DNA from: Armigeres subalbatus
Taxonomy: Eukaryota; Arthropoda; Insecta; Diptera; Culicidae
Length of the DNA: 64,000 bases
Direction of reading: 5' to 3'
Assembly (NCBI RefSeq): GCF_024139115.2
Contig: NC_085139.1
Coordinates: forward strand, 9,891,533 to 9,955,532
In this document: one piece after another, positions 1 to 64,000 of the stretch
How the letters are laid out: each line of letters begins with the position of its first letter
Numbering within the stretch: position 1 is the first letter of the stretch
Program-made: the position numbers and the translations under genes
The notes under the pieces: generated by a model
The model's database searches: none
Told to the model about the DNA's origin: nothing
The model's input: the letters and a program-made list of their open reading frames with translations, nothing else

Positions 1-57
1 TACAAATCGGGTTGGGGTCGGGTTCGGGTTTGCAAAATATGAAACCCGACCATCTCT
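1..57. mobile_element. Right-end fragment of the G-run-rich TIR element
   Basis: Positions 1-57 match 1809-1865 base for base at an offset of 1808, ending in the same CCGACCATCTCT terminus followed by minisatellite. The element continues to the left outside the window. Confidence 0.8.
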
Positions 58-1413
58 AAAGCTTTCCAAGCTTCTGGGAGAAGCTTTCTAAGCTTCTGGG
101 TGAAGCTTTCCAAGCTTCTGGGAGAAGCATTCTAAGCTTCTGGGCAAAGCTTTCCAAGCTTCTGGGAGAAGCTTCCCAAGCTTCTGGGAGAAGCTTTCTA
201 TGCTTCTGGGAGAAGCTTTCTAAGCTTCTGGGAGAAGCTTTCTAAGCTTCTGGGAGAAGCTTTCTATGCTTCTGGGAGAAGCTTTCTAAGCTTCTGGGAG
301 AAGCTTTCTAAGCTTCTGGGAGAAGCTTTCTAAGCTTCTGGGTGAAGCTTTCTAAGCTTCTGGGAGAAGCTTTCTAAGCTTCTGGGAGAAGCTTTCTAAG
401 CTTCTGGGTTAAGCTTTCTATGTAGTAAGTAAGCTAGTAAGTAAGCTTCTGGGACCAGCTTTCTAAGTTTCTGGGATCAGCTTCTAAGCTTCTGGGAGAA
501 GCTTTCTAAGCTTCTGGGAGAAGCTTTCTAAGCTTCTGGGAGAAGCTTTCTAAGCTTCTGGGAGAAGTTTTCTATGCTTCTGGGAGAAGCTTTCTAAGCT
601 CCTGCGATAAGCTTTCTAAGCTTCTGGGAGAAGCTTTCTAGGCTTCTGGAAGAAGCTTTCTAAGCTTCAAGGAGAAGCATCTTAAGTTTTTGGGAGAAGC
701 TTTCTTAGCTTCTGGGAGAAGCTTCCTAAGCTTCTGGGAGAAGCTTTCAAGCTTCTGGGAGAAGCTTTCCAAGCTTCTGGGAGAAGCTTCCAAGCTTCTG
801 GGAGAAGCTTTCTAAGCTTCTGGGAGAAGCTTCTGGGAGAAGCTCCAAGCTTCTGGGAGAAGCTTCCAAGCTTCTGGGAGAAGTCCAAGCTTCTGGGAGA
901 AGCTTTCCAAGCTTCTGGGAGAAGCTTTCTATGCTTCTGGGAGAAGCTTTCTATGCTTCTGGGAGAAGCTTTCTATGCTTCTGGGAGAAGCTTTCTATGC
1001 TTGTGGGAAAAGCTTTCTATGCTTCTGGAACAAGCTTTTTAAGCTTCTGGAGAAGCTTTCTAAGCTTCTGGGATAAGCTTTCTAAACTTCTGGGAGAAGC
1101 TTTCTAAGCTTCTGGAAGTAGCTTTCTAACCTTCTGGAAGTAGCTTCCTAAGCTTCTGGAAGTAGCTTCCTAAGCTTCTGGAAGGAGCTTTCTAAGCTTC
1201 TGTTAGAAGCTTTCTAAACTTCTGGGAGAAGCTTTCTAAGCTTCTGGGAGAAGCTTTCTAAGCTTCTGGGAGAAGCTTTCCAAGCTTCTGGGAGAAGCTC
1301 TCTAAGCTTCTGGGACAAACATTCTAAGCTTCTGGGAGAAGTTTTCTAAACTTCTGTGAGAAACTTTCTAAGCTTCGTGGAGATGTTTTCTAAGCTTCTG
1401 GGAGAAGTTTTCT
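58..1413. repeat. 22-bp palindromic minisatellite (HindIII-site array), left block
   Basis: About 60 tandem copies of a roughly 22-bp unit, AAGCTTCTGGGAGAAGCTTT plus CT. Arms AAGCTTCT and AGAAGCTT are inverted repeats around a GGG centre, so every unit is a small hairpin with one or two HindIII sites. Units vary by point changes (AAGCTT to ATGCTT, GGGAG to GGAAG) and small indels; around 415-480 the periodicity is disturbed by GTAAGTAAGC-like sequence. Short open frames here are translations of the repeat and are not called as genes. Confidence 0.95.
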
Positions 1414-1865
1414 AGAGATGTTCGGGTTTCGTGTTTCAAAACCCGAAACCCGACCCGAACTCGACGGGTTCGTATAGTATCGGGTTCGAGTCGGGTGTGG
1501 GTTTGTGAGATAAAAAAATGTCGGGTGCGGGTCGGTTGCGGGCGGAAAAATAAAACACTGAATATAATTTTACTCAGTTTTGTTAATTGTTTGGTCTTAC
1601 ATTCTTTTCGATTTGAAGAGAACCAGAAAATAGCTAGTTTGAATTTTCCGAGAAAACTTTGGACCGGGTACAGTTTGGATTTAATTAATCGTATGATATT
1701 GGGTTCGGGTCGGGTACGGGTTTCCGAATGCAAAAATCTCGGGTCGGGTTCGGGTTTTACAAGATTTTTTATTCCGAGTTCGGGTCGGGTCCGGGTTTGA
1801 AGGATATTTACAAATCGGGTTGGGGTCGGGTTCGGGTTTGCAAAATATGAAACCCGACCATCTCT
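1414..1865. mobile_element. G-run-rich TIR element (MITE-like), about 450 bp
   Basis: The left end reads AGAGATGTTCGGGTTTC and the right end, on the opposite strand, AGAGATGGTCGGGTTTC, giving terminal inverted repeats of about 17 bp with one mismatch. The subterminal parts are packed with CGGGTTCGGGTCGGGT-like motifs, including four-run G tracts at 1701-1720 and 1817-1836. The AT-rich middle (1555-1690) has no coding potential I recognise. It sits inside the 22-bp minisatellite. No clear target-site duplication is visible because the flanks are repetitive. A second right end lies at 1-57. Confidence 0.65.
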
Positions 1866-2190
1866 GAAGCTTTCCAAGCCTCTGGAAGAAGTTTTCCAAG
1901 ATTCTGGGAGAAGCTTTCGAAGCTTACGAGAGATGTTTTTCATGCTTCTGTGAGAACCTTTCTGAGCTTCTTGGAGAAGCTTTCTTAACTTCTGTTAAAA
2001 GCTTTCTAAGCTTCCCGAAGAAGCTTTCTGAGCTTCTGGGAGAACCTCTCCAAGCTTCAAGTAGAAGCATTTTAAGCTTCTGCGAGGAGCTTTCTACGCT
2101 TCTGTGAGAAGTTTTCTTAGATTCTGGGAGAAGCTTTGTTTTATCTTCTGATAGAGCTTTTTAAAGCTTCTAGGAAAAGCTATCCAAGCT
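1866..2190. repeat. 22-bp minisatellite, degenerate continuation
   Basis: Same AAGCTTCTGGGAGAAGCTTTCT unit in the same orientation as 58-1413, more diverged and fading out near 2190. Confidence 0.85.
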
Positions 2191-2270
2191 TTTGAATTCG
2201 CAGCTCATACTAATTTTAATATTCCCGCATTATCTTGGTAAGTCCACTAAATTAACTATTTAACTAAATC

Positions 2271-2510
2271 TTCCAGAGGCTTAGAAAGCTTCTTCCGTAA
2301 GCTCGGAAAGCTTCTACCAGAAACTACGAAGCGTAGGAAGTTTTCCAAGAAACTTGGAAAGCTTCTTTCAGAAGCTTGAAAAGCATCTCCCAGAACCTTG
2401 GAAGCATCCCCCAAAAACATCTCCCAGAAGCTTAGAAATCTGCTCCCAGCTTAGAAAGCTTCTCACAGAGATTTGAAAAGCTTCTCTCAAGAAGCTTAAA
2501 AATATTTAAA
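2271..2510. repeat. 22-bp minisatellite, inverted block
   Basis: The same family read in the opposite orientation (AGAAGCTTAGAAAGCTTCTC). It is separated from the forward block by about 80 bp of unrelated AT-rich sequence (2191-2270), so the two blocks form a large imperfect inverted repeat. Confidence 0.75.
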
Positions 2511-3900
2511 TTCTTGATTATTTACGGAAATTGCCTAGACTACTCTCTGTCCCACATTGTTTGAACGAAGCATGTACAGTTACATCAAATATCGTGCACA
2601 TAAATGGAGCATGAGAAACGATAGAAATTTACGTTTTATTTCATTTTTACTTCGCTTGTCATCTCAGAACTATGCGTTGTTTCCAATTTCCTATTTTTAT
2701 GTAATTCTATTTAAATAAAAAATGATCAACATGATCGACTATATATATATTTTTGAATGAAATAGTAAATTGAGTAAGCTGGCTAAACTTTGCCTAACAA
2801 TGTAGATTCGTCCCCTGAATTCGCACAAATAATTGGGTAAGCATTTCTGCAGAAGAAAAAAAGCTATCCTTAAAAAGGGGATATTGAAGTGGAACAGAAT
2901 GTATTCAAACCCTCAAAGATTCTATAAGCAAAGCATTTCTTTTCTTTCTGATTATTTGTATCTGCTACAGATTTTGTACATAGACATTCCATTCACTATA
3001 GATTCCTCAGATATTCCAGACTTTACAGATTCATTATGAAATACGGGACGTGAACACTAAATCCGGACTGTCCCGCATAATCCTAACAACAAGTTTCTTT
3101 ACATTAATCAGTCATTCAACTGTGTAGCATATATAAAAAATTTCGAACGAAAGTTGAGAGACGATCTTGTTAATACTAGCAAACTCAATTTGAGGAACGA
3201 TTAGAATATTAACGAATGCAGTTCTACGCATGTAATGCCGGGAATAGAGTAAGGAACGTTAGTCGTTGTACAAAACACATTAAAAGCTAATGGTGTTTGT
3301 TTTACAATATGATTAACCAAATATATTGTAATTAAAAAATATTAGTAGTCAAGGGTACAAATGTAACAACTAGGTCTATGAAGATGATACATAAAGCACG
3401 ATGAATTCAACCCCATTATTGATGATGTGCCGAACAGTTTCATTGTCAGATTTTCATTTTCGTAAACATTTCAACATACTAACTCAAAAAACTAATAATA
3501 CCCATTAATGTAATAAATTGTTCAACACCTCATTAGTCATGCAGGCGAACAGTTTCATTTTCTATCTCACTTCATTAAATCATCTATTTTCGCAATAAAA
3601 AAATTTCGTCGATTATTTCAGCCAACATTCGTGCTCAATGCTTAAAAAATGCAGAAATAAAACAGAAAACAAATCCATATGCTCCCTAATCCTTCGTTTC
3701 GAATAGGATGGGTAGAGGAGATATAAGATGTTGTGTCACTTTTCAGCAGTCGTAGTAGAAATTTAAGAATTATTGCATTGCATTGACCCAACAGCACGTG
3801 CTACGATTTTATGTCCCTCTCAACGCAAAAGCAAACACATTGCCAAACTTCACTTTCAAGATTATGTGCACCCATTTCGATGATGGCAATTTAAAACAAA
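2511..3900. other. AT-rich DNA with no recognised feature
   Basis: No reading frame with recognisable family motifs, no RNA gene and no clear repeat were found. A short TA run (2742-2752) is the only simple sequence. Probably intergenic or intronic host DNA. Confidence 0.5.
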
Positions 3901-4440
3901 ATCTATTCCAAATAAGAGAATAACACTGGAATGGAACGCTATCATGGACCAGAGCACAGCACAAGTCGAAATGAAATGGGTTTTACAGCGCCCGTCAGTG
4001 CACGCGAGAATAAATCCAATAACCACAACTCTCCGAGACACGCAAGCACCGGCACGTGGTCCAGCCAGCCAGCAGAAACCGTCGTCTATTTGTCGGAGTC
4101 GGAGAACACCACCAGCAGTTGTCGTAGCCGCCGTCGAACCTCCCCAGAGCCATTGCCATTTGGCGTTTCATTAGTGGGGCGCGCGATGTGCAAAAGATGC
4201 GATATGCAAATTTAATAGACGCATCTTTCGCTTAGTGCCCCTCTTGTCGTGTGTCTTCTGGGGACATAGACGGACGGTCCCCGTTTCTTGCGCGCACAGT
4301 TTGTTTTGTTTTTCCCGTTTTGCTGCTTATGGGTGTTGTCACAATTCCACCGCGATGTCGTCGTAGCCATCGTCCCCAACTGCCAGAAATAAGTGCGGGA
4401 AAATGTGGAATTTATAACACATTAAAACAGAAATAACAAA
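3901..4440. other. GC-richer unclassified segment
   Basis: Base composition rises relative to both sides. Two overlapping short open frames (3931-4215 and 3944-4174) show no domain I recognise. An octamer-type motif ATGCAAAT lies at 4204-4211. It could be a conserved noncoding segment or a promoter-proximal region, but nothing in the sequence decides this. Confidence 0.3.
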
Positions 4441-4649
4441 ACGGGCAAATAAATTACATGGCAAATCAAGCGCCGTGTAAGAGATCGAATAAGTTGGGTG
4501 CATGAAGGGCGAAAGGAGGCGGAAAATTGACAGACAAAAATGGAAAAAGAAACGACGCACGGAGGTCGGGATTGGGTGATGTCGTGGAAAAAATAAACCT
4601 CAGACTTGTGACTGCATCGGGACGTACCATCTCCAAAGGACAGTGATGG

Positions 4650-4815
4650 AAGAAAACGCTCCGTCTCCAGTAGCCTTGCGAGCAAAGGCGTAGGATTGCA
4701 AATCCGGAGATGGCGTGTTTGATTCTCGGTCCGGTCTAGTATGTTTTCGGGTTGGAAACTTTACCGACACCCTGGGCATAGTGTATCCATTGTACTTGCC
4801 ACACAACACGGGTAC
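4650..4815 (+). mobile_element. tRNA-derived SINE-like copy (Cys-tRNA-like head)
   Basis: The segment GGATTGCAAATCC (4693-4705) resembles an anticodon arm with a GCA loop. It is followed by a B-box-like TGTTTGATTCTCGG around 4717-4729 and then GTCCGGTCTAG, the same tRNA-to-body transition seen in Feilai (CCGGTCTAGGCAA). The body continues CCCTGGGCATAGTGTATCC to about 4812. No tail or TSD is clear. Function is none; it is a fossil Pol III retroposon. Confidence 0.55.
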
Positions 4816-4826
4816 AAAGCCATTCC

Positions 4827-6162
4827 CGAAAATGATAAATATGACTCATGATTTCATGAATCTAGTGCGTTTTCATGTTATGAAAATACACCATGATTTT
4901 GAATCATGATTTCATGATTTGTTTTATGATCTGTTTATCCATAACGCGTTGATGCATTACGATTTGTAGTACCAACGACAAATCATAACGACGACTCATG
5001 AAATCATGAGTCATTCAACCTGAAATCATGAATTGAACTCATGAAAATGGGAGCTCTATTCAGTCAGTCAGTCAGTCGATCCGAAACCATGAGTCGAATT
5101 CATGAAAATGGGAGCTCTTGTCATGATTGAGAACTCTACTTGTATATCTTTTGTTTCTAGTTCCAGATAAAAATCGAAAAAAGTCTAGAATTAAAATCGT
5201 TGCGCAACTAGTGCGTATGATTTAATTTATTGAACGGCTACTCAGTCTTGCACTTATTACAACGAGTTTTTTATTTACCCGACGTTTCGACACGGGGATT
5301 GTGTCTTTTTCAAGGGGAAAATATTTTTTCCCCTTGAAAAAGACACAATCCCCGTGTCGAAACGCCGGGTAAATAAAAAACTCGTTGTAATAAGTGCAAG
5401 ACTGAGTAGCCGTTCAATAAATTAAATTAAAACGTACAGTCGATCCATAATCAGTAAACTAGTGCGTATGTTTTAAAAGCTCAAGGGCTGTGTTGTATAT
5501 CAGATTTACAATGCCACGAGATAAATAAGTGAAACATGCATCTTGATGTAAAACCTCAAAAATAATATTATGCTTGCAAACTCCTGGCCATTTGATGTGG
5601 TGGTCGAGATGTTGAAGCATTACAATGAATAGGAAAATTACATAGTTTACTTACCAACGCATTTTTTAAAATTTAATCTTCTTTCAACGACGAAACTTTC
5701 CAACCAAGGACGTCCATGGTCTGATGTCCTAAAAGATGCATTTCCGAAGATAGGTTTATTTGACCAAAACTTCTTGCGACTTGAGAAATGCAGATGCCTC
5801 CATCCAACTACGGCAATGCAACTATAAATACTTGCGTGAGATTTTCTTCTATGCTTAAATTCACATTAGGAACTTCATTATTTCAATACAATTGACCAAG
5901 GAGTGTATTACTCACAGAACAGTTTGAAAATAAAAAATCGAAGAGAAAGACTAAATGGGCCGCGGAAAGCCATAAACGCGATTTGACACATACGGTCGTA
6001 CGGGTAACGCTTATTTCAATCATGAATTACGATCATGGTTTCAGTTGTTATGACTCATGATTCAAGTAAAGGTGCTCATGAAATCATGAGTCATAATCAT
6101 GATTTCATAAAATAAGTTGGTTCATGAATTCATGATTTGAAAGTCATGAAAACGGTAACCGA
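4827..6162. mobile_element. TCATGA-palindrome-rich element
   Basis: Both ends (4843-5135 and 6018-6162) are dense in TCATGA, ATCATGATT and TCATGAAATCATGAGTCAT motifs that are mutually inverted, while the 0.9-kb interior is not. Left and right ends share a loose inverted match around CCGTTTTCATGA. This suggests a non-autonomous DNA element with repetitive subterminal regions. Two 18-bp copies of CATGAAAATGGGAGCTCT lie 62 bp apart (5039 and 5101), with a (CAGT)n tract between. No transposase is visible. Exact boundaries are uncertain. Confidence 0.45.
5206..5470. mobile_element. Palindromic insertion with 14-bp target-site duplication
   Basis: AACTAGTGCGTATG occurs at 5206-5219 and again at 5457-5470 and brackets a 237-bp insert. 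The insert is a near-perfect palindrome (5221-5426, arms about 103 bp, a few mismatches) plus a 30-bp tail. The arm contains ACCCGACGTTTCG, a motif reminiscent of hammerhead-bearing termini of Penelope-like retroelements. It is nested in the TCATGA-rich element. Confidence 0.7.
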
Positions 6163-6960
6163 TTTGTTTCCGTGAAGATACGTACTCATGCAATGGCGAA
6201 AAGCTTTTAATTAATAATTGAGGAATATAGGTATTAAGGATAAGGTATCCGATGACATGAATTCATTCAAGATCATCCAAGATCAAGCCAAATCAAAAAA
6301 GAACCATAGAACAACGACTAAGATTTTAACCGATTTTCGTTCGAATCCCCGCCACTGGCTGGTTCGACGCTTGCAACAAGAGCAAAAATGGTCGAAGGGT
6401 CTGGCGGGAGCGCAGACGACGTGTATCGATGAAATAAATGGTTGTTTTCGAGTCCGATGACATAAATTACTGTCATTAATAGCACTTGTTAAATTGGAAC
6501 GCTATTGATTAAATCGCTTTTCGGGATGCGCATTTCAATTGTCGTACAATCAGTGCTGGCGAGAAGCTGTTGGGCCTCGGAAGGGCCGATTGGGCATTTG
6601 GGCGTGCAATAAGCGATAATGATTTAAATTTTCAATAGTACTCGAATCGACCTGAAAACGGTAAATCATCCGTCCGGGGTGGTCAGTTTTGAGTGGTGCA
6701 CTCAGTCATAAAATGAATTGCAATCAGTGAGGCTCCCGGTTATTGGGGTTCGCATTCGCTCATTTAGGCACGTTCACTGGCACTGAATTAGAATTATTAA
6801 AGGTATTGAAAATTTACAGCCCAATTAGTCACATAACTGAGTGGTGCATGAAGCGAATTCTACAGCAAGATAGCTCGGTAGCAAACATACGTAGAAGCAT
6901 AAGTATACTAAAACGCTAGTTGCGCTGCAGTCATTTATATTTTTTTCCAAATTAAACTTC
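6163..6960. other. Unclassified, host-like DNA
   Basis: No family motifs or tandem structure were seen. The open frame at 6218-6460 has no recognisable domain. Confidence 0.4.
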
Positions 6961-6964
6961 AGTA

Positions 6965-7340
6965 AGCTGAATTTGAAGGGCAGCAGGGACTATGTCCAAG
7001 GGCTGGACGATCCCTCCCCAGGCCATCTGCGAGTTGTGGGGCTTGCCTAGGATGTGGTGGGGTTTGACAGTGGGCCTGCATGTATCCGCAAGTAGGCGCC
7101 ACCAAAGCGACCATGTGCCGCTCTAAGCGCACAAGCCCATGTCCTGGTGTTAGGTGGGACGCTAAACAGCCCTGACACGATGGCCCTCCGACGAGACAGG
7201 AGGTTTGCGCAGGCCCAATAACCCCCTTGGAAAATTAATAATTACGAACAATATAAGAGATAATGCGACTCGATATAATCGGCAAAGACCTAGGCGACGA
7301 ATATGATGATGATGATGATGATGGTCCCGCCACATACCCC
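6965..7340 (+). repeat. GC-rich LINE-UTR-like repeat with (ATG)n microsatellite
   Basis: This island contains GGGCTGGACGATCC, GTCCTGGTGTTAGGTGGGAC and CGATGGCCCTCCGACGAGAC, a composition typical of untranslated regions of mosquito LINEs. It ends near (GATGAT)n at 7304-7324. No coding sequence follows in this copy. The assignment is by resemblance only. Confidence 0.35.
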
Positions 7341-7565
7341 TACAAAGGTTTGAGCTAGACGATTTATCTGTAAGATAATTAATAATGATCAATTTTAACC
7401 AGATTTGGCAAACAATAAACGATCCGATTATTTCCACAGATATAAATAACATTAACATATAGCATCGCTATACAGCAAAAAACATAAGTTAGTAAAAAGA
7501 AACAGTTGAATTCCACCACAGAGTTTTGCAAGCATCATCAGTGGTACAGTGAGTCCGATTAAGTT

Positions 7566-7747
7566 ACAAAACTTGTGATACCTCTCGCATGATGCCAAAA
7601 GTTTCGTCAAAAGCGCGTACTCAAACTATTCTCGCTAGTACCAATCAATTTAATTTACTCGAAAAAATTCAAAACTTGTGTTGCTTCTCCGTAGATACCA
7701 AAAGTCTCGATAAAATCGCGTTCTATCTGAGAGCTCACTACTTTTCA
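7566..7747. repeat. Two imperfect direct repeats at the I-element insertion site
   Basis: AAAACTTGTG...GCCAAAAGTTTCGTCAAAA (from 7568) and AAAACTTGTG...ACCAAAAGTCTCGATAAAA (from 7670) are diverged copies about 100 bp apart. The host sequence resumes after the right TSD at 12976. Confidence 0.55.
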
Positions 7748-7760
7748 TAGTATCCTTCAA
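7748..7760. repeat. Left TSD of the I-clade LINE
   Basis: TAGTATCCTTCAA here is repeated exactly at 12963-12975, bracketing the element 7761-12962. Confidence 0.9.
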
Positions 7761-7939
7761 CAATCTCAGTTGAACTCTCGTTCAAATAGGACGTTTATCT
7801 CGTGCGCTCTTCAGAATAGTCAACTGTTACTGAAGCGTTCTTTTATTTCAATCACTACCTTTCTTTCGAGTCAGTTTTTTTTTGTTCTCGGTGAAGGTAC
7901 ACATAACCTATCGAATCGACAAGAATTCGTCCCATCAAA

Positions 7940-9121
7940 ATGGCCCCTCCAAAAGGAGGAGGAAAAAAGAAAAAGGCAACCGGCGATACGCTTCCCAAGC
8001 TTGAAGGTCATCGTGAAGGTCCAAAATTCGTGGTCGTCAAACGCGTGGACAGGAAAGATGCATCTTTCGAAAAGGTCAGTCCCATCTTTATTCAAAAAGG
8101 AATCAAAAGTGCTTGCGGAGATCCACTCAACGTCATTAAGCTACGTGACGGAGCGCTGTTAGTCAAAACCAGAAATATCAGCCAAGCGAACCAACTTCTC
8201 CGATGTAAGATGTTGTTCGATATGGAAATTATCGTCGAAGAGAACACGAAGCTGAATCAGACGAAAGGCATCATCACATGTGCAGATTTGAGGTATGCTA
8301 CTGAAGAGAAGATACTTGAAGATCTACAGGAGCAAGGAGTTTGTGAAGTCGACGTTATGAAACGAAAAAACGAAGGTAAACTCATCTCAGCCAACAACTA
8401 CATCACCGTCCACCGTTATCCCGGATACAGTCAAAGTCGGCTACCACGTTTTCAATGTGCGTCTTTTCATCCCCGACCGATGAGGTGCTACAAATGCCAG
8501 TATTTCGGACATTCATCGAAGTTTTGTACAAAGGAAGAGGTTTGTAGCAACTGTTGTCGAGTAGGTCACACTTCCGAAGACTGTTCAGGAAAAACGATAT
8601 GTAGAAACTGCAATTCAACAGAGCATGCGTCATGGTCTAACAAATGCAAGGTATTCGAAACCGAACAAGAAATCACGCGAATCAAAGTTACCGAAAATGT
8701 AAGTATTAGGGAGGCTCGGCAGTTGTATAAGATCAGATTTCCCAATAACAATATCACATACAGCGAAGTGGTTAGAGTCAGTCAGGTAGATAACTCACGC
8801 ACTAGATCAGATCCAGAGAGTCAGCCAGGAATTATATCTCAGAATTCTCAGAACTCCCTCGCGTTCTCACCACGGCGACATACAGACACTCAGCTCACAT
8901 TGACAAGTACATCGCACCCTGGTGCAGTGCTCGATGATAGGAATAGGACTAACGACATGGACTATCAAGTAGCTAAAATTTCTCGCCCTCTCTCTCAAGA
9001 CACGAATGATCTCGTAGATTTTCGAAATGATGCCAAGCGAATGAAAGGCACTCAATCATCCTCGAGTCGCAGTAGTAGAATCTCGGAGCTCGATGCTTCC
9101 CTCTCTAGCAATGGATTCTAA
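7940..9121 (+). CDS. LINE ORF1 nucleic-acid-binding protein (393 aa)
   Basis: This Gag-like RNA-binding protein packages LINE RNA. It starts with a Lys/Gly-rich basic N-terminus (MAPPKGGGKKKK). The central half contains an RRM-like region by position only. Three CCHC-type knuckles follow around residues 180-240: C-YK-C-QYFG-H-SSKF-C, C-SN-C-CRVG-H-TSED-C and C-RN-C-NSTE-H with a longer last spacing. The C-terminus is Ser-rich. The start at 7940 is the first ATG of the open frame after a 179-bp 5' UTR. The stop (9119-9121) overlaps the ORF2 start at 9111, suggesting coupled translation. The frame is intact, unlike ORF2. Confidence 0.88.
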   Translation: MAPPKGGGKKKKATGDTLPKLEGHREGPKFVVVKRVDRKDASFEKVSPIFIQKGIKSACGDPLNVIKLRDGALLVKTRNISQANQLLRCKMLFDMEIIVEENTKLNQTKGIITCADLRYATEEKILEDLQEQGVCEVDVMKRKNEGKLISANNYITVHRYPGYSQSRLPRFQCASFHPRPMRCYKCQYFGHSSKFCTKEEVCSNCCRVGHTSEDCSGKTICRNCNSTEHASWSNKCKVFETEQEITRIKVTENVSIREARQLYKIRFPNNNITYSEVVRVSQVDNSRTRSDPESQPGIISQNSQNSLAFSPRRHTDTQLTLTSTSHPGAVLDDRNRTNDMDYQVAKISRPLSQDTNDLVDFRNDAKRMKGTQSSSSRSSRISELDASLSSNGF

Positions 9122-12100
9122 AAGCTCCATTATCCAATGGAATTGCAATGGCTTTTTCAATAATTTTCAAGAAATTAAACTCTTGGACGCCAAGTTTCAT
9201 CCAACCGTTATTTGCTTACAAGAATCACACCTAAAGTATAGTAACTCATCTACTTTTCGAAATTTTGATATTCACAGATGTGACTTTGTATTTGATAACG
9301 ATAGAGCACGCGGTGGTGTATTGACGTTGGTCAGATCACAATTTTTCTCCCGAAGCATCCAAGTGAGTACACAACTCCAAGCTGTTGTTGTCGAACTTCT
9401 CCATCCTTGCAAATTTACTCTATGTAACATTTACCTCCCTCCAAATGAAAATATTTCCTACGAAGACCTAGTTAAGCTGATTACACAATTGCCGAAGCCG
9501 TTCATAATTGTCGGTGATTTCAATGCGCATCATAGCAACTGGGGATCAAAGTTTACCTCAGTCAGAGGTAAAATAATCGCTAAATTAATCTCAAATTTCG
9601 ATCTCAATCTCTTCAATGACGGAAAAGGCACTCGTTTAAATCCTACTAACGGTAACGAAACATGTATTGATTTAACCATTTGTTCGGCAGCTTTAAGCGT
9701 TTTTTTCTCATGGAATGTCCATCACGATACTTGTAATAGTGATCATTATCCCATCCTTTTAACACCACTCAACACTCGTATAGTAGATGAAAAACGTCCC
9801 CATTGGATTTTAGAAACAGCTGATTGGAACAAGTTCTCCCAACTCGTCGAATTCAAAGACACGTTTTTCGACAAATCAATCGATGATCAGAATTCTCACA
9901 TCGTAAATGCTATTATTAATGCCGCGAATCAGTCTATAAAAAATCATCCGCCAAAATTGGACAAAAAGCGTTCCTTGGTGGAATTCTTCTATATCAAAGG
10001 CTCTAAAAGACAGAAATCACAGTTTAAACTTCTTCAAAAACATCCAACATCTGCTAATGAACAGCGTTTCAAAATATGTAAATCTAAAGCTAGGGCTCTC
10101 ATGCGATATCATAGCAAACAATCGTGGAGAAAAATGGTGGCGTCAATAAACTCTAATGTTCCCCAGACTCGAATTTGGAAACAAATCAGAAGTATTAATG
10201 GGAGACATCAAACCAATAAATTAACATCTAAAAAGCATAACGACTCCATCATCTCGAACTCTATGGACATTGTTGAGCTTCTAGGGAAGCACTTCTCTAA
10301 TGTTTCTTCTTCTAACAACTATTCTCCATCCTTTAAAAAACATAAATCAATTATGGAAAAAACTTCTTTCAGGATAATAGATAACACTGAACCATACAAC
10401 AAACCAATCACAAAACTCGAGTTCCAATCATCCTTGAATTTAACAAAAGGTTCTTCTCCTGGATTTGATATGATTCATTATGAAATGATAAAGCATTTAT
10501 CTCAACCTTGTAAAACGTACTTATTAAAATTCTACGACCGCATATGGTCACAAAAGTGTTTCCCGACGAATGGAGACTTTCTATACTAATCCCTATCATC
10601 AAACCCGGTAAAGATCCATCACTAGCATCCAGCTATCGTCCAATATCTTTGACAAGTTGTTTGTGTAAGCTCCTCGAAAGAATTATTAACAAAAGACTTT
10701 CCTGGTACATCGAATCCAATAATATCTTATCTAATTTCCAATTCGGTTTCCGTCGCGGTCGTTCCACGATTGATAGTCTAACTATTCTAGAATCTGACAT
10801 ACAACAATCTTTCTTGAGAAAACAGCATACTTATGCAATATTCTTCGATTTGGAGAAAGCTTACGATTTAACATGGCATAGATTAATTTTGAACAAATTA
10901 AAATCAATAGGAATAGATGGCAATATGTTGAGTTTTATAATGAATTTTCTTAAAACCGTAAATTTAGAGTATTGCAAGGAAACACATTCTCGTCTTCATA
11001 TGAATTAGAAAATGGAATTCCTCAGGGTGCTGTTCTTAGCGTTATTCTTTTCCTATTGGCAATAGACGATATTACTAAGCAAAATGATCCAAAATGCAGA
11101 ATGTTACTCTATGCAGATGATATAGTATTATATATGTCATCTAGCTATCTAAAATCGATTCAAAAACGAATTCAATTAACAATTAATAAAATGCAAAAAT
11201 GGTTGTCCGACCATGGATTTCGAATTTCAATTTTAAAGACCTCCTGTATGCACTTTTGCAGAAGAAAAAAACATAGTTCGAATCTTTCATTCCGCATTAA
11301 TGATGAAAAGATTCGGGAAGTTGAGGAAGTAAGATTTCTCGGCATGATTTTTGATAAAAGGTTGTCCTGGCGAACTCATATTGAGCAAACGAAAAAAAAA
11401 TCTTTAAAAGCTATGAATATCATCAAAACATTATCGCACATCAAATGGGGTTCTGATCGTAAAACACTAATAAAATTACACAACTCTCTTGTTTTATCTC
11501 GCTTAGAATATGGGGACTGTATATACTCATCCGCATCTTCAAATCTTCTGAAGTCTCTGGACTCTGTACACCACCAAGGTCTGCGTTTAGCGAGTGGAGC
11601 ATTCCGTTCTTCACCTATATCAAGTATACTAGTGGATACACATTTTATGCCTTTGAATGTTCGAAGAGATCAACACATTTTATTCCAAATGGCCAGAATT
11701 CTACGTAATCCAACTCATCCTATGATAGAATCAATACAACAAACATCCATGGATAGTAACACCAAAAGTCAAATATTTCCCGCAAGGTGTTTTAGAATAC
11801 TAAATAGTATTAATTTAGAATTACCAAAGATTCGAACAGAAATCATCGGAAAAAATGCTCCATGGTTACTTCAAAAACTTGATATAAATATTGAACAAAA
11901 TGCTTTTCCAAAAACTAGTACAAACACTAATATTTTTAAAACTATGTTTTGCCAAATGCGTCATGCGAATTCTGATTATCGATTCATGTTTACTGATGGC
12001 TCAAAACGAACTCTTTGTCCTCGTGTGCCTTTTCGACGAAGATAAAAATGTAATTAAGCAAATTAGACTGCCTAATTACTGTTCTGTGTATAACGCTGAA

Positions 12101-12781
12101 CTTACAGCAATTCTTGATGTCGTTAAATATATCTCATCAAGTAGCTTCGATAAATATTTTATAATAACCGACTCATTGAGTGCCTTACTAACACTTTCTG
12201 ATCATTTCTCAACGCATCCCATAATACAGTCAATATTTAGGAACATTTTTCTATGCCAACAGAAATCAAAATCAATTAAATTTTATTTTGTTCCAAGTCA
12301 CGTAGGCATTCTTGGTAATTAAATTGCAGATAAAGCGGCAAAAGAAGCATTGAGTGAATCAGCCTCACAAGGTGAACTATTAGCGAAGGATTTCAGAAAT
12401 GCTTTAAAAACAAAATTCAGTAAGTTATGGGAAGAAAGATGGGTTTCAACCATAGATAACAAATATCGACAAATTCGACTATCAACATCTAACTGGACAA
12501 GTGTTAATTTACTTAGCAGAAGAGATTCTGTTGTGCTAACAAGATTGCGATTAGGCCATACTCATTACACTCATTCGTATTTAATGTCCAAAGAAAATCC
12601 TCCACTTTGTGACTCTTGTAAGCAAAATTTAACTGTTAGCCATATTTTAGAACATTGCACCAAATATTGCGCCATTAGAAAACAATTATCCATTAGTCGG
12701 GAAGCCCTCAAGGATGATTTAGCTAGTAACAAAAACATCATTCGTTTCATGAAAGAAATAGATTTGTATAATGTTATATGA
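9111..12781 (+). pseudogene. LINE ORF2: endonuclease, reverse transcriptase, RNase H (broken)
   Basis: Drives target-primed reverse transcription. The AP-endonuclease domain runs from IIQWNCNG at the start through LQESHL, GDFNAH (9513-9530) and SDHYPI (9738-9755). The RT shows FFDLEKAYD (10840-10866), NGIPQG (11011-11028) and the catalytic YADD (11110-11121). RNase H shows FTDGS (11989-12003), AELTAI, TDSLSAL and SHVGILGN. A Cys-rich finger CDSCKQNLTVSHILEHC follows near 12600. Reading frame changes occur near 10558, 10975 and 12000-12030, and the TAA at 12320-12322 replaces an expected sense codon just after SHVGILGN. The family's normal uninterrupted length would be about 1220 codons. Confidence 0.9.
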
Positions 12782-12962
12782 TCATGTCTGATAGAATTAT
12801 AACAATACGATTGTAACTAGAACATATTATGTTTGTAGATTATATTTGAAAAACTTTTTTTTATTATGTTTATTATAGATAGAGCTAAAGGTTTTATAAA
12901 ACTACGGCCCATATAGCCCCAGTAGTGCTGGCGGCCGACCAAATGTAAATAAATAAATAAAA

Positions 12963-12975
12963 TAGTATCCTTCAA
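12963..12975. repeat. Right TSD of the I-clade LINE
   Basis: Exact copy of 7748-7760 directly after the TAAA tail. Confidence 0.9.
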
Positions 12976-13475
12976 ACAGGTCCAAATGTTTCAAGTATTG
13001 ATCATAAAATCGTAAAAAGTCATTTATACCTGTATTCGCGCGCGATTCTCAAACATTTGTAGACTACACAAAAGAATGTAAAAATACAAATCGATAAATA
13101 AAATACCATCATCATCATCGAGGCGAACAAAAATAGTCTATAAGCGCCCTAATGAAATAAAAAATCATTTAGGGGAACTGCTCCTTGAATTCATACCATG
13201 TACCCAAATCAATACCATTCGAAAACAAAGAATTGGTGGGCTATTTGTTTTGTTTCTCATTTTTGTGATTTTTTTCAGCAGTGAGCACGTCGGAAAACAA
13301 CAAAACACGACATAAATTGAGCCTAAATTGCCCGTTTTGCGAATGTTATTGATATAGGATCATGTTATTAATGATGGAACAGATACCCTACATTGTTCAA
13401 GAAAAGATATCCGTTATCACAAACTTCGTCAAGATACACAATTAGTCAATACCAAAAACTTAAATATATGACTGT
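12976..13475. other. Intervening DNA, partly LINE 3' UTR
   Basis: The part nearest 13475 is expected to be the 3' UTR of the minus-strand CR1/L2-like LINE. I cannot place its 3' end. No other feature was recognised, apart from short (CATCAT)n around 13108-13120. Confidence 0.4.
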
Positions 13476-14916
13476 TTAAAAAACAGCTTTTACGTGTGAA
13501 ATACAAAGTCTCTTGAACTGTGATAGTGTCCTTGCACGCTTGATGTGTATAGGCATCGAATTGAATACGTTTATTCCTTTATAAAACAATGAATTTTGTG
13601 AAGCTCCATACAAAAAATAAGGTGTTCTTATTTCATCCGCGTTTCTAGTATTATATCTATGAATGTCACTTCCTCTTTCAATTCGATTACACAAATATCG
13701 GGGCAGCAATCCATTTATTATTTTGAAAATGAACACCATAGTTGAATAAACAATTCTTTGCTTCACTGATAGCCATTGTAAAGCGTCCAACAAAAAGGAG
13801 GAGGAAGTGAATCTATTACATCTCAAAATCAAGCGCATAACTTTATTTTGCAAACGCTGTAACCTCGATATTTGTGTTTCATTGGCCAGAAATAAAATGG
13901 AGGCGCAAAAGTCCAGGTGAGGAGAGATGATTGATTTGTACAACTGTATTTTACTCGCAACAGTTAATTCGTTTTTTAATCGACATAAAATTCCATACTT
14001 CTTGGCTATTTTCTTGATGACATTGTTGATATGAGAATCAAATTTCAATTTATCATCAATAATCACGCCAAGATATTTAATTTCCCGAACGCGATCAAGT
14101 GTTTCATCATCAATTCTAACAGAAACATTATCAATGAATCGATTTCGCGAAATTACCATGTATTTAGTTTTACTTATATTCAACTTCAACTGTTTGTACT
14201 TCATCCATCTACTTAGAGAATGCAAATCTGTATTCAAGCGTGAAACAACATCATCGATATTTCTAGCTACAATGAATAATACTGTGTCATCCGCGAAAAG
14301 ATTAATGTTACAAAAACGTAAGACCCGTCCCATGTCATTAATATACATAATAAATAAAACGGGCCCTAATACACTTCCCTGTGGAACACCAAGATTACTT
14401 TCCATGGGATTTGAAACACAATCATTAAAAACAGTCCTTTGGATTCTGTCAGACAAATAGCTTCTGAACCATTCATACGCAGAACCCGAAATTCCAAAGC
14501 GCTTGATTTTTTCCAACAATAAGGGCCTAGAGATTGTTTCAAAGACGCGTTTAAGATCCAAAAATACAGCAATGATAGTATCCTTACACTCCATGTTTTC
14601 TTTCCATTTGGCTAACACTAAGTTCAATGCGGTTTCACAAGAATGTCCTTCTCGATATCCCGATTTCTCTTGTATTAACAAGTTATTATTATTCAAATAT
14701 GTTACTAACTGGCCTTTCACAACAAGTTCTAATATTTTATCTAATATGTGCAACATGTTGATGGGACGAAACTCTTCGGCTTTAATCGTTCCAGCAACTT
14801 TTTGAATAGGAATTATAAGAGATTCCTTCCAAACCTGCGGCACGTGCCCGGTTCTCAAAGATTCATTAATAAGGTCCAGCAGTTTGTGTCCAATGACATG
14901 AAAACAATCTTGTATA
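13476..14916 (-). pseudogene. CR1/L2-group LINE ORF2, 3' half (reverse transcriptase)
   Basis: About 475 codons open without interruption. From the insertion junction the frame reads IQDCFHVIGHKLLDLINESL, then the RT core: PVFKEFRP-like motif IKAEEFRPINMLHILDKILE, SGYREGHSCETAL, FLDLKRVFETI, GVPQGSVLGPVLF (around 14361-14391) and FADDTVLF (catalytic DD at about 14285-14299). The C-terminal region has the CR1/L2-like SRLQRLQNKVMRLIL and YNTRNADEIRTP. There is no RNase H, as expected for this group. The 5' half of the same gene lies at 26947-28040; a 12-kb insertion separates them. Each half is clean, so the element was probably intact when hit. Confidence 0.9.
14891..14916. repeat. 26-bp duplication, left copy, flanking the 12-kb insertion
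   Basis: Begins CAATGACATG and ends TTGTATA. It is identical over 26 bp to 26947-26972, and the bases just outside differ (C versus T before; TGAG versus ACTC after). It behaves as the target-site duplication of whatever occupies 14917-26946. Confidence 0.93.
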
Positions 14917-17900
14917 TGAGTTTTGTGCGTGATCTCTCTTGTTTCGGACCGCAGAACGATCGCGCGGTCAAACGAATTATTGTGTTCTGCATTGCGCGGC
15001 CGGTAATAAAATTTATCAGTTCTGTGCGTGATCTCTCTTGTTTCGGACAGCAGAACGATCGCGCGGTAGGACGAATTATTGTGTTCTGCATTGCGCGGCC
15101 GGTAATAAAATTGATCAGTTTTGTGCGTGATCTCTCTTGTTTCGGACAGCAGAACGATCGCGCGGTCGGACGAATTATTGTGTTCTGCATTGCGCGGCCG
15201 GTAATAAAATTGATCAGTTTCGTGCGTGATCTCTCTTGTTTCGGACCGCAGAACGATCGCGCGGTCAAACGAATTATTGTGTTCTGCATTGCGCGGCCGG
15301 TAATAAAATTTATCAGTTCTGTGCGTGATCTCTCTTGTTTCGGACAGCAGAACGATCGCGCGGTAGGACGAATTATTGTGTTCTGCATTGCGCGGCCGGT
15401 AATAAAATTGATCAGTTTTGTGCGTGATCTCTCTTGTTTCGGACAGCAGAACGATCGCGCGGTCGGACGAATTATTGTGTTCTGCATTGCGCGGCCGGTA
15501 ATAAAATTGATCAGTTTCGTGCGTGATCTCTCTTGTTTCGGACCGCAGAACGATCGCGCGGTCAAACGAATTATTGTGTTCTGCATTGCGCGGCCGGTAA
15601 TAAAATTTATCAGTTCTGTGCGTGATCTCTCTTGTTTCGGACAGCAGAACGATCGCGCGGTAGGACGAATTATTGTGTTCTGCATTGCGCGGCCGGTAAT
15701 AAAATTGATCAGTTTTGTGCGTGATCTCTCTTGTTTCGGACCGCAGAACGATCGCGCGGTCAAACGAATTATTGTGTTCTGCATTGCGCGACCGGTAATA
15801 AAATTTATCAGTTTTGTGCGTGTTCTCTCTTGTTTCGGACCGCAGAACGATCGTTCGGTCGGACGAATTATTGTGATCTGCATTGCGCGGCCGGTAATAA
15901 AATTTATCAGTTCTGTGCGTGATCTCTCTTGTTTCGGACAGCAGAACGATCGCGCGGTCGGACGAATTATTGTGTTCTGCATTGCGCGGCCGGTAATAAA
16001 ATTTATCAGTTCTGTGCGTGATCTCTCTTGTTTCGGACAGCAGAACGATCGCGCGGTCGAACGAATTATTGTGTTCTGCATTGCGCGGCCGGTAATAAAA
16101 TTTATCAGTTCTGTGCGTGATCTCTCTTGTTTCGGACAGCAGAACGATCGCGCGGTCGGACGAATTATTGTGTTCTGCATTGCGCGGCCGGTAATAAAAT
16201 TTATCAGTTCTGTGCGTGATCTCTCTTGTTTCGGACAGCAGAACGATCGCGCGGTCGGACGAATTATTGTGTTCTGCATTGCGCGGCCGGTAATAAAATT
16301 TATCAGTTCTGTGCGTGATCTCTCTTGTTTCGGACAGCAGAACGATCGCGCGGTCGGACGAATTATTGTGATCTGCATTGCGCGGCCGGTAATAAAATTT
16401 ATCAGTTCTGTGCGTGATCTCTCTTGTTTCGGACAGCAGAACGATCGCGCGGTCGGACGAATTATTGTGTTCTGCATTGCGCGGCCGGTAATAAAATTTA
16501 TCAGTTCTGTGCGTGATCTCTCTTGTTTCGGACAGCAGAACGATCGCGCGGTCGAACGAATTATTGTGTTCTGCATTGCGCGGCCGGTAATAAAATTTAT
16601 CAGTTCTGTGCGTGATCTCTCTTGTTTCGGACAGCAGAACGATCGCGCGGTCGAACGAATTATTGTGTTCTGCATTGCGCGGCCGGTAATAAAATTGATC
16701 AGTTTTGTGCGTGATCTCTCTTGTTTCGGACAGCAGAACGATCGCGCGGTCGGACGAATTATTGTGTTCTGCATTGCGCGGCCGGTAATAAAATTGATCA
16801 GTTTTGTGCGTGATCTCTCTTGTTTCGGACCGCAGAACGATCGCGCGGTCAAACGAATTATTGTGTTCTGCATTGCGCGGCCGGTAATAAAATTTATCAG
16901 TTCTGTGCGTGATCTCTCTTGTTTCGGACAGCAGAACGATCGCGCGGTAGGACGAATTATTGTGTTCTGCATTGCGCGGCCGGTAATAAAATTGATCAGT
17001 TTTGTGCGTGATCTCTCTTGTTTCGGACCGCAGAACGATCGCGCGGTCAAACGAATTATTGTGTTCTGCATTGCGCGACCGGTAATAAAATTTATCAGTT
17101 TTGTGCGTGTTCTCTCTTGTTTCCGGACCGCAGAACGATCGTTCGGTCGGACGAATTATTGTGATCTGCATTGCGCGGCCGGTAATAAAATTTATCAGTT
17201 CTGTGCGTGATCTCTCTTGTTTCGGACAGCAGAACGATCGCGCGGTCGGACGAATTATTGTGTTCTGCATTGCGCGGCCGGTAATAAAATTTATCAGTTC
17301 TGTGCGTGATCTCTCTTGTTTCGGACAGCAGAACGATCGCGCGGTCGAACGAATTATTGTGTTCTGCATTGCGCGGCCGGTAATAAAATTGATCAGTTTT
17401 GTGCGTGATCTCTCTTGTTTCGGACAGCAGAACGATCGCGCGGTCGGACGAATTATTGTGTTCTGCATTGCGCGGCCGGTAATAAAATTTATCAGTTCTG
17501 TGCGTGATCTCTCTTGTTTCGGACAGCAGAACGATCGCGCGGTCGGACGAATTATTGTGTTCTGCATTGCGCGGCCGGTAATAAAATTTATCAGTTCTGT
17601 GCGTGATCTCTCTTGTTTCGGACAGCAGAACGATCGCGCGGTCGGACGAATTATTGTGTTCTGCATTGCGCGGCCGGTAATAAAATTGATCAGTTTTGTG
17701 CGTGATCTCTCTTGTTTCGGACCGCAGAACGATCGCGCGGTCAAACGAATTATTGTGTTCTGCATTGCGCGACCGGTAATAAAATTTATCAGTTTTGTGC
17801 GTGTTCTCTCTTGTTTCGGACCGCAGAACGATCACTCGGTCGGACGAATTATTGTGATCTGCATTGCGCGGCCGGTAATAAAATTTATCAGTTCTGTGCG

Positions 17901-20900
17901 TGATCTCTCTTGTTTCGGACAGCAGAACGATCGCGCGGTCGGACGAATTATTGTGTTCTGCATTGCGCGGCCGGTAATAAAATTTATCAGTTCTGTGCGT
18001 GATCTCTCTTGTTTCGGACAGCAGAACGATCGCGCGGTCGGACGAATTATTGTGTTCTGCATTGCGCGGCCGGTAATAAAATTGATCAGTTTTGTGCGTG
18101 ATCTCTCTTGTTTCGGACAGCAGAACGATCGCGCGGTCGGACGAATTATTGTGTTCTGCATTGCGCGGCCGGTAATAAAATTTATCAGTTCTGTGCGTGA
18201 TCTCTCTTGTTTCGGACAGCAGAACGATCGCGCGGTCGGACGAATTATTGTGTTCTGCATTGCGCGGCCGGTAATAAAATTTATCAGTTCTGTGCGTGAT
18301 CTCTCTTGTTTCGGACAGCAGAACGATCGCGCGGTCGGACGAATTATTGTGTTCTGCATTGCGCGGCCGGTAATAAAATTGATCAGTTTTGTGCGTGATC
18401 TCTCTTGTTTCGGACAGCAGAACGATCGCGCGGTCGGACGAATTATTGTGTTCTGCATTGCGCGGCCGGTAATAAAATTGATCAGTTTTGTGCGTGATCT
18501 CTCTTGTTTCGGACAGCAGAACGATCGCGCGGTCGGACGAATTATTGTGTTCTGCATTGCGCGGCCGGTAATAAAATTGATCAGTTTTGTGCGTGATCTC
18601 TCTTGTTTCGGACCGCAGAACGATCGCGCGGTCAAACGAATTATTGTGTTCTGCATTGCGCGACCGGTAATAAAATTTATCAGTTTTGTGCGTGTTCTCT
18701 CTTGTTTCGGACCGCAGAACGATCGTTCGGTCGGACGAATTATTGTGATCTGCATTGCGCGGCCGGTAATAAAATTTATCAGTTCTGTGCGTGATCTCTC
18801 TTGTTTCGGACAGCAGAACGATCGCGCGGTCGGACGAATTATTGTGTTCTGCATTGCGCGGCCGGTAATAAAATTTATCAGTTCTGTGCGTGATCTCTCT
18901 TGTTTCGGACAGCAGAACGATCGCGCGGTCGGACGAATTATTGTGTTCTGCATTGCGCGGCCGGTAATAAAATTGATCAGTTTTGTGCGTGATCTCTCTT
19001 GTTTCGGACCGCAGAACGATCGCGCGGTCAAACGAATTATTGTGTTCTGCATTGCGCGACCGGTAATAAAATTTATCAGTTTTGTGCGTGTTCTCTCTTG
19101 TTTCGGACCGCAGAACGATCACTCGGTCGGACGAATTATTGTGATCTGCATTGCGCGGCCGGTAATAAAATTTATCAGTTCTGTGCGTGATCTCTCTTGT
19201 TTCGGACAGCAGAACGATCGCGCGGTCGGACGAATTATTGTGTTCTGCATTGCGCGGCCGGTAATAAAATTTATCAGTTCTGTGCGTGATCTCTCTTGTT
19301 TCGGACAGCAGAACGATCGCGCGGTCGGACGAATTATTGTGTTCTGCATTGCGCGGCCGGTAATAAAATTGATCAGTTTTGTGCGTGATCTCTCTTGTTT
19401 CGGACAGCAGAACGATCGCGCGGTCGGACGAATTATTGTGTTCTGCATTGCGCGGCCGGTAATAAAATTTATCAGTTCTGTGCGTGATCTCTCTTGTTTC
19501 GGACAGCAGAACGATCGCGCGGTCGGACGAATTATTGTGTTCTGCATTGCGCGGCCGGTAATAAAATTTATCAGTTCTGTGCGTGATCTCTCTTGTTTCG
19601 GACAGCAGAACGATCGCGCGGTCGAACGAATTATTGTGTTCTGCATTGCGCGGCCGGTAATAAAATTGATCAGTTTTGTGCGTGATCTCTCTTGTTTCGG
19701 ACAGCAGAACGATCGCGCGGTCGGACGAATTATTGTGTTCTGCATTGCGCGGCCGGTAATAAAATTGATCAGTTTTGTGCGTGATCTCTCTTGTTTCGGA
19801 CCGCAGAACGATCGCGCGGTCAAACGAATTATTGTGTTCTGCATTGCGCGGCCGGTAATAAAATTTATCAGTTCTGTGCGTGATCTCTCTTGTTTCGGAC
19901 AGCAGAACGATCGCGCGGTAGGACGAATTATTGTGTTCTGCATTGCGCGGCCGGTAATAAAATTGATCAGTTTTGTGCGTGATCTCTCTTGTTTCGGACC
20001 GCAGAACGATCGCGCGGTCAAACGAATTATTGTGTTCTGCATTGCGCGACCGGTAATAAAATTTATCAGTTTTGTGCGTGTTCTCTCTTGTTTCGGACCG
20101 CAGAACGATCGTTCGGTCGGACGAATTATTGTGATCTGCATTGCGCGGCCGGTAATAAAATTTATCAGTTCTGTGCGTGATCTCTCTTGTTTCGGACAGC
20201 AGAACGATCGCGCGGTCGGACGAATTATTGTGTTCTGCATTGCGCGGCCGGTAATAAAATTGATCAGTTCTGTGCGTGATCTCTCTTGTTTCGGACAGCA
20301 GAACGATCGCGCGGTCGAACGAATTATTGTGTTCTGCATTGCGCGGCCGGTAATAAAATTGATCAGTTTTGTGCGTGATCTCTCTTGTTTCGGACAGCAG
20401 AACGATCGCGCGGTCGGACGAATTATTGTGTTCTGCATTGCGCGGCCGGTAATAAAATTTATCAGTTCTGTGCGTGATCTCTCTTGTTTCGGACAGCAGA
20501 ACGATCGCGCGGTCGGACGAATTATTGTGTTCTGCATTGCGCGGCCGGTAATAAAATTTATCAGTTCTGTGCGTGATCTCTCTTGTTTCGGACAGCAGAA
20601 CGATCGCGCGGTCGGACGAATTATTGTGTTCTGCATTGCGCGGCCGGTAATAAAATTGATCAGTTTTGTGCGTGATCTCTCTTGTTTCGGACCGCAGAAC
20701 GATCGCGCGGTCAAACGAATTATTGTGTTCTGCATTGCGCGACCGGTAATAAAATTTATCAGTTTTGTGCGTGTTCTCTCTTGTTTCGGACCGCAGAACG
20801 ATCACTCGGTCGGACGAATTATTGTGATCTGCATTGCGCGGCCGGTAATAAAATTTATCAGTTCTGTGCGTGATCTCTCTTGTTTCGGACAGCAGAACGA

Positions 20901-23900
20901 TCGCGCGGTCGGACGAATTATTGTGTTCTGCATTGCGCGGCCGGTAATAAAATTTATCAGTTCTGTGCGTGATCTCTCTTGTTTCGGACAGCAGAACGAT
21001 CGCGCGGTCGGACGAATTATTGTGTTCTGCATTGCGCGGCCGGTAATAAAATTGATCAGTTTTGTGCGTGATCTCTCTTGTTTCGGACAGCAGAACGATC
21101 GCGCGGTCGGACGAATTATTGTGTTCTGCATTGCGCGGCCGGTAATAAAATTTATCAGTTCTGTGCGTGATCTCTCTTGTTTCGGACAGCAGAACGATCG
21201 CGCGGTCGGACGAATTATTGTGTTCTGCATTGCGCGGCCGGTAATAAAATTTATCAGTTCTGTGCGTGATCTCTCTTGTTTCGGACAGCAGAACGATCGC
21301 GCGGTCGGACGAATTATTGTGTTCTGCATTGCGCGGCCGGTAATAAAATTTATCAGTTCTGTGCGTGATCTCTCTTGTTTCGGACAGCAGAACGATCGCG
21401 CGGTCGGACGAATTATTGTGTTCTGCATTGCGCGGCCGGTAATAAAATTTATCAGTTCTGTGCGTGATCTCTCTTGTTTCGGACAGCAGAACGATCGCGC
21501 GGTCGGACGAATTATTGTGTTCTGCATTGCGCGGCCGGTAATAAAATTGATCAGTTTTGTGCGTGATCTCTCTTGTTTCGGACAGCAGAACGATCGCGCG
21601 GTCGGACGAATTATTGTGTTCTGCATTGCGCGGCCGGTAATAAAATTTATCAGTTCTGTGCGTGATCTCTCTTGTTTCGGACAGCAGAACGATCGCGCGG
21701 TCGGACGAATTATTGTGTTCTGCATTGCGCGGCCGGTAATAAAATTTATCAGTTCTGTGCGTGATCTCTCTTGTTTCGGACAGCAGAACGATCGCGCGGT
21801 CGGACGAATTATTGTGTTCTGCATTGCGCGGCCGGTAATAAAATTGATCAGTTTTGTGCGTGATCTCTCTTGTTTCGGACAGCAGAACGATCGCGCGGTC
21901 GGACGAATTATTGTGTTCTGCATTGCGCGGCCGGTAATAAAATTTATCAGTTCTGTGCGTGATCTCTCTTGTTTCGGACAGCAGAACGATCGCGCGGTCG
22001 GACGAATTATTGTGTTCTGCATTGCGCGGCCGGTAATAAAATTTATCAGTTCTGTGCGTGATCTCTCTTGTTTCGGACAGCAGAACGATCGCGCGGTCGG
22101 ACGAATTATTGTGTTCTGCATTGCGCGGCCGGTAATAAAATTTATCAGTTCTGTGCGTGATCTCTCTTGTTTCGGACAGCAGAACGATCGCGCGGTCGGA
22201 CGAATTATTGTGTTCTGCATTGCGCGGCCGGTAATAAAATTGATCAGTTTTGTGCGTGATCTCTCTTGTTTCGGACAGCAGAACGATCGCGTGGTCGGAC
22301 GAATTATTGTGTTCTGCATTGCGCGACCGGTAATAAAATTTATCAGTTCTGTGCGTGATCTCTCTTGTTTCGGACAGCAGAACGATCGCGCGGTCGGACG
22401 AATTATTGTGTTCTGCATTGCGCGGCCGGTAATAAAATTGATCAGTTTTGTGCGTGATCTCTCTTGTTTCGGACCGCAGAACGATCGCGCGGTCAAACGA
22501 ATTATTGTGTTCTGCATTGCGCGACCGGTAATAAAATTTATCAGTTTTGTGCGTGTTCTCTCTTGTTTCGGACAGCAGAACGATCGCGCGGTCGGACGAA
22601 TTATTGTGTTCTGCATTGCGCGGCCGGTAATAAAATTGATCAGTTTTGTGCGTGATCTCTCTTGTTTCGGACCGCAGAACGATCGCGCGGTCAAACGAAT
22701 TATTGTGTTCTGCATTGCGCGACCGGTAATAAAATTTATCAGTTTTGTGCGTGTTCTCTCTTGTTTCGGACAGCAGAACGATCACTCGGTCGGACGAATT
22801 ATTGTGTTCTGCATTGCGCGGCCGGTAATAAAATTGATCAGTTTTGTGCGTGATCTCTCTTGTTTCGGACCGCAGAACGATCGCGCGGTCAAACGAATTA
22901 TTGTGTTCTGCATTGCGCGACCGGTAATAAAATTTATCAGTTTTGTGCGTGTTCTCTCTTGTTTCGGACCGCAGAACGATCGTTCGGTCGGACGAATTAT
23001 TGTGATCTGCATTGCGCGGCCGGTAATAAAATTTATCAGTTCTGTGCGTGATCTCTCTTGTTTCGGACAGCAGAACGATCGCGCGGTCGGACGAATTATT
23101 GTGTTCTGCATTGCGCGGCCGGTAATAAAATTTATCAGTTCTGTGCGTGATCTCTCTTGTTTCGGACAGCAGAACGATCGCGCGGTCGAACGAATTATTG
23201 TGTTCTGCATTGCGCGGCCGGTAATAAAATTGATCAGTTTTGTGCGTGATCTCTCTTGTTTCCGGACAGCAGAACGATCGCGCGGTCGGACGAATTATTG
23301 TGTTCTGCATTGCGCGGCCGGTAATAAAATTTATCAGTTCTGTGCGTGATCTCTCTTGTTTCGGACAGCAGAACGATCGCGCGGTCGGACGAATTATTGT
23401 GTTCTGCATTGCGCGGCCGGTAATAAAATTTATCAGTTCTGTGCGTGATCTCTCTTGTTTCGGACAGCAGAACGATCGCGCGGTCGGACGAATTATTGTG
23501 TTCTGCATTGCGCGGCCGGTAATAAAATTTATCAGTTTTGTGCGTGATCTCTCTTGTTTCGGACCGCAGAACGATCGCGCGGTCAAACGAATTATTGTGT
23601 TCTGCATTGCGCGACCGGTAATAAAATTTATCAGTTTTGTGCGTGTTCTCTCTTGTTTCGGACCGCAGAACGATCACTCGGTCGGACGAATTATTGTGAT
23701 CTGCATTGCGCGGCCGGTAATAAAATTTATCAGTTCTGTGCGTGATCTCTCTTGTTTCGGACAGCAGAACGATCGCGCGGTCGGACGAATTATTGTGTTC
23801 TGCATTGCGCGGCCGGTAATAAAATTTATCAGTTCTGTGCGTGATCTCTCTTGTTTCGGACAGCAGAACGATCGCGCGGTCGGACGAATTATTGTGTTCT

Positions 23901-26333
23901 GCATTGCGCGGCCGGTAATAAAATTTATCAGTTCTGTGCGTGATCTCTCTTGTTTCGGACAGCAGAACGATCGCGCGGTCGGACGAATTATTGTGTTCTG
24001 CATTGCGCGGCCGGTAATAAAATTTATCAGTTCTGTGCGTGATCTCTCTTGTTTCGGACAGCAGAACGATCGCGCGGTCGGACGAATTATTGTGTTCTGC
24101 ATTGCGCGGCCGGTAATAAAATTGATCAGTTTTGTGCGTGATCTCTCTTGTTTCGGACAGCAGAACGATCGCGCGGTCGGACGAATTATTGTGTTCTGCA
24201 TTGCGCGACCGGTAATAAAATTTATCAGTTTTGTGCGTGTTCTCTCTTGTTTCGGACCGCAGAACGATCACTCGGTCGGACGAATTATTGTGATCTGCAT
24301 TGCGCGGCCGGTAATAAAATTTATCAGTTCTGTGCGTGATCTCTCTTGTTTCGGACAGCAGAACGATCGCGCGGTCGGACGAATTATTGTGTTCTGCATT
24401 GCGCGGCCGGTAATAAAATTTATCAGTTCTGTGCGTGATCTCTCTTGTTTCGGACAGCAGAACGATCGCGCGGTCGGACGAATTATTGTGTTCTGCATTG
24501 CGCGACCGGTAATAAAATTTATCAGTTTTGTGCGTGATCTCTCTTGTTTCGGACCGCAGAACGATCGCTCGGTCGGACGAATTATTGTGATCTGCATTGC
24601 GCGGCCGGTAATAAAATTTATCAGTTCTGTGCGTGATCTCTCTTGTTTCGGACCGCAGAACGATCGCGCGGTCGAACGAATTATTGTGTTCTGCATTGCG
24701 CGGCCGGTAATAAAATTAATCAGTTCTGTGCGTGATCTCTCTTGTTTCGGACAGCAGAACGATCGCGCGGTCGGACGAATTATTGTGATCTGCATTGCGC
24801 GGCCGGTAATAAAATTTATCAGTTCTGTGCGTGATCTCTCTTGTTTCGGACAGCAGAACGATCGCGCGGTCGGACGAATTATTGTGTTCTGCATTGCGCG
24901 GCCGGTAATAAAATTTATCAGTTCTGTGCGTGATCTCTCTTGTTTCGGACAGCAGAACGATCGCGCGGTCGGACGAATTATTGTGTTCTGCATTGCGCGG
25001 CCGGTAATAAAATTTATCAGTTCTGTGCGTGATCTCTCTTGTTTCGGACAGCAGAACGATCGCGCGGTCGGACGAATTATTGTGTTCTGCATTGCGCGGC
25101 CGGTAATAAAATTGATCAGTTTTGTGCGTGATCTCTCTTGTTTCGGACCGCAGAACGATCACTCGGTCGGACGAATTATTGTGATCTGCATTGCGCGGCC
25201 GGTAATAAAATTTATCAGTTCTGTGCGTGATCTCTCTTGTTTCGGACAGCAGAACGATCGCGCGGTCGGACGAATTATTGTGTTCTGCATTGCGCGGCCG
25301 GTAATAAAATTTATCAGTTCTGTGCGTGATCTCTCTTGTTTCGGACAGCAGAACGATCGCGCGGTCGGACGAATTATTGTGTTCTGCATTGCGCGGCCGG
25401 TAATAAAATTTATCAGTTCTGTGCGTGATCTCTCTTGTTTCGGACAGCAGAACGATCGCGCGGTCGGACGAATTATTGTGTTCTGCATTGCGCGGCCGGT
25501 AATAAAATTTATCAGTTCTGTGCGTGATCTCTCTTGTTTCGGACAGCAGAACGATCGCGCGGTCGGACGAATTATTGTGTTCTGCATTGCGCGGCCGGTA
25601 ATAAAATTTATCAGTTCTGTGCGTGATCTCTCTTGTTTCGGACAGCAGAACGATCGCGCGGTCGGACGAAATATTGTGTTCTGCATTGCGCGGCCGGTAA
25701 TAAAATTGATCAGTTTTGTGCGTGATCTCTCTTGTTTCGGACAGCAGAACGATCGCGCGGTCGGACGAATTATTGTGTTCTGCATTGCGCGACCGGTAAT
25801 AAAATTTATCAGTTTTGTGCGTGTTCTCTCTTGTTTCGGACCGCAGAACGATCACTCGGTCGGACGAATTATTGTGATCTGCATTGCGCGGCCGGTAATA
25901 AAATTTATCAGTTCTGTGCGTGATCTCTCTTGTTTCGGACAGCAGAACGATCGTTCGGTCGGACGAATTATTGTGTTCTGCATTGCGCGGCCGGTAATAA
26001 AATTTATCAGTTCTGTGCGTGATCTCTCTTGTTTCGGACAGCAGAACGATCGCGCGGTCGGACGAATTATTGTGTTCTGCATTGCGCGACCGGTAATAAA
26101 ATTTATCAGTTTTGTGCGTGATCTCTCTTGTTTCGGACCGCAGAACGATCGCTCGGTCGGACGAATTATTGTGATCTGCATTGCGCGGCCGGTAATAAAA
26201 TTAATCAGTTCTGTGCGTGATCTCTCTTGTTTCGGACAGCAGAACGATCGCGCGGTCGGACGAATTATTGTGATCTGCATTGCGCGGCCGGTAATAAAAT
26301 TTATCAGTTCTGTGCGTGATCTCTCTTGTTTCG
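14917..26333. repeat. 99-bp tandem array, 115 units
   Basis: Unit phase GTGCGTGATCTCTCTTG starts at 14925 and the last partial unit starts at 26312. The distance is 11387 = 115 x 99 + 2, and the two extra bases are single C insertions (TTTCCGGAC) near 17123 and 23262. A final 22-bp partial unit ends at 26333. Units differ at a few fixed diagnostic sites: GACCGCAG/GACAGCAG, GGTCAAAC/GGTCGGAC/GGTCGAAC/GGTAGGAC, GATCGCG/GATCGTT/GATCACT, GTGTTCTG/GTGATCTG, GCGGCCGG/GCGACCGG, and AATTTATC/AATTGATC. Homogeneity is very high, which indicates recent amplification. Very long open frames exist on both strands (for example minus 17095-23607 and plus 17101-23349) because 99 is a multiple of three. Confidence 0.98.
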
Positions 26334-26946
26334 AAGCGGGCTTGGTAGTCATATGGCTACTGCTTCTGCCTCATACGCAGGAGGTCGTGGGTTCAATCCC
26401 AGGTCCGTTCCATTCTCCTACTTTGTATCTTCCTCTATATTTCTCATGTTCTAGCAATCGCTAGAACTGGAAATGGACTTTCATACCGTTTCCATTTTTA
26501 TTCCTATACCTTCAACTTGAGTATTCTAACAGTAATCTGCTAGAATTGGAAATGAACTATAGAGCTCGTTTCCTACATCCAATTAGAAATTCCATCAGTT
26601 ACCTTCTCCTATCTATCACATTGGCAGCTCGTTAACCAAAACGGACCTCTGCCTCTCCAACCTAACCCAGAAATTCCAACAAATTCCGCATGAACTCGTG
26701 GCAAGTGCAGAGGTATATTCGGCTTGCAGTGGGCGAGTGATTGCATCATCATTTCCTCCCCTTCCCTACATTGACTTGCATTCTGACGTGGCAGGCGCCA
26801 GTATGACCTAACAAATGAGATCACCAGTACTTGTACATTGAAGATGTGTGCTAGTCCCAAGCAAACATCTGTTGGTTCTCTGTGCAAGAACAGCTGATCT
26901 GGTCATAATGGAGTAGCAACTACGAGCAGTCAATCAAGCTCAAGCT
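26334..26946 (+). mobile_element. Met-tRNA-like SINE with hexamer tail
   Basis: The head 26337-26407 is tRNA-like. Its acceptor ends CGGGCTT and AGGTCCG pair over 7 bp including wobbles. The CTGC/GCAG stem encloses the loop CTCATAC (anticodon CAT), and GGTTCAATCCC fits a Pol III B box. Five bases instead of one separate the D stem and anticodon stem, so it is not a functional tRNA. A body of about 530 bp follows, with no coding features. The 3' end is the short tandem tail TCAAGCTCAAGCTCAA (26936-26950), running directly into the 26-bp duplication. The array abuts its 5' end. Confidence 0.7.
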
Positions 26947-26972
26947 CAATGACATGAAAACAATCTTGTATA
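26947..26972. repeat. 26-bp duplication, right copy
   Basis: Exact copy of 14891-14916; it follows the SINE tail and lies in the reading frame of the interrupted LINE. Confidence 0.93.
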
Positions 26973-28040
26973 ACTCTAGCGTCAACGTTATCAACTCCAG
27001 CCGTTTTGCCCAAAGAAAAGCATATATTTTTAAGTTCATCAAAAGTAATTGGGTGAAAACAATCAAATCTACATGTACTATTAACCGGCTGTTTTATTTC
27101 ATCAGGCTCATCAACCAAATCGATAGACCGATTAATCGATGAAACACTATCGATGAAATAATCGTTAAAATTGCAAGCAATTACTTGTTCAGAATTTTCT
27201 AATGTGCCATTAAAAGTTATGGACCGCGGATTGGAACTATTAGGTTTCAACAAAGATTTCAAAATTGTTTGTTGCTGATCAATTTTCCTCTGAATATAAT
27301 CACAACGCGTTTTTTTCAACGATTGTGAATACGTGTTCCGCGCATTCTTGTACCTGTTCCAATTGTTACCACTATGTCTTCTCAAAAATCTATTGTTCAA
27401 TTTATCTCTTTTACGTCTTAGACGCAGAAGATCTAAATTGTACCAGCTGTTCGAGTTATTTAAAGTTACAAATTTATGTTCAATTAACTTATTGGTACTT
27501 GTTTTCAGAACGTTCGTTAGAAAAGCTGATTTCTGATCTAAGTTTCCGGAAATATCCTGAAAATCCACGTTTCTCGCAACAAGATCCGAAACAGCTTGTT
27601 TCGAATATTTCCTCCAATACTTCAATTTAACAAAATCATTTTCGGTTATATCATTATTTTCTATATTTATGACTAATGTTTCATGATCGGTTACTTTTAA
27701 ACAAATATCTGTAACTGAGTTTACAGAATCAAAGTTAGAATAAACATGATCAATTATAGTTCTACTGTGTCGGGAAATACGCGTGTAATCAACAACTTTT
27801 TGTTTCAAATTGTAAAACTCAGTCAGACGCTTTAAATGATTCGAATTTTCGTCACACCAATTAATATTAAAATCACCAGCAAGTACATTTAGTTTACTAA
27901 AATCGATAAAAATTTCTAGCCAGTTCTCTAAAATTTCAATAAAACGCTGGTCACTCGAACTGGGAGAATGATATAAAACACCATAATTACCCTTCTTCAT
28001 GCCACGTGCAACCGTAATGCCTAAGAACCAATCCCAACAA
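26947..28040 (-). pseudogene. CR1/L2-group LINE ORF2, 5' half (endonuclease and linker)
   Basis: Open from about 28035 down to the insertion. It encodes the middle and end of an AP-type endonuclease: GVLYHSPSSSDQRF, NVLAGDFNINW, RTIIDHVYSN and VTDHETLVI. A Lys/Arg-rich linker follows (LRLRRKRDKLNNRFLRR), and then the pre-RT region FDELKNICFSLGKTAGVDNV. The N-terminal third of the endonuclease is missing, so the element is 5' truncated near 28040. At the inner end the frame reads ARVIQDCFHVI through the duplicated target, joining the RT half in frame if the insertion were absent. Confidence 0.88.
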
Positions 28041-29411
28041 ACAACGACAAGCTACAAATAAGCATCTAGGTAGAATTATTGTTTATTTGTGATCTTCGTA
28101 GCTGAATAAAATGAATGCTGAATAATTCGCTAGACAGATTTCATTTCAGCATTTAATCTAATTAATATTCGACATGGCCTATTTATTTGTTTACTACCTT
28201 GATTTGAAGTCGAACTAACGTTTTCGTTTTATCACATTTCAGCATATTGAGGAAGTTTAACAATATGCTGAACTAATGATTTTTAAAGTTCTCTGTTCGA
28301 CTATGATGTGATGCTCTGAAAGGGTGATTGAATTGACTTTGAATAGTAAGTTAACCGTTGTCCTTCTTAACCATTGGATTTCACATTTATCTGATCTATC
28401 GCACAGTGATAAAAAACATTATGCTTTTCAGTTTGGAAGAAAATCTGGATTGTAGATCTGGAAAATTTGATTTATAGGATAATAATGAATTATGTTCAAG
28501 ATATGCTTTTTATATTCGTGATTTATTAAGCTGTCGGAACGAACAAAACTGCTGGAGCAATGAAAAAATCATGCATTCATGCGCAACTAAATTCACTAAA
28601 AGCCGGACATAACGCCGTTGAATAACGTCGGAAAATTATTGAATCTTTGATGTGTGGAATCCCAATATTATCGCATGGACGTTGATGAAATTGGAATAAT
28701 CTTAGCATTTGACAATCATATCGCAACCGTTTTTCAAGAGATTCTGAGGAAGGCCGAATATATATTGATTTTATTTTCATAAATTCATAAATAGCATTGG
28801 GGACGGATTTTATTTTATCGTTTATCGACATTATTTTTACGTATTTTTCCTAGTGTGCGATGGTTATGACTGGCTGAACAATGGTTGAAATAAAAATCTT
28901 GAACAGTTATTAACAAACTGTAGTTTGACAGATCGACTTATTGAATAAGAGTCCAATTATGATTCATATTCAGCAATAAGTTTATTTATGTTATGCATTG
29001 AGTGAGCCATATCTAACAAATCAAGGATGGCGCAGATGACAACGTTACCGGCAGATGATCAAATGACAGCAGTTCGAGACCCGATTTAGGAAAATTTTAA
29101 AATGATCATATGAAAATAGCAATTGCTTTAAAAATTCGTTCATTGGAGATCTTAATGATGTTACCTTCTATGTGTTATTATTTTCGAAGAATTTACATGT
29201 AGCTGAATTGAGGCTTAGTAAAATGCTTATCAAAGGTTTAACGAATCAGTTAATAAAGTTGTTTTTCAAAATGAGATATTGTAGTTGTATAACTTCGCCA
29301 AAATTGTGTGAACAAAGCTTGAACAGAAGTTGTGATAAGAAATAGTACAGACATAATTCAACACAGCGCTGAATTAAATCATCACACTGACGTTAGTTCA
29401 ACTGGTGAATG
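28041..29411. other. AT-rich unclassified DNA with a short perfect hairpin
   Basis: No coding or family assignment. TTCAGCATATT (28238-28248) and AATATGCTGAA (28262-28272) form a perfect 11-bp stem with a 13-base loop. CTGAAT/ATTCAG motifs recur around it. TGGCGCAGATG (29026-29036) followed by AGTTCGAGACCC (29076-29087) looks like weak Pol III A and B boxes. Confidence 0.4.
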
Positions 29412-31143
29412 TTTGTTGGGATTTCCTTCACAGGCTTCGTTGATTTGAAGCTTGAATTGAACCGATTCTGTGGCACCACCAACGAGCTGGGAACCGGCTT
29501 CATAGTGCTGGGTAAGATGCACCAACGCGTGATTGGGTGGCAGCCAATCAACGCAAGGATGTGCAAGCTGAGTATTGAAGGCCGTTTCTTCAACTATAGC
29601 ATCATCAACGTGCACTGCCCGCACGAAAGGAGACCCGACGACGAGAAAGAAGCGTTCTACGCACAGCTGGAGAGGACATACGATGGATGCCCACTGCGGG
29701 ACGTCAACATCGTCATCGGTGACATGAACGCGCAGGTAGGAAGGATGGAAATGTATAGACCGGTCATCGGACCTAATAGTCTGCATAAATTTCGCAGCCT
29801 CCCGCGGAATGTAGTCCGAAGCACCTTCTTTCCCCGCAAAAATATCCACAAGGCCACATGGAGATCACCTAACCAAGAAACGGAAAACCAAATCGACCAC
29901 GTTCTAATCGACGGTAAATTCTTCTCCGACATCACGAACGTCCGCACTTACCGCAGTGCGAATATTGAATCCGACCATTACCTCGTTGCAGTATGTCTGC
30001 GCTCAAAACTCTCGACGGTGATCAACACGCGTCGGAGTCGTCCGCCGCGGCTAAACATTGGGCGGCTGCAAGACTACCGTCTTGACTACCCAAGACTACG
30101 CGCAGCAGCTGGAAGTGGCACTCCCAACGGAAGAGCAGCTAGGCGCAGCATCTCTTGAAGATGGCTGGAGAGATATTCGATCCGCCATTGGAAGCACCGC
30201 AACCGCCGCACTAGGCACGGTGGCTCCGGATCAGAGAAACGACTGGGATGACGGCGAATGTGAGCAGTTAGTAGAAGAAAAGAATGCAGCATGGGCGAGA
30301 TTGCTGCAACACCGCACGAGGGCAAACGAGGCGTCACGATATAAACGGGCGCGGAACAGACAAAACTCGATTTTCCGGAGGAAAAAGCGTCAGCAGAAAG
30401 ATCGAGACCGTGAAGAGACGGAGCAACTGTACCGCGCTAATAACACACGAAAATTCTATGAGAAGTTGAACCGTTCACGTAAGGTCCACGTGCCACACTG
30501 AGCCTCCCACCGCGAGTTTGCATCGGTGGTGATGAAATCGAGGTGGTAGAAGAATTTGTGTACTTGGGCTCACTGGTGACTGCCGAAAATGATACCAACA
30601 GATAAATCCGGAGACGCATAGTGGCTGGAAATCGTACATACTTTGGACTCCGCAAGACGCTCCGATCGAATAGAGTTCGCCGCCGTACCAAACTGACAAT
30701 CTACAAAACGCTCATTAGACCGGTAGTCCTCTACGGACACGAGACCTGGACGATGCTCATGGAGGACTAACGCGCACTTGCAGTTTTCGAAAGGAATGTG
30801 CTGCGTGCCATGGGGTGCAGATGGCGGACGGTACGTGGAGGAGGCGAATGAACCACGAGTTGCATCAGCTGTTGGGAGAACCATCCATCGTTTACACCGC
30901 GAAAATCGGACGACAGCGGTGGGCCGGGCACGTAGCCTGAAAATGGTTCTCGACAACGATCCGACGGGCACAAGAAGGCGAGGTGCGCAGCAGGCAAGGT
31001 GTATCGATCAGGTGGAAGATGACTTGCGGACCCTCCGTAGACTGCGTGGTTGGCGACGTGTAGCAATGGACCGAGCTGAATGGAGAAGACTCTTATATAC
31101 CGCACAGGCCACTTCGGCCTTAGTCTGAATAAATAAATAATAA
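29412..31143 (+). pseudogene. RTE (JAM-like) LINE fragment with central deletion
   Basis: The endonuclease part begins at about 29440 (ELGTGFIVLGKMHQRVIGWQ) and shows IINVHCPH, IVIGDMNAQVG, NQIDHVLIDG and SDHYLVAV. The frame changes near 30060 and continues as the pre-RT linker to KFYEKLNRSRKVHVPH (30430-30500). It then jumps directly to the C-terminal part (EVVEEFVYLGSLVTAEN, 30540 onward), so the RT palm including its catalytic motif is missing. Later stops and shifts break RRRTKLTIYKTLIRPVVLYG and the tail. It ends in a short A/T tail AATAAATAAATAATAAA (31127-31143). Dead copy; clade by motif order and the absence of RNase H. Confidence 0.85.
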
Positions 31144-32330
31144 AGCTGAATTTGGCTTTTTAAGATGCACCATGTTGTAGGTAATGTTTTGTTTGACCAA
31201 GAATGCCAGTTTGACATTTATAGTTCGAGAACTTTGGATGCTAGGCCGATGCAAACTAGATGTTGGTCACGCAAATAGGAGCGACACTAGCAATATTCTT
31301 ACACATAAAAAAATAACCTTATATGTTATGGCAAAAAAAAACCATACGAAAATACTTATACTCTTCATTATGCCACCTAATGAGTGATCCCATTTAAAAA
31401 ACCTAATAACATTCATAAGTTAATGACAAGTATAAGTTCCCGAATGTATGTGACTAATGCGATGCATAAGTTTTTTCTCACACGTATCATTAAGCGCCTG
31501 CTTTGGCAAAAAAGTATTAGAACTATTAATGATAAACAACATTAATTTTTTTTCGTGTATGTTTTAGCATCAACTGGAAAATTCTTCTAAGTCGTGTCGT
31601 TTACTGGCCTTGTTGTTTACGATTGAGACTTCGAGAAATTCAATCAAAATTTCAATGAAGGTGTGATGAAAAAACAAGAGAATAATACGCGCACATTTAG
31701 CGCAACGTATCACGAAGAGCTTGTAGATCCGAGGTCTTGAAGAAGATCTCTCTCTCATTCACAATGTTTCTGGTATTAATTTGGTTTGAGAGGATTTATT
31801 TTTAATTTTTATTTTGAAGACGATTCTCAACTCTTCCGGCCTCAGAGTTTTGGTTCAAAATAGTTGGGCATCAGTTATTTTGGCGTAATCGATACATTGA
31901 TAATTTGGTCGGGGTTCTGCCAAAACACACCAAGCGCCAACAAAAAATCATCCATATTTCAGCCCAAACTTTCGTTTAGTGGATTTAATTGATCGCAACT
32001 CGTATCGAATATATTCAAACCCCATAACTGAGGATATCATACATCATATTTGCATATGAATGGATATGAAATTATTCCCATTTTCCTTGTGCGAAAAAAA
32101 TATTACAAGTCAGTCAAAAAGCCGCTTGGTGCGGTTTGGCTGAACTCCGACCATTTGTCGTCAGTAGTTAAAACTGTTATTTGAAGGAGAATCGATCAAT
32201 CCATTTGAACTCGCCTTCAAGGGATATTCCCCCAGAAGTTTATTGTAAAATTACTCTGCATATTACGTTTGGAGCTTCCTTTCGTTAATACAGACTTCCT
32301 CCGAAAATCTTATATTACTAACTTCAAACG
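31144..32330. other. AT-rich unclassified DNA, possible small MITE at 31297-31568
   Basis: TTACACATAAAAAAATAAC (from 31299) is a loose inverted match to the opposite strand of 31545-31563 (ACACGAAAAAAAATTAATG), suggesting a 270-bp TIR element. A GCCGCTTGGTGCGGTTTGGC motif at 32121-32140 recurs inverted at about 58585. Nothing coding was recognised. Confidence 0.35.
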
Positions 32331-32339
32331 TTGCTTATG

Positions 32340-32850
32340 TACTTGCCCCAGGAATTAATCTAGAAATTCAAAAAAATTTCCAGGAATTTCAGCGGAAATT
32401 CTTCCTCAAATTTCTTCGAAAAATTACCTAGCAAATTCGCCGGAACTTCCTTCAAAGATCACATTAGATATTCCTCCAGAAATTTCTATGGGAATTTCCC
32501 CAGGATTTCCTTCTTAATATTAAATATTAAATGGCACACTTTTCTAAAAAATCCATTGAAAGATAAAGGACTTATTAATGTTACAAATCTTACATGATTT
32601 CGTGACGGTTCCCAATTTTGAAATTTTCATTTTACACTCTGTATCCGAGTCTTCCCCTTAGACGTAGTTTATGTCAAAATCCTGGAAGAGCTCCTGAAAA
32701 ATCAAAGGAGAAATATTTGAAAGAACTACAGGAGGATCTACGGGAGTAATTTCTGGAAGATTTCCAAGAAGAATTTTTGGAGAAACTCCAGGAAGGAAAC
32801 CTGAAGGAGCTCCAAGAAGAATTCCCAAGATTCATTCTGAACTACCGTAA
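32340..32850. repeat. Degenerate GGAATTCC-type low-complexity repeat
   Basis: Loose repeats of TTCCTCCAGAAATTTC and, from about 32690, the inverted GAAGAATTTTTGGAGAAACTCC, with an unrelated insert at 32525-32680. Same family as 36365-38230. Confidence 0.6.
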
Positions 32851-34197
32851 TCTTTAAAAGTGACGTATGCGCCACTTTAGAACATACATGTTTTCCATTT
32901 TTCTATTAACCCTTATGCACCCAACAAAAAAAACGCACGTGGATGGCCGACAGGGTACCCGTATTCCCATAAATTGATATTCTCATAACATCAACAATTT
33001 TCAACCGATTTGGATAATTTTGACAGTTATGGAAACAGAAACTCATATACTTTTTGCCAATTGTCAAGGTTTACAAATTATGTCCATGGTTATACAAGAA
33101 ATCTTTTAAGTAAGGCTTAATAGTCTACACGCGTAACCAAAGGCAATTCAACTAGTTTCAAATATGCTACAAGATTTTTGCGCTTCTTAGAATTGAAGGT
33201 GTTCACAGTATATGCTTCGGGTAATGCATAAAATCCCTGAAGTGAGGACTTAGTCATCCGAGAAATCTTTGGAGTAAAGCCTAACGATCTACTCGCGTAA
33301 CCAAAGGCCTAATATCCAAATTCAAATACGATACATGCTCTTTGTGGTACTTAGCATAGAATGCGTTCACAGTATATGTTCCGAGTCATTCAAGAAATCT
33401 CCGTAGAAAGGCCTCAAGGTCTACACTCGTAACCATGGGTCTATGGACTTGTCTCAAAAGTGGTACATGCTCTTTGTGCTCCTTGAAATCAAATGCGATC
33501 ACTACATATGTTCTGCGCTACCGAAGAAATCTCCCGGATAAGTCCTCAGTCATACAAGAAATCTCTGTTGAAAGGCTATAGGGTCTACACGCGTAACCGA
33601 AGGTCTGTCAATTGGCATGTCCTTAGTACTATCACAACATATGTACTGCAAAACCTCATTTTGCGCCCAAAACGAGGGAGCGTAAATGGAATCAGAGCGT
33701 AAAAAGAGGGAGGGCTATTTCGAATTAAGGGCGTAAAAAAGGAAGCGTTATTTGGAATTTTGAGCGTAAAAAAAGGGAGCGCTATTTGGAATTTGGAGCG
33801 CAAAAAAATTTGCCATCTTTTGGGTAAGCAAAGTTTGATATTTAACATACTTTTAGTCTTAAGATGCGTCTTTTACCATGGTCGTTCAATTTTTGGAGTG
33901 CCGAGGCCTTTAGATGCCGAGAAATCAAGAAGTCGTAAGGCAGTGCAGATCCTTGATGACGCACAGTAAGACGTTCATCATCATTTTCAAGTATTTAAAG
34001 TTTTTCGAGATCCTCCTGGTGCTTGGCCTATGTTTTTTGTGATACATATGTTCATGGTCATCCAAGAAAACCCTGGAAAAGGCCTTCAGGTCTACACGCG
34101 TAACCAAAGATCTTTTAGATTGTACATGCCCTTTGTGAAATGGAAAATATGCATGTTGTAAAATAGCTGTTACGTCACTTTTCCAGATTACGGCAGT
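32850..34197. mobile_element. TIR element, first copy (foldback-like arm with internal repeats)
   Basis: The left end CTACCGTAATCTTTAAAAGT and right end (opposite strand) CTGCCGTAATCTGGAAAAGT are inverted repeats followed by GACGTA. Inside are degenerate tandem units of about 135-160 bp marked by GTCTACACGCGTAACC at about 33124, 33286, 33420, 33581 and 34090. No transposase is visible. A second partial copy in the opposite orientation lies at 35690-36390. Confidence 0.6.
33664..33812. repeat. Short GGAGCGTAAAAA minisatellite
   Basis: About four imperfect units of 35-45 bp containing GAGCGTAAAAAAAGGGAGCG and CTATTTGGAATT. Confidence 0.7.
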
Positions 34198-35690
34198 GCA
34201 AATATATCAAGATGAGGTCTTGTTTATTCTTCAATAACTGCCTAGAGCTAATGACAACAACTTGAACTACTTGAAATGCAAACATATACCTAGAGCCTTC
34301 CGTTCGTGGGTTGATCTGCAGATAATTCCTCTATAGAGTTCATAGACTACCTAGTACCATAGCAAAAACTACTTGGAATGCATACATTCACTCAGATGTG
34401 GTTGCAAAACAACTATTTTTTCAATTATTGGCTCCATCATGGAGGTTGATCAGCAGGTCTTGACCTCGATTTTATCAAGTTTTCGACCCAATTTTCCGCA
34501 AACAACAATGATTTGCACGAAATAACTTTTACCGCCTGTAACTTATTATGAATCATTTATGAGTACTTGGCAAGAAGCTTGTAAGTCTCTTCGACAATAA
34601 ATTACAGGTTTCATTCACGTATTTTGCCTTTCCAAGCCATAATCTGATTCATATTTGCGAAGCAAATAAATTTGAAATAAAAACTGTTCCGATTTTGTAA
34701 CATTTTCTACTTTATCACCCCAAAATTCACCAAGGGGGTGATAAAATCGGGATATTACTGTACCAAGAAGGGGTCACACAAAGTGTGTAATGTTCAATAA
34801 TTGCATTCATTACGGAGCCCACGACAAGGAAAATAACTATTTAAAATACAAACATATCCCAAGAAAGGGTCTCACAACTTGTTTATTTTCAAATAACTGC
34901 CTCCACTAAGGAGGTTGATCCACCGACCTTGACTCTATGGAGTTCATAGACTAGCTGGAGCCCAAAACAAAAACTACTTGGAATACAAACATATATCACG
35001 ATGGGGTTACAAAACTTGTTTATTCTTCGATAACTGCCTACATTACGGAGATTGATCCACAGACCTTGACTATATGGAGCTCGTAGACTACCTGGAACCA
35101 ATGACAACAACAAGACCTACTTGGAACACAAACATATACTAAGAAGGCGTACCACAGCTTGATTATTCTTCTATAACTGCATCCGTTACGGAGGTTGATC
35201 CATAGACCTTGACTCTATGGAGTTCATAGACTACCTGGAGCCCACGACGGCAACAAAAACTACTTGGAATACAAACATATACCAAGAAGGGGTCACGCAA
35301 CTTGCTTATTCTTCTAGACCTGCCTCCATTACGGAGATTGATCCGAAGGTCTTGACTGAATGGAGTTCGTAGACTACCTGGAATTCACGACAACAACAAG
35401 AACTACATGAAAGATAAACATATACCAAGAAGGGGTCACACACTTGTTTATTCTTCAATAACTGCCTCCAGTACGGAGGTTGATCCACAGACCTCGCATC
35501 CATGGAGTTCGTGGACTACCTGCAGTCCACGACAACAAGAACTACTTGGAATACAAACATAAACCAATAACTACATCCATTACGGAGGTTGATCCACAGA
35601 CCTTGACTATATGGAGTTCGTAGACTACCTGGAATCAATGACAACAACAAGAACTACTTGGAATGTGAACATGTTTTAAGAAGAGGTCAT
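34190..35690. repeat. Minisatellite of about 143 bp, 8-10 diverged units
   Basis: The landmark ACAAACATAT occurs at about 34848, 34984, 35128, 35271, 35414 (ATAAACATAT) and 35552, a spacing of 136-144 bp. Each unit carries GGAGGTTGATCCACAGACC, TATGGAGTTCATAGACTACC and ACTACTTGGAATAC. The first units (34200-34480) are more diverged, and an unrelated stretch lies at about 34480-34760. Confidence 0.85.
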
Positions 35691-36390
35691 TGGATGAGAT
35701 TTATTGGATGACCCGGAACGTATACTGTGAAAGCAATTTGCACGATAGACCTTTGGTTACGCTAGCAGACCTTATGATTTTAATTCAGGGATTTTTTGGA
35801 TGACTTGGGCCTTACTCCAGGGGTTTTGGAGACCCAGAACATATACCGTAAACACCGACTATTCTAAGAAGAGCAATGAGCATGTAATATATTTGAAACT
35901 GGTCGATAGTCCTTTGGTCACGCGTGTGGACTCTCAAGCCTTACTTCAAAGATTTCTTGTATAACCATGGAAAAAGCTGTAAACCTTGATAATGGGCAAA
36001 AACTATATGAGTTTCTGTTTCCAAAACTGTCAAAATAATCTATATCGGTTGAAAATTGTTGAAGTTATGGAAATATCAATTTATGGGAACACGGGTACTC
36101 TGTCGGCCATCCACGTGGTAAAAAAAATCAGATGCCCCTCCCAACGTCCCTCCTCACTGTATCAACGTGATTTTCTCACAGATGCTACATTTTATGGAGT
36201 TCTTAGATGTCACCGAGTTTCAGCTTTCAGCTATAAAAAGACATTGAAATATCACCACTTGAAGTTGAAAAAGGAACACGTGTACCCTGTCGGCCGCATA
36301 AGGGTTAAAGAGCACAATGAGTACTACTTGTCAACATAATTTTTGGAAAATGGCGTATACGTCAGTTTGCCAGATTACGGCAGTGAATTC
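35690..36390. mobile_element. TIR element, second copy, inverted and partial
   Basis: Read on the opposite strand this matches 32850-33250 closely. Shared blocks include the terminus CTGCCGTAATCTGG, CCCTTATGCGGCCGACAGGG, CACGTGGATGGCCGACAG and AATTTTCAACCGAT. Together with 32850-34197 it gives long inverted arms around the 143-bp minisatellite. Confidence 0.65.
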
Positions 36391-38230
36391 CCCCTAGAAT
36401 GCATTCTGAATTCCCTCATGAATTCATCTTGACTTCCCCCCGAAATTCATTCTGAATTCCCCAGAGAATTTTTCGCGGAGTAACTTCAGGAATGTTGGAG
36501 TTCTTTCAGGAAATCCCACAGGAATTACTCCAAACATTCTTTTCGAAGCTCCTCCAAAAATGACTGCTTCCTCCAGGATTTCTTCCTGCAGCTTTTCCAG
36601 AAATTCCTCCTGCAGGGATTCCTCCTGTAGTTCCTTAAGGAATTTTTTTTTCAGGGATTCCTCTAAACGTCTTATATTACTAATTATACCTGATGTTCAT
36701 CCAGGATATCCTTTTGGAGTTCTTACGGGAATCCTCCAGATATTACTGCTGATGTTACTACAGAAAATACTCCTTGAGTTCCTCTGGAAACTACTTCTGG
36801 ATTTCCTCCTAGAACTTCTCTCTGATTTTTTCTGGAATTCTTTCAAATATGTCTCCTTTGCTTTCAGGAGCGCGAAGTTCTTTCAGGAATTCTTCTCGAA
36901 GTTCCTTCTTGGAGTTCCTCCAGCAATTCATCCAGTAATTCCTCCTGGAGCTCCCCATGGAGTTTCTTCAAAAGTTCATCTATGAGTCTTTCCAGAAATT
37001 TATCTTAGAGTTACTCCAGGAATTCTTGGAATAACTCACGCTTGTTGGAATTCAGAATTAATTCCTCGAGGAATTGAGAAAGATTTTTTTGGGGACATTC
37101 AGAATGAATTCCTGGGGGAATTCAGAATCTATTCCTGGGGGAATTTAGAATTAATTCTTGTAGGAATTCAGGATGAACTCCTGGGGGAACTTAGAATGAA
37201 TGTCTGGAGGATTTCTGGATGAATTCCTGGAGAAATTCAGGGCGAATTCCTGGATGAGATCTTCAGAAGCAATTTCTGGAGAAGCTCCAAGAAGAATTTT
37301 CCGGGAAACTCCAGGAAAAATTCCTACAGGAGCTCAAAAAAGAATTCATGGATGAACCCAGGAGATTCCTGTATAATTTTTGACGGAATCCCAGGAGTAA
37401 TATTTAGAAAAACTCCAAAAGAAAATGATGAAAAAATAGCAAAAGAAATTTCTAGAGGAATTCCAAGAGAGTTTCCTTTAGTACGAACATGTTCTCTAGG
37501 AGGAATTTCGAAGGAAGATCAGGAGGTATCTATGGAGCAATTCCATGAGGGATGCTTAAAAAATCTTTGAGAGGAATTCCTGGCCTAAGATGAATCTCTG
37601 GATGAACTTCGGGAAGAATTTCATAATGGATGTTCGGGGAGAATTTCTTGACTAGCATTAGGAGAAATTTCTGGATGAACTGCAGGAGGAAGGCCGGAAG
37701 AAGTTCTTCAATGAATTCCTCCTGCAATTCTGGAGTTCTGTCTAAAGTTCCTCCTGGAATTCCTTTAGACGATTCTCTTGGAGTTCTTCCAGAAGGTCCT
37801 TCGGGAATAGTTCCGGCAATTTCCTACATAAATTCCTCTTGAAATTCCTCCAGAATTTCATCTTGGATCTAGTCAATCTTTCTAGAATTCCTTTAAGAGA
37901 TCCTCCACGAACTAACATAAGTTCCTCCTCAAATTTATCCTGAACTTCTTCCTTGAAATCCTACAGCCGTTTTGTTTCAAATTTCTCTGAGAGTTCCTCC
38001 TGGAACTGCTCTAGGAATTATTCTTAAACTTTCTCCAAATATTTCTGCTGGAAGAAACCTCTAATGGAAATCCTCCTGGAACTACTTAGGGAATTTCTGC
38101 AGGAATTCACATATTTATCCTGGAATTCTTTCAGGTATTCATCATCGAATTCCTGCGGTAACTACTTCAGCAATATCTCCCAGAGATTCCTTTCAGAATT
38201 CTACTAGGTTTCAGGAGCATCGCTGCAGCA
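36365..38230. repeat. Strand-switching GGAATTCC low-complexity tract
   Basis: Nearly 1.9 kb of degenerate TTCCTCCAGGAATTCC-type sequence without fixed period. 36370-37020 is mostly TTCCTCC-oriented, 37030-37720 the inverted GGAGGAATTC orientation, and 37720-38230 TTCCTCC again. Open frames here (36560-36985, 37352-37570) only translate the repeat. Confidence 0.8.
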
Positions 38231-38566
38231 TCTTCAATGGGAATCCTTCCAAAAATTCAACTTAAATGTTTTTGGGTCTTCACTGAAAGCCCTTCCTATC
38301 TAAATAAAATAAATTCCCCATAATTTCAAAAGAACACCCTCAGATCATCGGAATTAATAAAAACTTCCCTAGAATTAAAGAAGGAACTCTTCGGCCCTTA
38401 AAAATTACTCAGAGTTACATATAAGCTGTTGATATTACTGGAGGATTTTCTAAAATTACTTCAGGATTTCCGAGGATTCTTTTTGAATATGGCTTTTTCC
38501 GAAATTTCCAGTGTTATCAGTTTTTTGGGGAGTTTTTGAGGAAGTTTGTTTGGGGAGTTTGTTCGT

Positions 38567-38784
38567 GGGGCCCCCCTCAGCCGTGCGTGAAGACGCCGGT
38601 CTAGGCAATTTTCGAATTGGAATTGAAACAATATCATCGTGCTAGCCTCATGATATACGAATGCAAAAATGGGAACCTGGCTTTGAAACCTCGCAGTTAA
38701 TAACTGTGGAAGTGCTGAATGAACACTAAGCTGCGAGGCGGCACTGTCCCAGTGTGGGGATGTAATGCCAATAAGAAGAAGAAG
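38567..38784 (+). mobile_element. Feilai SINE, internally deleted
   Basis: Starts GGGGCCCCCCTCAGCCGTGCG, then skips the tRNA B-box segment and resumes CCGGTCTAGGCAATTTTC. The body GTGCTAGCCTCATGATATAC, GAAACCTCGCAG and GTCCCAGTGTGGGGATGTAA is complete to the AAGAAGAAGAAG tail. Confidence 0.9.
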
Positions 38785-40360
38785 ACGTTCGAAGAAATAA
38801 TTGATGATAATTCAGTGTGTTTTTGGTGGAATTACAACAAGAACCTTTCAAATTTATCCCAGACTGATTGTTTATGTGCAAATTGTGGTATCTGGTAGCT
38901 GTCTGTCTGCCTGTTTTGGTTAGGCAGAACGGCAACTACCCAAGCCGTTCCTGGGTGGACAATAGGCAAAATAACAGCGATTTCAACAATGCTGTTCTAC
39001 TAAAATTTCAATTTCTGTTCGCTTCATACTCCTATTTATACTGTTCTTCATTGTTGCGCTCGCTCTTTACTTTGAGCTGTTGTACTCACCGATAAATGCC
39101 AATAAATCAATAATGATTGAGTCATGTACGGTGATCGTAAAACTTTCCCAATTGTTTTGTTCTGCTAAAGAACGATCCATAACGTAGGTATATCACGCGG
39201 AAATTGGCAATATTCAAACTGCCGCCTCCCTTCGTCACGATATTTGCATTGAACATCTAAAATCGTCATATTTTTAGAAACACATTAGGTTTTGTTGTGG
39301 AAGGATCCTGAATTTAAATTATTGGAATTCATATTCTTTGAAATCACAAAACAATCCTTAGATTTTCATGGCTGAACTATGATTCATCCAAACGTTTTCC
39401 TGCTCCATATAATTTTGCATTCAAGCAGTGTGGTACAACTTGCATGCAACATGCTGGATGGCCACAGACTGCAAAAAACGTGAAACGGAACTATCCGGCT
39501 GGTTCTCAGAGGCCGTTACGTGAAAATATAATCTGCCTTCATTGACGATTTTTGCCATCCAATCAAGAAATTTGGTTGAACAATCGCTGGAATCAAATTT
39601 CTCAAAGTTGCCGTTCCACGTTTTTTTGCGACATTGGTACTTTACGTTACAAATCTTGGCTCGGTTCTTGTAACATTAAAATTTCTAAATTATTTTAATA
39701 GATGTATGCAAAGAGTAATGACTAGTAAATACGTTAATCACATTCCTTTAATCCACCGAGTCGAAAGTAGTAATAAACACAAAAATAAAACAGATATTGC
39801 TCAGTTTTCGAAGGAGTTCCTGGAAGAATTTCTACAGTAACTCCCTGAGTAACTTCCGAAACGATTCATGGGGAATTTCCTAGGGAAGATCATAAGCAAC
39901 ATCCAGGGTTTGCAGAAATCGCTCTTAATAGATAACGAACAACGATAAAAGAGAGGCAAAAACTGTTCCGAATAATAACAAGCCATGATAACAAATTTAT
40001 CAAACTTGTATACAGTTGCGAAAAAACAGAATCGGATAGGCAGCCCCCACAGAAAAATGATGATTTTCGCTTTGTTTTCGCTCCTTTCGTGTTGGTTACT
40101 GCACAGCTGTGTAGAACAAGTTGAAATGCATCATCAGAGTCAGTGCTCCCCACATTTGGAGCTTTCTAAAAGAAATTTATCATGGGGTATAACATCCCGA
40201 ATCAGTCCTCTATCATGACAGCTTGCAAAAAATGTTTCTCGCGGTATGCTACATATCGTATATGTATACAGAGATGATAAGTTAGAGACTTGCTCTTTCT
40301 CTTTAGGATTCAATCCCTGACAACATAGACCTGTGCAGCGGTTCATTAAATTCACTCACC
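38785..40360. other. Unclassified DNA, one inverted-repeat element candidate
   Basis: No gene was recognised. GCAAAAAACGTGAAACGGAAC (39471-39491) and GTTCCACGTTTTTTTGC (39614-39630) are imperfectly inverted, about 145 bp apart, and could be a small MITE. A GGAATTCC-type patch lies at 39806-39890. Confidence 0.4.
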
Positions 40361-40373
40361 CGATGGATTTTGA

Positions 40374-40441
40374 CATTTGAGCGGGTCGTCTTCTCGAACA
40401 AAAGTTCATTTTGCGTTCATTATGCGACCCGCTCAAACGTC
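40374..40441. repeat. 68-bp inverted repeat
   Basis: TTTGAGCGGGTCG (40377-40389) is the exact inverse of CGACCCGCTCAAA at 40425-40437, enclosing 35 bp. It may be a miniature element or a fragment of one. Confidence 0.6.
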
Positions 40442-40556
40442 ATAATTTCTTGGAAGAGTTCATTTTGCGTTAGTCTATCTGTAGCAAGTTGCTTAAGAAT
40501 TTTTGGAGGGAGTCCAATCGTAAACAACAATGCCGGTAAACGTCAAGACTTATGGA

Positions 40557-40953
40557 ACGTACACACGGTCAAGCAGTTTGACCAACATTGACTCCACCTC
40601 TCGTTTATTCAGACATCCATCAAGTTTTACCAACAGCGGCACGAACATTCAATTTATTCGACCAACAATATCACACACGAACGACCGAAGTGCCAACTTG
40701 AGCATCAACCATCAAAAAATATATGGGGGTTTGTGCAACTTCACTACAAATGCTCAAACATGTTCGGCGAACCATGGCTCCACCCCCGACAACTCAAACC
40801 AAAATCAAACCGTTTTAATTTTTTCCAACCGAGCCGCTAACTGTCTAATGGTTGTTCGAACAACTTCACACACGTTCAAACAAAGCAGCAACCGAAGCGT
40901 TTTCTTGGGGGCGGAGTCAATGTTCGTCAAACTGCTTGACTGGTGTGTACGTA
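40557..40953. mobile_element. MITE of about 400 bp with 40-bp TIRs
   Basis: ACGTACACACGGTCAAGCAG with TTTGACCAACATTGACTCC at the left end matches, inverted, 40914-40953 with few mismatches. The interior is non-coding, rich in CGAACAACTT/TTCGACCAACA motifs. No clear TSD was seen. Confidence 0.75.
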
Positions 40954-41312
40954 GCATTAGACAGTGCCTTATTGATGGTATCACTTTTTGCGTAGAACAT
41001 GTTTCAAGTTTCCCGCTACTGCCCGCTTTGCCTACTTACCACACAAATACACTGTACTGTACGCCTCTTGCTAACCGCGGTCAACGTGTGGTCATCGAAC
41101 AAAACGACAATCTGCATCCCGTTTCAACCTGTTTTGTATTTTTGTTTCCCCTTAGCCTACTTCTACCCAACTTAAAACCACTTTACAATCTACCATGGCA
41201 CACTTGACCTTCCCCAACCACTCGGATGCAGCCAATAGGCAAAAAATCGCCTCAAAAGTCACTCAGCGACCAAACACGAGCAGCCAGTCATGGTCCGTTT
41301 ATTTCCCGTTTC

Positions 41313-41474
41313 TCAGTTTCCGTTCTCGTTTTCCGGATAGTCCTCCTCGTACTCCTCGGGCTCACCCGGGGCACCATCGTCCTCCTCCTCGCCGTATTCG
41401 CTCTCGTTTTCCGTCCCCGTGACGTCCGGTAGGTAGTCTTTGTGCGGTGGCGATGGCATTGCCGGTTCCTGATA
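41313..41474 (-). CDS. Collagen-like gene, last coding exon
   Basis: Final 53 codons plus stop (TGA at 41313-41315). The acceptor TTTTCAG ends at 41475 and the exon opens in phase 0 with YQEPAMPSPPHKDYLPDV, then a strongly acidic tail rich in Glu, Asp and Tyr (SEYGEEEDDGAPGEPEEY) ending ENENGN. An AATAAA lies 10 bases past the stop (41298-41303 on plus). The acidic C-terminus is not collagenous; it may be a cytoplasmic or secreted tail. The exon choice rests on splice sites, phase and reading-frame continuity. Confidence 0.8.
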   Translation of the reverse strand, partial: YQEPAMPSPPHKDYLPDVTGTENESEYGEEEDDGAPGEPEEYEEDYPENENGN

Positions 41475-41542
41475 CTGAAAAGTGGAACAAAACGAAAAAT
41501 TCATACGGACAAATGTTGGCGCAATGTGAATGCGGATCTTAC

Positions 41543-41743
41543 CACTTTGGGTGCCCGCCAACCACATCCCGGCAGCGGCAGGCCATCCATTCCCAGTGGA
41601 CACGGCGCATCCAGGCCCGGCACGCCCTGGTCACCTTTGTCGCCGCGGTCTCCCTTACGGCCCCGTTTTCCGATGGGGCCTGGTTCGCCTTTGGTGCCCT
41701 TCTCGCCCAGCGGCCCCTCATGTCCCGGGATACCGTCCGTGCC
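41543..41743 (-). CDS. Collagen-like gene, penultimate exon (end of triple helix)
   Basis: 67 codons, phase 0 at both ends, between CTCTAG acceptor (41744-41749 on plus, inverted) and GTAAGA donor (41537-41542). It encodes 15 uninterrupted Gly-X-Y triplets starting [16 protein letters not shown], then leaves the helix as [17 protein letters not shown] with two cysteines that could cross-link chains. Collagens form trimeric helices in extracellular matrix or at the cell surface. The plus-strand open frames over this exon are shadows. The intron to the last exon is only 68 bp. Confidence 0.88.
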
Positions 41744-42781
41744 CTAGAGGAGATTTGGTTACAAAGAAACGTGTGGGGAAGTGCGGGCACAGAGTGGGCG
41801 AGGGCGCGCTTGATGGATGATGGAAACTCACACAGCGACTAACAGACTCAACACTTTTCTAATGTTTATCGGACAATACTTGAATTTCAAACCGTAATTA
41901 AAAAGTTAAGCGTACACTCTTCAGATTTCAACACATTTTCTTCGAGCGTTATGTCTGTTTGACTGTGGTGGTGTAGGCATGCAGGGAAATGAAACACGGG
42001 GGCAGATTGAAATGAATTGGTTCTGTATTTTTTTTTGTACACGAGTTTTCGTATTTACAGAAGAATATTTTATTTTTTCAATTACACTAGAAAGACATGA
42101 CTATAAGATGCTTGCTGCAGTTCTATAAATAATTATTACGAGCATTTACGTTTGTTATTTAACAGCCTTTTTATGTACAACAATTGCATTAAGTATCTGA
42201 GTAGCAAAATGCCATCCGGCGACCCCTCTGTTGAACTCTCGTAGCTGTTGGCCTTGATCCAGTATGTCCGGTCGTCATGGATGATGGCGGTTCTGTTTTT
42301 GTTTTGATTAGACAGCTCAAGTGCTGTCAATTAGTTTTCCGTCCGCTGCAAGAGTCAAGGCCAACCTCTGTCGGTGAGTGTTTTTCCGCTCATCATTAGC
42401 GGAGGATGGGGTTCTGGATGGCTTCCGTGCAAGTCAACCGTGGTTTAGAGTCGTAGAGAAGACTGACAAAAACCCATCTTCAACAGGCACAGTCTCCCTG
42501 TCGCTTATGAGGGCGTGCAGGGACGGTACAGATAGAAGCAACATTCATCATCCGAGAAAGTGGAGACAAGGATAGATAGGGAATCAATTTAGAGACACTT
42601 GACGCGTTTGATGATTGCTCTTGGTAGAGATGATGGTTTGAATTGAGGCATTGAGTGGAGACTCGGAGGCTGGGGAGTATTGTACACAGTGGTAGTAGAA
42701 GTGAGGTTTGTAATATCAGTAAGGGTACTCTCAATCGTCTGGTTTTTCACAAAACGTGCTTATACAAGAGAGGATATTTAC

Positions 42782-42862
42782 AGGCAATCCGGGATCACCT
42801 CTTTCTCCTTTGATGCCAGTTTCACCCTGTGCGCCCTTCATTCCATCCAAACCAGGGGGTCC
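42782..42862 (-). CDS. Collagen-like gene, upstream 81-bp exon
   Basis: Exactly nine Gly-X-Y triplets (GPPGLDGMKGAQGETGIKGE and on to GDPGLP), 81 bp, phase 0 at both ends. The acceptor CATCTAG adjoins 42862 and the donor GTAAAT adjoins 42782. It joins the next exon in frame across a 1038-bp intron without breaking the triplet register. Exons that are multiples of 9 bp are typical of collagens. Further 5' exons were not found in the window; the region above 42862 is intron-like and filled with transposons. Confidence 0.85.
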
Positions 42863-43570
42863 CTAGATGTAGAGTGGGAATAGATGAATAAATTACTTAA
42901 TTAATATCATTGGTGTTTTCGCTCTACCAAATTTTAATTCTAATATCAGTCCATACGTTTAGTGCCAGTTCAGTCTACGAGTGTCAATTTTGTGTTAATT
43001 AGAACCCATGTTAGTAATCATGCCCAATCCGTGACCCCCGTGCACATTGGTGTTAGTTAAATTTAAATACCTGTCATAAATTCAAGGCTTGCTCCGATAA
43101 TCTTCTCGATTTCCATTCCTTCGAACATGCAATGCAAATTTAATCACGCAGCAAGCGCATTAACAAAAGCAGCTTTTCCTCACTTAATTCCGCAATTTAT
43201 TGTTGCAACGCATCGCTTTAATGGTGGGCGTCGTTTGCCGCTTTTAAAATTCCATTTCATTTCATTAATTATATAATTTCAATTAAATGAGTTAGCGGAC
43301 TGCCACTCCCCCGGGACGGAAAGCCGAGGGAAAGCTGCAATTTGCTTTCGAATTTCACCGTCCCGCAACCCAGCCCAGGACTGCAGCAATTCGACAACGT
43401 GTGGCCAAAGCAAGACTTGGGCCAGGCTCGGAGCGTGGCTGTCGGTGCGGGGTGGTTGTTTTTCTTATGTTTTTACGAAGCACTTCCGGCGATCCTTCGA
43501 TGATGTTGCCGACGAAGAAAAGAGCGCTGGCGCTTATCTTTAACTGTAGGAAAGTTTTTTCTTTCTTTTT
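42863..43570. other. Intron-like host DNA upstream of the collagen exon
   Basis: Unclassified, partly AT-rich with ATTA-type motifs (43140-43290). No further Gly-X-Y exon was seen on the minus strand. Confidence 0.45.
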
Positions 43571-46500
43571 CCCCGCTGTAAGTTTCTCCATATTCTTGTC
43601 AGTCAGAGTCTGAAGTATTTCCCGTTTGTTGTGTTCCATACTTCGGCGAAAAGTGTTCCGTGTGGAAAATGCCGAGCTGTGCAGGAATATTTAAAACTGA
43701 AATGAGGGGGATTAAGTGTTTCGCATTTTGTAAAAAAAAAGCTCGACAGCGAAGTGGGATTGTTGCATTTAAATTGATTACCTTGAGCGTAAGCAGCGCT
43801 GAAGGGAAAGAGAGCTGTTTTTTGGTCTGCTTGTCGACATCGAAACATAAATACAGTAAACGGTTTCAAGTAGGATTCGATTATATTGAAGCATTTTCAG
43901 GTCCGTTGTAAACATACGTAATTAATACCTTACGGGAAGACACCTTTACGTGGTGTGTTAAGCTCTACCATGGTCAAATTGCCAGCTACTGGCAAATCCT
44001 GATCCAGCGAATACCATTCCAATATCCAACTTCTTGATATTATGTCGCTAAGCCGAGGACTTTTAGTTAAGTAAGTTCATCATCAACATTTTGTTCCCCT
44101 CGCTAGTTACACACTTAAATCGAGATTTCTGCCTCGGTAATATTTTTTACCGATTTTGCCCGGTAATCATGAATTTTAACCGAGAGATCGGTTAATTTTG
44201 AAGAATTTACTGATGTTTGTAATATATTATACCGACTTCTCAGCAATGTAATACAGTTTACAGGGTTTTTGTAAATTAAATAACCGAGTTGCTCTGTTCA
44301 ACAAACTCTGTTTATAGATGTCAAAAAAATACCGAGCGATCAGTAAAACGAATGTGCTTTGCTGAGCTTACGGTAATACTTTTACCGAGCTCGGTCCCAG
44401 TAGACGCATGCATGACGCCATATTGTGTATACAGTTTTTCGGATTTTAAGTCGTAGTTTGTGCGCATATTTAGATGTCCAGCCAAAAAAAATTTGCTGGT
44501 GGATAATCCGGTAAGTATAGAAACGTGTTCGGTCGCTATAATATATAAAATAAAATATAAAATATATTAAACCTTTACTTGAATTTTAGAAAGTTTGCTG
44601 CATCGTTGAAGTTATTTCGTCCCCGTAATGAGGATAAAGGAAATCAATATGTTGCTGCTCATCGCCAACGCAGTCTACGGAAGGTGTCGAACTGATCTTC
44701 CTCCTGCTCGATTCATATTACCCGATGCACACCGTTGTACCCATTGGATCAAGTACCGAAACGCAATGAAAAGGAACGGTGATTGTAACGGTAGGGGTTT
44801 TGCAAGAAAGGCACATCTAATCATGCCGATACAGTTGCCGTTCCGTTCTATACGAGGTTATATATAAGGTAATGTGACCATACGTCCCGCGTTTCGCCGG
44901 ACAGTCCCACATTTTCCCAATTTGTCCCGCGCTGAAAAGCGTCCCGCGAAACGTCCTGCTTTCAACTTATTTCTTATTCATGTCCCGCGAAATACAGAAA
45001 AATAGAATACATTATTAACTATTAATTAGTTTTTTAAAGGCCCTCCTTAGCCATGCGGTAAGACGCGCGGCTACAAAGCAAGACCATGCTGAGGGTGGCT
45101 GGGTTCGATTCCCCGTACCGGTCTAGGCAATTTTCGGATTGGAAATTGTCTCGACTTCCTGGGCATAAAAGTATCATCGTGCTAGCCTCATGATATACGA
45201 ATGCAAAAATGGTAACCTGGCTTAGAAACCTCGCAGTTATTAACTGTGGAAGTGCTTAATGAACACTAAGCTGCGAGGCGGCTCTGTCCCAGTGTGGGGA
45301 TGTAATGCCAATAAGAAGAAGAAGTAGTATTTTTAAAAAAACTATTAGATTTTAAAAAATTAATAATTTTGACTTAGACTAACGTTTTGTAAGGCAATCA
45401 TATGGATCATAGAAATCAAGATTAAAATGTTCTCCTGTGACAAAAATTAAATTATCTCTATAGTTTGTTTTACCCAAGCCTCTTACCCTAGGAAGCTTGT
45501 AAGCAGATTTTGCTTCCATGTATTTCCTGCTGCGTAATTGCTTGGATTTCGACACGGAACGTCGAAAATTCCACTCCGTTTAAATGCCATGCGGACCAAA
45601 ATATTGCGGAAAATCTACCCCAGTTAGAAGACTGTGTTGATATTGGATATCGATAGCAACGTTGGGAAAAACTCAAATTCCTAAATCTGTTCCAAAATTT
45701 GAATCAAGCGCGAGTAAACACCTCATGGCACAAAGAATCGTTAGTGATTCTGTTGGCCATAAGAAGGAACCCCTCACGAAGAATAAAAACTAGAGTTCCC
45801 TTCTCTACACAACGGCAGGCTACGGACTGATACTTCTGCAAGCAGCTGCAGTTCTCTTTATTCAGCAATATACAATAAATCCATAACAATATTCCTTAAC
45901 CTACCCAAGAGCAACTACAACCAACTGGCGCCCGCTTTCTATCCATCTTCGATTTACAGCGAAGCGTCGCACACTACCTGATATTCCAACAGATTCGACT
46001 CGCGGTTTACATCATTGCTTGATTTATACGTGTTATTCTCCATTAAATTAATCGAATTTACTTTCTTGGTTAAAACAATTTGAAATAAATCCATAGGTAA
46101 CATAAAATACGCTTTTATTGGGTTTTGATGCTTTTTGAAGCGAAATCTTTTTTAGCGAATAAGCGGAACGATGCGATTCTGCATGCAAAAATCATGCACG
46201 ATGCTCTCTCTGCAGAATCGCAAGCGATCTGAAATAGGACGGAATTTTCGATTTTCTGAGCAGATACCTATTCTTATTCATTATCACCTGTTTTGAAATA
46301 AATTGGAGTTAAAACCGTGGAAACCAGAATAGGCCTTTAGAAAAATATGATCTAATTAATTCATAATCACAGTATCTACTTTTGTTAGGTATTTTAGAAA
46401 GAGTTATTTACGTTATTTGGAAAATAGTTTTCGAGGTTCGATATCATTGCTTCTATTGCTACAAAAAAAATTCTAACAAAATTCTATGAACTAAACGATC

Positions 46501-46646
46501 TACAGCTGAAAGTCTTTTAACTGCAACGCTTTTCAACTGCAATTCGATAGTTGCAACAGTTTTGCAGATATTGGACTAACTGTCCGCTAAACTTCAAAAT
46601 TATACTAAACTTCATGGCAGCTCCATTGAGCTACACATTCAACATT
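43571..46646. repeat. 3.07-kb tandem duplication, copy A
   Basis: Starts CCCCGCTGTAAGTTTCTCC and is matched throughout by 46652-49718. It contains unclassified DNA (43571-44103), the left end of a CGGTAA-rich TIR element (44107 on), the left end of a hAT-like element (44870) and a Feilai SINE (45039-45324). It stops inside the hAT-like element, whose right end is therefore missing here. A 79-codon open frame (44628-44867) is shared by both copies. Confidence 0.95.
45039..45324 (+). mobile_element. Feilai SINE (copy A)
   Basis: Full-length: GGCCCTCCTTAGCCATGCGG head, B box GGTTCGATTCC, the GTCTAGGCAATTTTCGG junction, body and AAGAAGAAG tail. Flanks TAGTTTTTTAAA and TAGTATTTTTAAA look like a slightly decayed TSD. 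Confidence 0.95.
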
Positions 46647-46651
46647 ACATT

Positions 46652-49600
46652 CCCCGCTGTAAGTTTCTCCATATTCTTGTCAGTCAGAGTCTGAAGTATT
46701 TCCCGTTTGTTGTGTTCCATACTTCGGCGAAAAGTGTTCTGTGTGGAAAATGCCGAGCTGTGCAGGAATATTTTTAAAACTGAAATGAGGGGGATTAAGT
46801 GTTTCGCATTTTGTAAAAAAAAAGCTCGACAGCGAAGTGGGATTGTTGCATTTAAATTGATTACCTTGAGCGTAAGCAGCGCTGAAGGGAAAGAGAGCTG
46901 TTTTTTGGTCTGCTTGTCGACATCGAAACATAAATACAGTAAACGGTTTCAAGTAGGATTCGATTATATTGAAGCATTTTCAGGTCCGTTGTAAACATAC
47001 GTAATTAATACCTTACGGGAAGACACCTTTACGTGTGTGTTAAGCTCTATCATGGTCAAATTGCCAGCTACTGGCAAATCTTGATCCAGCGAATACCATT
47101 CCAATATCCAACTTCTTGATATTATGTCGCTAAGCCGAGGACTTTTAGTTAAGTAAGTTCATCATTAACATTTTGTTCCCCTCGCTAGTTACTCACTTAA
47201 ATCGAGATTTCTGCCTCGGTAATATTTTTTACCGATTTTGCCCGGTAATCATGAATTTTAACCGAGAGATCGGTTAATTTTGAAGAATTTACTGACGCTT
47301 GTAATATATTATACCGACTTCTCAGCAATGTAATACAGTTTACAGGGTTTTGTAAATAAAATAACCGAGTTGCTCTGTTCAATAAACTCTGTTTATAAAT
47401 GTCAAAAAAAAAAATACCGAGCAATCAGTAAAACGAATGTGCTTTGCTGAGCTTACGGTAATACTTTTTACCGAGTTCAGGTCCCAGTAGACGCATGCAT
47501 GATGCCATATTGTGTATAATTTTTTCGGATTTTAAGTCGTAGTTTGTGCGCATATTTAGATGTCCAGCCAAAAAATGTTTGCTGGTGGATAATTCGGTAA
47601 GTATAGAAACGTGTTCGGTCGCTATAATATATAAAATAAAATATAAAATATATTAAACCTTTACTTGAATTTTAGAAAGTTTGCTGCATCGTTGAAGTTA
47701 TTTCGTCCCCGTAATGAGGATAAAGGAAATCAATATGTTGCTGCTCATCGCCAACGCAGTCTACGGAAGGTGTCGAACTGATCTTCCTCCTGCTCGATTC
47801 ACATTACCCGATGCGCACCGTTGTACCCATTGGATCAAGTATCGAAACGCAATGAAAAGGAACGGTGATGGTAACGGTAGGGTTTTTGCAAGAAAGGCAC
47901 ATCTAATCATGCCGTTACAGTTGCCGTTCCGTTCTATACGAGGTTATATATAAGGTAATGTGACCATACGTCCCTCGTTTCGCGGGACAGTCCCGCATTT
48001 TCCCAATTTGTCCCGCGATGAAAAGCGTCCCGCGAAACGTCACGCTTTCAACTTATTTCCATTTTATGTCCCGCGAAATACAGAAAAATAGAATACATTA
48101 TTAGGGGCCCTCCTTAGCCGTGCGGTAAGACGCGCGGCTACAAAGCAAGACCATGCTGAGGGTGGCTGGGTTCGATTCCCGGTGCCGGTCTAGGCAATTT
48201 TCGGATTGGAAATTGTCTCGACTTCCCTGGGCATAAAAGTATCATCGTGCTAGCCTCATGATATACGAATGCAAAAATGGTAACCTGGCTTAGAAACCTC
48301 GCAGTTATTAACTGTGGAAGTGCTTAATGAACACTAAGCTGCGAGGCGGCTCTGTCCCAGTGTGGGGATGTAATGCCAATAAGAAGAAGAAGTAGTATTT
48401 TTAAAAAAACTATTAGATTTTAAAAAATTAATAATTTTGACTTAGACTAACGTTTTGTAAGGCAATCATATAAATCATAGAAATCAAGATTAAAATGTTC
48501 TCCTGTGACAAAAATTAAATTATCTCTATAGTTTGTTATACCCAAGCCTCATACCCTGGGAAGATTGTAAGCAGATTTTGCTTCCATGTATTTCCTGCTG
48601 CCTAATTGCTTAGATTTCGACACGGAACGTCGAAAATTCCACTCCGTTCAAATGCCATGCGGACCAAAATCTTGCGGAAAGTCTACCCCAGTTAGAAGAC
48701 TGTGTTGATATTGGATATCGATAGCAATGTTGGGAAAAACTCAAATTCCGAAATCTTTTCCAAAATTTAAATCAAACGCGAGTCAACACCTCATGGCACA
48801 GAGAATCGTTAGTGATTCTGTTGGCCATAAGAAGGGAACCCCCTCACGAAGAACAAAGATTAGAGTTCCCTCTCTACACCACGGCAGGCTACTGACTGAT
48901 ACTTCTGCCAGCAGCTGCAGTTCTCTTTATTCAGCAATAAGTATATACAATAAATCCATAACAATATTCCTTAATCTACCCAAGAGCAACTACAACCAAC
49001 TGGCGCCCGCTTTCTATCCATCTTCGATCTACAGCGAAGCGTCGCACACTACCTGATATTCCAACAGATTCGACTCGCGGTTTACATCATTGCTTGATTT
49101 CTATGTGTTATTCTCTATTAAATTAATCGAATTTACTTTCTTGGTTAAAACAATGGAAAAATAAATCCATAGGTATCATAAAATACGCTTTTATTGGGTT
49201 TGTTGGTGCTTTTGAAGCGAAATCCTTTTTGGCGAATAAGCGGAACGATGAGATTCTGCATGCAAAACTCATGCTCGATGCTCTCCCTGCAGAATCGCAA
49301 GCAATCTGAAATGGGACGGAATTTTTGATTTGCTGAGCAGATATCTATTCTTATTCATTATCACCTGTTTTGAAATAAATTGGAACGAAAACCGTGGAAA
49401 CCAGAATTTAGAAAAATATGATCTAATTAATTCATAATCACAGTATCTACTTTTGTTAGGTAATTTAGAAAGAGTTATTTAGGTTATTCGGAAAACAGTT
49501 TTCGAGGTTCGATATCATTACTTCTATCGCTACAAAAAAAATTCTAACAAAATTCTATAAACTAAACGATCTACAGCTGAAAGACTTTTAACTGCAACGC

Positions 49601-49718
49601 TTTTCAACTGCTATTCGATAGTTGCAACAGTTTTGCAGATATTGGACTAACTGTCCGCTAAACTTCAAAATTATTCTAATTCTATTATTCAGCTCCATTG
49701 AGCTACACATTCAACATT
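46652..49718. repeat. 3.07-kb tandem duplication, copy B
   Basis: Direct repeat of copy A with scattered substitutions and small indels; for example about 20 bp before the Feilai SINE in A are absent in B. Both copies contain the SINE at the same place, so duplication followed SINE insertion. Confidence 0.95.
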
Positions 49719-49831
49719 TGGTAACAAATAAAAAAAATAAAGATTTGATTTAAACGTAGGTATTACTAAAACATATCAAACTATGAACTTTTTTTGTCCC
49801 GCGCTCACACACAATTTATCTGGTCACATTA
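47956..49831. mobile_element. hAT-like non-autonomous element with 8-bp TSD
   Basis: Ends TAATGTGACCA (47956-47966) and TGGTCACATTA (49821-49831), flanked by ATATAAGG at 47948-47955 and 49832-49839. Near both ends GTCCCGCG motifs recur, as subterminal repeats do in hAT elements. The Feilai SINE is nested inside. No transposase frame is visible. The 8-bp TSD supports hAT, though P or other 8-bp superfamilies are possible. Confidence 0.75.
48104..48392 (+). mobile_element. Feilai SINE (copy B)
   Basis: Full-length, with GGGGCCCTCCTTAGCCGTGC head, GGTTCGATTCC B box and AAGAAGAAG tail. It is the duplicate of 45039-45324. Confidence 0.95.
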
Positions 49832-50162
49832 ATATAAGGGAACATCTAGAATCATTCCACCGACTTAGTCGGTTTTGTTTAAGACACTGCGGAAATAACT
49901 TTTTTTTTAAATAAACATATTTCCGAACGAAAAAGGTTTTCTTTTATTTTTTTCTTATCCATGAAATACCAAAAATGCAAAGTTACATTTTGCTCGGTAA
50001 TATTTATTACAGAGGTCGGTATTCTTTTTACAGATTATTCAGTATTTTCTTACTGAGCGTTCAGTATTTTTTACAGATTATCTCAGTAATATTTGACATC
50101 TCATCATCGAGAGTGCAAACCGAGGACTCGGTAAATTGTTGAATCTTTTTACTGAGCGGCTA

Positions 50163-51041
50163 GGGTAAATGATGTATCTTGGACAAGCGCAGGACATTCA
50201 TTAGAAAATATATCGAGATTGAATAGTATAAAACAATTGAAAACCACTAGGTTCATCCAAATACATAACCTATGATTAGTCTTGTGTCTCCATTGACCAA
50301 TTTTTGTAAAAATTAAGATTACTAGGTGTAAACTGTGATATACTGCGAACTGAAATATTTTCTTTTTGGACATCAAATATATAATTTCGACATGAAAAAT
50401 GCATATATTTTGGACAGAGTCATTTTCTCCTAATTTAAAAATGGCCACCTACAGATCTCAATGGTATGACTTACCTACACGTATCCACATTCATTAAAAT
50501 GCATTTATTTGCTTAACTGACATAGATTAAACCAGAAATTAACATTGTTTCGCAATCTTATCGATATCATTGAAAACAGCCTGGAAGTTGGCAATTAATT
50601 GTTCATCCATGTACTGTACATGGGGTGACCAATAAATGTCTGATGAATAAAAACATAACTTCATTTTGGTCACTCCTTTTTCATCCGTCTCAAGTGCATG
50701 TTAAACTATTGGAATATGTTAGTATCTCAATTACAATCAAACTTTGGCCGTAGGACCTCAAGATTGCCGTTTGAACCAATTTGAACGTGTTTCAGGTGCA
50801 TGTTACGAGGAGTCCTATAATGCATGTTCTCCTGCATACTGGCGTCCAGCAGGCACTTTGGTAGATAGCTTTACATTTTAGATAATTTTAAAGATAAATA
50901 ATAGTTGATTTGTGAATTCTCATCAGGAGCCGCTAGAGTTGAGGTAAAAGTATGCAATGATCATACTTTCGATAAAAAATTTCCTCATTATCTAAAATTG
51001 ATCGAAGAAGCTCAGGCTTGTCCAAAATATATCATTTACCC
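50163..51041. mobile_element. 879-bp TA-flanked TIR element
   Basis: GGGTAAATGATGTATCTTGG at the left end and, inverted, GGGTAAATGATATATTTTGG at the right; both continue ACAAGC. TA dinucleotides flank each side (50161-50162, 51042-51043), as for Tc1/mariner-type insertions. Interior non-coding. Confidence 0.75.
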
Positions 51042-51319
51042 TACCGAGAGTTCAGCTGTTGAGAAATCGGTAATTCGTTTACCGAGCCCGTTGAAATAAA
51101 TTAAGTGTGTACGGTACAGATTGGCGTAGCTAGGAGTAGTAATCCTCATGCTTTTGCCATTTTATTCACCTTGATTTCTGGTATCAATCTAATGTCAAAT
51201 CTACCGTTACAATTCTAACGTTTGCATTTTAAAAATGGACTAAATTTGCCAATTTTTCATAGGTTTACCTTCACCCGCACTGATGAATATCATAGTAACC
51301 CATGAGTCAGCAGACAAAA

Positions 51320-51840
51320 TTTGACAGCTCTATCAGTCGAACTCTAACCGTGATGGCAAAAACAGTGAAGCAACTCCATTAAGAAGTGCGCGTTCAAACA
51401 ACGGCACCCGCCGTGTCGAAAACGGGCATCTACAACATCTTGGCACTATTAGACAACAATCGGAGCATCGGAAAAAAGCCCAATTCCGGACGGCCGACAA
51501 CCCTGAGCGACGAGAAGCTCTAAAGATCGAGGGAAATTGCTGCATCGCTGCATGCGCTTTAACGGGAGTCAAACAGTGTAAAAGTACGGGTGGTACGGCT
51601 GTTCTACCACATTGAGTGTTAACGTAAAGTCAATGTTAACTTCTATCCTCAAACAACCAAGATAGCTGTGTGGTTTCGCCAATAATCTGGCTAAGAATAA
51701 CGCTAAGGATTTTCTGTTCCAGCGGTAAAAGATGACGCGGCATTATGCTTACCGTGCCTACAAATGAATGGTTAGAGGGGAATCTAAAAAATCCCAACCG
51801 CTAACGGAACCTGTGGAGCACCATGGCCCCCTGCACAGTA
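51320..51840 (+). pseudogene. Tc1/mariner-type transposase remnant
   Basis: A degenerate frame from 51351 reads SKTGIYNILALLDNNRSIGK then KPNSGRPTTLSDEKL, matching the second helix-turn-helix and the GRP AT-hook linker of Tc1/mariner transposases. Stops and shifts follow, and no catalytic DDE/D triad can be identified. The subfamily is uncertain. Confidence 0.5.
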
Positions 51841-51931
51841 TTGAGCCCTTACTGTGGTAACCGGAGCTATGGCGTTGACTTTTGGCTTCTCCGAGATAAT
51901 CGGCTATTTCGAGATAATCGGATAATCGGCT

Positions 51932-52039
51932 CCAATCCGAAAATTGCCTAGACCGGCACCGGGAATCGAACCTCAGCCACCCTCAGCATGGTCTTGCTTT
52001 TTAGCCGCGCGTCTTACCGCACGGCTAAGGAGGGCCCCC
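51932..52039 (-). mobile_element. Feilai SINE head, truncated
   Basis: Only the tRNA head and first body bases are present on the minus strand, from GGGGGCCCTCCTTAGCCGTG to AATTTTCGGATTGG. Confidence 0.9.
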
Positions 52040-53666
52040 GGCTAGTCTTTTTCAATTTTAACTTGAGGTTAAATAAAGGTGGGATTATGAGTATGTTTTT
52101 ATTTAGTTTTTCATCGAATTACCACCTATATGGATTCGCTTTATGCGTTTTTCACAGTGTACTCTGTGTTGCGTTTTTGACGTTCTTGATACGATACCGA
52201 CTTGGTTTCATCGTTACTGTTCACATAAGTTTTATTAATTTTATTAGTAGTTATTTCAATTCGCAATGGCTACAGTTAAGATAGCTCAAATCAATCAAAG
52301 CATAAAAGAACAGCATCGATTAACCTTTGTAGACTTATGCAAAAAGGCAAATCCCAAATAGCTTTGGTGCAGGAACCTTATTTTAGCAAGGGTAGCTTCG
52401 ATCTAGGTAACCTAGTGAACCCGGTTTTTGCTGTTTTCAGTAAAGAAATGGTAAATTCTCGATCAATGCCGCGTGCATGTATACTTGTTAACAACGCTAT
52501 CGTTGCTACTTATACGTATCTCTGTACTTACAACCAGAGATGAGTGTGCTGTCACAATTGATGCAACTGGCGGAACCCCCGTCAGGAAATTCGTCTATTG
52601 TTCGGTTCATTTACCACATGATGAACTATCCCCTACGAATGCTTTCAAACGAGTTGTCATATATTGCACTTCAAAAGCCCTTCCGCTAATTGTCGGCAGT
52701 GATGCTTAAGTAGTACCGAACTTGGTTTACTTAATTAAGGCAATCGTCCAACCTGCATCTCCACGATTGTCTTGGAATAGGATATCGTTTTAGTTAAAAA
52801 GGATGATTAATCTGGATTCACTTCGGTAAGTGATGCGATCTATGGGATGGGAAATAACACTAATACGCTGTCTCGCGACGTTCAAAGTTAAAACATGCAC
52901 GCCCGGTGGCATATGAAAGAAGAATTGTTTTTTGGACGACCGAACGGAAGCGCAGCACTCTGTACTCACTTGCTCGATGGCTACTGCAAACTATCGAAGA
53001 TCGCGCTTGTTTCGACCGGAGCAAAGCGCAACACATGCGCATGAGCCATCGAAAACAAGATAGATGTTTGATTATTTTTCCGACGAATAAAACACGCACC
53101 GCTTTTACGGCCGATAGCTCTGCTTCCTGGAGAAACACAACTGACAAGAAACAAACAAGTTACGTAACTTGGATGGTGGCCAAGTTGGAAGAGCACTTGG
53201 TGCAAAGCATTATTTTAAGCTTCAGGCAGCGACCCCTGAGGAAAGAAGTCGAAAAAAAGTCGGGCAAAACAACTTGACCGGCGCTTAAGCCACCGGTTGA
53301 AAATAAACCTCGAGCTGAAGCTACGGACGGTAACAATGGCCTTTCATTTAATCCGAATAAAACTTCTATTGTTTTTTTTACGGAAAAACGTAACCGTAAT
53401 GGTATTCGTCCATTACATCTTTTTGGTCTATTTATTAATTCATAGCGTTTCTGGACTTAACATTAAGTTTAGAATCAAAAGGCGGGTATGACTTTCGGCC
53501 GGTGCAGACGAACCTTTGGTAAAACTTGGGGCCTTGAACCCAAATATATTAAATGGATTTACACAACAGTTGTACGACCAATTTTAGTTATGGAAGTCTT
53601 ATGCGAGGGCGAAAGGGTGAAGTGAGGACAATTCATTCTAAATTAGGCCATACTCATTATGGATAT

Positions 53667-56311
53667 CTGATCAAAGCAACGGTGGATGGTGTGCAAAACT
53701 GTGTGAAGATTTCGGGCGAACACTCCAGTTCATTCGAATCGCGCCGGGGACTAAGACAAGGTGATGGATTTTCGTGCCTGTTGTTCAACATTGCGCTAGA
53801 AGGTGTCATGCGGAGGGCCGGGTGTAACAGCCGGGGTACGATTTTAACAGATCCAGTAAATTTATTTGCTACGCGGATGACATGGACATTGTCGTCCGAA
53901 CATTTGCAAAGGTGGCAGAACTGTACACCCGCCTGAAACGTGAAGCAACAAAAGTTGGACTGGTGGTGAATGCGTCAAAGACAAAGTACATGCTTGTGGG
54001 CGGAACAGAGCGCGACCGGGCCCGCCTGAGAAGCAGTGTTACGATAGACGGGGATACCTTCGAGGTGGTCGAGGAATTCGTCTACCTCGGATCCTTGCTA
54101 ACGGCTGACAACAGCGTTAGTCGTGAAATACGAAGGCGCATCATCTGTGGAAGTCGGGCCTACTACGGGCTCCAGAAGAAACCGCGGTCGAAAAAGATTC
54201 GCCACCGCACCAAATGTGTCATGTACAAGACGCTTATAAGACCGGTTGTCCTCTACGGACATGAAACATGGACAATGCTCGAGGAGGACTTGCAAGTACT
54301 CGGAGTATTCGAGAGACGGGTGCTTAGGACCATCTTTGGCGGTGTGCAAGAAGACGGTGTGTGGCGGTGAAGAATGAACCATGAGCTGGCCCAACTCTAC
54401 GGCGAACCCAGTATCCAGAAGGTAGCTAAAGCCGGAAGGGTACGATGGGCAGGACATGTTGCAAGAATGCCGGACAGCAACCCTGCAAAGATGGTGTTCG
54501 CTTCCGATCCGGCAGGTACGAGACGGCGTGGAGCGCAGCGAGCGAGATGGGCAGACCAGGTGCAAAACGACTTGGCGAGCGTGGGGCGTATCCGAGGATG
54601 AAGAGATGCGGCCTCGAACCGTGCATTGTGGCGTCAAGGGGCTGTCCATAAACCACGTAGACTCTTGAGGGGGAGGGAGGGGTTTCGAAAAAGTCTACGT
54701 TAGTCTACAAAGGGGGACGGGGGGTATACCAAAAGTCTACGTAGACTTCTTAATTTTTTATTTGTTTGAAAACAATTTATACAGAAGCGATGTGCAAAGT
54801 TCATTGTTTGATTTTTTTTAAAGATTTTTCCAGATTTTTTTGCAGGATAATCTTATGAATTTCACTGAAGTAATAGTCTGAACTACGGCTTAAAACTGTA
54901 TGGATATTCCCAGGTTTTTTTTTCTGTTTTGAGCAGGAAAATTCTCCGAAGTATTCTATAGAAACTTTCGAAAAAAAATTCAAAATTTCCACTTGGATTT
55001 TATTTCAGATTCTACTAGAATTTTTTTTTTAAATTATCGTCGGGAACTTCTTTGGAAACTACAAGTGATTTTTTAGAATTTTCACGGAAAATTATGTCAC
55101 ACTTCAACGGGGATTCCGCGAGAAACCCTTCAATAGAGATTTTCTGGGAAGTCCTCGGGATTTTTTTCTTTTTTTCAGAAATTGCTCCAAATCTGCGTTG
55201 GAAATCATTTTAAAATTTCACGGGAAATATTTCGGAATGTCCATTTAAACTTAAAATTACCTCGGGAAATAATTCTAAATTTTCACGGAAATTTACTCGG
55301 AATATTAACGGGAATAGTTTTGGAATTTAGAAGGAAATTCTTGGGATTTCAACGGATGATTATTCAATGGGATATTGCATGGAATTTTCAAGAAAAGCAT
55401 CTAAATTTTCAATTATGTCAATTTTATTTCAAACTAGCAGACCCGACGAACTTCGTTTCGCTTGAAATCGATCGAGTTATGTCGAAATTTCTGTTTCTTT
55501 AGTATGGGAGCCCCCCTTTTCCAGAAGGGGAGGGATTTCGGACGTTCACAGAACCATATCTTCCTTTCAAAAATCTCCACATGCCAGATTTGGTTCCATT
55601 TGCTTGATTAATTCTCGAGTTATGAAGAAATTGGTGTATCATTTGTATAGGAGCCCCCCTTTCCGAAAAAGGGAGGGAACTCGAACCATCTTCAGAACCT
55701 TCTCCGGCCCCAAAAACTTCTGTAGTAGTTTCCGAGTCTATAAGGTCCAGACAGACAGAAATATATTTTTATGTATACAGAAGAAGAAGATTATCAATCG
55801 AGATCTTCTACGAAAGTTTCCACGAAAAACTTATTGGAATATAAACTTGACATTCTCGGAATTTAAAATTTTTCGAAATTCTGAAAATTCTTCGGTTTTC
55901 TACAAATTTGAACCGGCGTGGAGAATTATAGGTCAGATGCGGGACAGATTTTAGGCAGTGGCGCTCCGATGCAAAAGTGCGACAGCGGTGGTGCACTTCT
56001 CTAGGAGGAATCGAATTCAACAGAAATTAACTTAATTGACTTGGAGATTTGGTTTCAGGAGCTGTGGACAGAGGATTAAATTTGATTTCGTCCAATCACA
56101 TATGATATTTTGTAAAATTTGGAAAAGTCTACGTAGACTTCAAGACGGTGGGGAGGGGTTTCGGCAAAGTCTACGAAAGTCTACTAGGGGGGAGGGGGGT
56201 TTTAAAATGTGAAATTTAAGTCTACGTGATTTGTGGACAGCCCCCAAATTGTTGATTCAGTGTTATCTGTTTAGATGTTAACTAAATAAATGAATGAAAA
56301 TGAATCAATAA
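53667..56311 (+). pseudogene. 5'-truncated RTE (JAM-like) LINE inserted in LOA
   Basis: TSD TATGGATAT at 53658-53666 and 56312-56320. It begins within RT (KATVDGVQNCVKISGEHSSS, RRGLRQGDGFSCLLFNIALE). One base is missing near 53845 (ATTTTAACAG versus ATTTTCAACAG at 63846), shifting the frame just before the catalytic YADD (53870-53881). The remainder reads KREATKVGLVVNASKTKYML, EEFVYLGSLLTADN, IRPVVLYGHETW and RRRGAQRARWADQVQNDL, with a stop at 54368-54370. The 3' UTR is split by a TIR element and ends in an AATG-type tail. Confidence 0.85.
54638..56244. mobile_element. 1.6-kb TIR element with 3-bp CAA TSD
   Basis: Ends GGGGCTGTCCATAAACCACG and, inverted, GGGGCTGTCCACAAATCACG; both continue TAGACT. 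CAA flanks both sides (54635-54637, 56245-56247). AAAGTCTACG motifs repeat near both ends. The interior has GGAATTTCC-type low-complexity and no transposase. A 3-bp TSD suits PIF/Harbinger- or CACTA-like elements. It is inserted in the RTE 3' UTR. Confidence 0.8.
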
Positions 56312-57119
56312 TATGGATATGCCTAATGGCAATGACTGGTACATACATCTCACACAAGAAGCACTTTCTTGTACTCACAGGTTCTCGGTTTCATGGAAGA
56401 GAATCCTGTAAACCACAGTTCTACACACACTTCATTGTTACAGCTCATAGTTGATAGGCACGGAACTGCCCTTGCTCCAAGTAATCTCACAATCGCTAGT
56501 AGTTTTCCTTATAGGACATTTTCAGCACAACTCCCATCGCAGGATGAGCGGACATCTGGCTATTTGGAGAGAAGTACATATGTCGGATACCATTGTTTGT
56601 TACACTGACGGCTCCTTCCTCGAAGGTAGAGTGGCAATCTACTCACTGGGTAGACACTGCATTGTCTTTCAAGTGGAAAATATTTGCCATTACGTGTCGA
56701 CACACCAAGAACATTCAGACAGCTTACATCGTTGTATGCTCTTAAGCATAAACTGAAAGAGCTGCACTGGCCGAAGCTGGTTACATGGATGGAGCGTGCG
56801 AGGTGGGAAATTAATATTAATATCTTATAGAAGTTCCGGACAGTCGATATTACCCTCCAATACAACGTTGCTTGCTTCTAATATATGGTGTGGTTCAGGT
56901 CATCAGTGAGTGCTGCCACTGCCACACTCGAGTCATGGAACCTGTCATTGTCAACTGCGTTTTTATGGTCTTTCAAACGGACCTTCAGCTTTCGGCATGT
57001 TTGGGCAATATACAATGCAGGACACTGCAGGTAATCTTCCTTTGGAGTCTTATATATCCATAGCTCATCGGCGATCCTTCAAAGTATTACCACTTCTATA
57101 AACTGCCAGGAAGCCATGC

Positions 57120-57700
57120 TGCCTAAGAGTAGACTAAACAGTAGGGCAGATCACATTTCAAAAATGTTCGAAAATTCCAACTCCCATATATCTATTAGCA
57201 TCATTTTGATAATATAGGAGTCCTGGCAAAATTTCAGGCAATTCGGTGGTCATTTAGGGGTGGCGCGAAGTCAATTTATGTTTATATGGAAATTTGTATG
57301 GGAAAAACTTTGTATTGCGCTTTGCTTCGAACCAATTTCCAGATCGAATGAGTGACGGAGGTGTATTTTCCTATACATTTTGACTGAAATCCCCATACAA
57401 ACTTCAAATCAATTTCGCCAGCTTATGTAACAAGCGATTGTGCTGAAATTTCGAGAGATTGATTTTCTCACCCAAAGACATAATCCTGGGCAGTGCCCCG
57501 AGGAATTCGACAACTTTTTGTTTCTTGGGCCAGTCTATTATCCACGAAAAATTCATGCAAGAAAACAAAATTAAGGTTTATTTTATAATGTGACGGGCTT
57601 ACCCCCCTTAATATTAAGTGGTGTGCCCTCTAGAGCGCGAGTACTTTCAAATTTGGATTCCGTGAGGATTGTCCTTAAGGGGCGGGCCGCGCTTACCCCT
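57120..57700. other. Unclassified DNA
   Basis: No gene or clear repeat boundaries seen. Confidence 0.4.
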
Positions 57701-57709
57701 TCCTCCCCT

Positions 57710-58033
57710 ACGTATGCAAAAATGATAACTCGGCTTAGAAACCTCGCAGTAAACAACTGTGGATACCCAAGCAACCAAAACTACAGATAAGATGTAATGT
57801 TCTGGCTTAGTCACCTTGCATTTTAAGTAATTTTTTGTATGGCTGGAGCGCAAAAGTGAACTTTGAAGTTCTGTTAAGGTGCTTGGAACTCGATGTGAAC
57901 CAAAAGTGAACTAATTGGTTCGGTTAGGAACAAATTCAAGTAAAATTTGAACTTTTGGTTGCTTGGGTATGCTTAATAAACACTAAGCTGCGAGACGGCA
58001 ATGTCCCAAAGGGGGATTGCCATTAAGAAGAAG
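57710..58033 (+). mobile_element. Feilai SINE 3' half, split by a MITE
   Basis: Body GTATGCAAAAATGATAAC, GAAACCTCGCAG up to 57763, then from 57970 TGCTTAATAAACACTAAGCT to the AAGAAGAAG tail. The head is missing. Confidence 0.9.
57764..57969. mobile_element. 206-bp MITE with perfect 17-bp TIRs and TA ends
   Basis: TACCCAAGCAACCAAAA (57764-57780) is the exact inverse of 57953-57969. The outermost TA is probably the TSD, as for Tc1/mariner MITEs. The interior carries AAAGTGAACT repeats. Confidence 0.88.
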
Positions 58034-58183
58034 ATGTATCTATTTAGTTTTAATATTTCAAACAAAAGAAAATCAAAAAGGTAGGGGAAGGTGGGTAGAC
58101 TTGATCCCTTGGGATCCCCACTTATTTTACCGAAAGCCAAAGTAGATTTGTTCTAGCGTATGTTTTGTATAGATCCTCTAGGC

Positions 58184-59263
58184 CAGTCATCCCCAAAGTG
58201 TGGCCCGCGGGCCGCATGCGGCCCTCCAAGCTATTCAATGCGGCCCGCGAAGGATTTCAGAGAATGTGGCCCATTGTTAAGCATTATACATGACTGGAAA
58301 AACTTTTTATTGAGCCCATGTTTTGTTGCAACCATCATGTCAGCGTACCTTAACCTATGGAAAATATTGAACGAAATCAAGATTTTTTCCATGCTACATG
58401 ATGAAGAGAAGTTTAATTGATATTCGGAATGCAGATTAACTCAAGTTCTATTCAACTGCTGACATGTTCACCTGACTTCAAAAACACTTTTAAAACATGC
58501 TGTCGTTATTTGTACGACAACTTGTAGGGGACAACAATTCCTAAAAATAAATACATAAGGGCATATAGCCGGAGTTCTGCTAAACCGCACAAAGCGGCTT
58601 TTAGGCTTTCTTGTGATACTTTGCTCGTCATAAGAAAACAAAATAATATTCGTAGCTATGTTTGCGCTTATTTAATAAAAATATCTTCGATTACTAATGC
58701 GAGTATAGTTCAATTACAATTCCGAATCGAAACACGTTGTTTTGTGTGCAAAATTCATATGATCATTTGGCAAATTATATGATAATACTTTCTGCCAATT
58801 GAACCGAAAAGATGGGGATGCAAAAGAATTATCTCCTGTCAAGTCTGCAAGATAGTCAGCAACGGCGATAAAACCTGCAGAAAACAATGTCTTCACAAGT
58901 ACGTTTTACAAAAATATTTAGTTTATTAGGAATAAAATATTTTGTCAAAATTTTATTTTTTGATATAAAACAACCATTTTGTACTAAGCATTAAAATTCT
59001 AAAAAGAAAAAGAAAGAAAGAAATAAAAGAAGTCGACCGAAATCTAACCTGGCAACAGGTTAAAGCGATAGCCGGGCAACGCTCAGGATGGAGATTTTTC
59101 AAGTCGGCCCTTTGCACCACCGGAGGTGTACAGGATCCGTAAGTAAGTAAGTAATTAAAATTCTATTTGAAATGAAAACAAATATTGCAAATACACTGCG
59201 GCCCGCTTCAACAGCTCAAAATTGCAATGCGGCCCTTGACAGTAAGCATGCTGGGGACCACTG
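58184..59263. mobile_element. hAT element, non-autonomous, 8-bp TSD
   Basis: Ends CAGTCATCCCCAAAG and, inverted, CAGTGGTCCCCAGCA. TGGCCCGCGGGCCGC and GCGGCCC subterminal repeats occur at both ends. TSD CTCTAGGC at 58176-58183 and 59264-59271. About 1.08 kb with no transposase frame. It contains a nested LINE tail at about 59030-59152. Confidence 0.92.
59010..59152 (+). mobile_element. LINE 3'-end fragment with (GTAA)n tail, nested in hAT
   Basis: Reads DRNLTWQQVKAIAGQRSGWR then FFKSALCTTGGVQDP before GTAAGTAAGTAAGTAA (59138-59153). C-terminal tail of an unidentified LINE. Confidence 0.5.
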
Positions 59264-59280
59264 CTCTAGGCAAACGATGA

Positions 59281-60052
59281 AAATAAGAAACATATCAAAT
59301 TTCGTTTCAATGGTTTGTGTTTCATGGGATAAACATCGGAGTTATGAAATGAAGTCCAGAAGGAGTAACCCTATATTGTATATATTTGTAATCGATTTTT
59401 CAATGGATTAATGACTTCTTATGCCGTCAGGGATATTTTTTCCAATACAGGTCCGAGGTCCAGTGATAGAGGTATTCTTCAACCGAAACACCGCCGTATT
59501 ACTTTGTTCTTACAGGAAGTAGTTATTTATAACCTAAATTCACGATGAAATTGATGTTTCAGAATAAAGTATTGGAGCAAGCTTTCCAGGTTAATCTACC
59601 TTTATAATATTACTGATTTGACTGTAAATATATGAGATGGGGTTGGGAGGGTGCATCAGGGCATCAATGAAGTTACAACTGGAGAATGAAGTGGTAGCCA
59701 ATCGGAGTCAAGGAAGGGAAGTTCTAGTCGTTCCCGTCTATTACTTCTATCTCCAGCAGTTGTTAAACAGTTGACGCGCCCTTCTTCAAACAAACCATCC
59801 CGTGGAAAGCCTGAGAAGTATTGCAAATTTCATTTTTGTTGGATCATTCTGCTGGAAGGAGATTCTCATTTTCCCGTGGGTTTCGTGTAAGTGTCTCTGC
59901 TTACAGGTCCACCACCCCCATTCTCGGCCCTTCATACAGCAATATGCTGAAATCGAAATGATATTGAAAATTGACCTTAGTGTTAAGTGGAACCGCATGC
60001 AGAGCAACACTCCAGCCAGGATGGTGGCTAACTACATACATACATACATACA
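59281..60052 (+). mobile_element. Candidate retroelement fragment with (CATA)n tail
   Basis: Ends ACTACATACATACATACATA (60033-60052). It is bracketed by a 22-bp direct repeat beginning AGATCCTCTAGG: right copy 60053-60074, left copy split by the hAT element (58171-58183 joined to 59272-59280). The interior is not recognised, so the class is inferred from tail and duplication only. Confidence 0.45.
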
Positions 60053-60075
60053 GATCCTCTAGGCAAACGATGACT

Positions 60076-61194
60076 ATGTAGTGACCATTTTTTTTGTATT
60101 GACGGACCTACAAATTAACCAGGCAGTTTGTGTGTTTAGACCCTTCTAAAAACACTTTTTGAAGGCCACGCAAAATTTGAATAAATTTTTCTAGCATTGA
60201 CCAAATGCTATCATTTTTTCACAGCACGAAATCAAATATATGCAAAATGGTCCGTACTGTTAAAATATGAACAATCCATCATAATGTTTGGATATTAAAT
60301 TTTGGATTTTAAGTTATTGTTTCAATATGGGGACACTTGATCCCTAATTAGTCACCCATACAAAAATTTGGCAAAAAAATTTTCAGCACTTTTCCAGTAT
60401 TTGTTTTTAATTTATAAAATAGAGGCTTTAAAAATATGGGTTCATTGGGAAAGTTGACCTTAACTTATTCAAAGAATTGAGTGAGATAATAAAACGAATT
60501 ACGTGTAGCCGTAAGGGTCATGCATCCGAATTCAGCTTTTCACACTATCCATATGGCGGTTGCTTTAAATAATTGTGACAGTAACTGCTTCCGACGCTGG
60601 TCGTTGTCTTATCACAGCGAAAATAAAGTGAAACTCATATATTTTGTTTTTCTTATATCGTGGACATTTGCCTATTATTTTTTTCAGAAATAGGAAGAAG
60701 TCTAAGGAGAACTTAATGTATTCCGCATGGCCATCAGTATCATCTGCATCAGACGCTTACTGTAGATAGGAGTTAAGTCCTTCATCTCTTCTTCATTAGA
60801 TATATATTTTTTTCGAAGGACGACTTTGAGCACACTGATTATAGGCGATAAAGGTGGAACTGAGACTAATGCTTTGAGTGACAAACTATTTAACCTGAGG
60901 AATCATTCGATGGTGATTGGTGTGATCGACCCGAAAAAAGTGTTCTAGCATTACTACATCATACCTACCATTTATTTATAAACGAAAAAAGGGAAATAAT
61001 ATCCTAAAAAAAATTATGTTGACCTCTGTGCTGATTCTCTGCTTGAGTTATGTTTTACTGTCAGCAAAGAAAATGAATTTAATTGCATCAGGGACGGAAA
61101 TTATAGTAGCGGAGATATGTATGAACGGCAAATGCTGGGTAAAGCGTACCATTGGTACTTCGCGTACCTGAAGGAATAAAATAGACCCCATCTC
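60076..61194. other. Unclassified AT-rich DNA
   Basis: No recognised genes or RNA. GGGGACACTTGATCCCT at about 60330 resembles GGTGGGTAGACTTGATCCCT at 58090, hinting at related repeat ends. Confidence 0.4.
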
Positions 61195-61524
61195 GCGGTC
61201 CTTAGCCTCTTACCCAGCAACTCCTATCCCTACCTCCCCGCGGTGCTGGGTGGGATACGAGCAACCTTAGGGAAGATCGGGTAACCAACCCCGGTGGGAA
61301 CTATGGTCGTATGCTGACAGGGAAGGGGGGGTTTGCTCCTCTCCGGAGGTGCAAATCTTATTGAGCGTCTGTTCTCCATGTCAGGATCGGATCACAACAG
61401 CGTCTGTTCTCCATGTTAGGGGCGGCTGATCATCGTCCGAGTGCCAGCGAGGGACTCTAAGTGAAACTGTGCACCATGGTCCACCGGAAATAAGGGGAAA
61501 TGGTCCTCCGGAAATTTAGGGGGT
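61195..61524 (+). mobile_element. RTE element 5' UTR
   Basis: GC-rich leader (CTCCCCGCGGTGCTGGGTGG) with two GCGTCTGTTCTCCATGT repeats (61366 and 61401), directly upstream of the RTE reading frame at 61525. Confidence 0.6.
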
Positions 61525-61748
61525 TTGGTGTCAAGCAAGCCAGCCAAAAAAAAAACTTACGCTACGAATAATCAACAAGAGAGTACAGACCGGAACCATC
61601 GGCGAAAACCACTGCGACGAAAAGGGACTAGCGATTGGAAACTCGGTTCGTGGAACTGCAAATCTCTCAACTTCATCGGGAGCACACGCATACTCGCCGA
61701 TGTGCTCAAGGACCGGATTCGGCATCGTAGCGCTGCAGGAGGTTTGTT

Positions 61749-62032
61749 CTTCTTCTTCTTCTTACTGGCATAACATCCCCACACTGGGACAGAGCCGCCT
61801 CGCAGCTTAGTGTTCATTAAGCACTTCCACAGTTATTAACTGCGAGGTTTCTAAGCCAGGTTACCATTTTTGCATTCGTATATCATGAGGCTAGCACGAT
61901 GATACTTTTATGCCCAGGGAAGTCGAGCCAATTTCCAATCCGAAAATTGCCTAGACCGGCACCGGGAATCGAACCCAGCCACCCTCAGCATGGTCTTGCT
62001 TTGTAGCCGCGCGTCTTACCGCACGGCTAAGG
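61749..62032 (-). mobile_element. Feilai SINE inserted in RTE endonuclease
   Basis: Full-length on the minus strand; the tail CTTCTTCTTCTTCTT is at the left. AGGAGGTTTGTT occurs at 61737-61748 and 62030-62041 (at least the last 8 bp are TSD; the first may overlap the SINE end). B box and CCGGTCTAGGC present. Confidence 0.95.
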
Positions 62033-63599
62033 AGGTTTGTTGGAAGGGATCAATGGTGCGAACGTTTAGAACCGTCTACCAGAGCTGCGGCAACACACAC
62101 GAGCTGGGAACAGCTTTTATAGTGATGGGCGACATGCAAAGGCGCGTGATCGGTCGGTCGATCAACGAGAGAATGTGCAGGTTGAGGATCAAATGCCGGT
62201 TCTTCAACTTCAGCATAATCAACGTCCATAGCCCTCACTCTAGAAGCACTGCTGATGATAAGGACGCATTTTACGCGCAGCTGGAACGTGAGTACGACAG
62301 CTTCCCAAGCCACGACGTCAAAATCATCATAGGAGATTTGAACGCTCAGGTTGGCCAAGAGGAGGAGTTTAGACCGACTATTGGAAAGTTCAGCGCTCAA
62401 ATTCGTTCGTTTCGGCCTACGACTAATTGATTTCGCCGCCTCCAAGAATATGGCCATTCGCAGCACCTACTTTCAACACAGCCTCCCGTATCGGTACACC
62501 TGAAGATCACCACTGCAGACAGAATCACAAATCGACCACGTCCTGATTGATGGACGGCACTTCTCCGACATTATCGACGTAAGGACATATCGTGGCGCTA
62601 ACATCGACTCTGACCACTATCTGGTGATGGTTAAACTGCGCCCAAAACTATCCGTTATCAACAATGTTCGGTACCGACGACCGCCGCGGTACGACCTAGA
62701 GCGACTGAACCAACCTGATGTCGCCACTGCATACGCGCAGCATCTTGAGGCAGCGTTGCCGGAAGAGGGTGAGCTCGATGGGCCCCTCTTGAGGACTGCT
62801 GGAATACAGTCAAAGCAGCCATTAACGACGCAGCGGTGAACATCGTTGGGTATATGGGTCGAAGTCGATGGAACGATTGGTTCGACGAAGAGTGCAGAGA
62901 GATTCTGGAGGAAAAGGACGCAGCGCGGGCGGTCGCGCTGCAGCAAGGTACCCGGCAGAACGTGGAACGTTATAGACGGAAGCGGAGACAGCAGACCCGC
63001 CTTTTTCAGGAGAAGAAACGCCGCCTGGAAGAAGCGGAATGCGAGGAGATGGAACAGCTGTGCCGTTCTCAAGAAACACGCAAGTTCTACCAGAAGCTCA
63101 ACGCATCCCGCAAAGGCTTCGTGCCGCGAGCCGAAATGTGCCGGGATAAGGATGGGAGCATCTTGACGGACGAACGTGTGGTGATCGAAAGGTGGAAGCA
63201 GTACTACGAGGAACATTTGAATGGCGCTGAGAGTACAGGCAGTGAAAGTCAAGGCAGCGGAGGAGATGACTACGTCAGTTCAGCGGACGATGGAAGCCAA
63301 CCAGCTCCCACCTTGAGGGAAGTTAAGGATGCCATCCAACAGCTAAAGACCAATAAAGCAGTTGGTAAGGATGGTATCGGAGCTGAGCTCATCAAGATGG
63401 GCCCGGAAAAGCTAGCCACTTGCCTGCACAAATTGATAGTCAGAATCTGGGAAACTGAACAGCTACCGGAGGAGTGGAAGGAAGGGGTGATATGCTCCAT
63501 CTACAAGAAAGGCGACAAGCTGGAGTGTGTGATCTTTCGTGCGATCACCATCCTTAATGCCGCCTACAAAGTGATATCTTCCGTCGTCTGTCACCATTA

Positions 63600-63730
63600 G
63601 GTGCCTGCCAGAGTAGACGCGTCTACGCGACGCGGCGCGAAAATTGCACACAAAGGAATAACAATCAATAATAAGGAGCTGTCAAATCGTATGGACGCTT
63701 CGCACTTCGCGTCTACTCTGGCCGCACCCT
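63600..63730. mobile_element. MITE of about 130 bp in the RTE reverse transcriptase
   Basis: CCAGAGTAGACGCG (63608-63621) is the exact inverse of 63709-63722; outside are GGTGC and GCACCC, then TTA on each side, fitting a 3-bp TSD of PIF/Harbinger type. Non-coding. Confidence 0.7.
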
Positions 63731-64000
63731 TAGTGAATGAGTTCGTGGGAAGTCATCAAGACAAAGTGATGGACTTTCGTGCCTGTTGTTCAGCATTGCG
63801 CTAGAAGGTGTCATGCGGAGAGCCGGGTGTAACAGCCGGGGTACGATTTTCAACAGATCCAGTCAATTTATTTGCTTCGCGGATGACATGGACATTGTCG
63901 GCCGAACATTTGCAAAGCTGGCAGAACTGTACTCCCGCCTGAAACGTGAAGCAACAAAAGTTGGACTGGTGGTGAATGCCTCAAAGACAAAGGCTTGTGG

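What the first reader, a model, noticed from the sequence alone, without database searches (positions are those of the whole stretch)
14891..26972. Twelve-kilobase satellite-plus-SINE insertion with an exact 26-bp target duplication
The 99-bp array and the adjoining tRNA-like SINE lie together between two identical 26-bp sequences inside a LINE coding region. The tail of the SINE abuts the right copy and the array abuts the left copy. This says array and SINE entered, or grew from, one insertion event. Large satellites are usually not bounded by a TSD. The likely history is a SINE copy carrying an extra 5' sequence that then amplified about 115-fold after insertion.
Basis: partly seen in the sequence, partly recalled or inferred. 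Interest (0 to 1): 0.88.

Follow-up and report, generated by a model that had tools for sequence, protein, structure and literature searches.

The report
Mobile SINE carrying tandem promoter repeats
The 12-kilobase repeat block is one copy of a family of jumping elements in this genome, each made of a short tRNA-like element preceded by a variable row of 99-base repeats that look like gene-starting switches and seem to travel with it.

Summary
In detail: a 99-bp array (115 units) plus a 613-bp tRNA-headed SINE lies between exact 26-bp repeats, and leaving out the insert and one repeat restores an uninterrupted 834-aa LINE frame. The proposed history (one-off SINE, single 5' unit amplified after insertion) is not supported. 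In the window's own 1.34-Gb genome, 21 of the 40 scored SINE copies (99-100% identical; 3093 candidates) carry the same array at the same junction elsewhere, 1.28 to 115 units where an end was reached; 19 lack it and start at the tRNA head. Of 16 array copies with a target duplication, 13 start at one nucleotide, the A of TCAGTT, an insect Pol II initiator, preceded by a G the array does not encode (one ambiguous): the mark of a copied mRNA cap. GAGTT + array occurs at 77 loci; TAGTT + array at 3 places; the A control did not complete. A DPE-like GGACA sits at the right spacing (both motifs in 330 of 335 counted units). Best reading: a non-autonomous retrotransposon with a row of Pol II promoter monomers fused to a Pol III-type SINE, resembling mouse L1Md monomers and SVA. 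No RNA evidence was available.

The parts
14891..14916 (.). left target site duplication (26 bp)
   Evidence: exact match to 26947-26972
14917..14918 (+). TG not encoded by the array at this phase; the G (14918) is read as the copied cap of a Pol II transcript
   Evidence: unit position 4 is C in the other 114 of 115 units of this array; G also in 13 of 16 array copies with TSD, this one included
14919..26333 (+). array of 99-bp monomers, 115 units from the initiator A of unit 1 (14919) to unit position 32 of the last, partial unit
26302..26333 (+). last partial monomer (unit positions 1-32: initiator kept, DPE-like box cut off), fused to the SINE
   Evidence: same junction in 21 of 40 SINE copies
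26334..26946 (+). tRNA-headed SINE, 613 bp
   Evidence: 3093 first-look candidates, 40 scored, 99-100% identity
26336..26412 (+). tRNA-like head (ARAGORN: tRNA-Met, CAT); Pol III-type internal promoter inferred
   Evidence: no Rfam match at E up to 0.1
26495..26499 (+). TTTTT inside the SINE body, a possible Pol III stop
26934..26946 (+). (TCAAGC)n tail of the SINE; the repeat continues as CAA into the TSD
26947..26972 (.). right target site duplication (26 bp)
13476..14916 (-). LINE, reverse-transcriptase part (3' half of the host copy)
   Evidence: RVT_1, E 2e-32
26973..28033 (-). LINE, endonuclease-side part of the same 5'-truncated copy
   Evidence: P0001 residues 90-459; uninterrupted 834-aa frame across the empty site; no Pfam family on its own

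Best explanation
The block is one member of a young family of composite, non-autonomous non-LTR retroelements with the layout (99-bp monomer)n - tRNA-headed SINE - (TCAAGC)n tail. Each monomer carries an insect-type Pol II core promoter: initiator TCAGTT with +1 at unit position 5, and a DPE-like GGACA at +28 to +32. Transcription starts in one of the monomers and runs through the remaining monomers and the SINE. A LINE's enzymes reverse-transcribe the capped RNA into a nicked target, giving an n+0.28-unit array, a copied cap G at the 5' end and a TSD of about 18-34 bp. A second, uncapped transcript starting at the tRNA head (Pol III, inferred) gives the array-less copies. In this window the element landed in a dead, 5'-truncated LINE. 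Shown: the layout, the repeated junction, TSDs, the preferred start site, the extra G and the motif spacing. Inferred: Pol II and Pol III transcription, the cap, the LINE partner, and whether all 115 units came in one cDNA or partly by later unequal exchange.
For: Of the 40 scored SINE copies, 21 have the array at the same junction and 19 do not. Arrays run from 1.28 to 115 units. TSD alignment scores of 19-31 were seen in 14 array copies, against a maximum of 10 in 400 mismatched flank pairs; two more array copies show TSDs once later interruptions of their arrays are allowed for. 13 of these 16 start at unit position 5 (11 of the first 14: P about 4e-18). A G precedes the start in all 13; in one, L019, it could be part of an imperfect TSD. 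Among array-less copies with a TSD, a G outside the TSD precedes the start in 3 of 18, counted by eye (11 of 11 against 3 of 18: Fisher P 1e-5). G at that position occurs in 1 of 335 interior units. Genome-wide, GAGTT + array has 78 exact matches at 77 loci and TAGTT + array 8 matches at 3 places. Initiator and DPE-like motif both stand in 330 of 335 interior units. The SINE columns that vary do not separate the two classes.
Against: No RNA data: polymerase use rests on end positions, the extra G and motifs. Variant density in the two core motifs is lower but not significantly so (0.73 against 0.95 distinct variants per site, P 0.29). The 335 units leave out L037, where the unit splitter failed after the partial unit; at least six of its units have T instead of C before the A, which departs from the initiator consensus. 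Three of 16 TSD-bounded arrays start elsewhere (one at unit position 7, two near 77). Five of 21 array copies gave no TSD: two run off the fetched stretch, one is interrupted, two are unexplained. The A-before-AGTT control did not complete, and the C background was not counted. Rfam gave no match to the tRNA-like head. A T5 run at SINE position 162 should hinder Pol III, yet array-less copies are full length at the 3' end.
Confidence: 0.86

Rival explanations
1. One reading: a SINE copy with a single extra 5' unit inserted here and that unit amplified about 115-fold in place.
For: The array is homogeneous, with block duplications and few unit-private changes. Some variants (18T, 48A, 49T, 55A, 56A) are window-only among the copies read.
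Against: Arrays with the same junction sit in 20 other copies of the 40. The array begins and ends inside a unit with no unique 5' sequence left. Mean unit difference is 3.24 of 99, whereas the uninterrupted frame of the dead LINE limits neutral divergence since its insertion to about 0.6-1.45% (95%, by assumed indel rate; 2.7% if stops alone are used). In 36 simulated settings of growth from two identical units, at most 7 of 150 runs reached that diversity with 5 or fewer private changes. Eight substitution variants recur in other copies.
Confidence: 0.04
2. The family exists as above, and the inserted cDNA here had fewer units (tens or less); unequal exchange after insertion brought it to 115.
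For: Median array is 4.55 units and 115 is the longest of 19 whose left edge was seen, three of these being minimum values. Block duplications inside the array and window-only variants in many units. In mouse L1Md a 50-monomer promoter is attributed to unequal crossing-over (PMC6454616, passages).
Against: Two other copies have 56 units. One junction place has a GAGTT mark 12.2 kb upstream, so another array may be as long (not read).
Confidence: 0.45
3. One-off chimera: the LINE reverse transcriptase jumped from SINE RNA to satellite RNA during one insertion.
For: Such chimeras with TSDs are known (PMC2104539, abstract and background read).
Against: The same breakpoint (unit position 32 | AAGCGGGC) recurs in 21 of 40 copies and in 39 scored junction places; independent jumps would not share it. 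A single founding jump could still have made the family.
Confidence: 0.03
4. The start site and extra G reflect a fixed RT stop or a preferred second-strand priming site rather than a capped Pol II start.
For: Two copies start near unit position 77, so ends can gather elsewhere.
Against: Ends at the +1 of a consensus initiator with a correctly spaced DPE-like box, with an unencoded G, fit a capped start better; untemplated G at full-length SVA and LINE-1 ends is read as copied cap (PMC4859970, passages).
Confidence: 0.1
5. Assembly join or recombination, not insertion.
For: Long arrays are prone to misassembly; no reads were available here.
Against: Exact TSD, restored LINE frame, and the same anatomy at short-array loci.
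Confidence: 0.03

Closest known systems
Mouse L1Md 5' promoter monomers (PMC6454616: abstract and passages read)
   Same: variable number of tandem promoter monomers at the 5' end; copies begin inside a monomer at a preferred site taken as the transcription start; a 50-monomer row is mentioned
   Different: those monomers are about 200 bp and sit on a coding LINE; here they are 99 bp with an insect-type initiator/DPE and sit on a tRNA-headed SINE
VNTR composite retrotransposons SVA / LAVA (PMC4432496, PMC4859970: passages read)
   Different: specific to hominoid primates, central VNTR of 30-50 bp units, Alu-like 5' part, poly(A) tail; here the repeat is the 5' end itself and the 3' part is a tRNA-type SINE
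LINE template-switch chimeras, e.g. Magnaporthe WEIRD/SINE/LINE (PMC2104539: abstract and background read)
   Same: copies of different RNAs joined within one TSD
   Different: those are described as products of separate template switches; here one fixed junction is found in many copies
SINE-derived satellites of squamates (PMC10702118: abstract and discussion read)
   Same: SINE and tandem array found together
   Different: there the repeat unit is part of the SINE; here the best matches between unit and SINE are 7-8 bp
Mosquito satellite-piRNA (tapiR) repeats (PMC9781653, PMC9962485: passages read)
   Same: mosquito tandem repeats
   Different: no match above shuffled controls between the 99-bp unit and tapiR1/tapiR2

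Membership tests
tRNA-derived SINE | tRNA-related head with internal promoter | tested here: inconclusive
   ARAGORN calls a tRNA-like gene at 26336-26412; Rfam gave no match at E up to 0.1 in 14000-28000; promoter activity not testable
tRNA-derived SINE | many dispersed copies with TSDs and a 3' repeat tail | tested here: met
   40 scored of 3093 candidates; TSD in 18 of 19 array-less and 16 of 21 array copies; (TCAAGC)n tails
tRNA-derived SINE | 3' end shared with a partner LINE | not tested
   the genome search tool was mostly unreachable
Promoter-monomer retrotransposon (L1Md-like architecture) | variable number of 5' tandem monomers travelling with the element | tested here: met
   21 of 40 copies, 1.28 to 115 units
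Promoter-monomer retrotransposon (L1Md-like architecture) | copies begin at a preferred start site inside a monomer | tested here: met
   13 of 16 TSD-bounded arrays at unit position 5
Promoter-monomer retrotransposon (L1Md-like architecture) | monomers have promoter activity | not testable with these tools
   only motif evidence: 330 of 335 counted units with initiator and DPE-like box; L037 not counted and departs
L1 LINE (as in L1Md) | ORF1/ORF2 coding capacity | tested here: not met
   the insert is the array and a 613-bp SINE; the long frames listed inside it are array repeats
SVA / LAVA | Alu-like domain and central VNTR in a primate element | tested here: not met
   repeat is 5'-terminal and the head is tRNA-like; definition from PMC4432496 passages
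tapiR satellite | contains tapiR1/tapiR2 sequence | tested here: not met
   best ungapped 15/30 and 15/29, within shuffles

The most novel reading that the evidence does not exclude
A SINE family that acquired a self-propagating row of Pol II promoters: it has two RNA polymerase entry points (Pol II in each 99-bp monomer, Pol III at the tRNA head), moves in a long capped and a short uncapped form, and seeds satellite-like arrays of up to about 12 kb across the genome by retrotransposition. This would be a direct route from mobile element to dispersed satellite DNA.
Probability: 0.6. Interest if true: 0.88.

Novelty: new variant of a known kind. Interest (0 to 1): 0.78.

Why it matters
It explains how a large tandem array can arrive at a new site with a target duplication. 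It gives an insect counterpart of mouse L1 monomers on a SINE, and it offers a family in which promoter gain, array growth and polymerase choice can be read from insertion ends. I saw no report of such an element in the listings (titles and abstract starts, capped lists); many mosquito transposon papers of subscription journals are not in that library, so this is not proof of absence. Two papers recalled from memory were looked up by DOI and are not held.

Tried and rejected
Rejected: (1) single-unit amplification in place (see rivals). (2) tapiR satellite. (3) Known structured RNA or ribozyme in the array: no Rfam match up to E 0.1 in 14000-28000, and a two-unit stretch folds no better than shuffles, z -0.43. 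(4) Rolling-circle reverse transcription of one circular RNA: units differ at up to 8 of 99 positions. (5) Coding array: three of six frames of the unit are open, which I judge unremarkable for 33 codons; no protein relatives at E 0.01 among the 7994 candidates scored. (6) Stronger constraint on the core-promoter motifs: not significant (P 0.29).

Led nowhere: unit and SINE patterns in viral contigs and genome contigs, no hits; LINE relative in viral contigs, none confirmed; phage records, none. Whether free-standing 99-bp arrays exist without the SINE, and which LINE is the partner, could not be tested. Nineteen array lengths were typed by hand into for the median, some with the phase corrected by a few bases.
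Full report
What was checked. The 26-base sequence stands exactly twice, at 14891-14916 and 26947-26972, with a chance expectation of about 5e-7 for any such direct repeat in the window. Between them lie a 99-bp array, 115 units, and a 613-bp element with a tRNA-like head (ARAGORN; no Rfam match at E up to 0.1) and a (TCAAGC)n tail. Leaving out the insert and one copy of the repeat restores one uninterrupted frame of 834 residues. The left flank matches RVT_1; the right flank alone matches no Pfam family. A relative found by protein search, P0001 at 81% identity, aligns as residues 452-930 on the left flank and 90-459 on the right, so the overlap equals the duplication. Relative to P0001 the host LINE copy lacks about 89 N-terminal residues, so it was probably dead when it arrived.

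First inference, before the genome was reachable. The array starts near unit position 5 and stops at position 32, with no unique sequence left at either side, so the inserted DNA was already tandem. The uninterrupted frame of the dead LINE limits neutral divergence since its own insertion to about 0.6-1.45% (95%, depending on the assumed indel rate; 2.7% from stop codons alone), while units differ by 3.24 of 99 on average and by up to 8. In 36 simulated settings of growth in place from two identical units, run with d of 0.76, 1.0 and 1.45%, at most 7 of 150 runs reached that diversity with five or fewer private changes. This argued against growth from a single unit.

The genome. When genome search answered, the window proved to lie in a 1,335,692,571-base assembly whose three large contigs C1, C2 and C3 measure 318.6, 465.0 and 430.1 Mb. 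That fits Aedes by recall; no tool named the species. The SINE query gave 3093 candidates, of which 40 were scored, at 99-100% identity. I read the flanks of all 40 (loci). Twenty-one, the window included, carry the 99-bp array fused at the same base (unit position 32 | AAGCGGGC); 19 do not. For 19 arrays a left edge was seen, at 1.28 to 115 units, median 4.55. Three of those lengths are minimum values: m002 and L021 are interrupted and end further upstream, and L012's array also continues past an interruption. Two more arrays (L037, L043) run off the fetched stretch at about 22.8 units. A separate junction query gave 1385 candidates, with 39 scored places matching the whole junction at 99-100%. 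The window's own junction is not among those 39, so the list is a subset; all these counts are lower bounds.

Ends of the copies. TSDs were scored by local alignment; 400 mismatched flank pairs reached at most 10. Fourteen array copies and 18 of 19 array-less copies score 19 or more in that call. Two further array copies, m002 and L021, show 25- and 22-base TSDs once later interruptions of their arrays are allowed for, making 16 of 21. Of these 16, 13 start at the same nucleotide, the A at unit position 5 (for 11 of the first 14, P about 4e-18). The other three start at position 7 (m006) and near 77 (L026, L028). In all 13 the base before that A is G, where the array has C. In L019 this G may belong to an imperfect TSD, and in several copies one or more other bases lie between TSD and G. 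G at that position occurs in 1 of 335 interior units. Among array-less copies with a TSD, a G outside the TSD precedes the start in 3 of 18, counted by eye (Fisher P 1e-5 for 11 of 11 against 3 of 18). Genome-wide, the exact 30-mer starting GAGTT occurs 78 times at 77 separate loci, and the one starting TAGTT 8 times at 3 places, 6 of them inside the array of L037. The AAGTT control did not complete and CAGTT was not counted. Of the 39 junction places, 23 have a GAGTT mark within 20 kb upstream and 16 do not; one mark is at 12.2 kb and one at 17.9 kb. I did not check that those two belong to the same array.

Motifs. TCAGTT around the start fits the Drosophila initiator TCAGTY (PMC1779564, passages). 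Counting the A as +1, positions +28 to +32 read GGACA, which fits the DPE consensus RGWYV (consensus and spacing recalled) and follows a C, as in the DPE motif CGGACGT listed in that paper. Both motifs stand in 330 of 335 interior units, and the initiator consensus matches nowhere else in the consensus unit. The 335 do not include L037, where the splitter failed and where at least six units read TAGTT. Distinct variants are somewhat fewer in the motifs (0.73 against 0.95 per site), but not significantly so (P 0.29). An untemplated G at full-length SVA and LINE-1 ends is taken as copied cap (PMC4859970, passages). [quoted passage not shown]

Reading. The block is a member of a family of composite retroelements whose 5' end is a row of promoter monomers and whose 3' part is a tRNA-headed SINE. 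In the SINE columns with a minor base in three or more copies, nothing but position 1 (the start itself) separates array from array-less copies; mean pairwise difference among the 40 is 0.65% over 600 columns. So one family seems to move in two forms: a long form starting in a monomer and carrying an extra G, and a short form starting at AAGC or AGC of the tRNA head, mostly without it. The simplest reading is Pol II and Pol III transcripts, respectively; this is inference. A TTTTT at SINE position 162 is an unexplained obstacle for Pol III.

Origin of the 115 units. Variants 1A, 1G, 9T, 36C, 50T, 57A, 71A and 85A and an inserted C recur in other copies, while 18T, 48A, 49T, 55A and 56A occur in several units of this array only. 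Unit order next to the SINE differs between copies; at most two positions, partial unit included, agree with the window from the junction outward. Blocks of up to 10 units are repeated inside the window's array. So part of the variety was probably imported, and block duplication happened in the source or in place. I cannot tell which. In mouse, a very long monomer row is attributed to unequal crossing-over (PMC6454616, passages).

Novelty. Tandem promoter monomers are known on LINEs and VNTR composites are known in apes. I saw no report of a SINE with tandem Pol II promoter monomers in the listings, which cover open-licence papers only. I rate it a new variant of a known kind. The species name, the A and B box consensus and the identity of the SINE family in transposon databases were not tested.

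Noticed in passing
window 43569-49718: A tandem duplication of about 3.08 kb (two copies, 95% identical, with exact stretches up to 263 bp).
   Followed up: partly
window 45054-45115 and the second copy near 48121: A different tRNA-like SINE head (GCGGTAAGACGCGCGGCTACAAAGC...GGGTTCGATTCCC, by eye) lies inside the duplication; the flank of SINE copy L003 resembles the sequence next to it.
   Followed up: no
window 59-1414 and 1866-2191: Arrays of a 22-bp AAGCTT-rich unit (AAGCTTTCTAAGCTTCTGGGAG), the second one more diverged.
   Followed up: no
window 34814-35567: A 143-bp tandem repeat, about five copies, 79% matches.
   Followed up: no
window 7940-12045: A second LINE with a zinc-knuckle-like first ORF (by eye), endonuclease and RT (Pfam) in overlapping or broken frames.
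   Followed up: no
L026, L028 (start near unit position 77): A possible second start cluster in the 99-bp unit (CATTGCGCGG), in L028 also preceded by an unencoded G.
   Followed up: partly
G000 C2:282444892 to C2:282457079: A GAGTT start mark 12.2 kb upstream of an array-SINE junction: perhaps another array as long as the window's, not read.
   Followed up: no
G000 C2:63081247-63082860 (L037): An array in which at least six units have T instead of C before the initiator A, at spacings of 198 or 396 bp: perhaps a two-unit higher-order repeat.
   Followed up: no
window 26495-26499: TTTTT within the SINE body, which should terminate Pol III, although array-less copies reach the 3' end.
   Followed up: no
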